Below are positions 1-64,000 of a stretch of DNA of 64,000 nt, piece by piece. Position 1 is the first letter of the stretch. The number at the start of each line of letters is the position of its first letter. The notes below the pieces were generated by a model, which had not been told where the DNA came from, ran no database searches, and was given only the letters and a program-made list of their open reading frames with translations. The translations under genes were made by a program, and so were the position numbers. Source of the stretch: Nymphaea colorata (Eukaryota; Streptophyta; Magnoliopsida; Nymphaeales; Nymphaeaceae); assembly GCF_008831285.2 (NCBI RefSeq), contig NC_045147.1, positions 12,589,427 through 12,653,426 of the forward strand, read 5' to 3'.

Positions 1-662
1 TCTCCCGCATGTAAGTCCTTCATTGTTTCATGCCCTTGAAGTAGTGACACTGTATCAAGATATGAGGGAACCGGTGGCTTGAGGATAGAAGTCATAAACG
101 ACTCATATCCTGGTCCGAGACCATTAACAAGCCAAAAGACTTTGTCGTCATCCTCAAGAGGCTTCCCAATCGCTGCAAGTTCATCACATATAGCTTTGAA
201 ACCAGTAACATATTCAGTCACAGGTTTATCTTGTTTGCGGTGGAGTTGTAGTTTTCTTGTTAGCATCATTTCTCTGTCCTTTGACTCACGAGCGAATGCT
301 CTGGTCAATGTTTTCCATACTTGTTCAGAGGTTTCAAGTCCCACGACAAGCCCAAGGACTTCTTCTGTGAGAGACCCAGTGAGCCATCCTCTTAGAAGAC
401 AGTCTGATTTTTTCCATGCTAAAAAATCAGGATTTGGTCGTCTCATAGCTTCACCATTTTCAATGCATTCAATGATAGAGGTGGGTGTGGTAATCGACCC
501 ATCAATAAACCCAAGTAAATCTTGACTTTCTATGAGTCCAAGAATTTGAGTTTTCCATAGCAAGAAATTCTTGTGCGACAATTTGATGGAAACAAAATTG
601 GCCACGTTGATCGCGGAAGGGTATGGATACTTAGCTATTGTTGATGTTGTTGATGCTGCCAT
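1..662 (-). CDS. Copia retrotransposon Gag, N-terminal part (partial, open at window edge)
   Basis: The minus-strand ATG at 662 opens a frame with no stop for 220 codons to the window edge. The product starts MAASTTSTIAKYPYP and contains NFLLWKTQILGLIESQDLLG, the N-terminal signature of plant copia Gag, followed by a UBN2-type Gag domain (DFLAWKKSDCLLRGWLTGSL, later EQVWKTLTRAFARES and KPVTEYVTGFKAICDELAAI). Gag forms the virus-like particle that packages element RNA in the cytoplasm. The frame begins about 470 bp downstream of the primer-binding site at 1134-1144, a normal leader distance. No frameshift or nonsense codon is visible, unlike the elements to the right, so this copy may be young. 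Zinc knuckle and pol would lie beyond the edge. Confidence 0.85.
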   Translation of the reverse strand, partial: MAASTTSTIAKYPYPSAINVANFVSIKLSHKNFLLWKTQILGLIESQDLLGFIDGSITTPTSIIECIENGEAMRRPNPDFLAWKKSDCLLRGWLTGSLTEEVLGLVVGLETSEQVWKTLTRAFARESKDREMMLTRKLQLHRKQDKPVTEYVTGFKAICDELAAIGKPLEDDDKVFWLVNGLGPGYESFMTSILKPPVPSYLDTVSLLQGHETMKDLHAG

Positions 663-1133
663 TATGACCGAGATGTCCTCGTTCAGGATCAACACACTCG
701 CAGTCCTCTTCTTGGACTATTACAGCAACTCAGCAGGGAATCACCTGCAGCTGAAAGATCACTAGCCGGTGAAGATGTGCTTCAATGGCCGGCTCGTTTC
801 TCCCTGTAGGGAAGGCGGAAAATCGTGTTCTCAAGCTTGCTGGAATGCTGAGGATGTCAGTGACGTGATGGCACCAGCGAGAGAGAGATCCGATGTCTGG
901 TATGTTCAGCAGGAGTAACTAAATAGAGAGTAGTTTCTCTATGTCACAGGTACAGCACCCTGTCTCAGCCTGTCAAGAAACAGGGCTGTCTTCGCAGGTC
1001 TCTCGATTTTGACTCAAAGCTCGGATCTTTGCGTGCAGTAGCTCTTTTGAAAACTAGGAATGTCAGGAAGAGAATGGCACTGACCTTGCGAAAATCTGAT
1101 GGTGGTATCTCCAGATACAATCCGTTAACCTGT
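663..1133 (-). other. Untranslated leader of the left copia element
   Basis: Sequence between the primer-binding site and the gag ATG. No open frame of interest. It would hold dimerisation and packaging signals by analogy with other copia elements; none can be recognised directly. Confidence 0.6.
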
Positions 1134-1144
1134 CTCTGATACCA
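1134..1144 (-). other. Primer-binding site, initiator tRNA-Met type
   Basis: The minus strand reads TGGTATCAGAG directly after the LTR end. This is the standard plant copia primer-binding site, complementary to initiator methionine tRNA. It fixes the LTR boundary and the direction of the element. Confidence 0.9.
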
Positions 1145-1815
1145 TGAAAAAGAAATAGGAAGGATGAAGATGATGAACAAAAGAATTAACGTGGTTCGAA
1201 AAAAATTCCTACTTCCACGACTCAGTCATCAATTTCATGATGATCTGGTTTCCTTAATACAGTATTTATACATTGCTATGTCTGATTCGAAATTGAATCA
1301 GTTTCCTTGAATTTCTCCTTTGGTTTTGAATAGGAGAAACTGTCATTCTCCTGAAATCTTTCATTATTGTGAAGAGGCGTTTTCGTTGCTCGTCCGATTG
1401 GCTTTGCTTCCATAGTTGTTGCTCTTAATTTGCTGGAATTCTGTTTTATTGCTGGAGCCTTATCAAGATGCGTTTTAGTCTCTTGACGCACATTGCTGAT
1501 TTGATTTCCTGCCATCTTAGTTACACCTGATTTCCTGCAGTCCACGCCTGATTTCCTGGAGTTATGAGCCGTTGGAGACGCACCTGAATTTTTGGAGTGA
1601 GCTGGTGCGTTATCATTTATATGTGTTCTCAATGGATTCTTGATTACAGTTTTGAAAAAAATCCATCCTTTCTTTTATTGATACATTATAGACCGCTGGG
1701 TCCTTCCTTCTTGATTTGGGCGTGCCTCTCTTGATTGCCTTTGATGGTCGCCTTTCCTTGTTGTGGTTCAAGGGTAGCTTCACTTGCTTTTCCTTTTTCA
1801 TATAATGTCTTAACA
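1145..1815 (-). repeat. Copia LTR (671 bp), shared by two internal regions
   Basis: On the minus strand it starts TGTTAAGACATTATATG just after a polypurine tract and ends in TTTTTCA just before the primer-binding site, so both ends are set by independent signals. Its first 200 bp match the LTR at 3011-3208 closely (both contain a shared stretch around ATAATGTATCAATAAAAG on the minus strand). The remaining 470 bp do not match that LTR. Confidence 0.85.
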
Positions 1816-1824
1816 TCCCCCCTA
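1816..1824 (-). other. Polypurine tract
   Basis: The minus strand reads TAGGGGGGA directly before the TG of the LTR. It primes plus-strand DNA synthesis and marks 1145-1815 as the 3' LTR of the element to the right. Confidence 0.85.
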
Positions 1825-1825
1825 C

Positions 1826-2860
1826 AAACTCAACGGTCTGAGTACGACATTGAATTTGGAATGAAGGGTACTGAGCGGAGTGATGGAAAAAGGTCTAGTC
1901 AGAATATCGGCTAGTTGATGTGAGGACGGGGTGTGTTTAACTAGCAACTGACTTTTGGAAATGCGATTGCAAACGAAGTGGACATCATGCTCAATGTGTT
2001 TTGCTCCAACTGTGAAAGACTGAGTGAGCCACCATGTAGGTTGCACTTATATTATTGCACCAGAGAATGGGTCCAGATGGAAGGGAAATGTGTAGCTCTT
2101 GAAGGATGCACTGGACTCACATGAGTTCTGCAGTGGCATTTGCAACAACCCTGTATTGAGTTTCTGAACTGGATTGAGAGACTAGTAAATTTATGAAATG
2201 AAATAATTTTTTTTGTAATATGAGGGACATGTAATATTTCTTTAAGCAAGAATCTAGAACCATTTTTTGGAAAGTAAGAGGAACCAAGATTAAAAATGCG
2301 CAGACCTGTGCCATTTCCAACTTGAAGTCTTTCATTTCCTTCGTAAGGAGGATGCTTAGGTAAGGAGGATGCTTAGATAATGCGTTCAGGTCATTTGTCA
2401 CATGGTGTGAGGCTACGGAATCGGGATACCACGTTGCATGATTCATACCTACATTAGAAACATATAGAGCTCATGGTGGAAAAGTATTCTTACTGGTGGC
2501 AGCTTTATTAGGTTGTTTACCAACAGGCTTAGAGGCAGGGTTGAGCACGTCCTTACCTTCACTGGAAATGGTCTCAGGTGAGCAGACTTTGGTTCCATTG
2601 ACAAATCCCTTTAGATTATATGAGATGAGCAAAGGCAAAAGTTGATTTTCCCAGGCCATATGGTTATCTGATGTGAGAGAAGACTAGTTGGCACCGGTGC
2701 AATAGGTAGCAGGTTAGCCTACAGAGCAGCACTTTGAGATGAATCGCTGGATGCAGATGAACTTGATGATGCCGTGGTTCCAACAATACCATGATGAAAC
2801 GATTTCTCAATGGCGTAAGACCAGAGAAGTAAAAACCAGAGTGCACAAAGCTAAGGTAAG
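1826..2860 (-). pseudogene. Copia polyprotein deletion derivative: gag start, protease and RNase H end only
   Basis: Minus-strand remnants in order: a serine-rich gag N terminus and a gag piece (QLLPLLISYNLKGFVNGTKV, 2471-2659); a protease piece WYPDSVASHHVTNDL (2400-2446) in which the expected DSGA is DSVA; the start of the GAG-pre-integrase region (ILHVPHITKKIISFHKF); then directly SSETQYRVVANATAELM and KHIEHDVHFVCNRISKSQL, the C-terminal RNase H region. Integrase and reverse transcriptase are missing between about 2160 and 2215. Several stops and frame changes are present. The product cannot be functional; the element could move only in trans, if at all. Confidence 0.8.
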
Positions 2861-2878
2861 AGACCCTTTATGGTAGAG

Positions 2879-2889
2879 CTTTGATGCCA
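2879..2889 (-). other. Degenerate copia primer-binding site
   Basis: The minus strand reads TGGCATCAAAG, differing by two transitions from the TGGTATCAGAG seen at 1134-1144. It adjoins the LTR at 2890-3208. Confidence 0.65.
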
Positions 2890-3208
2890 TATTAGAGCAT
2901 AGAGGAAAAAAGAAATTTGGCACTCAAATTATAGAGGTTCGGTATAAAACCTACACCCCCTTCTCCCAATCACAGCTCATAATTTTGTGTTGAGGTTTCA
3001 CTGTATTTTATGTGTACAGCTCTCAACGGATTCTTGATTACAATTTTGGAATGCATCCATTCTTTCTTTTATTGATACATTATAGAAGATGGGTCCTTCC
3101 TTCTTGATTTGGAAGTGCCTCTCTTCATTGCCTGTGATGGCCACCTTTCCTTCTTGTGGTTCAACAGTAGCTTCACCTGTTTTTCCTTTTTCATACAATG
3201 TCTTAGCA
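2890..3208 (-). repeat. Copia 5' LTR of the deleted element (about 319 bp)
   Basis: Minus-strand start TGCTAAGACATTGTATG corresponds to the start of the 671-bp LTR at 1145-1815. The first 200 bp align throughout, while the 3' part is unrelated and shorter. The left boundary is set only by the degenerate primer-binding site. Confidence 0.7.
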
Positions 3209-3603
3209 ATTACAAGATAAAGATTGATTCAAAACTAGCATTCTTGTGCAAAGAACAGGAGCTGAAATTTCACCGTGAATGTGGAAGCATTTGTTGCAAG
3301 AACTCCTATGCTTATCTAGTAATCCTGAAAAACAAATATCAAAAATTTGATCAAGCACTTAATTAAATGTAGTAAAATCCTTTGATCAAAGTCTGCTGCA
3401 ACAAGAAGAAGAAAAGCCTTTGTCATGCAGCAAAAAAGTAGGCTTAGCCTCTTAGGCAACTCTATAAACCTTTACGTTCTTCTAATTAGTTGTTGGAAAA
3501 GGAACCAGTGCCAGCCTCAGTTGTTAAGTTGGTTCCCTTGGTTCATGGATTGCTAAAGGAGTCACCTGTGGAAGCCCAGGAAAGCCAAGCAGGATGGAAA
3601 TTA

Positions 3604-3606
<3 letters not shown>

Positions 3607-3653
<47 letters not shown>

Positions 3654-3664
3654 GGAGAGAGAGA
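3607..3664. repeat. (GA)n microsatellite
   Basis: About 20 uninterrupted GA units followed by impure GA-rich sequence. The RERERE and SLSLSL frames across it are artefacts of the repeat. Confidence 0.95.
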
Positions 3665-5604
3665 AGCTTTGAGGTGGAGGAGGAGGAAAAGAAAAGAATG
3701 CCGTGTATTCCCTAGAGAAAATACATTTTATTGTTGGAAAATATAGTGCATACGTAGAAGCTACTGAAGATGGTGAGGGTGCTTTTATCAGAATGTAGCA
3801 ACCATGGGTTCTCAATGATTGGAGAGATAAATCTAAGAAAATTTCACAGAGGACAGCTGAATGCCCAAGAAGAAACATCTAAGACTCCTAGTTCTTTGTG
3901 GTAGACATTATTAACGTTAGATGAACTATTTCACCCAATTTCAGAAAAATCAGCAATTCGCTTATTGGTGAAGCTTGTCAAAGTGACTATCTGCTGAATA
4001 TGATTCGAAAGTTGATGGACCTTCCAATCATATCAACGTAAATATATATGAATTGTGCTACATATAAAGTGTTGTGTGTAGTATAATTCATTGGAATGCT
4101 ATGTCTGTATCCATAAGTGTCAATATAACTCCTCTTGCGGGCATGTCGAAACTGTAACAAAGAAAAAGGTCAGGGAAGAACTTCACAACTGGTTCAGCTA
4201 TATATAAAGATATGACTCTCTAACTATTCAGGTTCTATAACTATCCATCAAAAGAAAAAGGTTTTAAAACTATAATTTGTTAAAGATAAGATTGTGAAAG
4301 AGATGCCAAGAAAATAGTTTCTTGTGGTTTGTTGCATGTCCTTGATCAGATTCAATATTTCTTGAAACGACACCTTCATAGTTTCTTGCCCTTTCATTCT
4401 ATATCATGGCTAACAAAATGAGGGAAAATGAGAGAGCAGATGAAATGAGATGAGCACTTCCAAACATGACCATCTAGCGGGCTTGACACTTTGAAACGTG
4501 CACTCGTAGATCCAGAAAAATTCACATGGAATAAGGAATCAAAATTAAATAAGCATGTAAAAGAGAAGTTAAATCCTGCATATCATTTCTTATCCTTGCA
4601 TATCAAAGAATAAATAGAGAGAAATCTCACTCATTGATGAATATAACTTCATCATTGACGTTGGGTCTGCCCTTTGTTTGTTGTCATTTGTAAATAAGAA
4701 TTGAGATGGTCACAGATTCTTATAACGTCTTACTTCCCTGGCCAACTGACTGCACAACAGTGTTCAATTCCAAGTTCTTATGATGCCCTTCTTTCATTAT
4801 ATGGTTAGAAAACCTATAAAACTATTCTGCCAAGGCACATTTAAATTGAAGATATTGATAATTCATTAAATTATGGCCATAAAAACATGAAGCGAAGACC
4901 CTATATGAGCAAACCCCTGGCCACGCTTACAAGAAACCAAAGAAGCCAGAATCTGTGTGCCTTACAGAATTGAAAGAAAATCAGAATATAAGTTCTTTTA
5001 GTGGTAGTTACATGCACTATAAATGCATTTTATTTTCTTTATGATATCGTGGTTTCAAAACACTGATCACATGATTTCTTTACTTAATGCAAGCTCATGC
5101 TTGATGTGTGAGCTTCCACGATAAAGTCAATAGAAACATGCCTCTGCGTGTCCTACAACTTGAAATTTTGGCACATCGACCCCCAGTTAAGCCATGAGCC
5201 TAAAGGAAACACTGAGCCGTTTACCCAAAAGCACTACGGCAGCGCACACCAAGAAATTGACCTGTTCTCATTTTCATGGAAGTATAAACAGAAAGACTTG
5301 TTACTGTTGGAGATTATGTAATTATGGTAGTTTTTCTTTCTGTAAAGGAAGGATGTTGTTTTGTATTACTTTCATTCTCATTTATGTGTTTCGAGATGAT
5401 GTGTTTATGACAGTTTTTCTTTCTTACCCCGCAAGGATGTCGTTTCGTATCGCTTTCATTCTTAACTATCTGGTGCACTGAAGAAACCAAACAAACAGCA
5501 AGCAATACCATGACTGGCCAAAAGGAAAAAAAACGTAGCCAACATGGAACATTACATCAATGTCGCCCATAGGAGTCGAAGGACCGGAACGGGGAAAGCA
5601 GGAA

Positions 5605-5608
<4 letters not shown>

Positions 5609-5653
<45 letters not shown>
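5609..5653. repeat. (GA)n microsatellite
   Basis: About 22 GA units in unassigned sequence. Confidence 0.95.
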
Positions 5654-5657
<4 letters not shown>

Positions 5658-5939
5658 TATCAGTTTTTTTGAAGCTCATGGATCAGGAAAAGATGAAAGG
5701 AATCCCTCTATCAAATACGCCTCGACAGAGAAACCATCATGAGTGCGACCAATTTCGTTTTAAATTCTGATGGTATCAACTCCCTATGCTGTAAAATAGA
5801 AGTACTGATATAGAACAGAAGTACTGACATGCAAGTTGAAAGAGGCGCGACACGCTATTGTGCCTAAGCAGCTGAAACTCGGCCGCATGTCTACGGCCAC
5901 TGAAACTCAAGATTACCACAAAGGGGATTAAGATACAGA

Positions 5940-7230
5940 CGATGTTATCCTCTCACAAAATTATAAAGAAATATACATATGATATGGAAGAGAATTCTTA
6001 CACAACATTACAGGAGCGTTGAGCAAAGACACAAGAAGAAATTCAAGGGAGACCTTAGTCGAAGCATCATATCCTACGTTCTACATGGCTCATCTCCTCG
6101 TGCAATCAGAGGGGAATTCGCCGTATCTTCTCACACCTCTTACCAGAGCGTAGAATTTGATTTTCACCTGGGCGAATTCCCACTTCAAATAGCAGACAAT
6201 TGAGAAGGGGAGCTGGCAGTTCCTACCATGATGCAGAAAATTCACATACTCACTGTTCTGTTTCTCTTTTTAGGAGTTTATCTTTACATACCTAAATGCC
6301 ATATCCTCCATATCTTAGTTGAGGATCTTGAAGCTATCAGATTTTGCAAATCCTTGCAGTCGACGGAAGTTGATGGAGGTCGTGGCATTTCCTTGAAAAT
6401 TGGCTGCCAAATTAAGCTTGTACAGGTTGGAGACGAAAAGAAGTATCCAAATTTGGTTCTGCCAGCTAAAATATACCAGAGTTTGCCGTTGTGCTGGAAG
6501 ACCAAGAGATTGGGGCACGGCAAATCCCGTCCCACGCAATACAACTTAACATATTCAAGCTCCCAAGCAATAAATTCTGATTCACCTTTCAGATTCCAAT
6601 TATCTTCTCCTCATTTCCAAACAGACCAGCAACTGTGGAAACCCCAAAGTTTCATAAACTCTGCCAATTACACCACCAACATCCACAAAATCCAAACCCA
6701 CGCACTAAGCGTATAGAACGGCCGTCGCTCGTTGCGAATGGAACTGTGACATCGCATGATAAAGGGCCCTCCGGTTCGCCGGCAACTCGCACCTCGATGC
6801 CGACTGCGGCTTCACTCGCGAAAGATCCATTCTCTTCTCTCTCCTCCTCTTCCCGGTGGAGACTCGTACGTGCCGCCCTCTGTATTCAACATTGTTGCTG
6901 CTTGGCTCTTCTACATCCCCTGAGAAGCTCACCTTCTTTTTTTTGCCTTCACATGCACAAAACGAGAGACGTCAGAAAATCTTTCCACGCATGTTCTTCT
7001 CCTTTTCTTCAGTACATTGGAAACATTCAAATCATAAAAGAAGTGAAGTAGTGAACCAGTGGTAGAGGAACAGCCATTTCTATAAGAAATCACTGCCTTT
7101 TAACTTAAAAAAGTACCTAAAATTCAAGAACAGAATGTCCTGTGAACAGATCGTCTTTGATGATGGGTTTATTCGAACTGCAGGCTTGATCTAATGACTA
7201 ACTGAAAAAAAAGGGAAGGTGCAAGAACAG
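5940..7230. other. Unassigned region with a GC-richer island (6715-6870)
   Basis: Several short overlapping frames exist on both strands but none resembles a known domain. The stretch 6715-6870 is richer in CpG than its surroundings and is open on both strands for 70 or more codons. It may be an exon or UTR of the candidate gene to the right, or a promoter island. I cannot decide which. Confidence 0.4.
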
Positions 7231-7235
7231 CTTAC

Positions 7236-7339
7236 CTCCTCATCGTTATCATAAGATGGCTGATTGAGATTGTCAAGGAGGATGCGGAGGAGACCAAAAC
7301 AGACAAAAGCGGTGCGTCTTTTTCTTTTGTTCAGGAAAA
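7236..7339 (-). CDS. Candidate exon 2 of a small hypothetical membrane protein
   Basis: The minus-strand segment ends at a good donor (GAG|GTAAGC) and is preceded by an AG (ATAG, with a weak pyrimidine tract). Joined to the exon at 8700-8943 it continues the frame exactly (phase 1, 104 nt) and encodes NKRKRRTAFVCFGLLRILLD and then NLNQPSYDNDEE: a basic stretch, a short hydrophobic segment and an acidic tail. Where the frame goes next is unclear. Acceptors within 60 bp would give introns too short for a plant, and one at about 7140 gives a frame of about 20 codons. No family recognised. Confidence 0.3.
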
Positions 7340-8699
7340 CTATTTTTTTTACCTTTTTGTCTCCATTGCCTATGGTAAAAGTTTTCCCGTCACCAGCTTA
7401 GCGATGTAAGGCATCACAAGCAGAATAATCTGCCACATGTTGCAATCCAACAAGAAAAGCCAGTGGCAGATATTTGCAATTAAATTTGCAAAGATATGCT
7501 GGACTTCTCCCCCTTTTTGTTTTTTTGCTCCATTTATCCTCGTTGTTTGTTTATACATAAGCTGGGTGTTTTTAGAAAAAGAAACAAAATACCAACTTTT
7601 CATCGCCTAAATTGGCTGTAAGTCATTGATTAATTTTAATTTCTGGCCTCTATGGAAAGCATATGTTTGGTATAAAAAGGGCAGTTCATCAGCGACCAAA
7701 ATATATATAAAGATCAAGAGATAGATAAACAAGTAAATGAAGGTACAATACGAACAACAGAGAGAGTACAGGGGAACTTCTGCCCCTGTAGTGAGGGAGC
7801 AATAAACAGAGGGAAAGCAACTTTTAGATACCGTATTTGAATAGGAAGTGGACAGTCAACCATACGTCGCCGACGTTCATCTACACCATCCACCATTCAA
7901 ATATCCCCTCACTGTAATTGTAACGCATGTTCTGTACTAAGTAATCGGCAATATACAGATCTCTAGCACACCCTTCTCTGCGTTTTGGTGTGTTAAGCTC
8001 AAAACTTAGTTGGTAAACCTTCTTTATCGGAACTTCTACGAGCCGAATTAGTTCAGGTGAAGCTGCAGGTTTAGTAACCCAATGCTACCCAAAACCCACG
8101 ACTGTGAGCTAACCATCAACACCTTGATATCTACCAGTGAAAAGAATATGTGATCCTTGGCGGCAAGAAGGATTCTTTGAAACCCAGTAGTAGGGCACCT
8201 TAGAAGCGAAAACATAAAAAATGAAAGAGTATTAATTCTTTAAGCACAACAGTACGTCCTAATATCGAGGGGAGTAGCGAGGTACAACTGAAACAAAAGA
8301 TTTGCCTCGCGCCAGCACCTCCATCTACTCACTTTGGTGCAAAGCCAACCTAATACCAGATGAAAAAATTCACTTCTTCAGATAGAAACATTTATATAGA
8401 AACATTTATCATTTTTGAGATATTCTACAATTTCTAGCGTTTAGACGTGTCGTGTCCATGCCAGAAGCCGACGCTCCTCATGTGCAAAGGAAAGAGATGA
8501 ACTGTAAGATTACTGCTTCAACGGTGGGCAGTTGAAAAGGAAAAGCAAGCGAAGACCAAGAAAAAGAGCCTCGCAATTTAAAAATTATTAAAAATTTTGA
8601 AAAAGGAGAAGGCTAGTAGCTGTACGAACGCTTCACAGTTGAAGAAAAGAGCCAAAAAAAAAAAAAACACCATTTCCCCGTGAATCAAGCCAGACGCAC
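7340..8699 (-). other. Putative intron between the two candidate exons
   Basis: AT-rich sequence with GT on the exon-1 side and AG on the exon-2 side. No convincing exon was found inside it on either strand. Confidence 0.3.
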
Positions 8700-8943
8700 C
8701 TGAGGAGGACTTCGCCGGAGGAGGCGGTTGCACGACGCCGGCAGTCAGTCCGTTGACACCGGCGTCCGCAGCCGAGGCTTCGCAACAGAGAGACTTGAGC
8801 GAGTAGACCACCATGGAGGAACCGGCGGGCTCTTTCTCTTCCCTCCCGCCTCCGAGAATCCACCTCCGTTTCAAAGCCATGAGGAGAAGGCTGCAGCCGG
8901 AGAGGGCCACGGCGGCGATCACCCGCATTCCGGCGCTACCCAT
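8700..8943 (-). CDS. Candidate exon 1 of a small hypothetical membrane protein
   Basis: The minus-strand ATG at 8943 starts MGSAGMRVIAAVALSGCSLL, a likely signal or transmembrane segment (residues 5-23) followed by KRRW. A moderately GC-rich coding stretch of 81 codons ends at the donor TCAG|GTGCGT. Just before the ATG is a 3' splice-site-like TTTGTTTTTCAG, so a 5' UTR intron is possible. The GC-rich segment 8750-9230 looks like a first exon plus promoter. The later part (LKSLCCEASAADAGVNGLTA) matches nothing I know. An overlapping plus-strand frame is arginine- and proline-rich and looks like a shadow. Product and complete structure unknown. Confidence 0.4.
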
Positions 8944-9313
8944 GTCCGGAGAACCTGAAAAACAAAGGGAAACCAAAAAGATCCAAGAAGGGACCTCTCC
9001 AACCTCCCGAGCGGAAGCAAAAGCAAGAGCCGGAACGCGACGAAGAGGAGGGGCTTCTCTCAAAGCTCCGGCTCACTCTTTCTCTCGATATTTCCTCCTT
9101 CCATTCCCGCCGGTGGCTGCCAGGCGTCTTCCTCAACCACGAAACGGAAAAAAGCCGGCTATCCCCAACCGCGAGCAACCACCAGCAACAACGACAACCC
9201 ATAGACATCAACCACGAAGCCCGAAAAAGTAAACATAAAGTACGAGCGTGTACTTTCCAAAAGGACCCTTTTACCCTCATCGGCGGCCCCGTAGGAAAAC
9301 ACTTAGGTGGGCT

Positions 9314-9338
9314 GGACCTGGACCTGGACCTGGACCCG
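9314..9338. repeat. GGACCT hexamer repeat (four units)
   Basis: Three GGACCT units and one GGACCC in tandem, inside a GC-rich stretch upstream of the candidate gene. Confidence 0.85.
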
Positions 9339-10263
9339 GTTCAGCTAAAATCTTTTAAGATTAATTTAATCATATTACATTGTTACATCTAGCTGTGTTT
9401 CTCGAGCATATAAGAAATGGATTCAAGTTGGAAAAACAATCCGACCCGAATGGGTCACCTGTCATTTCATTATTAGAGAGTGACCTTTCGGGAATCTGAA
9501 AAATGCGGGGGGCCAACCCACGAGGACGGATGGCAAGTGGTTCCAGGGATGAAGACGGCGTCCTCAAAAGTAAGCCAATGATGACGTTTTTGGGCGCTCG
9601 GTGAGGTGGGCTCGGGCTGGTCCGGCCCTCGTGGCTGGAGTAGTTCAGAACTAACCACGTGGGCAGACTCCATTCAGCCTGGTTTAGGGGGTGGCGCGAT
9701 AGCGGTAGGATCGATCAACTTCATAATAGTAATTAGAATTTCTTAGGCTGCCAATTTATAGGCAGGTCATGTGTCCATCGTGCGTATAGTTGAGAAGGCA
9801 TGAAAAAAAGAATACAAAAAAAACTAGTGCAAATAAGTAATCATCCGTTAGAATTTTGATTGAAGAATGAAAATTTGGGACTTCTTCAAATTGAAAAAGA
9901 ATCAAAATTTTAGGCTCTAGTTTCTTAATTCCAAAAATGAAATACTTTGTTTGTTTAATCATTCCATATTCTATTTTAAAAAATCAAGCACTTTGATTAC
10001 AAAATTCTATGACTTTGAGTATATCAAATACCTCTTAGAAGTCCAAGTTTGGTGTGTAAGTGAATTGGTGTGAGAGTTAGGTTGAATACTTGGATTTAGT
10101 GGGGGAGCTACTATGTAATTGGTGTAGGCCACTACCCAAGCCAACCCTTGAAATACTTATTGTGACGGAGCTGAACCTAGGTTCAGCCATATGTTGTGCC
10201 CCACCATATATTAAGGGCGGTTTTGTAACTGAAACACTGTGTGAGTATCATATGAATGTAAGG
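9339..10263. other. Intergenic; nothing recognised
   Basis: AT-rich with a GC-rich pocket at 9490-9700. No coding frame with family resemblance. Confidence 0.5.
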
Positions 10264-10782
10264 AAGAGTCATCCACCATGAACTCCAATGGTATAATAAT
10301 TGTTCCTGCTTTCAAGACACTTACATAATGTTCTAGTTACCAAACAACGCATTAAAACCACTGGTTTTGCTCGTTTAGGCACATGAACACCTAGTAAAAC
10401 ACGTGTTCTTTAGTTTCACCCACTTCACCCTTGTTGTCGGTATAGCGCAAAAGTATCAAGAAGTGGACCCACTTGGGTTCGAAAGCTGTCTAGTCTGCGA
10501 AGGTGTTTCTCCTTATTAAGAGTCATCGAACATGAACTCCAATAGTATAATAATCATCTCTACTTTTAAGACAGATTTATAAAACACTTACATAATGTTC
10601 TAGTTACCAAACAATCCATTGAAACCGCTGTTTTGCCCGTTTAGGCACATGAACACCTAGTAAAACACGTGTCCTTTAGTTTCACCCACTTCACGCTCGT
10701 TGTCGGTATAATGCAAAAGTATCAAGAAGTGGACCCACTTGGGTTAGTAAGCTGCCTAGTCTGTGAAGGTGTTTTTCCTTTT
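10264..10782. repeat. Tandem duplication, about 255-bp unit, two copies
   Basis: Copy 1 (10264-10518) and copy 2 (10519-10782) both start AAGAGTCATC..CATGAACTCCAAT and share long runs such as AAGTATCAAGAAGTGGACCC. They differ by a few point changes and a small insertion in copy 2. Non-coding. Confidence 0.9.
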
Positions 10783-12804
10783 CAACTCCTTCTCTTTTGT
10801 TTGTTTTGGATAGGAATATGTCAATCTGGTGCGGAATATACTGTTATAGACTTTACATGCCAATGTGAATATCTATGGTGGGGCTCAACGTTGCTTCTAT
10901 GTGGAAAAGGACGCTATCCTTATCCTTAATGAACGTTTAGGTTTGTCACAGGGTTTGTCAGGAAGGGTCTGATCCAAATTTAATCATGCTTTTGAATGGA
11001 ATGGAGTTTTATATTGCCGTGTATGGATTATAATATTGCAATGCAGAAGGACCGTTGAGATACCAACAAAAGTGCTGATGCAATACTCAAACCAGTGGCA
11101 GATCCTGAAATCTGGATTAGCGTGAGCATCAAATGCCCACGAGATAAAAATTAATGACAAGTTAGTCTATGGATCTGATAAGCAGGATGGATGGAGTAAA
11201 ATTTTTAATTTGGCATCTACAAAAAATTTTGGAACCCCTTTGAAAAATATAATTGGGGCTCCCAAATAGAAAATATTGGCTCAGGGCCCCAAGGTAACGT
11301 CCCTTTCGACGACCAAAAACAAAAGAAAAATCGAGATGCATAAGGTCAAGTTTAACGTCGGCAGCTAGCTTGTGAAATTGAGTGATGCTTGACCTGAAGC
11401 CAAAATATGATTATTGAGGTGCTAAAGGCAGATTTTCCTTGATAAAAAATTAAAACAAAAAAAAAAAAACTCCAAACCGACAGTTTAACCCAATGGCAAG
11501 CAGGTTTAGTTAATATATTAATCCCAGTTAGATGGGTACGAAGCATGTTCATGTCCTTTTTTTTGTCCACTTTTGGGGCCAATAAGAGAACTACATTTGG
11601 GGTTCTGAACTAAAAAATAATCCAAACAACTGAAAACAAGTGTACGCCTTAGAGGCCCACAATTTTGGTCACATCTATCAAACTTGGTCTCTTGCATTGA
11701 AGGTGAAAAAAAAGGGGACAAAAGTTATAATGTTAGGAGAAAAGCAAAGGAAACCAAGTGTTTTGTCCACCAAGAGAAGCTAATCTTTACATGAAAGCCA
11801 AATTTCAAGATCTTGCTTAAGTACATCAAAGCCGGATCTCAAAATCTTACTTAAAACATCTGAAGCAAAAAAGTGGATATGGAAGCCGCTATGTCGCCGG
11901 GCTAACGTGACTTACATGATTACTCTAAAAGGTGAAAAGGGGAACCTAAAGTTGTTCATTTCAAGCTTTCCCCTTTTCTTTTGGTTTAGAGAAGGAGGAA
12001 AAATAAGTATTGATTCCTTATCATACTTAAAACTGAACATTTAACCTGAGAAGAAAATGGCAAAAGATAGTCTTGCATCAGATATTGAAATCGAGCTGGC
12101 CTTTTCCGAATTATAGTTAAACATCGGCAGCCAAATAGATATTTCAGTTTCCTTTTTAATGCGATGCAGTGCCTACTTTTGTCGAAAGGTGAACGGTGCG
12201 TACTTTTCTTTCATTGAAACTGAAGTTGAAGTTGAAGAAAAGCTGAGTATGTTACCTTTTGGTCATCAGGACTTTATCAGTAATTTTTAGATAGGCTTCA
12301 ATTTTTTAGATTTCTCGGTACCCCTCTGGTTCTGCTAGAACTGCCCATAAAATATTAGCCATGAAGTCACCCAAGCATCTAATCAGGATGTTCATTTAAA
12401 ATAAATGAATATGAATAAGAGAAACAAACAAGAAAATGTGTGAATTTATACTAGATGCTCCTTATTTTTCTCTTAAAAATGTTTGTCATGTTGGATAGAC
12501 AATCGTCATAACATGGCATATGCATATCTTCGTTCGTTACATAGCCAAGCACTCAAAGAGTGTTTGAATTACTGTTCAAAATGTAATGCAAACATTGGAC
12601 CACATAACACCTGAAATATATATATACATATATATGAGGCTTTACTTGATTTATTTGAAATTGGGCCGCATTTGTACGGCGAGCCGAAATGCGGGTTGTC
12701 ACTAACTTGCCCTTAAAACTATTGTGGCAGAGACATGATCTTTTCCCATTGAGTTTTTTTTTTGGGTTCGTGGGTGCTTTCTTTGTTTGAATTTTGTTAA
12801 ACAG
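10783..12804. other. Intergenic; nothing recognised
   Basis: AT-rich. A poly-A run lies at 11456-11471. No frame longer than 76 codons resembles a protein family. Confidence 0.5.
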
Positions 12805-13290
12805 AAAGCAGGTCGAGCCCGAGCTCGGTCAGTTCGAACTCGGCTCGACTAAGTAAGACACGAGCTCGAATATAACTCGACTATCCTGGCTCGAACTCGA
12901 CTTGATAGTCACTTGTCGAGCTCGAGCTCGACTCGATTAAGCTCGATAAGCTCGTTTACAGTCATCCATACTTGTTGAGCTCGAGTTTGACCGTGAGCTC
13001 GACTAAGGCTCGAATACGTGAGCTTGACTAAGGCTCGAATACGTGAGCTCGATTAAAGCTCGAATATATGAGCTTGATTAAGGCTCGGCTAAGGCTCGAA
13101 CTGGTTTTTTTAAAACCGATATTTTAATGACGAGCCGAGTCAAGCTTTAACGAGTCCACTTGAGTTAACTCGAACTCGACTCGATTAGTTAAACGAGTCG
13201 GCTCGTGAACTTGAGCTCGATTAAACAGCTTGAACTCGCTTGCGAGTCGAGCTTAAACGAGTCGAGCTCGTTGTGCACCCCTAGGTCTAC
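12805..13290. repeat. Degenerate AGCTCGA/CTCGAACTCGA-rich tract
   Basis: Nearly 500 bp built from variants of GCTCGA and CTCGAA in both orientations (for example CTCGAGCTCGAGCTCGACTC around 12918). The motif is palindromic (TCGA, GAGCTC), so the tract is self-complementary at many registers. A shorter relative lies at 55680-55990. Type of element unknown. Confidence 0.85.
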
Positions 13291-15452
13291 TTGTGCTCTG
13301 TGAAATTTTGTCCCCAAACAATACATGCAGAAATAGGCAATGGAATAGCAAAAAAACAAAGAGAGGACAGCAGCCGCATGCATTTCCCCTCTCACACAAC
13401 ACAATCAAACCGCAGACAACCTACATATGTCTGTCCCGTTCCATCAAATCAAACAACAAACAGACATACAACTGTTCCTCTAGAAACAACAGCAATCATA
13501 TTCTCAAGAAGAATAGAACAGGAAAAATAAGGTGCCGGACATATTCTTAAAACGTTCCCCTTTTCTATCAAAACACAAACGCTTGATGCGTTCTACAGTC
13601 CTAGTTAGATACTCATCTGCCCATTTGTCATGTCTTCACAACAGAAGTAATACACTAAGCACTGATCAGTGATCTCACAGGAACTGGGTTTCTATTTGGC
13701 ATTTTTTATGAAACCAGACGGTGACAATTTAATTTAAAAAAAATGAGGCTTCTTTACAATTAAATGCCAAAAATAAAAGGTGGTACGTGAAAATTTGGCA
13801 AGATAGCGATGGATGCGAATGTACCAAACCAATCACATGCAAAGTTAACAAGGGTTAAAGGCAGAGACCGTCGGTGTACTGCCGACGGCCAGTATTGCCT
13901 TCCCCTCTCAAAGTGTGAAGTGGGACCCGTAGACCATGTGGGTGGCTCGTGAATACACGTCACAGGTGGCCCCACAACTTTGCATCATAAATCATTCTAA
14001 GTGAAAAAAGCAAAAGTCCTTTTATGAATATAAAAAAAATAATTTTAAAATCCTTTATTTAATAAAAAAGAATTATAATAACTTACACCAGACATTAATT
14101 TGAAGTTTTAATTTTCATTTCAATTTGAAACTGTAAGATGAAAAACTCTCCTCGTCCCGTCCCATCCCGCTGCATCAGCAATTCTCCCCGTCGGCTTTGC
14201 CGATAAAGAAATTTGTCCCGAAAGCTACCGGAATTTCATGAATAACCAATGGCCTTAGGATCTGCAATTCTCTGAAAGACTTCTCCTTTTCGCAAAACCT
14301 GAGCTTTCATGCCGGGATAGAATGAGATCCAATGATTTGAAAACAGTTGCCTACCTTTTCAACGGGAAGTGCCGACTTTCAAGCTGACAAATCGGCGCTC
14401 ATAACTTTATTTAAAAAGTCCGGCCATTCTAACGAGAACTGTGGTGTCAAGCGTTGTAGGGCCAAGCCGAGGCTGCCCCATGAAGCTTAAATTTTTCTTT
14501 TAGAGCTTTGCTTTTGGTTGCAAATGACCGTGCGTTGGCAATTTTATGCCTAGGAACTCATAATATTTTAAAAAATTATGTGTGGATCATAAGCTATACG
14601 GATCATGTTTCATGGTTTTCGTTCTAGCAGCCCGTTCTTATGCATACATTTTAGTTTTAGCAGTTGTTCAGGGTCGCACTTTGAATCATTTCAGTTCACA
14701 TACACTAAAAAGTGAACCAATCAGGTCCTACGGCAAAAATAAAGCCCCCAACCGACCTGATTTACATATTTCATCGATCGGCTTGTGCAAATTTCTCGAT
14801 CTAATTCAAGTAACAATATTGAGACAGAAAAAACTTTATCTGGACTCTACCTTGGAGATCAATCGTTCGGATGCGGTGAAAAAAATTCACATCCGAGTAG
14901 TTGGATCTGGACCATAGTAAGTTCATAGTCACGAGATCAGCCTATAAAATTCATGAAGTTGGATCCTCCACAGGCAAGAATTTGAAAACTTGGGCACTGA
15001 ATCGAATTGATTTTATTGGGAAAAAAAATTACAGACAGCCAAACATCTAAATTTTGAGTGAGGAACAAATCACTGAGAATCACAATTCACCATTTGAGTA
15101 GCCAAAACATAGCTAGTCGAGCAAAAAGTCAAGTAAAAGCTATGTCTTTGGTTTATGAGTGCTTTATTGGACTGCAAACGGTGAGATCATGACACTCTAG
15201 TTGACAGGTGTACCTTATCTCACTTGGCTCTGGATATATCCCAAACCCCAAAGACAAGGAGAATATGTGTGAGGGAGGGGGAGGGGGTTTCTTCGGGACT
15301 CTTTTCCGAGTTGTGTTACACCTAGGGATTACTAAGTGAACTCACTCACACTGAGATCATAAATCTTTGGAATCTACATCACTTAAAGAAACATTGATTA
15401 ATTTTGTTAATTATAATGGACAGTTGATCTATTTTCGGCATCATATAAATGC
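13291..15452. other. Intergenic; contains a short perfect hairpin
   Basis: No gene recognised. At 13868-13888 CCGTCGG and CCGACGG form a 7-bp stem around TGTACTG. A related CCGTCGG..TTGCCGA motif lies at 14188-14202, which may mark the two sides of a small decayed element. Confidence 0.5.
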
Positions 15453-16397
15453 TTAGTGTATTCTGCATAGTTAGCAGCTCTATATCAAGGACTTAATCAC
15501 TATTATTATTACCAATGTCGATACCGTCATGTTGATCCTATCATTGACACCGACACAACTCAGGACCCTAGAGGCAAGAGGAATGGGGGTGCCTTGGGGC
15601 TTTGCTTCGGGTGGTGGGATTGATCCTCTCGCTCACCCGATACCATCACGATTGATCACCGGTATGGATATTATAAATAAGATGACCTTTATTGTGGTCC
15701 AGAAAAGTCCCATCTTCAGGACTTGACCTAATTTTGCCGTCCGTCCACCATTTCTGGTTCCTGTCTTGAATCCTCTGCCTTTGTGCAGTTAGCTCATGTG
15801 AGCATGGTGAGCAGCATTATGTCATTTACCATGCTTTCTAGCAGTTAAACCTCCCAAAAAGTTGTTCCAACAGTTCATCTTTGCTGTTGGTGTCAAGCCC
15901 CAATTGTCTTCCTTTTCTTTTTCCATTAGTGTATTCTGCATAGTTAGCAGCTCTATATCAAGGACTTAATCACCATTATTATTACCAATGTCGATACCGT
16001 CACGTTGATCCTATCATTGATACCGATGCAACTCAGGACTTCAAAGGCAGGAGGAATGGGGGCCTTCGGGCTTCGCTTCGGGTGGTGGGATTGACCCTCT
16101 CGCTCACCCGATACCGTCACGATTGATCACCAGTATGGATATTGTAAATAAGATGACCTTTATTGTGGTCCAGAAAAGTCACATCTTCAGGACTTGACCT
16201 AATTTTGCCGTCCGTCCACCATTTCTGGTTCCTGTCTTGAATCCTCTGCCTTTGTGCAGTTAGCTCATGCGAGCATGGTGAGCAGCATTATGTCATTTAC
16301 CATGCTTTCTAGCAGTTAAACCTCCCAAAAAGCTGTTCCAACAGTTCATCTTTGCTGTTGGTGTCAAGCCCCAGTTGTCTTCCTCTTCTTTTTCCAT
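15453..16397. repeat. Tandem duplication, 473-bp unit, two nearly identical copies
   Basis: Copy 1 is 15453-15925 and copy 2 is 15926-16397. Both start TTAGTGTATTCTGCATAG and end CTTTTTCCAT. Differences are few, including a loss of GGTGCCTT-type bases in copy 2 around 16068, so the duplication is recent. The frame of 65 codons in copy 1 is not kept in copy 2, so the unit is probably non-coding. Confidence 0.93.
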
Positions 16398-17404
16398 GTT
16401 CAGATGGAAATGTACAGGAAAGGTTCTATCAGCTTCAGTTCACTCTTTTCCCTTCCACTTTGATCATGCTTTGAGAAAAAATCGGTTCAAGCGCCGCAAT
16501 TAGGAAACCATGATAGTACCAAAAAATTTGGAACCGAGAATTAGGAGCCCATGATAAAACGATCCAACGAAGAGAAAAGAAGCAGTGAAATTTCCTAGAG
16601 GAAGGAACTGAAATAAACAATACGAAGAGAAGAAAATGAAGCCCACTAGTTTTCTTAGCAAAAAATTAAGAGCCATGACTAAAATTAGGAGCAGCACAAG
16701 AGAAAGGAAAAGAGAGGACACCAACCTGTTGAGGTCTTCTTAGGAAGTGTTTGGATGACACTCAAAACCTGATTTTGAATGCAAAACCTAGTTTTGCTTC
16801 CAAAAGCTGATTTTTCTTAGGGGGCGTTTGGATGACTGGTTTTGAAGGCAAAACCTGAATTTGTTCATAAACAACAACCCTCACATGTCTATTGGTTATG
16901 GAATACTAAAAAATTAGAACACTGAAAATTAGGGTTCGGATAATTGTCGCAAATATATCACCACCTTTTTCACGTGTTTTTAATATATTTAAGCAAAGAT
17001 TTATCTTAATATACGATACCTGTTTTAAATTTTGATCAATATTTTATATTATTTAATGTTTTCAATTTTTTTTAGTTGTCAACATTTCCCCTTTTTTCGG
17101 CGAAAATAAACTTTCCAGTTAATATGCGATAAGAATTCGTCCATGTAGTGCATTCCCACCTCAATTTATCAGCAATGCAACCCGTTCAGACTTGTAAGCA
17201 AAGATGAATATACACATATATATCAAGCGCAGCATCGTTAGGTGAAAGTCTCAAAGGGTTCGAGAAATGGACATGAGCACACACTTCAAGTTTGCAAACC
17301 ACATCCAAATAAGATCCCATGCATCATGCATCCCAAATCACGTTCTTAAAGTGATCTCACCTTTCCTGGTAAGCAAGCGATCTTTCGTGTATGTTCCGAG
17401 TAGG
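16398..17404. other. Intergenic; nothing recognised
   Basis: Contains two short related blocks starting GTGTTTGGATGAC / GCGTTTGGATGAC (16747 and 16825), a wording typical of decayed plant DNA-transposon ends, but no paired target duplication is visible. Confidence 0.45.
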
Positions 17405-17815
17405 CATGTTAATAGATCAGATTCGGATCGGATACATCTTTAATCATATCTGCTTTTTCGGATATTCATGTATTTGGATTTGGATTCGGATTCAAATTCA
17501 TCCGAATCCAAAATCAGATTTTACAATCCGAATCTGATTTTTATATTTATATCTGAATCCAAATCCGAATTTGGAACCAGATTTTGCCATTTTTCAAGTA
17601 TTAGATGGTGGTTATTTGTCTAAAAATGAATCCAATCCGAATCCGTATCTGAATCCAATCCGATATTCATGTATATCCGAATTCGAATCCAAATCTGATC
17701 GGATGTCATTTATTAAATCCGAATCAGATCCGAATGATATTAAATTTTTATCCATATCCGATTTTTTTGGATCGAATCGGTCGGATATCCGATTCAGAAC
17801 GGATATATTGGCATC
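17405..17815. repeat. Degenerate GGATTCGGAT / ATCCGAATCC tract
   Basis: About 400 bp of variants of GGATTCGGAT and its complement (ATCCGAATCC), self-complementary at many registers. Shorter tracts of the same wording occur at 38310-38700 and 48640-48990. It directly abuts repeat copy A. Confidence 0.8.
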
Positions 17816-17819
17816 CCTA

Positions 17820-20610
17820 GTTCGGAGGCATCCTCTGGCAGGTTTGATGTGTGCTTATGCTTATGATTGACTAGAAATATTGTTTTAATTTTCTTATTTT
17901 TCCAATGCGAACGAGCTGCGGATTTCCCCTTCCATTGGTTGGTGGTGAAGAATTTTTTCCTTTTAAAATTTTGACTTAAAAACTGTTTGCCAACAAAATT
18001 GGTGTGCACGCAACTCGATTTTGTTTGCCGCAATAGTTTAGGTCAAACATCCTTGAAATAGATATAATAAAATATATCTGATTCAAATCCGATCCGTTGA
18101 CATCCTCAAATTTGTTCTAACCAACCAATCATAGAAGCTTGTCCTTTTGGCCTCGGTTAATTTAAATATGTAACGGTGTGAGTAGAAGAGGTTTGGTCAA
18201 GCATACAGATTGGCATCTGGCCCATAAGATACAGGTTCTTTTCCAGTTTTGTAAATTTCTTTTCATTTTTAAAGCAATTCAACGTACTTTAAATATCTTT
18301 TAAAATTCAAAAAATAAAAATAATTGAACCCTCATCTAATTGGTTGGACCAGTCAAGAAAACTGTCTGTAGTTATCTGCAGATTTGTGTCCAAACCAGAT
18401 CTGGACCAAATGTGAAATTCAATCAGAATTAGTCTTATAAATTCAAAGTCATACATCTATTGGATCTTGAGCTTGCTGCATTCAGACTCAGACTCGATAA
18501 AAAGGCAAACCCAAGTTCAAACCCGAATAGGATTGTTTGTACTGAAAACTAACTTCGAATCTTTGGCTGAACAAGGATCATTCACCATTTGGGTAGCTAG
18601 TAAAACAAATAACAAAATGAAGTTGGATCATATTCTTCAAAAAGTGAGTGCTTGGATTGAGCACTAACTTGAAATCTTTGGCTCATTAATAAGGATCATT
18701 CACCAAATGGGCAGCCAGTAAAACAAATTATGAATGAAGTTGGGTGCAGAATCTCCTTTAATTCACAAGAAGGATATGCTTCTCATCATTCAATTTCACA
18801 CCCACCATGGAATGCCCCACCTATAACAGTACCTCAGTTCCAACTTTTAGTAGGAAAGGAGAAAAGCAAAGCAAATCCTATTGTAGGTGGTCTCACTGCA
18901 CCCACTTTAGCCACTTTAAATCCTCACCTCTCAAAGTGTCAGACAAACCAGTGGTGTTGCTACATTCTGCCAGCCAAAAACAGATGTTTTATATGGTGTT
19001 CATGTTCTCATGATCCTGCTTCCTTGCATGTGATCTCTACCCAGTATGTGAAGCTCCCAATTCAGATAAGACCTCCTCTTTGATAGGATTTTCTTTGTAT
19101 CTTTCCAATTTCATGGGAACAAGATCTAATCAAATTGGATTTGAATTTCACTGAAATATGGATTTTGTACTTAAAACAGATCAATTTCAAGTCCGGTAAG
19201 GAGATACAAGTTGGATCCGAATACCGTTTTTTTTTTTGCATAATCGGATACACCCGACCCAAAATTGACATCTCAACATCTTGAAAAGCAGAGAGTTGCA
19301 CCGTGGTACGTTGAGCACCTTCTTTTCTTCCACTTTTTCCAAGCATACATGCCAACTTTGGGGGCTCCCACAGTTCCATTTTCCAACTTTTTGACTTAGG
19401 GCCTACTTGCTTACTTTTTTTATCTTATTTTATTTCCCCATTTTCGTTTCTTGGGAGTGATCGTATAGATTAGTAGACTTGATGTCAAAGCTTGCAGTGC
19501 ATGCATCGAGCTGCGGTGCACTAATTTAGATCAAGGTAACTTATAAGTGCATTGATTACGCATATCAAATCTTTGGAAGCAAAAAACAAAAAAAAGAAAG
19601 GAACTTTCGGTGCTACAGTTAAATATGTTTTTTTTAAGAGAATTTTTCAAAAACACGATTAAATATTTGGAAATAAAAAAATATGCGCAACTTTCAATAT
19701 TGTGTAAACCAGACATGTTCTTTCAAGGTTACTTAAAAAAATCCACAAGATTGCGACTATACCAACACGTAAGATTATTAGCTTGTTCTTAAAAAAAAAA
19801 AAAGAAAAAACATGAAATGTCTTACTTGAAGAATGATTACATTTAGGGTCATTTGACAACAAAAACAATTTTTTCAAGATTAAAGCAGATCTATGAAACA
19901 CTTTAACAAATGTTCCATAAATCTGTCTTAATCCTTGAAGCATATTCATGAAAAGGTTATAAATGATTTCTTTTACCAAACGGGGCCTTAGGTTTTCACA
20001 TTTCAATTTTCCTTGGTCAAGCCAGCAAATAATAGTTTTCACATTTCAATTTTCCTTGGTCAAGCCAGCAAATAATAATATATTTTCTTTTAATACAAAA
20101 GGTTATAAATACTCTTGAAATTTGAAAACACGGGGGAGGGATTTAGATGAAGTAGTATTAGATGTAGTACTCTTACAAAATGAAGGAGGGAAGCGGGTTC
20201 AGCTCTTTTTTTGGTCGTAATCCTCTCGCAATAGATAACAACAAAATTAACCTTTCACGTAAAAATTGGATGTCTCATTTGCCTCCGACTCAACTGTAAA
20301 CTTTGAAAAGAAACTTAAATGCTGATCATATGTTGAAAATTAACTGGACATAAATTACTGGTTTATGTTTAAAACCATACCTTCACGAGATAAGACCCAT
20401 TAGTTTATAGGATCATGAGGTTGATGAGATACAGGATACTGTTGCATGCAAGTCATAGCCTAAATCAACTAAATAACAGATAAATTATGACAAATGCATC
20501 GTCTAGGTTGATTCCAAAGAAACTGGCCGTGAAACACATTAAGAAATGAAAGTCCATTAATGTCTTTCGCAAACTTACTTTTGCGAATAAATCCATTACA
20601 AAATAATGCA
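17820..20610 (+). repeat. Segmental duplication, copy A (non-coding unit)
   Basis: Aligns almost throughout with 32685-36060 in the same orientation, for example TTCGGAGGCATCCTCTGGCA against TTCGGAAGCATCCTCCAGCA at the left, and again near ACTAAATAACAGATAAATTA at the right. The longest frames differ between the copies by frameshifts, so the unit does not look coding. Copy A lacks about 170 bp and 43 bp that copy B has, and carries its own 43-bp tandem duplication at 19991-20077. Its right end runs straight into the first Argonaute-like fragment. Confidence 0.9.
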
Positions 20611-20919
20611 AGAAGCTAACAACAATCGAGATGTGAGTGTACAACCACCAGAAATCCCAAGAAGCCAACAACAATCAAGAAGTATTTTTATGATCAATAC
20701 AAACTGCACTTAATATAATTGGCACCTTTCCTGCTTAAATTTGAGTAGGGAGTAGGGAATCTGCTACCATTGTGCTTATTGAGTTATGTGTCTTGGCGGA
20801 GCGACAAAGATATTCAATAGAAAATTTGTCAAAAGATGCTCTCAAGTGGCTGACAGGTTTGACAAACATAACTCTGAATGATAGACTCGATAGAGTCAAG
20901 AAAATTGTTTCTGCGTAAG
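20611..20919 (+). pseudogene. Argonaute PAZ fragment F1 (truncated by copia LTR)
   Basis: The plus strand reads IELCVLAERQRYSIENLSKD from about 20779, then ALKWLTGLTNITLNDRLDRV. In Argonautes this is the end of the PAZ domain (P-x-E-L-C-x(5)-Q-R-Y pattern) and the start of the linker. Upstream is a YFYDQY-type segment. A stop (TAG in GGGAGTAGGG) and a frame change separate the two parts. The left end joins repeat copy A at an AATGCAAGAAGC junction; the right end is cut by the copia LTR. The original domain would bind the 3' end of a guide RNA; this piece cannot. Confidence 0.75.
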
Positions 20920-21127
20920 AAGAGTTAACGTGGTTCGGCTATTGCTACCTACATACACAAATGAACAAAACCAGCCTTTTTCTTTTTCATTCTTTTTTTT
21001 TGTGGTTCACCTTACAGACATATATTGGAGGGAACCGATGAGAACAACAAAGGAAATAAAAAACGAAAGGGAAAAACTTCTACATAAGAAACTTTCCTCT
21101 TACTGCAGACTAGTCGTTGCCTCAACA
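20920..21127 (-). repeat. Copia 3' LTR (truncated)
   Basis: Matches 26254-26476 from AAGAGTTAACGTGGTTCGGC to GTTGCCTCAACA. It lacks the counterpart of 26216-26253 and a 12-bp segment present in the other LTR. Confidence 0.88.
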
Positions 21128-21136
21128 ATCTCTCCC

Positions 21137-24100
21137 TCAAGTTAGAGAGCTGATGTTGATCCGCCCCAACTTGCTAGTAATCCATTGATGGTTCTCCTTT
21201 CCTAGGGCTTTAGTAAATATATCTGCCAATTAATATTGGGTACCAACATGAGGAGTACATATGGTTTTGTTTTGAATTTTTTCACAAATGAAATCACAAT
21301 CAACCTCGATATGCTTAGTGCGTTCATAGAACACTGGATTTGCACCAATATAAATGGCTGCCATGTTGTTACACATGAAACTCATAGGTTTTTCAATTTT
21401 GATTCCCATATTAAGAAGAAGCGCTTTGACCCATACAAGTTCACTGGCACATGTGGCCATAGCTCTGTATTCGGCTTCTGCACTAGACCTAGCGACCACA
21501 TTCTGTTTTTTGCTTTTCTATGTGACAAGGTTACCTCCCACCATAGTATAAAAACCGGTGGTAGACTTTCTATCACTCTGATCTCCAGCCCAGTCTGCAT
21601 CTGTGTATCCAATCACTTCAAGGTTGTTGTTCCGTTTCATTAAAATTCTTTTTCCTGGACTCTCCTTTAAATATTTGAGAATACGATGAACAGTTTCCAA
21701 CTGTATAGACCGAGGACTTTGCATGACTTGGCTTATCATGTTGACGGCAAACATGATGTCTAGCCGAGTTACAGTCAAATAAATTAGTTTTCCAATAAGT
21801 CATTGAAAGCCTTGAACATCTTAAATTGGTTTCCCATCGTCTTTTCTGATTTTGTAGTTGAGGTCAAGAGGAGTCGAACTCGGCTTAGCTCCCAGGAATC
21901 CTCTTTCTTTGAGAAGATCCAATGTGTATTTCCTTTGACATAAGAAAATGTCTTCTTCCGAATGAACAACTTCAATACCCAAAAAATATCTCAATTTCCC
22001 TAAATCCTTAATTTCAAACTTGTTGTGTAGTATGGCTTTGACTTTCTTCATTTGTTCTACATTGTCTCCTGTAACAATAATGTCGTCGACATACACCAAT
22101 AAGATAACAATACCTTGCCGGGAGTGAGAGACAAACATAGTGTAGTCTGCAGTGTTTTGCTTAAATCCGATCTCAATGAGGACACTACTAAGTTTTGAGA
22201 ACCATGCTCGTGGTGTCTGCTTTAGCCCATAGATAGATTTTTTGAGTCTACATACAAAACCAGGTTGATGTTTGAGGCCTTGTGGTGGATCTATATAAAC
22301 TTCTTCTTCTAAATTCTCATGCAAAAAAGCATTCTTGACATCAAGTTGAAAAGTATCCTAGTTCTTATTTGCTGCCACTGACAGAAGGATACGAATAGAG
22401 TTCATCTTAGCAACAGGGGCGAAAGTCTCTGTGAAGTCAATACCTTCTTGTTGGGTGTAACCTTTTGTGACTAATCTGGCTTTGTATCTGTCCACACTGC
22501 CACCATTGTTGTATTTTATTTCGTATATCCACCGACATCCCACTGATTCCTTTCCTTCTGGCAAAGGAACTATAGTCCAAGTTTGATTTTTCTCCAAGGC
22601 TGTTAACTCTTTATTCATGGCTTTCCACCATTCAGGGTCAAGACAGGCTTCCTGAAAGGTTGAAGGTTCACAGAGAGAATACGGGTTGAGGACATAGTAT
22701 TGGCACTTGGTTGACAGTTTACTAAAGTCTATGTATTTTTCAATGGGAAGTTTGGAGCTGGAGTAAGCAAGACTGGAACAGAATGGATAAAAATCACTAA
22801 ACCTAGAGGGTGGTCGTGTCACTCTAGATGGTCTTCTTCCTTCAGGTGTGCTATTGTCAATAGTTTGGTTTTGTGGGCTCAAGGAAGTTGACTCACAGTT
22901 TTGAGGTTCAGAACTACTCATTTCAATGTAAGTTGACTCACGGTTTTGAGGTTCAGAACTACTCACTACATGGTCAAACTGGTGGAAGGGTGATGGAATT
23001 GAAGCCATCAAAAACTGAAAAAAAAGGTTTTAGGAGTAGACTGTTGGCTAAACTGTTCATTGTGGTTGTGGTTACTATGGCTCTGCATCTCCCCCTCACA
23101 ATGAATTGGTATAGAAAAGAAAGGTCCATCTTCAAAGAATTTGATATCCCCTGGAGATGTACAACTTCTTAGTGGTAGGACCAAACACTTAAAACCTTTC
23201 TTAGAAGTGGAATAACCAATAAAGACACACTTGATGGCACATTTTTGTAACTTATTTCGAAACTTCTGTTGAAGATGAACAAATCACTTGCACTCGAACA
23301 CTTTCAAATGATTGACAGAGACATGTCGTTGGGTCAAAATGGCCATTGAGGCCATATTGTCAAGTCTCTCACTAGAAAGACGATTAATTATGTAGCATGA
23401 TGTAGCTACGGCTTCTGCCCAATATTCATCTGGCATGTTCATGTGAAACATCAAAGCACGTGTGACATTCAGAAGATGACGATTCTTCCTTTTAGCGACA
23501 CTATTTTGATGTGGTGTGCCTGTACAAGTCTTTTGAGACAATATTCCTTTTTGTGATAAAAAATCCTGCAACACTTCATTAATATACACGCAACGATTGT
23601 CAGAATGAATATGTTTGATCTTTATCCCAAATTGAGTCAAAATCATTTGATAAAAATTTTGAAAAAATTTAGAAACCTCATGCTTGTATTTTAAAAAATT
23701 GTGTTTTAAAAAATATATCCATGTTACCCTTAACTTATCATCAATAAATGTCACATAGTATCAAAATCCAGATGTAGAATCAAGTGGAGTAGGACCCCAC
23801 ACGTCCGAATGAACAAGATCAAATAATATGGAGCTACATTCGACAATATTGTTAAAAGGCAAGCGAGTAGACTTTGCAAATTCACAAGCATCACAAGATT
23901 TTGCAGAAATAGATAATTGAGGGAATAATGTGCGAACAATTTTATGAAAAACATGACCTAATCTAGAATGCCACAAACCAAATTGTTCAGTAGAGGAAGC
24001 ATGATTAAATAAAGCAAAGGTCTTAGAATCTAAAAAGTATATGCCACCCCGTTGGACGCCTCTACCAATCACCTTCTTCGATTCCTTGTCCTGAAAAACA

Positions 24101-24480
24101 ACATCCTTAGCCGAGAAAATTGTAATGCTCTTATGTGTAAGAGTAAGCTTGCTTACAGATAAAAGACTAGTATAAATATTAGGAACGTTAAGAACTTGAG
24201 AGTCTTTACCATCACAAAGTAAGTTCATGTGATTTGAGCCAGCAACCCACATTGTCGAGCCATCAATAGTAAAAATAGGCTTGAAATTTTTAAAATCTTT
24301 TGAGATGGCCGGTTGGTTGGTCATGTGTGCGCTGGCGCCGGAGTCGACTACCCAATTTATGATAGAAGAATGTAAAGAAAAAACAAAGGATGTACCTGAA
24401 TCGTCAGTGTTGACTGCCTCAGAGATGGGTTGAGATGATACCATACCAAATTTGTCTTTATCATTTGAGAAAAAAAATTC
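21137..24480 (-). pseudogene. Copia Pol remnant: protease, integrase, reverse transcriptase, RNase H
   Basis: Domains in order: protease with the intact motif DSGASAHMT; GAG-pre-integrase (LWHSRLGHVFHKIV); integrase with HSDNRCVYINEVLQDF, but the catalytic glutamate position reads NSVAKRKNRHLL where copia integrases have AERKN; reverse transcriptase with RWIYEIKYN, FAPVAKMNSIRILL and LLVYVDDIIVTGDN (the active-site YVDD is kept); RNase H with SSAEAEYRAMATCASELVWV. At least six nonsense codons and one frame change between integrase and reverse transcriptase break it. Several stops sit where TGG, CGA or CAA is expected, i.e. C-to-T type transitions. Not functional. Confidence 0.9.
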
Positions 24481-24492
24481 ATCATCTCTTCT

Positions 24493-25479
24493 TTAGTGAC
24501 AGTGAGTTGTTGTGTCCTCTTTGTTTGGCTTTTGAGAGACTCCTTTGTCACGTGGTGGCTTGCCAACAAGGTTCCAGCATTTGTCTCGAGTGTGGTCAAG
24601 TTTTTGACAACACGTACACTTGAAGTGAGCTCGATTTTTAAGTCGATCATGAGATCTAGATCCGGACAACCGATCATGAGAAGTAGACCCAGACATCGAT
24701 TTGTTTCTTAATGGATTGTGCCCTTGAGAAAGAAATGCAACCTTGTCTGGATGCTCAGTAGGTTGGGCATTGGATATAATAGGACTGGAAATCATCAATT
24801 TTTTGTGAGTTTCTTCACGTTGAATCATAGCACAAACTGATTTGAAAGATGGAAGGCGGGTCGTCATAAAAACTTGGCTGCGAAGATGCTCGTAATCTTG
24901 ACTAAGCCCACCAAGAAGTTTAAAAAATTTGTCTTCTTCAAGTCGTTGTTGTTGGATCTTGAGATCAATAGTGGGTGGTCGATACATAAGCATTTCATCA
25001 AACATCCCTCGAAGAGTACCCACATACACGTTAAATGGTTTATCTTGACGCATAAACCTAGTAATTTCATTTTGCAATTCATAGATATGGATAGTGTTGC
25101 TTTGCTTGCCATACACTTCTTTAACGGCATCCCACATTTCTTTGGTTGTTTCCATGAACATAAGCCCCTCATTGATTTGAGGCTCCATGGAATTGTATAA
25201 CCAAGACATAACCATGTCGTTTTCAGACTCCTACTCTGCATACCTAGGATTAGTAGGTTCAGGTTTAGGTATCGCTCCTATAATGTAGCTGACTTTTCCT
25301 TTACTACTTATAAAGAGCTTTGCTGTTTTGGACCAGCTGATGTAGTCAGTGCTACAAAAAAAAGTCGTTGAGATCTTGAGAGGGTGACTTTCTTGACTCA
25401 CCACTCTGGAACTATTGGATCCACCATCATAATAATTTGGTGGGAATGAAGACGGTTGTACTTCTGTGTTGAACTCCAT
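24493..25479 (-). pseudogene. Copia Gag with one nonsense codon
   Basis: Starts MEFNTEVQPSSFPPNYYDGG at 25479. The N-terminal Gag domain (TDYISWSKTAKLFISSKGK) is followed by an in-frame TAG near 25231, after which the same frame continues through WDAVKEVYGKQSN and a zinc knuckle CTCCQKLDHTRDKC (CX2CX4HX4C). The end, around 24470-24510, shows a slip out of and back into frame before the protease. The zinc knuckle would bind element RNA. One stop in an otherwise well-kept frame suggests moderate age. Confidence 0.88.
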
Positions 25480-26198
25480 GACAATACAAAGATAGAATAC
25501 CCGTTGTTGTAGCTTCTTCGAGTGAATTCTAGATAAGCTGAAACTTGGTCTGAGGGACCCCAAGCAACTTAGGATCCCATTCCAAATATGCTCGACAGCT
25601 AATTTTAACATGAGCGAGCACATGGAACGAAAGACGATTCCAAGAATTTATAACTCTTCAATCGCTACTCCAAAGAATCTGAAATTTGGCTGGTAGAATC
25701 CACGGAAGTAGACGATTCCAAGAGCCTATATTCGATGTATTCTGATGTCGGAGCTGATAGCGCCGGCTGCTGGAATCTGGTGCAGTTTCTGGTTTCAAAG
25801 GAAAAACACAGAAACAAAACACCCGACGCCTTTTATCTTTGATTTCTCCCTCACTTCAACACGAAAACACCTCAACTTGGTGGGAATCCTCCTAAGACTC
25901 AGGCGAATCCAACGAGTCATCAAATTCCGTCACCGAAGGTGGCTACACCGGTCGCCGGAAGTCTGATACAAATTCAGCTTTGCAGGAGCAGTTTACGCAG
26001 GAACAGAAAATAGTGAATTCCGAATCCATGTCGATGCTGCACCAACAGCGGTGAGGAGGTTGAGGAATCCAGCAACTAAAAAAAAATGATTCGAGGCGGA
26101 AGCAGAAGGAAAAATGGATTCCAGAAGATCTTTTCCTCCTTTCACAGCTCTAGTTTCTTGCCTTAGCCGATGAATAGGAACAAAGGAATTCATCAACG

Positions 26199-26215
26199 CC
26201 ACTGCTCTGATACCA
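26199..26215 (-). other. Copia primer-binding site, initiator tRNA-Met type
   Basis: The minus strand reads TGGTATCAGAGCAGTGG next to the 5' LTR, the standard plant copia primer site. Confidence 0.92.
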
Positions 26216-26476
26216 TATCAGAAATTGAAGAAAGATGACAATCACACATAAACAAGAGTTAACGTGGTTCGGCTATTGCTGCCTACATCCACAGATGAAT
26301 AAAACCAGACTTTTTCTTTTTCATTCTTTCTTTTTTTTGTGGTTCACATTACAGGCATATAATGGAGGGAACCGATTGGAACAACAAACGAAATAAACAA
26401 CGAAATGGAAAAACTTCTGCACAAGAGGAAAGTTTATTAACTTTCCTTTTACTAAAGACTAGCCATTGCCTCAATA
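26216..26476 (-). repeat. Copia 5' LTR (261 bp)
   Basis: Left boundary set by the primer-binding site; right boundary by alignment with the other LTR (CCTCAATA against CCTCAACA). To its right the sequence is Argonaute-array DNA. Confidence 0.85.
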
Positions 26477-26735
26477 TTTGAGAGCCACCATGTGTAAGTA
26501 GTTTGGAAGACATTTTCTTAATCCTATCGAGTCTATCCCTCGAAGATATGTTTGTCAAACCTCTAAGCCACTTGAAAGCATCTTTTGACAAATTTTCTAT
26601 TGAAAATTTTTGCCGTTTCGCCAAAATACATAACCCAATAGGCACATAGGTAGCAAACTTCCTGATCAAATTTAATTTGGTGGGTGCCAATTATATTAAC
26701 TACACCTTGTATTGATCATAAAAATATTTCTCGAT
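26477..26735 (-). pseudogene. Argonaute PAZ fragment R1 (reverse)
   Basis: The minus strand is open for about 60 codons here: LNLIRKFATYVPIGLCILAK, then RQKFSIENLSKDAFKWLRGL and TNISSRDRLDRIKKM. It is the same PAZ-end segment as in F1 but on the other strand and is one of the best preserved copies. It ends at ATCGAGAAATATTTTTATGA (minus strand), the point where F and R sequences stop matching. Confidence 0.8.
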
Positions 26736-26865
26736 ACACGTTATCCTGTTTGTCTCTCATATTGACAAATATTTCATAACTTTGATCGATTTACCTTTTT
26801 AGTTGAATCTTCGCTTAACTCAATAGTGCACCTGGTCACATGAACGGTTATGAAATGAAAAAATG
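26736..26865 (+). other. Spacer preceding PAZ fragment F2 (probable intron/upstream gene sequence)
   Basis: Matches 29524-29652 (in front of F4) and in part 36088-36171 (end of repeat copy B), sharing TTTGTTTCTCATGTTGGCAAATATTTCAT-like wording. It always lies just upstream of the PAZ sequence, so it probably comes from the same ancestral gene. Confidence 0.6.
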
Positions 26866-27305
26866 AGACAACATCCTGAAAGGTCTGAAGATTAGAGTTA
26901 TTCACATAAATACGAACGTGACATACACCATACTTGAGTTATCAAGCAGTCAGCTAGGGAGGAAACGTTTGATCTCTTTGATGTCAGAGGTAGATCTTCA
27001 AGCAAGAACAGATCCGAGAGCACAGCCGCTAGGAATCCAAGAAGCCAACAACAACCGAGAAGTATTTTTATGATCAATACAAGGTGCAGTTAATATAATT
27101 GCAACATCCCCTACTTAAATTTAAGCAGGGAATCTCCTACCTATGTGTCTATTGAGTTATGTGTCTTGGTGGAGTGGCAAAGATATTTAATAAAAAATTT
27201 GTCAAAAATGCTCTCAGGTGGCTAAGAGGTTTGACAAATATATCTTCGAGGGATAGACTCGATAGAATCAAGAAAATTGCTTCTACGCAGGATGAGTCAT
27301 GTAGG
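26866..27305 (+). pseudogene. Argonaute PAZ fragment F2
   Basis: One of the longest copies. The plus strand reads NILKGLKIRVIH (the LKGLKV..HR-type motif that opens the PAZ core in plant Argonautes), then in shifted frames a serine-rich stretch (DVRGRSSSKNRSESTA), KKYFYDQY-like sequence, and the end TYVSIELCVLVEWQRYLIKN. It ends ACGCAGGATGAGTCATGTAGG, where others have an exon end plus GTAAG. Frames change at least twice, so it is a pseudogene. It pairs with R2. Confidence 0.75.
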
Positions 27306-27660
27306 AAGCCTTTCAAACTACTTACATGAACTTTGAATTTGTGTAAGTAGGATGAGTCGTGGGGGTAAGCCTTCCAAACAACTTACATGTGGAGCTCTCA
27401 AATGCATAGTTTGTGCAAGTAGAATGGGCCATGGGGAGAAACCTTTCAAACTACTTACATGTATTCAATCTCAAATGCATAGTTCATGTAAGTAAGATTG
27501 ACTATGGGTGTAAGCCGTTCAAACTACTTATATGAACTATGCGTTTGTGTAAATAGTTCGTCTAAGTAGGATGGGTCATGTGGGTAAACCTTTCAAACTA
27601 TTTATACGTGATGGTTTTCAAACGCATAGTTCGTGTAAGTAGTTTGGATGGCTTATCCCC
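27306..27660 (+). repeat. 73-bp minisatellite, loop of hairpin 2
   Basis: About four units starting near 27345, 27414, 27487 and 27561. Each has the order GTAAGTAGGATGGGTC, GTGGGGGTAAGCC, TTCCAAACTACTTAC and AAACGCATAGTTC. The unit seems to contain the end of the PAZ exon followed by a GTAAGCC donor-like sequence. The last part at 27633-27660 is an inverted version leading into R2. Confidence 0.85.
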
Positions 27661-27828
27661 ACGACCCATCCTATGGAGAAACAATTTTCTTGATTTTATC
27701 GAGTCTATCCATCAGAGATATATTTGTCAAACCTCTCAGTCACTTGAGAATATCTTTTGACAAATCTTCTATTGAAAATCTTTGCTGTTTCATGAAGACA
27801 CATAATGCAATAGGCACACAAGTCATTT
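27661..27828 (-). pseudogene. Argonaute PAZ fragment R2 (reverse, short)
   Basis: The minus strand carries the ..SIEDLSKDILK.LRGLTN-type segment and stops within the ELC motif region. It is the shortest arm. Unrelated DNA follows, so the copy is truncated. Confidence 0.7.
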
Positions 27829-28632
27829 GAAAGTAATGATAAAGTATTATGCCCAAACATCAAGTTATCTACTACGGTTAGGTTTTATCCCCTCCATCTA
27901 GAGGATTCAATCCACACCAAAAAGGAAAAGGGAAAAAAAGTTCACCCTTACATAAAGAATTGAACGTGAGCAATTTTAAAAAATTTGGTAAAACCAAATC
28001 TGAAAATTTTCAAGTAAGGGCTTTAAGAAAAGAGGGAGCCTGAGTTTTTTTGTGCATGGTGTGCTTTGGGGTTTCTTCTTCTTCTTTTGTGAGAGTGTTT
28101 TTAATGTGTGACAGAAGGAAAGAGTTCTTGTTATCCATCTTTTTTCAAAGGCACTAAAGAAATTTAAAAGAGAAACAAAGAGAGATTGAAAAAGACAATG
28201 GTTTCATTTGGGATTGTCTTCCATTGTTTATGGTTGTTTAGTGAATATTAGGATAAGAGATAGCTTTTTGTTGTGGGAAGCATAGTTGGCAAATGCGTGA
28301 ATCGGCTCGGACCAGAAGCGAACTGAGTCACCTAGTCAATGGTCAAAGTTAGGCCTCTTATTTTAGCAATTTTTAAAGAAGAAAAATTTTAAACATCTTC
28401 TAAACATTTACGAAAAATGAAATTTAAAAACTTTTATTTTTGTTGGTTTTGAAAGTACTTGTAAAGAAAATAATAAACTTTATACAGAGACACCATTAAA
28501 TGTTGTTATAATGACCTTCACTTTTCAAAAGAGAGGGAGGGAGATTCAAATAAACTCTATATTTCAAGGTAGAGGGAGAGAGAGTAAGAGAGAGAGAGGG
28601 AGATTCACTATTACTTATATAAGTTCTCATTT
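27829..28632. other. Unrelated filler between hairpins 2 and 3
   Basis: No match to the array and no coding frame. It includes a GA-rich stretch at 28565-28605. Confidence 0.55.
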
Positions 28633-28995
28633 AGCAGTTAGCTAAGGAAGAAACATTTGATCATTTTGATGTCAGAGGTAGATCTTCAAACAAGAACAAA
28701 TTCGAAAGCACAACCACTAGAAATTCCAAGAAGCCAACAACAATCGAAAAAATATTTTTACTATAAATAAAAGGTACAATTAATATAATTGGCACATCCC
28801 CTACTTAAATTTGACTAGAAAATATGCTATCTATGTGCCTATTGAGTTATGTATCTTGGCAGAGCGGCAAAGATATTCAATAGAAAATTTGTCAAAAGAT
28901 GCTCTCAAGTGGCTGATAAGTTTGACAATCATATCTCCGAGGGATAGACTCAATATAGTCAAGAAAATTGTTTCTACGTAGAATGGGCTGTGGGG
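28633..28995 (+). pseudogene. Argonaute PAZ fragment F3
   Basis: Begins in the AKEETFDHFDVRGRSS region, then STTTRNSKKPTTIEKI followed by a TAA, a frame change, and YVPIELCILAERQRYSIENL with SKDALKWLISLTIISPRDRL. Ends TTTCTACGTAGAATGGGCTG before GGGGGTAAGCC. A pseudogene arm pairing with R3. Confidence 0.78.
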
Positions 28996-29281
28996 GTAAG
29001 CCTTCCAACTACGTATACAAACAAACTATGTGTTTTTATATATAGTTCGTGTAAGTAGGATGAATTGTGTGGGTAAGCCTTTTAAACTACTTACACAAGG
29101 TATGCGTTTGTGTAGTTCGTGTAAATATGATGGGCCCTGTGGGTAAGCTTTCCAAACTACTTACACATGATAACTCTCAAACACATAGTTATTTTAAGCA
29201 TGATGGACCGTGAGGGGTAAGCCTTCCAAACTACTTGCACGTGGTGACTCTCAAATACATAGTTCATGTAAGTTGTTTAGA
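28996..29281 (+). repeat. 73-bp minisatellite, loop of hairpin 3
   Basis: Three to four imperfect units of the same type as in hairpin 2, with GGGTAAGCC-like sequences near 28992, 29069, 29140 and 29216. Confidence 0.8.
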
Positions 29282-29523
29282 TGATCATGCACATAAACAA
29301 TTTTCTTGATTCTATCGAGTTTATCCCTCAGAGATATGTTTGTCGAACCTCTCAGCCACTTGAGAGCATCTTTTGAATGATTTTTTTATTAAAAAACTTT
29401 GTCGCTCCGCGAAAACACATAACTCAATAGGTACATAGGTAGCAGACTTTTCGCTCAAATTTAAGTTTGAGAGGTGCAAATTATGTTAAGCACCTTGTAT
29501 TGATCATAAAAATAATTCTCGAT
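29282..29523 (-). pseudogene. Argonaute PAZ fragment R3 (reverse)
   Basis: Reverse copy of the PAZ-end segment, with the same sequence order as R1 and ending at the same ATCGAGAATTATTTTTATGA point on the minus strand. Small indels break the frame. Confidence 0.75.
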
Positions 29524-29652
29524 TTATGTTGTCTTATTTGTTTCTCATGTTGGCAAATATTTCATGTCTCGATCGACTGAACTTAACCAGTTGAATGTTC
29601 GCTTTACTCAATAGTGCACCTAGTCGCATGAACAGCTATGAAATGAGAAAAT
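29524..29652 (+). other. Spacer preceding PAZ fragment F4
   Basis: Same spacer as 26736-26865, including the ACTCAATAGTGCACCT wording. Confidence 0.6.
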
Positions 29653-30094
29653 GAGAGAATATTCTAAAGGGTCTAAAGGTTATAGTTATTCATAGAAATA
29701 CGAACGAAACATACACTATATTTGGGTTATCAAGGAGTCAGCTAAGGAGGAAACATTTGATCATTTTGATGTCAGAGGTAGATCTTCAAGCAAGAACAAA
29801 TCCGAAAGCACAACCACCATAAATCCCAAGAAGGCAACAACAATCAAAAAAGTTTTTTTACGATCAATACAAGGTGTAGCTAATATAATGACACCTCCCC
29901 TGCTTAAATTTGAGTAGGGGATCTGCTACCTATGTGCCTATTGAGTTATGTGTCTTGGCGGAGCGGCAAAGATATTAAACAGAAAATTTGTCAAAAGATA
30001 CTCTCAAATGACTGGTAGGTTTGACAAACATATCTGTGAGGGATAGACTCGATAGAGACAAAAAATTTGTTTTTGCGCAGGATGGGCTATGGGG
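29653..30094 (+). pseudogene. Argonaute PAZ fragment F4 (fullest copy)
   Basis: The plus strand reads ENILKGLKVIVIHRNTNETY and TIFGLS, then shifts to VIKESAKEETFDHFDVRGRS and SSKNKSESTTT. After another shift, HLPCLN sits just before a frame with TYVPIELCVLAERQRY, then TAA where other copies have TCA. This order (LKGLKV..HR, GLS, TF..D, T..YF...Y, LPCL, Y.P.ELC......QRY) is that of a plant Argonaute PAZ domain. It ends GCGCAGGATGGGCTATGGGG|GTAAG, i.e. exon end plus donor. AGO2/AGO3-type affiliation is my impression only. Confidence 0.8.
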
Positions 30095-30390
30095 GTAAGC
30101 CTTCCAACAACGTATACAAACAAACTATGTGTTTGTATAAGTTGTTCATGTAAGTAGGACGAATCGTATGAATAAGCCTTCCAAACCACTTACACAAGCT
30201 ATGCGTTTGTGTAAATAGTTCGTGTAAATAGGATGATCGTGTGGGTAGGCCTTTCAAACTACTTACACGTGGTAGCTCTCAAACGCATAGTTATTTTAAG
30301 TATGATGGACTGTGGGGGTAAGCCTTCCGAACTACTTGCACGTGGTGGCTCTCAAATACATAGTTCGTGTAAGTAGTTTGGATGGCTTAT
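30095..30390 (+). repeat. 73-bp minisatellite, loop of hairpin 4
   Basis: Three to four units as in the other loops; GGGGGTAAGCCTTCC recurs at 30092 and 30315, with diverged versions between. Confidence 0.8.
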
Positions 30391-30625
30391 TCTTTTATCC
30401 CATCATGCACAGAAACAATTTCTTGATTTTATCGAGTCTATGTCTCGAAGATATGTTTGTCGAACCTCTCAGCCACTTGAGAGCATCTTTTGACAAATTT
30501 CCTATTGAAAATCTTTGTCGTTCCACCAAGACACATAACTCAATAGACACATAAGTAGCAGACTTTCTGCTCAAATTTGAGTTGGGTGGGTGCCAATTAT
30601 ATTAACTGCACCTTGTATTGATCAT
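30391..30625 (-). pseudogene. Argonaute PAZ fragment R4 (reverse)
   Basis: The reverse complement matches F4 closely from ATGATCAATACAAGGTGCAG to the GATAGACTCGATA region. It contains the ATYVSIELCVLVERQRFSIG-type segment. It ends the array; unrelated sequence starts at GTTAGTAGTGC. Confidence 0.78.
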
Positions 30626-32684
30626 GTTAGTAGTGCTAAAAAATTCTAGCGGAAGGGTAGTGAGACTTCAAATTGTAATTTTTATGAGTCATTTGGAATT
30701 TGAGACACTTTGTGAATGTCCTATGAAGATGCCCTAAAGATTGGGATAGGTTTATAAAATAATGGTTTTACTTTTCAGGGTTTTTATGGAAAACTCACAA
30801 AGTATTCCATTTGCTAACAGGTTGTTCGATGGTAGGGACACTTTGTGATTGTCTCATAAATTTGCCTCAAAATTGAGCCAGATACATGAACGCATAATTC
30901 TAATGTTTTATAAATATGTTCCAATATTTATCATGGATTCATAAAACATTCATAGAGTGTTCCAACTTCCAAATAACCTACACAAACCAATAAGTAAATG
31001 GTAGTGATGAGTCTACCGACACTAACACTACCGACAAAAAAAAAAAAACAAAAACGATAGACTATAAAGTCATAACAAAGGAAAGAAATGGAACGTAGGT
31101 TCTGGAAGTCCAATTTTAGAAGATAAAGCATGATAAGTAACTACTGCACTCAAACAAAAGACTTGCGCCTACGGTATGATGATCAAGCACCTTTAGAAAA
31201 TAGTCAGAGATCTCCTTTTTCTACCATTGATGCCATAGAAAAATGGAACATAAAATTATTGAAAGGAAAGCAAAAAAAAAAAAAGAGAAATCCCACCATC
31301 ACACTCTACGACCACTTTAATATGCTAAGGATAAACTATTACAAACATTAGGAAGCTTTGCAAGAGAGAGAACCATCCATAATGCCACCGTGCAATAGAT
31401 CAGGTTTTGACTGAAGGCTGGAAGAAGAAGAGCTTCTGCAAATGATGATTGGTGCCTCTGGAAATGGCTGCCAACGATGATCAGTGCCTCCGGGAAGAGC
31501 TGAAGATGATGATCGGTGCCTTTGGGTAGGTCTGAAGAGATCCTCTGGGAAGAGCTGGCAAAGAGGAAGAAGAGTAACAGATTGTCGAGGCGGAACTTGA
31601 CTCGTCGTGGAAGAAAAGAGGAAGAACAATAACAGATTGTAACAGACAAAATTGACTGGAGCTGCGACTAAGAATCCTACAAATGTTTACGTAAGAAAGA
31701 TATCACGATAATGATCTAACCTTGGGGAAGGTCTGCAAAGATCAATAAAGAAACGCAGATGAGAAACAGAGGACGGGGCAGATTTTGACTATCAGAGGGA
31801 AAGCAAAAATTCAAGGAACATGGAGTTAGGTTGGATAAAAGAATTGGGTCACGGGGTCAGGATTGGACCAAAGATGGGGGCGTAGATCAACGAGGTTATC
31901 AGCTCCGATGTGTGCCTTGGGGAGGCACCATTGCTGAAGACGTCATTTGCAGCAGTGAGAAAATGGAACTAAACCTGCTTGCAAGAACCCCGTAAATAGC
32001 TGGTAAATCTACCTGATTTATGCAACTTTACACAAATTTACGCGAAATTCTGGGAAGTTTCAGAATTTTTGACAAAAAAGAGAGGTCCATTATGCGTTAT
32101 TTTGCTTATAATCAATCCTACCTAAATATTCGGCTGTAAATGCTTCTTCCGAAGAGTTAACTTTACCGAAGTACTTTCCTTCTAAAGAGCTTTCGTCCAA
32201 GAACTTCATGTAGACCTTTGTTATTCTTAGAAGGAAGTAACTTTCGAGAAACTTTGGACTCAAGTTTTTCCTTAACCTTTCCCCTTAACCACCAATGCGG
32301 AAATATTTGTGTTCAAAAAAAGAAAATTGCTTACTAATACGTTATTTGCAAGCAAAAACGAATGACGTGTGAACCGAATGCTTAAGTTCTTCGTTTGACA
32401 TCGGCTGTGCGACACATAATGGATTAAGCTATCTTGATTTATCAGGCAACAAGCTTATAGAAGCAACATTCTCCATTTGATTTGCGAAGCTTAATCCACG
32501 TAAAAGCTTTTCTCAAGTTAAGCATGAACGAGCTTCACTGGGAAAAAAAGAAGGTAAGAAAACTATACCATCAATGAAGTAACCCAAGTTCCATTTTGTC
32601 TTGTTTTGTTTTATTCCAACCACAAAAAACTAATCCATTGTAAACCCAATGCCCTTAATTTCAAGATTAAACCAGCTTTACGTA
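30626..32684. other. Intergenic; nothing recognised
   Basis: AT-rich. At 31430-31580 short repeats of the type GATGATCGGTGCCTYYGG produce frames on the minus strand that do not look like a protein family. Confidence 0.5.
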
Positions 32685-35600
32685 TGTTCGGAAGCATCCT
32701 CCAGCAGGTTTGATGTGTGCTTATGATTATTATAATTGACTAGAAATATTGTTTCAATTCTTTTTTTTTTTTTCGATGCAAACGAGCTGCGGATTTTCCC
32801 TTCCATTGATTGGTGGTGAAGGATTTTCTAAAAACTGTTTGTCGACAAAGCTGGTGTGCATGCAACTCGATCTGGTTTGCCGACAGAAGCTGCACCCTAG
32901 TGTCCATGTCTGGTGCATGTTCGGGAGTTGAATACGCCGCTCTTGGAGCCACAAAGTAGGAAAACAATAACCTTCTGTTTACCCTTTGTCTTTTAAAGGA
33001 ACCTCCTTTTCATTAGTTGTGGGTACTTTTGTCGTTTGACCCAGGTTCGGCTGCAATAGCTTAGGTCAAGCATCCTCATACAATAAAATATATGTGATTC
33101 AAATTCGATCCATTGACAACAGAACCTCAAATCTGTTTAAGCCAAGGCGTCATATAAGCTTGTCCTCCCTTAATTTAAATCTGGAACGGTGTGAATAGAA
33201 GAGGTTCGGTCAAGCATACAGATTGGCATCTGGCCCATAAGATACAGGTTCTTTTCCAGTCTTGTAAATTTCTTTTCCATTTTAAAATCAATTCAACGTA
33301 CTTGAAATATCTTTTAAAATTCATAAAATAAAAATAACTGAACCCGCATCTAGTTGGTTCTATTGGTCAAGAAACTGTCTGTAGTTATCTGCAGATTTGT
33401 GTTCAAACCAGATCTGGACCAAATGTGAAATTCAATCAGAATTAATCTTATAAATTCAAAGTCATACATCTATTGGGTCGTGAGCTTGCTGCATTCAGAC
33501 TCAGACTCGACTAAAGGGCAAACCCAAGTTCAAACCCGAATAGGATTAAGCCGGCTACTCGTTTAGGTCCATATTCACCAAAAATAAATTGTTTGTACTG
33601 AAAACTAACTTCGAGTCTTTGGCTGAACAAGGATCATTCACCATTTGGGTAGCTAGTAAAACAAATAACAAAATGAAGTTGGATCATATTCTTCAAAAAG
33701 TGAGTGCTTGGATTGAGCACTAACTTGAAATCTTTGGCTCATTAACAAGGATCATTCACCAAATGGGCAGCCAGTAAAACAAATTATGAATGAAGTTGGG
33801 TGCAGAATCTCCTTTAATTCACAAGAAGGATATGCTTCTCATCATTCAATTTCACACCCACCATGGAATGCCCCACCTACAACAGTAACCTGACCTCAGT
33901 TCCTACTTTTAGTAGGAAAGGAGAAAAGCAAAGCAAATCCTATTGTAGGTGGTCTCACTGCACCCACTTTAGCCACTTTAAATCCTCACCTCTCAAAGTG
34001 TCAGACAAAGCAGTGGTGTTGCTACATTCTGCCAGCCAAAAACAGATGTTTTATATGGTGTTCATGTTCTCATGATCCTGCTTCCTTGCATGTGATCTCT
34101 ACCCAGTATGCGAAGTTCCAAATTCAGATAAGACCTCCTCTTTCATTGGATTTTCTTTGTATCTTTCCAATTTCATGGGAACAAGATCTAATCAAATTGG
34201 ATTTGAATTTCACTGAAATATGGATTTTGTACTTAAACAGATCAATTTCAAGTCCGGTAAGGAGATACAAGTTGGATCCGAATACGTTTTTTTTTTTGCA
34301 TAATCGGATACACCCGACCCAAAATTGACATCTCAACATCTTGAAAAGCAGAGGGTTGCACCGTGGTACGTTGAGCACCTTCTTTTCTTCCACTTTTTCC
34401 AAGCATATATGCCAACTTTGAGGGCTCTCACACAGTTCCATTTTCTAACTTTTTGACTTGGTGCCTACTCTTTTCCTTTATTTTATTTTATTTTATTTCC
34501 CCATTTCGTTTCTTGGGAGTGATCGTATAGATTAGTAGACTTGATGACGAAACTTGCAGCACATGCATCGAGATGCGGTGTACAAATTTAGATCAAGATA
34601 ACTTATTAGTGCATTGATTACGCATATCAGATCTTTCCAAGGCAAAAAACAAAAAAGAGAACTTTTGGCGTTACAGTAAGATATGTTTTCTTAACAGAGT
34701 TTTTCAAAAACACGCTTAAATATTTGGAAATAAAAAATAGGCCCAACTTTTAATATTGTGGAGATCAGTCCTTCCTTTTTAAGTTAATTAAAATAATCCA
34801 CAAGGTTGCGGCTACACGAACAGTAAGATTGTTATCTTCTTCCTCTAAACAAATAACATGAAATATGTCTAACTTTACAAATGAGTACATTTAGGGGTCA
34901 TTTGATAACAAGGACAATTTTTTTAAAAATTGAAGCATATCTATGAAACACTTTAACAAATGTTTCAATCTTTGAAACATATTTATGGAACAGTTATAAA
35001 TGGTTTCTTTTACCAAACGGGGCTTTAGGTTTTCACATTTTAATTTTCCTTGGTCAAGCCAGCGAATAATAAGATATTTTCTTTTAATAAAAAAAGGTTA
35101 TAAATACTCATAAAATTTGAAAACTTGGGGGAGGGACTTAGATGAATTAGTCTAGTTATGTTTTTTTAAGAGAATTTTTCAAAAACACTCTTAAATATTT
35201 GAAAATAAAAAAATATGTCCAACTTTTAATATTGTGGAGACCAGACCTATTTTTTAATTAAAAAGATCCACAAGATTGCATCTAGACGAACAAGTAAGAT
35301 CATTATCTTGTTTCTTTAAAAAAAAATAACATCAAACATGTGAGTACATTTAGGGGTCAGTTGCTAACAGGAACAACTTTTCCAAAAATTAAAACAGATC
35401 CATGAAACACTTTGATAAATGTTTCATAAACCTGCCTTAATCTTTGAAGCATATTCATGAAATGGTTATATGGAACCTTAAGTATTCACATTTTAATTTT
35501 CCTTAGTTAAGCCAGTGAATAATAAGATATTTTATTTTAATAAAAAAAGTTATAAATACCCCTGAAGTTTGAAAACATGGGGGACATAGGGAAGGAAGGA

Positions 35601-36060
35601 GGGAAATAGGTTCCGCTTTTTTTTGGTCACTCGGTCATATTCCTCTCGTAATAAATAACAACAAAAGTAATCTTTCGCGTAAAAATTGGATCTCTCGTTT
35701 GCCTCTGACTCGGCTGTAAATTTTGAAAAGAAACCGATATGCTGATCCATGTTGAAAATTGACTGGACATAAATTAGTGGTTTATGTTTAAAACCATCCT
35801 TTCCTTCACGAGATAAGACCCATTCGTTTATATGATCATGAGGTTGACGAAATACTGCATCTTGTTGCATGCAAGTCATAGTCTAAATCAACTAAGTGAT
35901 GGATAAATTATGATAAATGCATCGGCCGGGTCAATTCCCAAGAAACCAGCCGTCAAAGGCATTAAGAAATGGAGAGTCCGTTAATGTCTAATGCAAAACT
36001 TACTTTTGCAAATATTTTATTATGAAATAATGCAAATAAGAATTTCTTCCGCTACAAGAA
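32685..36060 (+). repeat. Segmental duplication, copy B
   Basis: Direct-orientation partner of 17820-20610. It is longer because it keeps two segments missing from copy A (about 32880-33050 and 33545-33590) and contains its own tandem duplication of about 474 bp (34681-35154 against 35155-35600), starting TATGTTTT..TTTTTCAAAAACAC. No shared open frame with copy A. Confidence 0.9.
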
Positions 36061-36087
36061 GCTTTCTGAAACTTTCTTGACATTGCT

Positions 36088-36171
36088 CTGTTTGTTTCTC
36101 ATGTTAGCCAATATTTCATACCTCAATCGACTAAACCGACCAGTTGAATCTTTGAATCTTCGCTTGTGATA
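36088..36171 (+). repeat. Argonaute-array spacer fragment at the end of copy B
   Basis: TGTTTGTTTCTCATGTTAGC and the following AATATTTCATACCTCAATCG match the spacers at 26745 and 29537 that precede PAZ fragments F2 and F4. The match stops before the PAZ sequence. Confidence 0.65.
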
Positions 36172-38309
36172 TTTAATTTATCAATCTCTAACAATGGACG
36201 GGGAAAGGTTACATCATCCGTTGACTTGTAGGCCTCGATTTCTTCTTCACTCATGTAGAGCACTGCATTAAAGCAATGAAGCACTCGCCATCCAATAGTT
36301 CTTTTTCGGGCAGTGGGTTGTTAACCTTTGTTTATCGGGAGTGCCTTATAGTAATCCAAATAAGAACAATTAAGGAAACTTCATATGCCTTGGTCGTCTG
36401 GGAAGCTCGCATCAAAGAAGAAAAATGTCTTACACATATACTGCCCCCATGATTATAATCAAAGAAGTTGAAGATGCGTTCGTGAATAATTTTGAAGGAC
36501 GTTGCGCCTTGACTCCATATCTCACATCCGGTAATCAAACATCTCACTGTAGATCCCTTTCTCTTGTTCAACTTAGTTGAATTGATAAACTTATGTATCC
36601 CTGATTTTAGGTTGGATTTCGTTGGAGTTTCACACCCAGTGAAGGTCGTAGTCCTTGCAAAAGTAGTATGTTTTGGAAGCGCACATCCATTCATGGCCGG
36701 GAAAATGATAGGCATGTACATTTTGAAAGCAAAGGCGATGCACTTTGAGTACACATGCAATGGAGAGAGAGTTACTTGTGCGGAGTGCATCGTGCACGCA
36801 GTAAAGGTGAGAAGGATATTTTGGTAATTTATTAAAAAATATTATCCATAATTTTTTTACCTTTTTTTCATTTACAATTTTGTCTTTATGTGAATTAAGT
36901 GTATTTTAGTTATTAACCATGCACTAAAAATAGTGCACAATATAAGGCATATTAGGTTCACATGCAATAAAGCTGTCCATCCACATCTATCAACTTATTC
37001 CAATTTTCAACAAAGGCTAAGTAGGGCACGCAACCCCACAAAGACAACTCAAGAGATCTCAAAATTCTAGCAAAGCAGATGCTTTACCTCTAAAAGTGGA
37101 ACCTAAAACAAGGAAAGTTAATCAAAGCCTATTATTGTAGCTAGTTCTCTAAGCTAAGCCACTACCCCAAGCAGCTAATTACGAATCCGAGAAAGGATCT
37201 TTCACACCTAAAAAATCCGAAAGTGAAGTCCTAAGCAAAAGGGAGTTGCTTGCAGTATTATTTGAGAGGCTCTAGAGAGGGGTTATCATGTGATGTCAAC
37301 TTTATATGCGACAAAAAAAGAGTACCGATATACAAGTTGAAGCATAGCAGTAGTGTTACCTTGAAACACCAAAAACCACCTCGGCCTTCATTGAGGCGGT
37401 TGGAATTCTTCTTGTTTACCTGAAGTTAAAATAAAGGCATTAGTAGGTTTTCATAAATATGTGACCCAAACCCAACGACTTGAGGAAGAGTCTATGCACA
37501 TATAGCATATAGTATATAAAACAACAACATTAGCCAGATGGGTCTAAACCATTACCCCCTTATTCAACTCCGGCAAACTAAATGATGTGCTTTGAAGTTC
37601 GAAGCCATTGTCAATAAATTCTTTAAACATTTTTAAGACATTCGCCCAAGCTTGAGCTTGGAATTAAGATCCTTAATTGCCATCACTTGCTAGCTAGAAA
37701 CATGATCAAGGGCTCACAGAATAAGAACCAATTATTTACCTTCCCATGATCAAATTCTAGCCAATGTGGAGGTTGGTCTTGTCCAAATTAATTAAATGGA
37801 CAGCCAACAACTACGCAGCGGCGGCATAATTGTCATTCCCGGTTGTCCGTGTTTGGTTGCATTACTTTGAATAGTTCCACTTTTTAATCATACTTGAATA
37901 AGATATGACATCTCTCTTAACTTGAAAGACAAGCATTTCCCCCAACTTTCCAGGCATTGTTGGAAAGATACGCACACCTAATTCCCCACTGCAACAAATC
38001 TGAAATGATGTTGCAACTTCTCTTTTTCATGTTTTCATTAGAAGTAAGGCGACCATGCTACTTTTTTTTTTTTTTTTTTTGTTTATCAAAAGGGATATGA
38101 AATCTTGTTCTTTTGGGTGCTTTGATTTTTCCTTATGAGCTAAGAGAGTCATTAGTATTTTAGATCCGTTTAAGAATGAGATTTGAAAGATCACCTTATC
38201 TACTAGAAGCTCCAGTTGCTAATGGAAGAAAGTAGGTCTAATTGTCACATGAAACTAGTGTGAAACACAAACTTTCAAACAGTAGTACCTTAAAGTGCAA
38301 ATGACAAGT
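36172..38309. other. Intergenic; nothing recognised
   Basis: A 152-codon minus-strand frame (36332-36790) resembles no family I know and has a competing plus-strand frame. A poly-T run lies at 38062-38080. Confidence 0.5.
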
Positions 38310-38700
38310 AGGAATCTCAATGGACCTGCTTCCGATCCCGAATATCCGGCTGCATTGCTTCGAAAAATTTAATATCGGATTAAGAGATTGGACCAGATTC
38401 AAATTTAAGAAATGCCATCAGATGGGGTTTGGATTCGGATTGGCTTTGGAACAAGCATCTAACTAGATTCATATTCAAATTCACATTCAATTTTACATGA
38501 AGTTCTATAACCAATAACCATTTAAAAGAATCGGTCTTCAACATATCACGATTTGGTTGTGCTTCTAAAAGTCGGATTTAAATCTGGATTGGAATCTAAA
38601 AGTCAGATGCATATTTAAAGGTTTGAAAACGATACAGACTTCTATGTACGCATATACAATTTCCGAATTCGAATCCAAAATATGTAAGCATCCCATAAAT
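38310..38700. repeat. Degenerate GGATTCGGAT-type tract
   Basis: Short relative of the tract at 17405-17815, with repeated GGATTCGGATTGG and ATCTGGATTGGAATC variants. Confidence 0.6.
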
Positions 38701-40503
38701 TAGACAACTGTAATGACAAACCTTACTATTACATTGTATGTAAGTGCATCCAACTCTAATGTCCGAAGACCTTTTCCGTTAAAAGATGTCTTTGAAATTT
38801 ACATGTAAATTTAAAAGTTTTATTTCTTTTATATAAAAATTTCGAAAAAGCGTGTCAAAAACTTTTGAAACTATAATTGCAAAGTTACCCCTCCTGGTTC
38901 GTCGTCTTGACCACGTCAAGTACCATAAATTAAACACGTCAGCAATCCATCCCACGCTGGACGGCACCATGTCTCCTTGATTCTCTCTCCCTCTTCCCCT
39001 TCCCCTTCACACGGTTGCAACCTGGCGATATGGTACGCCACCACGTGGCATGTAGTCTCTTGACTTCCCCTCCCTTTGACCTCCTCTTTAAGGAGCACGT
39101 GGGTGAGCGCTCAGCTCATCTTTGACCGTCGAGTTAGTCAAAGACTTTTTTTTCTCGAAACCCCTTCCTTAGGTCGCGCCTATAGCCATGTAAAGGGGTT
39201 TAAGTTTAGTTTTGTAATGGGATGATTGTCATGGTTCCTAGTTTTTGTAAGGTTGAAGCCGAAACTGTTAGGGAGTGGGTTGGGATCCGTCGAACCAAGA
39301 GCTCGAGACCAAAAGTGGATCAGGTTGTTATGGTGGTATCAAAACAGTTTCAACACTCGGACCTAAGGTCTCATACATGCGAATGCATATGTCTTAAGGA
39401 GGTGGAATATAATGCCTCAAAAAGTTTAGTCTTGTATTGAAGAATGTGAGAAATCTTAAATGACTTATAAAAGGATGTCATTAATGAAATGATTGTCTTG
39501 ATTCCTAATCTTTTTAGGATTAAAGTTGAAACCATTAAGAGACAATTTGAGATGTGTCGAATCAAGAGTTGAACCCATGAGTGAATGAGAATGTTTTACA
39601 AAGTGGTAAAAAAGCTAATTACTTTGACCATGTTCCTCAACCAACCTTGATGTTGTTCTCTTTTAAGCTTTGCTTAAAGATAAAAAAACGCAAAAACTAA
39701 TTTTTGATGTAGAAGATGGGTCACATCGTTCTAATCCATCGACATCTTCAATAAAATAATATATGAAATTCAAAGATAAATTGGCAAAACATTCATCTAA
39801 GCTAAGCTAGAATGTGACGTGAACATTTGTACAATGTGAACTTGGTTACGTTACCACTGAGACGCGCAGCCATCGCCGGCCACAATGTCGGCTTTATCTT
39901 GAAACTTGGCAGCAGAACCTTTTAAGAAGAAAATTAGCGATGGAAGATCTTTTTTTATGATTACTTGGCATCATTAACGCGTCTTCTATATAAGTTTTAC
40001 TTGTTTAATGAGTTTCATTTAATAGAGAGACCGGACTTCCATGCTTTGACGGAGCGATGGGTTTTGTTCCCTGTCTGTTTGCTTTGCTGGGAAAGCCGAA
40101 AATGCAACAACGCCACAATCATTTCGGAAAGTTCGCAGTCTTTCATCTCCAATTTCAAGAGCAAAAATTTCAAAGTCAAGGGCAGCCGCTTTCGTCATGC
40201 ATGGAGTCATCGGGGGCCACCAGCCGCTCGACTCCTACATTCCGCCATGCCGTTCCGTTGCCCCTACGCCCCCAGTACCAGGACAAAGGTAATATTGTCA
40301 TGTCGACCCCTACCTTTTCTCAATAATCCAACGGGGGCCTCACTCTTGTCTGGATTTATTTTTGTGGGCAATTGTTAAACAAGGTGCCCGCTTCAATCTT
40401 AAAACGTGCAAAACCACACCAATTTGCAAGTTCACGTAAAGGTCTATTTCCTGTCGCCCTCTTAAGCCACCTCTGGTTTAGTAGACATTTTGTGACATTA
40501 CAC
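38701..40503. other. Intergenic; two G-boxes and a diverged local repeat
   Basis: Perfect CACGTG sites at 39042-39047 and 39096-39101. A diverged direct repeat (39219-39330 against 39483-39600, sharing GATGATTGTC..TGGTTCCTA-like sequence) has a further relative at 45130-45200. A GC-richer stretch at 40050-40300 is open in several frames and ends in a donor-like CAAAG|GTAATA, but I recognise no product. Confidence 0.45.
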
Positions 40504-40634
40504 GTCGTTTGGTAGTGAAAACACTCAGCAAATATCTAATGAATATCTTTTAAATATTAAAACTAATTTGTATAACATTAAAACTGATATTAATTACAAT
40601 ACTTATTATTAAGTGTTTTTAACTACCAAAAGAC
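40504..40634. mobile_element. MITE-like inverted repeat (about 131 bp)
   Basis: The left end GTCGTTTGGTAGTGAAAACA and the reverse complement of the right end (GTCTTTTGGTAGTTAAAAAC) match over 20 positions with few differences. The interior is AT-rich and non-coding. No clear target duplication is visible, so the class is open. Confidence 0.55.
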
Positions 40635-41074
40635 CATCTTCCTTTGGCAAAGGGAGGATACCATCATTCAGTGGGACGAAAGTGCAATTTGAAGAAAGTG
40701 GAGCTTGTATGAGAAAAAAAAAAAGGAAGTTCTCGTCGCTTTTAAAATTATTGTTAAATCTCAGTGCGTTTCTAGAAAAAAAAAAGTAAAAGCACATCCA
40801 TCTCTGACCCCCCTCCACCATGTCGGTCATACCCTGGACAACGCCGTCCTCCAAAACCCCGTTTTAAGGCAACCTTCTCTTGCTTTACTCTTTTCACACA
40901 TTTTCTCGTCATCATCCATCACAGAAAAAAAAATCTTCCAATTCCTCAATAATGGTTTTCTAATTTTTCTTCTTTAATATTTTAGTAGACGGAAAGAAAC
41001 ATCGAGGTTTCCCATCCTCATCCTTACCCTTTCCTCGCTCTCTCTATGATTTCCCTCTCTCTTTCTCCTCGATC

Positions 41075-41082
41075 TATATAAA
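41075..41082 (+). promoter_or_regulatory. TATA box of the SAUR gene
   Basis: TATATAAA after a CT-rich stretch, 263 bp upstream of the SAUR start codon. It is the only good TATA motif in the proximal region, so the 5' UTR would be roughly 230 bp. Confidence 0.6.
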
Positions 41083-41344
41083 CCCTCCCACCCTTCATTG
41101 CTTTCGCTTGCATCCTTTCTTTCTCTCATGTATAGATCAACCATCAGATTTCAATGAGCAACGTGCCCACATCTCTCTGCGACTCCTCCCTCACCCTCTT
41201 CACCCTCCAAATCTCAGCATCGGATCCCTGGCCCTTCTCCTTCTTCCATCTCTAACACGGACCTTCTCTCTGTGTTCTGTTGTCCTCGTCCTTAATTTTG
41301 TCTAATCACAGGAAGAGTTGAATCTCTTTCCGCTTTCTTGATTG

Positions 41345-41701
41345 ATGGGTGTGGAGTCTGTGGAGAGAAACATGCCAAGCTTCCATCTGCATTTGCCCCA
41401 CCTTCACCACCACGGCCATGGGAGGAAGGTGGCGGAGGCGCTGTGCAAGGACGTGCCCAAGGGCTGCTTCGCGATTTTGGTAGGCCAAGGGGCGGAGCAA
41501 CAGAGGTTCGTGGTGCCTATTATCTACCTGAACCACCCGTTGTTCGTGCAGCTGTTGAAGGAGGCGGAGGACGAGTATGGGTTCGACCAGAAGGGCACCA
41601 TCAACATCCCTTGCCATGTCGCCCAGTTCCAGTACGTCCAGGGGCTCATCGACAAGGAGAAGCAGCACAGCTCCCACCATGTTGGTTGTTTCAGGGCCTG
41701 A
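41345..41701 (+). CDS. SAUR: SAUR family auxin-responsive protein (SAUR32-like)
   Basis: An intronless gene of 118 codons. Residues 1-28 are variable and histidine-rich (LHLPHLHHHGHGRK); 35-104 are the SAUR domain with KDVPKGCFAILVGQG, EQQRFVVPIIYLNHPLFVQL, LKEAEDEYGFDQKGTINIPC and FQYVQGLID; the tail is HSSHHVGCFRA. The DEYGFDQKGTI core and the histidine-rich ends resemble Arabidopsis SAUR32 from memory. SAURs are small, rapidly induced proteins; the best studied ones inhibit PP2C.D phosphatases at the plasma membrane and so promote H+-ATPase activity and cell expansion. Length and lack of introns fit the family. The ATG at 41345 is the first in frame and follows the TATA box at 41075. No damage seen. 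No other SAUR lies in the window, so this is not a SAUR cluster. Confidence 0.95.
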   Translation: MGVESVERNMPSFHLHLPHLHHHGHGRKVAEALCKDVPKGCFAILVGQGAEQQRFVVPIIYLNHPLFVQLLKEAEDEYGFDQKGTINIPCHVAQFQYVQGLIDKEKQHSSHHVGCFRA

Positions 41702-44700
41702 TCATTGATTCGATTGGTCGTGTCTTTTGATGGTGACGATAATTTCTTTCTGATTGTACGTGTTCATATGCGTCCTCCGTCGTTGTAATTAAGCTATGAG
41801 AAAGAACAGCTTTAGCTAGCGTTTGTGAGATCTGATGTTAAGAGTGGGAAAGAGAGGGAGAGATTGATGTGAATTAGTTCCTGTAAAGAAAAAAGAAAAT
41901 AGATGTGAATTAGAAGATTCTTTTCTTTTAACTATTCTTGTTTCTACTCTTTCTTTGTTCATCGATGATGTATCTAGGTGTGTAAACTACGATTTAACTG
42001 GCAGTTAATAGATTAAAGGAGCAAGAATGTGATGGTCTCTCTTCTTCTTGTTCATCTCTCTGATGGGTCTACTTTCCCCCCCCCCCCCCTTTTTTTCCCT
42101 TCTTCGTGGAGTCTTTGTCGATCGATTTTCTCATGTGCCGGGTGTGAGATGGTACGAAGCTGTCGAAAACACAAGAAAAAATTGGAGAAATGATGGTGGA
42201 GCTAATCATGGCGGTGGAAGGGGGAAAGAAGAGAGAACCGTTGGTATATATGTTGATGGGGTCATGAGAGGTGCAGATGAGAACAGCGGTGGCCGTAGAG
42301 GGCCAGCCTTGCCATTATTGCTTTGTTTTCATCTTGCCTCCTCCCCTCTCCCGCTCTAACACGTTTTGGTCCCAAGACTTCTTCTTCTCTTTGCAACGCA
42401 AAGAAGAGAAAAGATTTGTGCTACCAAGATGCGATTTGATATACGCGATTTGCATCCTCACTTGTGAACAAGTTACTGCCAAAGATCAAAACAGAAACAA
42501 GCATTTCGTTTTACTGTGTAAGTTACTGCGTGTAGATTTGCCAGTTACTGCATGCAAGTAAAGTAATCCGCCATTGGAGCATATTCCGGAGGTGATAAAT
42601 TACAACGGCAAAAGATTGGTGGGACATGGAGGAAGCGTGCTTCCCGTTATTCGTTCCGCCTACTTTCCAGGAGGTGTCCGGCAAAGTCGGTAATCAGCCG
42701 TAGAGCTCAAACTTTTCACTGGTTCTTCTGCCACACGTTTGGCCTACCTACTTTATCTTCTTCATAATTTTCTCAATGTTGACAAGCATATAATATCCCA
42801 CCATTATGAGCAAACTGCAAGAAAAGGTCTCGATTGTGTGATTTCCATTGACATCCAAACGATAAACAGTTCAGTTCTTGAAATCATATCAATCTTCCTG
42901 CTGTGGTGAACAATAATTTCAAATCTTTCTTCTCTTCTAATGTGGTCGACGGGTAGAATTGAATGGGTGAAGGTGTGAATCCAACTAGCGCGTGGGACAG
43001 TGGTTTGCTTTACTTAATGCCTCAGCAACATGGCATGCCGGTGCAAGGAAGAGCTGGGCTCATCTATAAAGTCAAGAAGTTAGCTGGCTTTTATTGATGT
43101 TGCCCTTTATTATTCCATCGGCTATTGGCGGAGAACATGTGACTCTACCGCCTCCAGCTACGAGCTGCATCGGACCAACCTTGCCCGGGTGGCTCGCGTT
43201 TCGGGGACCCATTTACAGGCTGGTTAGTCCAACAATGTTCGGTATAATGTGTTTGCCATGCGATTTCCCATCGTCGATTAGGAAACCTTCAATATGTTTC
43301 CCTTTGTTCAGTATATTCTCAATTCGCTTAATTTCTTGAGCAAAGACTTAGTGCGTCAAGTAACTTACTACCACGATCCTAATATATTAAATATTTATCC
43401 CAACATTCCGTAGGAAAATGTAAAGATCTATGTTTTGTGCGAAAGAAATCACAAGTACAGGAAAACAGACAGTTTCTTGCAGCACTCAACTTATTAATTA
43501 ATGACTCGCCGGTTTCTTGGGAGTTCCGGTGGGGAAGAAAACTTACTTACTGTGGGCCTCACGTTCGGGGCATTTATTTTTGCGCACTTTAGTTTATGTT
43601 TTCTGGTATTTTCGGTTGCAATCCAGCAATGTCGAGGCCTATCTTGCGGCAATCTCGCCGGAGATGTGAAAGCCATGAATTGACACTCAAAATGTGCGGG
43701 CTCTATATGTCCGCCAGCACCTGTTTGGGGTAATCTTTCAGCAACTTCATTTCCGTTCATTAACAATATTCCTTTTTTCACTAGCTGCATGAAAAACCTA
43801 AGGGCCACAGAAGGTTCTGATTTTATACGTTCAGACCAAAATCTTAACAGATTAGAGTGTGTGTGCTAGCCATTGGCAAATTCAAACCTATCAATATCAT
43901 GTAGTTGGAGTGCTTGTAGGGATGTTTTAGTATTGGGCACAACTCTTACGGCAGTGCTGGTGGCATGACCGGGAATTCAACTTTTTGTGCTACAAAATGA
44001 CAGCCATCGATATGCAAAAGCACAGCAAGGGACGACACACTAAGGCACTAAAAGCAAGTCTTGTGCCGTCGAAGGACGAGAGGTTGAGCTTTCAGCGGAG
44101 CAGTAAGTCTCTGCGGCTCACCAAAAGTATTTGATGTTTTGTCTTTCGTAAGACTTTTTTTTTGTTTTTGTTTGAGGGTATTTTGTCTTTGTCAAAACAT
44201 AACTTTTCATCCTTCTATTTTTGTCATCAAGGAAGATTTTTTTTTTTTCCTTTCTTTTTGGTTTTTTGCATAAGGAGTATTTTCATCTTTTGGAGCCCTA
44301 GTGCTTACTTACATCCACGGTATCAGAATGTGTTATGCCCTAAGCATGTGCAGTGTGTGTGAGGGTGAAAACACGACGAAAGGTACTTAGTGCTTGAAAT
44401 GGCCAAAATTCCACTGGCACAAGAACAATATAGCTGTCTTCAGTTCATGCTAATTAAACAAGTGTTGCAAGTTGAGACCAGCTACAAAACTTATTCGAAT
44501 TTTGCAGTCCCTTTGATTTTGGGAAGCAGGGACGTCATTACAAGAAGTTCACAAAATAACTATGAATTGCCAAATAATTCGGTTACTCGGTACTGTCTAA
44601 TCAAATTCTGTATCAGGTAATATCTGAACTAATCATGCCCCAATAATATGGAAGGTCATTGGAGTCCTACTGGAAGCGAATGGAATCGATGCTTACTGGT

Positions 44701-46585
44701 TTTGAGGCCAATATTCGTGCAGCAAAGCATCACTTTCTGAAAAGAACGAGCCATGAAAGCTTAGTAGGATGAATAATAGTGTTGAGCTTTTGAAGGGCTC
44801 AAGGGTCCTCTAGCGAAGGGTCTTTTCTTCTTCCTAACGGCAATTCATGGTCTTGTGTCTAACAAAGATGGCGCGTGTTCAACACGACAGGTTCTTGTGG
44901 GTAATACCGACAAGGGTTTCTTAAACACTTCTTCAACTATCACTTCGTACATATGCATGTTTCTGTGATAGTAATGCTCCGTCAGAACTTTGCATGCACA
45001 TGGAGACGGCTTGCTCGATCCCGTTTTCAAACTTTCATTTGTTTTTCTCCTTTTTTTCCCATGTTCTAGATTTGTGTGGTATATCATGAGATTGAGCAAC
45101 TATAATAGACTTACAAAGAAGGTTGTTAAGTAATTGATTGTCATGGTTCTTATGCTGAAATCTAAACTGATAGATGATAGATTGAGATCTGTTAGTAAAT
45201 CAACTCTACCTCTTAAAACTAAAAATAAATTTTTAATTATGAGAATGGCCCTACTTGTTCAATGAAAGACTCCTTCACTTGCAAGGGCGAAAGTAGAATC
45301 TAAAAACTTTTCACTTTATAAAATTATTAAAATGACCTCCATGTCTTCCCATGTTGTTGGCATATAACATAGAAAGGATGCCCCCGAGGAGCTGGCCCTT
45401 CTCTGAGGTTGGGGTAGTTGTGTTAGGAAAAGGTTGGGGAGAGGTAGGTGGAGGAGGGAAGGACGGCATCGTTTCTTCAAAGAGAAGACAGGGCTCGCAC
45501 GTTCTTCTCATTTGAAATTGTGTGTGGAGATGAGCACTGGAGTTGCTGAATCACCTAATCTCAAAGTTACTTCATTGTCAAAAGAGAGTAATTACCAATC
45601 AGATCGGATTTAGATTAGCATAAATGAACGAGAATTGAGTTCAAGTTGAGTCCAACTCAAATAAAAGATCGCAGAATCCTCACCTTGAATCCAATGAGTT
45701 TAAACCCTTAGATCGTTGGGAAAGCTTACTAAATTCCTTGAAAGAGATCAAAATCAACATGCAACAAATCATGCCCTAAGGGGCATAGAACAACTGGTTG
45801 GGATAGGGACTTATGAAAAGGTAAGTTCATAATTCCATTTTGTGGGCGAGGCGCTATGCCTCTGTTTCTCTAAGTGGTTGCAGCTGCACCTAAGTTAAAA
45901 AGTATACTGCTGCCATCGCTGTGTTAAGTGGTAAGACACGACATATAAGTTGAAGTGTGCATACTGCCATTGCTAATGTTGATGCAGCATAGGAACCTGG
46001 AGTCAAAGGGAATGAAAGGGCTTTTGGGCCTCTTTTTTGAACAGCGTGTTGTTAACCTTTCCCACATAAAAGATGCAACAAATCATCTGAAATTCCAAAA
46101 ACATAGTATGAGTTAAACTTATATTATGTATCTCTGCTTCATTGCTCAAATTTTGGTTCAAGTTGTGCTCATATCTAGTCTCGTTGGTGCTCCTTTTTAC
46201 ACTTTTAAGATGCATTTTTTCAACCACAATTTGTTTCAATAGGCAGAATTGGCTGTTTGCTCACATAGTTCTTCTTCTTAAGACGATTAATTCTAATAAA
46301 ATTACTTGAACAAAATGTCAACGCCTGATCTGTAGTCTTTTAATAGTCTCTAGGACCTTATCAACGCTGAACAGGTCCAATCAGTGACAGGTCATTAATT
46401 GTTTGACATTGATAAGTTAATGACAGATGGGAGAACAAATAATTTCGCAAGGCTTTCTTAATTCTTAGCCACAAATATTTGCAATTAGTGTTGACCCATG
46501 CAGACCAGACTTGTTCTAATTTTTGCTATTTTTCCAAATCTTTATTCAAATCATGAACTTGACTGTTCGAATGCAATCCTGGCCC
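41702..46585. other. Intergenic; nothing recognised
   Basis: SAUR 3' region to about 41950, then unassigned DNA. A C-tract and T-tract lie at 42067-42088. Frames of 60-104 codons here have no family resemblance. Confidence 0.5.
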
Positions 46586-49500
46586 TTAGCATAAAGCAGT
46601 TGGTTGAGGCAAGCGTACGCCATGATCCATGAAATCATATTTTGATATAGTGTATAAGATCTCTACTGCCCATTCGATAATGACTTTTTTTTTTTTACAT
46701 GGAACTTTACCACATCTGCACAACCAGAACCACGCAGCAGCGAAGTAGTAAGACAGAACTGTGAAGGGTGTGAAGTTTTGAAGGTTCTGAACTAATTTTA
46801 AAGCCTGCCATTCTTCTATTAATTCTTGGCTTTTCGATGGTGCATGTCGTCCTCGTAAGTAAAGTTCGGTGATCACATGTTTACCTTCAATTCACTTTTG
46901 AGGAGACTTGGCTACGCTGATTTAACTATATATCACCACACCAATGTTTCGCATATAAAGCTTCAAAATCATGAACTTAATTATGCTTGGGTAAATACAA
47001 ATACATGATGATTTTGTGACTCTTTGTAACAGGTAAGAATACAAAAATTCCCGATAAAAATCTCTCTGATATACTTATCCGAACGATATTTATGACAATG
47101 CAGCTGCCTACTCCTCCTCCAATTGAGCCATCAATTACTTTCAAAGGCATTAATGCGGTGCTTTTCAAGTAGTTGCAAGTTTCGCTACCATTATTAATGT
47201 TGGATGTGGTTTTGATATGCAAATGGAGGGCGAGATTGCCAAGTGATCCATTTAGGGCCTCTTTAGACTTTAATAGCAGCAACTGACTGTTACTGTCCCA
47301 CTAATCTAATCTACTCCAGAAAATGAGATAGATTTATAGAATATTTGTTATAGCGCTCCATGAATCTACTCTATTGTTTCATGAATCTACTCTATTTTGT
47401 AAACCGGATTCAAGGTACAGTAATAGAGTGTTACTATTTCCAAACAGCCATGTAAAGGATGTGATTTGAAGAATGACATTAAAGTAATGATTCAGTCATT
47501 TAGCACAACAAAATTACTCAAAAAATTATCTGTGGGAGCTCCTTAATTGGCATCAAAGATTCATGGAACAGTATGTTACAATTCGGTTAGCCAAACGGCC
47601 CAAGGAACATGTAGGAACATGTAAAACCCACCTCATCAATATATATATATATATATATAAAAAGACTTGGTACATCCATTGTAAATAGTCTCCGCACCTT
47701 CAACATCAACTGCACCTCGAGCTTGCCCACAGGGATCGACGACACCAGCACTACGAGGCCCACACCATCTGACGTCTGGTCTCCAATGAAGGGACGTTGA
47801 TGGAACCAGAGACCAAAACTGCAAGATTTGTCTCTCTCATGTCTTCCCCATGCTTTTGTAGAAGGCTTCAACATCCTTGGATGCAATTTATTCGCTCCTT
47901 CTAAGAATGGAACAAGACAAGTTTGATCAACTTTAGCTCATGAGAAACGCATGGCACAACCTCCCAGATCACTTTTTTCACTCCAATTCGATCCATGATC
48001 AATTCTCGCCATTGTTAGCAGTAATAAACTACTGCCCCCTCCCCTGACTCCACCGTCGGCGGGCGCGTACGATCCCCTTGAAATTGGTTGAGATGGATCC
48101 AATCTCTAAGTCGGTGAAGTAGATAACAATAATTTTCAGTGTTCACGGATCGGTCGAGCCGCTGATGCAGTGAATCAGTCGTTGGTACAAGGCATTATTG
48201 AACCTGCCATAAGAATGAATTGGCTTGTCACTGATTCAATTGGAATATGCTCTTCAATGGATATTTAGATGGCAATTGGTGTTTTGGTTGGAACTTTTTA
48301 TATGCTTATAAGTTACGTCCGGAATCCAATCAGTGTGGGAGCCAGAAATTTTTTGACTAGTAATGATCTAACGTTGAAATTTTTAAGGGGCACCCCAAGT
48401 AAGACGGTGCCTATTTGAAATAAAACAATTTTTTGTCGCTCGTGTGGGCAATTGCATACACCAGAGCCTCCGCCACGGAATCCAACATAATGCAAACCAG
48501 AGCAGTCTTACAAGCACATATGCTAGCTGGGATGTCAGTGGGTCAGTTTTGGATCTCATATCTAACCGAATTGCTTCATGAAAAAGGAGTTGGATATGAA
48601 AAAAAAAAAATTAACAATTCACTAGGAAGTCAAATTGGATTCTAATTTAAGAAATGTTATTCAATTAAGTTCAGCTTTGGTTTTAAATAAGTATCCGATT
48701 GGAGGTGGATTCAGATTGAATTTTGGTTTTATTTGTAAAGAAATGTCGACCATATATTCAATATCCATATATTTTTAAAAATTGGTTTTTATTACATAAT
48801 AATGTGATTCTGTTGTGTTTATGTATTTAAAAGTGGGATTCAGATGCTGTGGTGAATTTAGAAATTGGATTCAAATATGGTATGGAGTTTTCTTCAATAG
48901 AATTCAAATCTAAATTTGAATCCAATTATATAAATATCAGACAAAGTGTGAATATGGTAAAAGGTGCGCTCAATTCAAATTGGACCCATTGACATCCCTA
49001 CAGCAACAGCTAGTTAAATGAGAGTCATGGACAAAACCACATGTAAGTTGGAAGTTACTTTAGATATAAAAATCAGTCCAGCTTTTGGGATCACCTCAGA
49101 TTGTTTAGAGCTTGTAGCTAATATTTGAAAAAAAAACTCAATTAGCTTGGCTAAGGGATGAGACTTGAACTTAAGACCTTCAACTTGAAGAGGTATATAT
49201 AGAGTCATATATGCATATGCCAAAGGCAAGTTTACCTCTTCGGCTTCGGCCTCTTTGGGGTATCTCATATATGGATCTACCAAACACAATCTTGCCAATC
49301 GAAATAAGAACAACAATCGATAACCTGAGTTGTTCATGCTTAAATGGCTCGAAAACGCATGTTTGTTTCTAACCCAAGAAAATTAACAAATCATGCTTGC
49401 TTATCAGCACAGGTTAATTTTATTCATTATCAAACCAACAAAGTAATGGATTTATCCTAATGTTATGTAGCATATTTTTTTAATATACTTATTTTAATTG

Positions 49501-51081
49501 TTAATAAATAATGTGAACGTTATTAACAGTTTTATTCATTTTCTCTTATCTATTTAATTTTGGCAAATCATGTTGGTCGACGCCCATGAGATAGTTATTG
49601 ATTTACCAGCTATCAATTATAGATATGTAAATAAAGACGACCGAACGATAAAAAACAATATTATCCTGACATTTTAGTTCCCCGGAGAAACTGTGCATGT
49701 GAAATCTTTGAATGAAATCGCCTCCCCATGTCATTGTCCATGTGAGAGGTTATATACATAAACTAAGCCATTAATTTAATATCTCCGAAACAGAAAATAC
49801 GTAAAATAAGGACCAGATAAAGATACAGAAATAAATTCTAGAATCCTTCACATGGAAAGATGGATGATAGATCCAAGAGGAGCGGATTTCAGGCAGCTAA
49901 AAACACGGACAGGACGAACTCAAAAATGCCAAACTTGCTAAATCTCCAGATCCAGTCCGTCTGAATCCCTGAGCGGAATCCAAGTTTGCACGACGGCGTA
50001 CACCTGGTTGGAATAGGCTGTCATCGACTCGTACTTGCCGTTAATCCCGTATAGTTTTTAATGGAGCAGTTTGGAAGAAGATACTGCAAGTTTTTTACTG
50101 TAAAGATTCCATATCTGATGCTTCTACTACTTTGCAATATATATATATATATGGATTGCAACTCTGGCTATGTAGAGGCACCGAGTTTAAATTACAATGC
50201 CATTTTACCCATTGAGATAAATTGTTGAGAGAAGAATATTGAGAAAAAAAATGTGAAGATGAAAATATCCATAACCTCTTTTTGTTGTTTTTTATCATAC
50301 GGATGAGCTGAGTAACTCTGGATAGCTAGAAATGCCGGCATCTACGCAGAACCTCAAGAAATTTGATTGGATATGCGTGAAAACATGGGCCACACAAAAA
50401 GAACCGAAAAATCTTCTTTAGCAGAAATTTTTTCATTGGCATGTTATGCGGATGGCTTTTAGCTAACACGAGTGTGTGTGTGTAAGATCAGTAATGCATG
50501 TGACCATGTTCTTCTTTGATATGCAGTCCTCGAAAGTAGGGGACCTCTCTCTTCCTCGCTGGTTTTCTAGGCCGTTCAATGCTTATCCCATTTCACTTGA
50601 AGGTTTCAGCTTCTAATGGAGACAACTATTGAGTATATTCGGATGGATACCCACAAAATTTCGGGTGCCAAGTGGGGAGTTAGATAAGCTGGCCCACTTG
50701 GCTGCCTTGTTTTGAGCCTAAGTTTTTGGGGCCCCTAATTGAGTCTCCTTTATAGTTTATGTGGCTCTTCTTCTTGTTGACAGAACTATGGCTGTATCTT
50801 GCTTGTTCTGTTATCCATTGGCATTTCTTAATGTTTAATTGAAGATCTCTCTCTGTCTCTTTCTCTCTCTCTTTTCTGAAGGAAGGGATGATAGTGTATT
50901 TTGGGTTCTAGCAAGCTTCCGTGTCCAATGAAGTCTCACCATCCATTTAATGAAAATAAACAGATCATCATGGGCAGCCAAAACAGGTACAGGTAGCCAG
51001 AAACAGGCTAATTTTTATTGGAAATCTTACGGATAGTTTGGAGTTTAGGAAGGATCTAGACTCTACCAGATTATAGCTGAA
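46586..51081. other. Intergenic; nothing recognised
   Basis: AT-rich with short (AT)n at 47640-47660 and 50140-50151 and a GGATTCAGATTGAATT-type degenerate tract at 48640-48990. A minus-strand frame at 47680-47886 (DKSCSFGLWFHQRPFIGDQT) is more protein-like than its surroundings, but I cannot name it. Confidence 0.45.
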
Positions 51082-51339
51082 TCAATCGGCTTCAATGGAA
51101 GCTAGCACAGGTTTAATCATGTCAAATGGCAAGAATGACCAACTTCTCAACAACTTTATACCGTTCCCTACTAGCTCCGATCTGTACTGTGTGGCTGGCC
51201 TACTTCCCCAGATGTTTTTACTGGCCCCATCTCTAAGAGCCAGACCAACTGGAGGAGAATCCCTCACCATTATAAATCTCAGCAAACAGAGTGGTAGTGC
51301 GGAAACTTGATCTATAGTTTTCACCTTAACACCTTCCAT
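51082..51339 (-). pseudogene. Unrecognised protein-like fragment
   Basis: The minus-strand frame includes VSALPLCLLRFIMVRDSPPV, GASKNIWGSRPATQYRSELV and FLPFDMIKPVLASIEAD before a stop. The composition is protein-like and sequence just upstream (51340-51440) is open in another frame (WLELPLKSFISKNFHLTTEG), so this may be a frame-shifted remnant. No family recognised. It lies 380 bp beyond the 3' end of the methyltransferase-like gene on the same strand. Confidence 0.25.
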
Positions 51340-51717
51340 ACTTCCCCTTTAGAACCTTCGGTTGTCAGATGGAAATTCTTGGAAATAAAAGATTTTAAAG
51401 GAAGTTCCAGCCATGTCTCCCCTGCTTCTTCCAAGTACTCTAACTACAATCCTGTTCCAGGCAAGCCTATGGACAATTGAGAATGCATAGTGGGATCTTT
51501 ACAGCACCTAACGCGGACTTCCTGCTTCGCATCAAGAACTGCAACTGATGACACTATTACTTGAATGAATTTGAAACTGTTACTCAAGAATTACAGTAAC
51601 AATTGGATCGACCGCGACAAAAATGAAAAGCACCAACAAATGATGGCATATTGTCATGTATTTTCTATGTTTCTTTGTGCAGTATGAACTTGTATACAAA
51701 CAAGCAGAGAACTGTAA

Positions 51718-52638
51718 CTACGTGGAGTCAATAACCCAATGTTGGCCGTCGACCTCCACTCGCAGACCTTTCGCCTTTGCAAACAAATTTACAGCCCTTC
51801 TGACGCCTCTGTCATCAGCCATGGTGAAATAATCATGGCCGAAGATGACTCCCCCTGGCCTTAGAACCTTGTATGCCAAGTTGATGTCGCTCCAAGCCGA
51901 ATGAAAATCATGGCCTGCATCGATTTCAATCAAATCCGCAACAACGCCCCATTCGCAGAGCTTCACCAGCGCTGAGCTGCTAGAGAACGGTATGGGTGTT
52001 ATCATCTCCGTCATGTTCATGTAATTCACATTCTGCATGAATTGTTGGAGCAGCAACACGTCGCCATTGACGTAACTCATACGTCTGAGTTTCCTGTTGA
52101 ACTCGGGCCATCCTCTGAAATCATCAACGCAGAAGATCTGTGCACTCAAACCAAGCTTCCGTGTAACTTGCCCCATGTGTATGGCGGATGCCCCAAGGAA
52201 AGTGCCAATTTCAATTATGGTTCTTGGCTTGACTCTGCGGATGAGATTCTCAAAGACATCCCCATTTGAGCCCCATCCTTTGATGCGCCTTTTCTGCAAC
52301 AGCGGTTGCAGGTGGGGAGGAGGGAAGCCGATGAAGGGCGAAGTGCCATTGAAGATGTGAGCTAGGACAGTTTGCTTAATCAACTCTGATGGGATGGGGT
52401 TGGCGCATCCGCTTCCAAACCGGAAATGATCGGAATTGAAGAAAGAATTAGAGTAGGAAAGTCTTTCTGCCGTCAAATTCTTGACATCCGTGTTGGAGTT
52501 GTTGATAGGTGGCTTAACAAAGATGCCGGAGTAGAAGCCAAAGGCATAAGAGAGGAAGAGGAGGAGTACATAAGCTACTGGTCTGAACAATCGGCTAGCC
52601 AAAGGTGGGTATCTTCTCTGCTTCTCTTCCTTCATCAT
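51718..52638 (-). CDS. Class I SAM-dependent methyltransferase-like protein with N-terminal membrane anchor
   Basis: An intronless frame of 306 codons. Residues 1-19 are basic, about 20-40 form one hydrophobic segment (VAYVLLLFLSYAFGFYSGIF) giving a type II membrane topology, then a stem, then a Methyltransf_24-like domain: TIIEIGTFLGASAIHMG (140-156, SAM-binding motif I), AQIFCVDDF (166-174), ADLIEIDAGHDFHSAWSDIN (234-253) and VLRPGGVIFGHDY (258-270). Plant proteins of this layout are usually annotated only as SAM-dependent methyltransferase superfamily; the substrate is unknown. A Golgi location is inferred from the anchor. The ATG at 52638 (MMKEEKQRR) was chosen because the frame upstream has no ATG before 52692, only a TTG. 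A (GA)n tract at 52697-52723 lies in the 5' region. The frame looks intact. Confidence 0.9.
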   Translation of the reverse strand: MMKEEKQRRYPPLASRLFRPVAYVLLLFLSYAFGFYSGIFVKPPINNSNTDVKNLTAERLSYSNSFFNSDHFRFGSGCANPIPSELIKQTVLAHIFNGTSPFIGFPPPHLQPLLQKRRIKGWGSNGDVFENLIRRVKPRTIIEIGTFLGASAIHMGQVTRKLGLSAQIFCVDDFRGWPEFNRKLRRMSYVNGDVLLLQQFMQNVNYMNMTEMITPIPFSSSSALVKLCEWGVVADLIEIDAGHDFHSAWSDINLAYKVLRPGGVIFGHDYFTMADDRGVRRAVNLFAKAKGLRVEVDGQHWVIDST

Positions 52639-52696
52639 CCTTGTGCAGCTACAGAGATAGAGAGAGACAGAGCCGACAAATTGGGAACTCAATAAC

Positions 52697-52727
<31 letters not shown>

Positions 52728-52855
52728 TTCGCTGCGGAGGGGTGTTTAATTAGGAGTCTCTTTCGGGTTAGTTGTATAGAAGCGGGTGCAAACTCGCTAT
52801 CAGACTAATTTAATAGCAGACGATGAAGCGGCCCCTGATTTTGGAGAGGATAACG
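52697..52855. repeat. Duplicated block next to the methyltransferase start, copy 1
   Basis: (GA)n followed by GATGGCTTCGCTG..GGGTTAGTTGTATAGAAG and CTCGCTATCAGA. Matches 53625-53800 in the same orientation. It lies directly upstream of the methyltransferase coding region (minus strand), so it probably includes its promoter or 5' UTR. Confidence 0.88.
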
Positions 52856-53277
52856 TGCCCTCACATGGAGCGACTAGATAACCTCTCCCTCTCTTCTCTC
52901 TCTCTTGTCCTTAATTTTTGTATCAGTCTCTCTCTTTCTTCTTTCTTATTGTAACTTCTTGTCCCTAATTTTTGTATCTAGAGTACATTCTCATTTTATA
53001 GACTCTCTCTCTCTCCCTCTCTCCCTAAAAGGATATTCTTTTTAGGAATGCAATTCTCTGTATCTCAAATGTTTTTTTTTAAGAATGCAACAACAATCAT
53101 TCAACCCTTGCATTCATGGGTTTTATCTCATCATAAGAGCTAACCACCCTCATGATTTGATGATTTTGTTTGTTGTCTTCTATTGGTTCAACTTAACTTT
53201 TCTTTTAAAGTTTGTTGTCCTCCCCATCAACACTTGTTGGGAGCTGGTGATATCTTTGTACATTGGCATCTTTGAAC

Positions 53278-53322
53278 TCTCTCTCTCTCTCTCTCTCTCA
53301 TTATATATATATACATATATAA
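53278..53322. repeat. (CT)n and (TA)n microsatellite
   Basis: About 11 CT units, then TATATATATA. Confidence 0.9.
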
Positions 53323-53622
53323 TATATAAACCTTTAAAGTATTTATAAACTCTAATTTAATATGAATCATGTCACAAGCCAAACTATTTTTGCAAAAAAA
53401 TTAATCTTTTTACTATCAAAATTTTGTACTTATAACAATCGTATATTTTCAAATTATAAAAAAACATTACTAAAGTAAAAAAATGACTAACTTAATATAT
53501 GTTTCTTACCAAATTATTCTTATGATCATATCTATAAAGTTAGTTTGCCAAAAAAATGTTTTAATAATTAATTTAGTGGGTCTAGTTTTTATCTGTTACC
53601 TAAGTGGTCTTGTATTTACCTT

Positions 53623-53624
<2 letters not shown>

Positions 53625-53672
<48 letters not shown>

Positions 53673-53800
53673 GGCTTCGCTGACATGGGCCATTTGATTA
53701 AGATTCTCTTTTGGGTTAGTTGTATAGAAGCAGGTGCAATCTCGCTATCAGATTTTAATTTACTAACAGGCGGCAAAGCGGTCCCTGAAGATAACATGCC
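53625..53800. repeat. Duplicated block, copy 2
   Basis: Starts with about 23 GA units, then GTGGCTTCGCTGACATGGGC and GGGTTAGTTGTATAGAAGCA. Clearly homologous to 52697-52855 but without a methyltransferase frame next to it. Confidence 0.88.
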
Positions 53801-54187
53801 CTCTTTCTCGCTCCCATTCGTGTTTTATTATATACAGATACAAACTGAAAACATTGAGGATCGGTTTACTCGGCCCTTCACACACACAACCCAATAGAAT
53901 ACTGTATGTCTGTTATATTGCATCATCTTTCTTGTGATATAAATTTCTCCAACCTCCCGCATACGAAGCCCAATGCACATGGGCTTCCATGTATGAGAGG
54001 ACACATGTCCAAAAAGACTTTACATATATATATATATAATCAACCACCTAATCTAATCATAGTGGTGATATAATGATGGATGAGTAAGAGAAAAACATTG
54101 ACAAATATATAATGAACATTTTTCTTATTTAATATTCTTTTTCTCTTTGTTTCTCTTTTGACCACCTATATGCTTCAGATGAACGAG

Positions 54188-54189
<2 letters not shown>

Positions 54190-54278
<89 letters not shown>
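54190..54278. repeat. (AT)n microsatellite, about 44 units
   Basis: Uninterrupted AT repeat. The IYIYIY frames are artefacts. Confidence 0.97.
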
Positions 54279-54281
<3 letters not shown>

Positions 54282-54470
54282 TCCGCCCTCTGACATATTA
54301 AGCCTGATACAAAGCACACGTATGAGAGGACAGTTGACCATAAGATTCAGTTCTCATACACACACATATATATGCCTTCACCCTCTGACATATTAAGCCT
54401 GATACAAACTACACGTATAAGATGACAGTTGACCATAAGATTCAGTTCTCATATACACACATGTATATAT
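54279..54470. repeat. Tandem duplication, 95-bp unit
   Basis: Both units contain CCCTCTGACATATTAAGCCT and GACAGTTGACCATAAGATTC. They start at 54279 and 54374 and are each bounded by AT repeats. Confidence 0.92.
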
Positions 54471-54860
54471 ATATATATGACTTATTTATATAAGATTTTT
54501 GCAGAATTTTTTCATTATGGATTTGGATGGAAAAATCCTTATACTTCTCACAATATATTGAATTGCATCAGATGGTGTATTTAATGACAAATACTTCCAG
54601 TGGCTGTCATTGGACATAGCTCAAGATGGCTGAAGGATTTCAATATATATATATATATATATAGTTCGACATAGCTCAAGACGGCCATATGGAGCTCTAT
54701 CCAGTCATGGCCACACACTATAGTGCATCGAGCAATGAGAAAAAAGTAAGACATTTTTATTTGCACCTTGTTTGTTTTGTTTTACTCTTAACCGTTTATC
54801 ACAATGAATCAAATGACTCTCATGAATAGGTTCAATGACTCTTGATAGCCAAAATGACCA

Positions 54861-54862
<2 letters not shown>

Positions 54863-54948
<86 letters not shown>
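54863..54948. repeat. (AT)n microsatellite, about 43 units
   Basis: Uninterrupted TA repeat. Confidence 0.97.
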
Positions 54949-54950
<2 letters not shown>

Positions 54951-55115
54951 TTAACAATATTAGCATCCAACAAAAAATAACAGTAGTAGAAAAGTCATGA
55001 AAGGAAAGGACAATAGAGTGTCTGCCGTTGTTAAATTTATAACAATTAAATCTTTCACTTTGTTTAAAAGCACATTTAATAAAGAGAGATAAATATGTTA
55101 ACTATTAAACTCGTT

Positions 55116-55215
55116 AAGTTTTTTGCCTTTTTCATTTGGTGGTTGTAATGATCTATCCTAAGTCGAAGTTTTTTGCCTTTTTCATTTGGTGGTTGTAATG
55201 ATCTATCCTAAGTCG
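55116..55215. repeat. Perfect 50-bp tandem duplication
   Basis: AAGTTTTTTGCCTTTTTCAT..CCTAAGTCG occurs twice, at 55116-55165 and 55166-55215, without a difference. Confidence 0.97.
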
Positions 55216-55298
55216 AACGGAACGACATGGATGATAGGTTATGGTGGGCTGTACTTTCCATGACCCTGACCCCTTCGAAGCAATCAATTCATTATGAT

Positions 55299-55435
55299 CA
55301 GGGGCGGAGGGGGGGGGGGCGCTTAGGTCATGGCCAAAAAAAATTATTTTTTAATCACTCTATGTATTTTTTAGATTTAAATTTAGTTTGGCCCTACCCA
55401 GATCCAAAGGTTGGACTGCTTTGGCTCCGCCACTG
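55299..55435. mobile_element. hAT-type MITE, 137 bp, with perfect 8-bp target duplication
   Basis: The left end CAGGGGCGGAG and right end CTCCGCCACTG are inverted repeats with one mismatch in 11. The element is flanked on both sides by ATTATGAT (55291-55298 and 55436-55443). Eight-bp duplications and CAGGG-type ends are characteristic of hAT elements. The interior holds a G-tract and AT-rich sequence and is non-coding, so it would need a transposase in trans. Confidence 0.85.
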
Positions 55436-55679
55436 ATTATGATCAAAGGCAGTGAAATTCACCGACTTGAATTGAATTGATGCATTGATTCAATGACGGC
55501 ACTCACTGGGCCAAGTCGGTCTAGGTCGCAGAAGCCCAATAAATACTTTTATGTGTACAAAGATTTTCTAGATTGTTTTTGTGTATACGAACTTGTATCA
55601 TATTTTGAAGAATAAAAACCTCAATGTGTGTTTACTATTTTATCAAAACCTGAGCACGTTTTTGTCATAGTCTCATCGG

Positions 55680-55990
55680 TTTCACGACCCAAGCGCGGTC
55701 CAGCGTTCTTGTTCGACTCAAGCTCGAAAAAAAAGGCACCGGGCTGGCCCGATCAGTTATCAGGCCAACACGAGTACGTTTGATTAAGATCGGTTAGGTT
55801 CGATAAGATTTTTTTAATACATATTTTATTGATTTTTATATATAATTATAACATTTTTATTACAATTAATTATATTTATATATTATTTTATATTAAAAAT
55901 ATATTTTTTTAAATTTAATCGATTAAAGCTCGAACTCAAGTTTTAAGTGTTAGGCCGACCTCAGCTCGACTCTTGAGACTGGACCGATGC
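55680..55990. repeat. AGCTCGA-type degenerate tract (short)
   Basis: Contains CTCAAGCTCGAA, AAAGCTCGAACTCAAG and CTCAGCTCGACTC, wording like 12805-13290, on either side of an AT-rich core (55800-55915). Confidence 0.55.
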
Positions 55991-58900
55991 TTAGGCTCCG
56001 TGCACACCCCTCTACTAAAAGAGTAAAAGTTGCCATTTTATTTTATCCACAGGTCTCACGAGAACACCGTCTGGCGCATCGGAACTTTCATTCATGCAAG
56101 TCTCCGTTGTCCAATTACGTCTCGGGATCTGTAGTACATGTTACGTCCGTGATTGAACTACTGGGACCATTTCCAGATTAACTCGAGTGTCAATTTCTTT
56201 TGGCCTATTTCCTGCAATTCTTCGCAAATTGGTCGGACCCATAAACACTAATCCTTTTAATGTTTGTGGATCCATCGTCTCTGGCGTGCAATCGCTGCAT
56301 GAAGTGTTCTTCATCTTGATATGTGGCCTGTCCTGTTGCCTCTCTGCATCATTTCCCAATATCGATCGATGGTTTCAGAGAACCGCAAGGACATGAAGGT
56401 AACCAGGCCATGAACAGGAATCAGAAGCCTTTTTCATGGTGCTGAAATCATCTCCTGAAGGAAATCTTCATAACTAACTCACCTTGATCGAGGAACTTCA
56501 AATAGAACCTGGCAAATAGAAGGAAATAACCTATCAAATCAGCATATGACACTCTCCCTTTTGGATTTTATTAACTGGATACATAAAATTATATTGGGCA
56601 TTTTTCTTAAATATGTATATATACATGTATGGAACCATCTTGTATGCATGAGATCAATGTACACTTACTGTCAACCAAGACTCACATCCACATGAATATT
56701 TTTTTGAGGCAACTAAGGACATGAATGTGGCCTCATGTTTTAAAGCTTGCCAATTGACAATATTTCTCATGTTTTAAAGCTTACCAATTCGCTGTGCCAC
56801 ATAATAATTTATGAAAGCCACTCAATTTACTGCAACCTCCAATCTTACAAGATTCCTTTTCATAATTCTTACCATCTGCTCTGCGCCTGCGGCTTTTTTT
56901 CTCTCTTTTCTTCACATTTAATGCATGCACCCAGAGCATATTAAGCTGTAATTGCATATTCAATTCTGCGGTCAGTCACCTGCAACCTTGTAGGCAACCT
57001 CTGGGGGGGACTGTCAGTCAAAGCAAGCAGCTGCCCTCTCTGAAATTTGATAATTACCGCCTGGAATGGAAAAAAAACTCAAGCTTTCAATCAGATCGAC
57101 GTATCGGAACTTATAGTGCTTGACATCAATAACATTTGTGAGTCAAATATAATTTTTGAAGATTTGTCCTTCTTTGTCATATTGTTGCATTTTATATTTT
57201 CAAATGTATATCTAACAACATATTTTCTGAAAATTCATATAGAAATTTCATGGGATTTGCTCTTGTCAAGATTTTTCCTAATGAGATTTTTAAAATATCT
57301 TGTTTATTTTTCAAGCCACATGCAGTACCAGCTATGCCCATTTTTTAATTTTAAGAACAGTAAAATGGGAAATGCAGCTTCTCATTTGCTCCAGCTTCTG
57401 AAAAAAATTAAAAGGCATATATGCTTTTGGCAAAGGTGATAGCATTCAAAAACCACTTTAAAGTTTTTTACATACACTACTGAAGTTACTATTCGCGTTC
57501 AGACAAAAATGTCCAAAAAAATAATTTGAAATGTTAATTTAATTTAGTTTAAGCTGAAAACCCTTCGGGGTTGCCAATGTAATTTCGAAACTATTATGTG
57601 CATCTTTTATATATATATATATAAAGTTTTTAATTTCCATCAATTACGCTTCATTTGTACGAAGGATTTTGAGAAAAGCTTAGTTGAAGTAAGACTGGAA
57701 AGAAACGAACAGACTGAAGCAGACATATATTCAAAAGGAAAGAACAGGCTGAACACATCATAGGGGCATGAGCATCAGAAAGCAATCTAGATCAGGCGCA
57801 AGCACGAGCTACCAGACAAAGACACAATACTCTTTATTGCCTAATCTTTGAAATACTAAGACCAGATAATAAACTCGAGAACATTATTGGATCAGGAAGA
57901 AAGAAAGAAACCTAAAAAGCTACTCATGTATATGTGTGTGTGTGTGTGAAACTGAGAAAACTGGACAAGTTGAAAGATGTTTACTGATAAATTTGTCTTG
58001 GGATAGCTAAGGAAAACCACCATGTATGATCCATATATGATTCCCTACCCAGGAGACGTACCCAGGCTTCAACGCCTGCCTGTAATGGATGCTGCAGGTT
58101 TCAAACTTTTGATCCCTTTAGTTGGTGACCTTCACCAATCAATCCTTGTATGGAGTATTACTCAAAGAGGGTTCAGTTGCATTTTTGGAATAGCTAAAAC
58201 AAAACAGACGTATTTATTGTTCCATAAAAGAGTAGTAACAGAAAGAAGTCAGGTAAACAGACTAATCATAAAGAGTTAATTTAGAGGCAAGACATGTTAG
58301 GAGCTCTGGATCTGCAGGTATCTCTGATGCCAAAGAGGCAGGACAATGTGTCCTATCTGATCACTTTTCCTATCACGTTTACCCACTCTTTCTTGACAAC
58401 TAAAGGGGGAAAAAACCCATCATGCTCGAATTATGGTAACTTGTTTACCAGAAGACCAATCGCTTTTGGGTCTTCATATCTGCTGTATTACTCAGTGGTC
58501 TATAACTGCTACGTCCTTTTTCCCACTGTTTTACTCAGTTACTAAAATACGAGAGGTGGGAGTCCAATAAGAAAGGTTTTCTTGCCCACTGTTTTAATAC
58601 CAAGTTATTATTTACTGCTATAATTAGGTGAAACTCCAACTGGAAGGACTTTGTGCCCGATGGCTTGCTCAGTGTTTTATTTTACTGCCACAATCAGGTG
58701 AAAGTCCTGCGTGAAGACTTTTTATACCAAAAAGTTAATTAGGTGTAAAAAAAAAAAAAAAAGAAGAAGAAAGGCTTCACATGGTTGAGTGACAGGCAAA
58801 AGTTAGGCCGCAGAATCGTGGGCAAGAGTTCGCCTGCTTGAATATTGTGATTCTCTCCAAGCTTGACTAATGGAAGTTGAGAAAACAGAACTGAGATGAT

Positions 58901-60182
58901 AATTCTATGAAAGTGGTTAACCATTGCCTCGGAAAATCGTGCTGCTTTCGTTGCCAACTTGTGGACTATAGCTTGGATGAGGTTTTGTCAAAAGCCTAAA
59001 AAATAGGAAGCTTTATCAGATGTTATAGTGTACGTAAGAGGAGTTTCAGGTTCCTTTCTTGAGTGGGGAGGTGGGTTGTTAGTTTGCACGGTGGAGATCG
59101 TCAAGTGAAACTAAATCAATTCTGAATCTGCGATTAAAAATAGCTGGTTTACTATATTACCGGTGAAGTCATTTTTAATACATTATAAGATTCATCTCGA
59201 GCAAGTAAAACTGCAAAAGTAAAGAGAGTTCAGTTAAAGACCAGAAATAGTATAAAAATGATCACGTTACCCTTTAATATACGGATATGGTAAACACTGA
59301 CGTAACCCAGAGGTTGTTTCTTTTTTCCTTAAGAAGTGGACTTGTTTAATTAAAGACTTTACTTCCATAAGTTACGGTGGGAGGGTGTCAAAGTGGAAAA
59401 GTTCTTTAGTCAAATATAAAAGTCTGACTGAACTGTTAAATGTAGTTCATCCACATTCTTGTTCCTGGTAAAATTGGGAAAAGAGCGGTTTTAGATATTC
59501 TCGGAGTATGGCGGTGGCCTATGTGCAGTTTCTTCCTCGAAAGCTGGTGGTCCAAACACGTTGCAGAGAAAAATGTGCATAGGACATTGAGGATTGAGGG
59601 AGCTAAATTGAGTGGTCCAAATCAAGATCTCCTTCAGGAAGCATGAAGGTTGTCGCTGCACTCCACCATGAATTATTCAAGACATTGGGAGCAGGAACGC
59701 TAGCCACAATAGCAGAATCAGTTGAAGAATATCAACTATTTATCCCACCCAATTTCCTAGCAAACTGCCGAAAAGATATGGTGCAAAAACGGCACTACAT
59801 CTCCGCCTTATCTAAACAGTGACGTCGAATCTTTTTTAGAGACCAATCAATGGCCTCGTGAATCTTGCACGTCCTTCTAGAAAAACACAGAATGCAACGA
59901 CAAGTAACTAAAAAGTTTTCTTTTTCTTGTCTTTCTGTTCTTAAGCATGTTAAAAGATGGTGTAGCAGGTAGCTCATGATGTTTACTCGTTTAACTAAAG
60001 TTCTTTTAAGACCATAATGATAACAAGAGATTGTGGAACAACGAAATTTCAAAGCTCATTTTTCACTTTTTTCCCACGTTGGCATGTTAGATCTTAGTGA
60101 ATCCAACCCATTACAGACCGCAAATTACATGAACAGAATGCACACAACCAAACAGAAGAACCACATTCTTCCTACATTTATG
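55991..60182. other. Intergenic; nothing recognised
   Basis: AT-rich. A 130-codon frame at 57047-57439 is made of AT-rich codons without family resemblance. A related pair of short blocks (58624-58650 and 58682-58705, AGGTGAAA-CTCC) and a poly-A at 58748-58763 are present. The RopGAP 3' UTR should begin just left of 60183. Confidence 0.5.
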
Positions 60183-63100
60183 TCATGCCCAAGCTTCCCC
60201 TCCAGCCACTGCAGCCGAATCAACAATTCCTAATGGATTGCTCTTCTTCCCAACTCTATTCAAGTGAAACATAGGACGTGTACAAATTTTTCTGACTCCC
60301 TTTCTGAGGTTAAGTCTATCTAACAAGCCTTCAACATCTTTACTGATATACCGACCCCTGCATCCATTTTCTATGGCTGCCACCTGAGATTTTCTTGCTG
60401 ATCCTTCTGAGAATACTTCACCTTCATCATCAGCTGCAAACTTCTCAGGAAGGCTCCGGAAACTTTCCTCAGCATCACTGAGTAATCCGTCTTCTCTGTT
60501 TCTTAAAAACATGTCTAGAACAGATGTATTGCGAAAACAACTTTTTGTTGGTGTTTCATCAGCTCCCTCATTGGTTATTGCCATTAACCTTGATGAATTG
60601 TGACGGTCTCTGTCTTTTGGGGATTCTGGGCAAAAAGAGAATTCTCTTGCTCTGGCAGCATTCTCTTCCCTTTCACGAAGGGTTTTCATGATAAGGCTCT
60701 TGAGGAAATTCATCACTTGCACCGCATGGATCAATGCAGTCAAGGGATCGGCCATCTGCAGAAGAATTGTACTGCATCAGGTATGGTACCATGCAAAGAG
60801 GGCAGCTAAACTAGCAAGGCATTGTGGTTTGATTGATACCTGAGTCATGTTTGGTGCAAATACCATAGCAATATTGCGTGCATTCATCTTGTTCTGATGT
60901 TCATGCTGCACAACATCAGCCATTAGATTGATGGCCCAGTCAAGAAGTGCTGCCTCTGTTGCTGGCAGCAGCTGGACGAGCTGAGTGCATTCAGCTTCGG
61001 TATTGCAATGCATCACCTGCTCTGGCGTGAGTGAGTCTAATATACCGTTTGGGAGCTCTCTAAACCAAGCCTGTACAAGGAACCAAATAATATCAATTAC
61101 ACAAGCTGAGACTGGAGTACAAAAGAAATGAAATTGTAAACGTACTTGTACAATGACCAACGTTAAACATATAATAAGATATAATAAGAAATATGTGTCA
61201 AGGCGCTGCAATTTCTTCTGTTAAGCGGTTACTCTATTTATAGGGTACGCCAAGAGAGTCTGCTCAAACAGTATGAGGAAGCACCAAAAGCCAAGAGGAC
61301 ACCACTCAGACTTCAGAATGCATCATGTGTAGCATAAACCCAAAACATGAATGAAATGCTAATGCATAAGTAGCAAAATGAGAAGGTTGATGTCGACAAT
61401 CACAGAAGACTACCTTTATTAAACCTGCTAGGCAATGAATATTAACACCACATGGTACGATTCCCTTGTTTAACTGATCTCGTACATATTCTTCCTGACC
61501 ATTCTCAGCATTGATTCTAAAAATGCCTTCTGCCTTCAACCACAAAAGGAGGAAAAAAAGAAAAAGAAAAAGAAAAGAAGCGTCAGAAAATGAACAAGAT
61601 GACAGAACAGAAACCAAAAATCTAGGCACAACCAAAAGGTACCTGAAGGCCTCCCTGTGAGTATAAATGCCTTTGCATCATTAGCAGAATCGTTGGCACA
61701 CTGTTCCCCCGAGCATCATAGGAACATTGCATCGATTCTGCAGAAACCCCAAATACACTGGCGCTGCAAGAATAAAAACAACAGTAAAGAATTTCTGTAG
61801 GCACATCACCAGCTATTTGTTCACAAGTTTGATAAGCAGAAGCAGAGCAACTGCAGCATATTTACAACATCTAGCTAGTTCTAAAGGCAAGCACTTATAA
61901 ATTTAAGAGAATAGGGAAACAATGCTCCGCTACTAAAATATTATAACTGAAAGATGGACGCGTAGAAGTCAATAACAGGAAGAGATGAACTAAAAAATAG
62001 TTGAAAATAAAGATCGAAGATAATTTGCATTTGCTTCATTTTTCTGCATAGTTTAATAGTTGCAGATTCTAACAAGCATGAATGTGCCTAAAGAGGAGGC
62101 AGAGAAAGCAGAAAATGAAGAAGACTAAGACAGCCAAAGAACTAGTGAATGGTGATTCAGTCAAGTTGATACTTTAAGAGATTATCACTTTATATTCCAC
62201 CCTGTTGAAATAGTACTTCTTAGTCAGTTACAGTATCTATGACAGATTGACAGTTTATTTTTGTGCCCTGAAATGAAAGTAGCGGGAACGTGATTTAGAT
62301 TTCATAAATGAATTTAGGACTTTTAGTTTTGGAAGAATATAAAAAAAGCAAAGGACAGGGACACGGGAAAAGAAACTGCTCCTCTCCGTTCTTGAAGAAG
62401 TACGAATCATACGGTTTTCGTATCTCCAGAAGCGAAGACCAGGGAAGGATACAATGACAATAGTCCTCACTCCTCAATGACCCTTTTCACATCATCCCAA
62501 CTAATCTAAACTTTCACGATAAGTGAACGAGAGCTATCTGCTAAAGAGGACAACCACAAAGCAAATGAGACAGAGAGCTTGAATGGACCAAACTGCTATT
62601 TCTGGAAGGCAATCATTTCAGAGGACAGTTCAACAAAAAAACATTGAAGAACATAGAGAGTGGCAGCAAAATGGAAAGAAATCCATGAGGCGTGCCGATG
62701 TAGCAGCTGGGAGTGCCGTTATTTAACGGGAAATAGAATCCTAATTCCTGAACTACTAGAATAGCAAAAGAACAAATTTGCAAAGTGATGCGTCCCAGAG
62801 AGAGAAACAGGGAGAGGCCTAGGAACCCTTCTCTAAAAAGGAACCGCCGCCACCAGCAACAGAAAAAACAAACAAGAATGCACTGGACTAAGTGGTGCCA
62901 TCATCCCCGTCACTGAAAATTTCTTTTTTCTCCTAAGCCGCGTCCTTGTTTTTGGGGCAATTCCCTCCGGAAAATGAAGCAAACGGAGAATACAACCGTC
63001 GATAACAGAATCACGAAACTTTTCACGACTTTCGCGCAAGAAATAAACGCGGCGGAATGTTGAAAAAAATGGATGCAAAGGACCTGGCACTGGGTACCCT

Positions 63101-63442
63101 CCAGGGGAGTTCCGGCTCGAACTCGACGGGAAGGCCAAGGAAGCCATTGAAGCGATCAAACGTCACGTGGGCAACGTGCCGGACGTCCGTCGGCCGGCTG
63201 ATGTCCAGTGCAGCGTCCTCCTCCTGCTCGACACTGCAGATCGCCACCGACTTCCTCAGCACCGACACGAGCACCGCCAAGATCGGCAACTCCGCCCTCC
63301 GCACCCGTATCCCACCACCACCGGAAGATGACGGCGGGTCGTCGCCGGAGTGCGGGAGAATGAAGGGTGACCGGGGGTTCGTGAGTTCCTCATCCTCATA
63401 TTCGCCGCCTATGCCGCGTTGCGCCACGTGAACCTCCGCCAT
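60183..63442 (-). CDS. ROPGAP: ROP (plant Rho) GTPase-activating protein, CRIB + RhoGAP, five exons
   Basis: Exons on the minus strand: 63442-63084, 61763-61643, 61533-61414, 61070-60840 and 60755-60183. All introns are GT-AG and phases join exactly, giving 467 residues, normal for the family. Residues 80-97 hold the CRIB motif (DISRPTDVRHVAHVTFDRF), which binds active ROP. The RhoGAP domain spans about 125-315: ASVFGVSAESMQ, then EGIFRINAENGQEEYV with the catalytic arginine finger at R166, AWFRELPNGILDSLTPEQV and NKMNARNIAMVFAPNMTQ, then MADPLTALIHAVQVMNFLKS. The C-terminal 150 residues are polar and probably disordered. The protein speeds GTP hydrolysis by ROPs at the plasma membrane and so limits polar growth and defence signalling. 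The ATG at 63442 follows a (GA)n leader. Intron 1 is the longest (1320 bp). The gene looks intact; which paralogue it is cannot be told. Confidence 0.96.
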
Positions 63443-63453
63443 GGCCAAGCAAC

Positions 63454-63474
63454 CGAGAGAGAGAGAGAGAGAGC
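63454..63474. repeat. (GA)n / (CT)n tract in the RopGAP 5' leader
   Basis: About nine GA units just upstream of the RopGAP ATG; on the gene's own strand it reads CTCTCT. CT tracts are common in plant 5' leaders. Confidence 0.85.
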
Positions 63475-63790
63475 GTGATGCGAGGAAGAAGAAGAAGAAG
63501 GAAGAGAAGAAGAGGGAGGATCCGGTAGTGAGGAAGGGGTTGAGGGTGGAGACAAGCGGGAGTGTGGGCCCGCTGCCATGCTGGTGAGGTCCACACAGGT
63601 TCTGGTCCCCACCTGCTTCTCCTCCGCCCATCGCGCTGCTCTGCAAAACTGGTTCTGGATTTTTGGATCTCCGTACACCCATTTTCCCCAACCCTGATCC
63701 AGATGAATCCCAGGAACACATTATACCTGTCACCTTACCCTCGTCTGTACCGTACTCTCTAAACAAAAAGTAAATGCCTTGCCCTGCCCC

Positions 63791-63793
<3 letters not shown>

Positions 63794-63829
<36 letters not shown>
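63794..63829. repeat. (AT)n microsatellite upstream of RopGAP
   Basis: About 18 TA units roughly 350 bp upstream of the RopGAP start codon, in its presumed promoter. No separate TATA box can be singled out. Confidence 0.93.
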
Positions 63830-64000
63830 CACGTTCATTGTGCATGTACATCTTTTTTTTATCATACTACTTTTCATCCACAAACAAAAAAAAAACATGC
63901 ATTCATGGATCATAATTAGGAAGTAATCAGCTATTGTACGTCTCAATGCGTCTGGTTCATAGTTCATTAATTATAAAAACTTACACTGAACAAACAATAT

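Follow-up and report, generated by a model that had tools for sequence, protein, structure and literature searches.

Eight fragments of an Argonaute (AGO) PAZ exon occupy positions 20610-30625 of the window, the 64,000-nucleotide stretch of Nymphaea colorata DNA analyzed here, and alternate between sense (F) and antisense (R) orientation in the order F-R-F-R-F-R-F-R; their outer limits were partly judged by eye. Inverted pairs of at least 40 nt among these arms (25 listed of 32) are 76-89% complementary over 53-206 nt, well above chance. The likely source family consists of two AGO2-type genes that lie in tandem on C14 of the same assembly, AGO-A (C14:3070269-3075742), whose exon frames are open, and AGO-B (C14:3085020-3088911), which is broken in the PAZ exon. 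The arms are 79-84% identical to AGO-A, and a genome search with arm F4 returned at least ten matches, of which two are on C14 and the others are the arms themselves.

In the first hairpin the plus-strand arm F1 (20610..20917) is a sense PAZ-exon fragment truncated on its 5' side, of which 20641-20911 is 84% identical to AGO-A (C14:3073684-3073422), and the minus-strand arm R1 (26506..26735) is an antisense PAZ-exon fragment matching C14:3073423-3073651 at 84% over 26508-26735. The start of F1, where the left flank joins, is an AGO micro-duplication of ~20 bp as judged by eye. The R1/F2 spacer (26736..26816) recurs between R3 and F4 and is linked by eye to 36091-36152. F2 (26817..27335, plus strand), the longest of the eight AGO arms, contains the PAZ exon and the start of the next intron, and is 82.6% identical to AGO-A over 535 columns (C14:3073893-3073360; E 4e-151 at the DNA level). 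Loop 2 (27336..27618) contains ~4 copies of a 73-bp unit composed of exon end and intron start (..GGTAAGCC..), as identified by eye from the exon/intron junction of AGO-A; searched against the genome, 27345-27620 has seven matches, every one within the array and none in the C14 genes. R2 (27619..27823, minus strand) is antisense and truncated, with 79% identity to AGO-A over 27621-27818. A dispersed-repeat insertion of ~0.8 kb (27824..28632) lies between hairpins 2 and 3 and adjoins F3; its segment 27850-28632 has 26 genome matches including itself, the top one outside the window (83%) being on C7.

The remaining two hairpins are similarly built. F3 (28633..29008, plus strand) is a sense AGO fragment 82% identical to AGO-A, loop 3 (29009..29251) consists of 73/74-bp repeats, and the antisense R3 (29252..29545, minus strand), whose outer ends were set by its F2 match, is 84% identical to AGO-A over 29297-29538. 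The R3/F4 spacer occupies 29546..29605, with 29537-29599 being 84% identical to 36091-36152. F4 (29606..30107, plus strand) contains the PAZ exon up to the exon end (82% over 506 columns to C14:3073892-3073388), loop 4 (30108..30352) again has 73/74-bp repeats, and the antisense R4 (30353..30625, minus strand) is 79% identical to AGO-A over 30359-30625.

The loop of hairpin 1 is occupied by a Ty1-copia retrotransposon of ~5.5 kb (20917..26476, minus strand), the frame of which is broken into several open stretches; of two minus-strand stretches scanned, one contains RVT_2 and the other gag_pre-integrs and Pol_BBD. Its terminal repeats are 84% identical (K2P 0.12 over 215 sites). The array is flanked by a local direct duplication in the plus orientation, with a left copy (17820..20609) that adjoins F1 and matches 32686-36035, and a right copy (32686..36152); a part of the left copy (18800-19560) has two genome matches, both inside the window. 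Because the spacer-like sequence at 36091-36152 stands at the end of the right copy without AGO arms, this copy may preserve the site as it was before the AGO insertion. A second AGO-derived piece lies beyond the 20610-30625 span, at 32397..32689 (minus strand, antisense relative to the F arms); it is of the AGO-A/B 3'-flank type, being 84% identical over 295 columns to C14:3084305-3084596, ~0.4-0.7 kb beyond the AGO-B stop. A search with 30640-32640, a query ending short of 32641-32689, gave at least 45 matches (40 of 67 candidates scored), with a single off-window match for the AGO 3'-flank part. A tblastn search outside the arms for other AGO parts found nothing under E 1 and five chance-level rows (E 1.3-6.6), one of them within the array. 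An earlier note on this DNA had described eight alternating fragments, inverted in pairs, as four hairpins in series; the located arms and their complementarity bear out the fragments and the pairing, but the series is interrupted, with hairpin 1 split by the copia element and hairpins 2 and 3 parted by the ~0.8 kb repeat.

The assignment of the arms to PAZ, made in the earlier note from the letters alone, is confirmed by several comparisons. AGO-A finds F4 by tblastn at E 1e-46, and F4 scores 45.9 bits in a genome profile scan with stops read through, above the Pfam PAZ cut-off of 28.8. Among eight short peptides taken from the seven arms other than F2, four matched PAZ (best E 2e-4), one matched another family (E 0.12) and three had no match, and the F1 peptide alone had no match to solved structures at E up to 10. 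A consensus of the arms, joined by hand across frame changes, matches PAZ at E 9.1e-18 and solved Argonautes at E up to 3.9e-6. The LKGLKV part of the motif that had been read in the sense fragments is present in F2 and F4, but absent from the remaining arms. A coding gene is rejected, since the PAZ reading is interrupted in every arm by a stop or frame change, and divergence is equal across codon positions. The PIWI/MID exon of AGO-A reaches 72.4 bits against the MID chain 4g0m ('argonaute 2', 150 residues), compared with at most 59.2 bits on argonaute 1 and 52.8 bits on argonaute 5 chains, all of which we take to be from Arabidopsis. By these MID-chain scores, rather than by a clade tree, the source gene appears closer to AGO2 than to AGO1 or AGO5, in agreement with the AGO2/AGO3-like gene suggested earlier. 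No site resembling the miR403 target is found in AGO-A or AGO-B, where the best matches have 7 and 8 mismatches of 21.

The matches of F2, R2 and R4 continue past the exon, over the GT donor and into the AGO-A intron, and the arms are therefore DNA-level copies; retention of intron sequence rejects a processed pseudogene or retrocopy. An extra base relative to both AGO-A and AGO-B, which shifts the frame, is common to six of the seven arms covering the site; F4 has its own deletion there, and R2 falls short of it. In a tree of the arms the F clade has support of 99 (inner nodes 91 and 82) and the R clade a weaker 69 (inner nodes 83 and 64), with 66 for the all-arm node, and both clades branch in the order (2,(1,(3,4))). 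Because these branching orders match and the junctions recur from unit to unit, the data support a single hairpin event, subsequently amplified, as the probable origin of the four hairpins rather than four independent events. The argument that four hairpins in a row make chance unlikely thus does not hold, since one hairpin-bearing unit was duplicated.

Hairpins 2, 3 and 4 fold strongly on both strands, with MFE z scores of -21.5 to -31.6 (20 shuffles each) and longest helices of 21-42 bp, G-U pairs included; the analysis covered these three, hairpin 1 being set aside owing to its insertion. The earlier reading of foldable hairpins is thereby supported for these three of the four. Of the 2556 21-mers in the arms, 73 match AGO-A perfectly (21.7 +/- 12.2 simulated), 296 with at most one mismatch (136.5 +/- 30), and 712 with at most two (426 +/- 45); a loosely set plant target score is reached by 935 (594 +/- 40). 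Over one stretch of 51 nt, F2 is identical to AGO-A. The genome thus contains an AGO gene whose frames are open and whose identity to the arms is sufficient for targeting by some siRNAs, as the earlier note had supposed, and since hairpins 2-4 fold strongly and perfect 21-mers exist, targeting of AGO-A by arm small RNAs would be possible in principle. We do not take the excess of near-perfect 21-mers as a sign of selection, because the null, a uniform-divergence simulation of 200 runs, ignores the shared history of the arms and uneven constraint; we attribute the excess, short of proof, to uneven constraint on AGO-A together with that history.

Selection on the hairpins would be expected, by a criterion of our own rather than a published definition, to make arms pair better with their own partners than with foreign ones. 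The arms do the reverse: native F-R identity is 83.4% versus 84.8% for non-native pairs, and the native set ranks last of 24 pairings in identity and also in duplex energy, where it is the least stable on both strands. The 42-bp helix in hairpin 4 (minus strand) is the longest native run with G-U allowed, and was rejected as special given that non-native pairs reach 41 bp (minus) and 43 bp (plus). Strand-biased wobble was found in none of the four native pairs (p 0.26-0.70), and over 270 columns there is no conserved 21-nt island, the observed minimum being reached in 58% of 5000 permutations. Changes show borderline clustering by column (p 0.052 for the variance). The segment richest in changes exceeds chance (p 0.0004); it sits at the end of the exon, where the alignments become ragged. 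Arm-arm divergence at codon positions 1/2/3 is 0.18/0.19/0.20, compared with 0.11/0.10/0.23 between AGO-A and AGO-B, and changes private to single arms number 24/38/34. CpG loss peculiar to the array was not found, its observed/expected ratio of 0.62 comparing with 0.64 in the AGO-A exon part, 0.645 in the window, 0.56 in the copia stretch, and 0.52 and 0.58 in the two flank copies. The arms, at ~200-520 nt, lack the short stem and single conserved duplex of a MIRNA gene, and no Rfam family reaches gathering score in the window. The selected dsRNA or proto-MIRNA function that had been proposed is not sustained by these results, with own-partner pairing the worst of 24, no 21-nt island, unbiased wobble in all four pairs, and one hairpin broken by a retrotransposon.

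An active hairpin-siRNA or proto-MIRNA locus, which would be transcribed, diced by DCL enzymes and lower AGO-A as feedback on the silencing machinery, is consistent with the strong folding of hairpins 2-4 on both strands, the open exon frames of AGO-A, and the numbers of exact and loosely scoring 21-mers above uniform simulation. Folding, however, is common to any inverted repeat, native duplexes are the least stable, non-native G-U-allowed runs of 41-43 match the best native run of 42, the conserved island is absent, and hairpin 1 carries a 5.5-kb insertion; we regard such a locus as improbable. Transcription of the array in some tissue, with dicing to 21-22-nt RNAs and damping of AGO-A through hairpins of its own PAZ exon, would be less probable again. 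A foldback or MITE-like transposon with a captured AGO fragment, in the style of a Pack-MULE or Helitron, would have inverted arms, a repeat-rich loop and a gene fragment with its intron, and dispersed repeats are close by; yet genome searches with F4 and loop 2 match this locus only, with the C14 genes as the one addition in the case of F4, arm ends vary among units, and neither terminal motifs nor target-site duplications were seen at junctions judged by eye. We consider this origin very unlikely, and a dispersed transposon family is rejected, the many copies, common ends and target-site duplications of MITE or foldback elements not being found in these searches and at these junctions.

That C10 once carried a third complete AGO2-type gene, for example through genome duplication, of which two pieces are left as a relic, is somewhat more likely but still doubtful. 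A PAZ-exon piece and a 3'-flank piece, two distinct parts of an AGO gene, do lie within 12 kb, but the 3'-flank piece is wrongly oriented for a simple relic and synteny was not seen: the window's methyltransferase matches itself only, none of five RhoGAP matches is on C14, and blastn of 48 kb around the C14 genes against the window gives, besides the AGO pieces, three further short matches. A genome-duplication relic identified by synteny is rejected on these three comparisons. A third-gene relic overlaps with the explanation we prefer, and would be its first step.

We conclude that the array is probably an inverted duplication of part of an AGO2-type gene that was amplified in tandem and has since decayed. 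A piece extending from inside the PAZ exon to the next intron, and a separate 3'-flank piece, arrived on C10 at the DNA level, as homology and intron content show, and we infer that they arrived together. The fragment then lost its frame and was copied head to head into one F-loop-R hairpin with the 73-bp exon/intron-junction repeat as its loop, as indicated by the common frameshift, the F clade and, weakly, the R clade, with the loop origin judged by eye. The hairpin with its adjoining spacer (~1.1 kb) would have multiplied to four, as the matching branching order and recurring junctions support. Insertions of the copia element and of a second repeat followed, and the arms drifted without coding or pairing constraint detectable in the tests used here. 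A transcript of the array, if made, would be expected to fold, and its dicing could yield small RNAs whose main target would be the array, in the manner of siRNAs from a silent repeat, with perhaps a weak effect on AGO-A. A selected function is most likely absent, and the locus is best read as a decaying array of pseudogene fragments, the kind of material from which small-RNA loci could arise by inverted duplication, rather than as a demonstrated regulator.

Zhang et al. (2011, PMC3237417) propose inverted duplication of pseudogene-type sequence as the route by which many miRNA genes related to pseudogenes arose. As that route is described there, the array resembles it and young hairpin-siRNA genes in being such a duplication, and differs in that its arms drifted without favoring their own partners, it has four tandem copies, and it is known from sequence alone. 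The Tpd1 hairpin of Teosinte Pollen Drive is described as a long endogenous non-coding hairpin producing 22-nt siRNAs that target a host gene, with cleavage support at the target, and transposon insertions interrupt it in maize W22 (PMC11390486). The array shares with Tpd1, on that account, a long hairpin homologous to a host gene and interrupted by a transposon, with an AGO source gene rather than a lipase. Petunia CHS-A is described as naturally silenced (PMC3608071), a host gene silenced by homologous sequence, as AGO-A would be if the array acted on it. Among the matches listed for AGO-derived or inverted-repeat AGO2 hairpins, solely the teosinte hairpin work appeared, and reports on AGO in N. 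colorata and miR403 in Nymphaea mention no such locus in their titles and abstract openings.

The sequence as it stands points to decay rather than regulation; were small RNAs to be found, the silencing machinery would be silenced by its own fragment. The array provides a readable case of a gene fragment becoming tandem hairpins, and because the source family is still in the genome and a neighboring copy may preserve the pre-insertion state, the locus would make visible how the inverted-duplication model begins.

The array at 20610–30625 consists of eight arms of alternating orientation (F1-R1-F2-R2-F3-R3-F4-R4), at the place reported in the earlier note, with the F arms in sense and the R arms in antisense relative to Argonaute. 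Every arm corresponds to the same short gene part, the latter half of the PAZ domain with the end of its exon; F2, R2 and R4 go on matching beyond the exon, into the next intron. The PAZ homology of F4 is borne out by a genome scan with stops read through, in which it scores above the Pfam PAZ cut-off. Eight short peptides from seven arms (two from F4, none from F2) were submitted to Pfam; PAZ is matched by four at E ≤0.09 (best 2e-4), an unrelated family by one (E 0.12), and nothing by the other three. A consensus of the arms, hand-joined across frame changes, matches Pfam PAZ at 9.1e-18 and solved Argonautes at up to 3.9e-6, but because it was joined with Argonautes in mind, identification of the arms is based on gene matches instead. 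No further Argonaute parts are found at E <1 by tblastn of the whole window with AGO-A, an AGO2-type gene of the same genome; DNA comparison with the region of AGO-A and its neighbor AGO-B places a piece of Argonaute 3' flank at 32397–32689.

A DNA search of the plant assembly (408 Mb, 783 contigs) with F4 gives at least 10 matches, the eight arms and two on C14 (85% and 77%), the latter being two Argonaute genes in tandem separated by ~14 kb. AGO-A (C14:3070269–3075742) has open exon frames, stop to stop, of 461 (PAZ-bearing) and 481 (PIWI) codons, and for its MID part the bit score is 72.4 with 4g0m, the MID chain named 'argonaute 2', versus at most 59.2 with those named argonaute 1 and 52.8 with argonaute 5. 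AGO-B (C14:3085020–3088911) is probably a pseudogene: its PAZ exon carries an insertion, a stop and a frame change. The PIWI exon of AGO-B retains an open frame.

Among 2556 arm 21-mers, exact matches to AGO-A exon sequence number 73, rising to 296 when one mismatch is allowed and to 712 when two are (21, 116 and 339 for AGO-B), so the objection that no intact Argonaute gene has enough identity to be targeted falls away; the array could in principle target AGO-A. Simulation of uniform divergence yields 21.7, 136.5 and 425.8 matches to AGO-A, all below those observed, and a loose target score is reached by 935 arm 21-mers versus 594 simulated. This excess counts against reading the array as decay, but with uniform divergence as the null it is no proof of function, and we attribute it to uneven constraint on the gene and the shared ancestry of the arms.

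The three F-loop-R segments that were folded (hairpins 2, 3 and 4 of the four) do so strongly on both strands (z −21.5 to −31.6, 20 shuffles each), as does any inverted repeat. Selection on pairing, or conversion between the arms of a hairpin, predicts that own partners match best. However, in the block found in all eight arms native pairs are 83.4% identical and non-native pairs 84.8%, the native pairing ranking last of 24, and it is again last of 24 in duplex energy on both strands. Transitions preserving a G-U pair on one strand show no bias in any of the four native pairs (p 0.26–0.70), with p 0.005 in one of 12 non-native pairs. No change-depleted 21-nt window is present over 270 columns, the minimum being reached in 58% of 5000 permutations; changes cluster along the arm alignment at borderline significance (p 0.052), and the window of highest variability (p 0.0004) is situated at the end of the exon, a place where alignments become ragged. 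Divergence among arms is about equal by codon position (0.18/0.19/0.20), unlike that between AGO-A and AGO-B (0.11/0.10/0.23).

An extra base relative to both AGO-A and AGO-B is common to six of the seven arms covering the site, the seventh, F4, having its own deletion there, which argues that all arms most likely descend from a single copy whose frame was already lost. F arms group together in the arm tree (support 99), as do R arms (69), and branching inside both clades is identical: the arm of hairpin 2 splits off first, that of hairpin 1 next, and those of hairpins 3 and 4 pair with each other (inner supports 91 and 82 for F, 83 and 64 for R). The spacer between R1 and F2 is also found between R3 and F4, and occurs without arms at 36091–36152, after the right copy of a duplication flanking the array (17820–20609, abutting F1, and 32686–36152). 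The simplest history would be a single inverted duplication adjoining the spacer, followed by duplication of a ~1.1-kb unit; later, a copia element interrupted hairpin 1, and hairpins 2 and 3 came to be separated by a dispersed repeat (26 genome matches, its own copy counted). The copia terminal repeats differ by K2P 0.12, versus 0.27–0.29 between a hairpin's own arms. The right flank copy may represent the locus before insertion, or may owe its form to a later loss.

A ~0.9-kb core of the flanking duplication (18512–19363 and 33525–34423) is 97–99% identical, versus 80–95% outside it in 150-column steps, as might result from gene conversion or from conservation of a non-coding element; the part at 18800–19560 has two genome matches only, namely both copies. 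Elsewhere in the window, 15453–16397 holds a 471-bp unit twice, head to tail, with 95% agreement between the copies. A 343-codon open frame at 51718–52749 (minus strand) encodes a methyltransferase domain (Methyltransf_24) and finds only itself in a protein search of the genome. RhoGAP-domain exons at 60777–61677 (minus strand; 60777–61220 strong, 61306–61677 weak) presumably belong to a plant ROP GTPase-activating gene.

A role for the array as a dsRNA regulator is possible but, judged from these comparisons, quite improbable. The array is best explained as an old set of hairpins built from pseudogene fragments, and belongs to a general kind that is already known.
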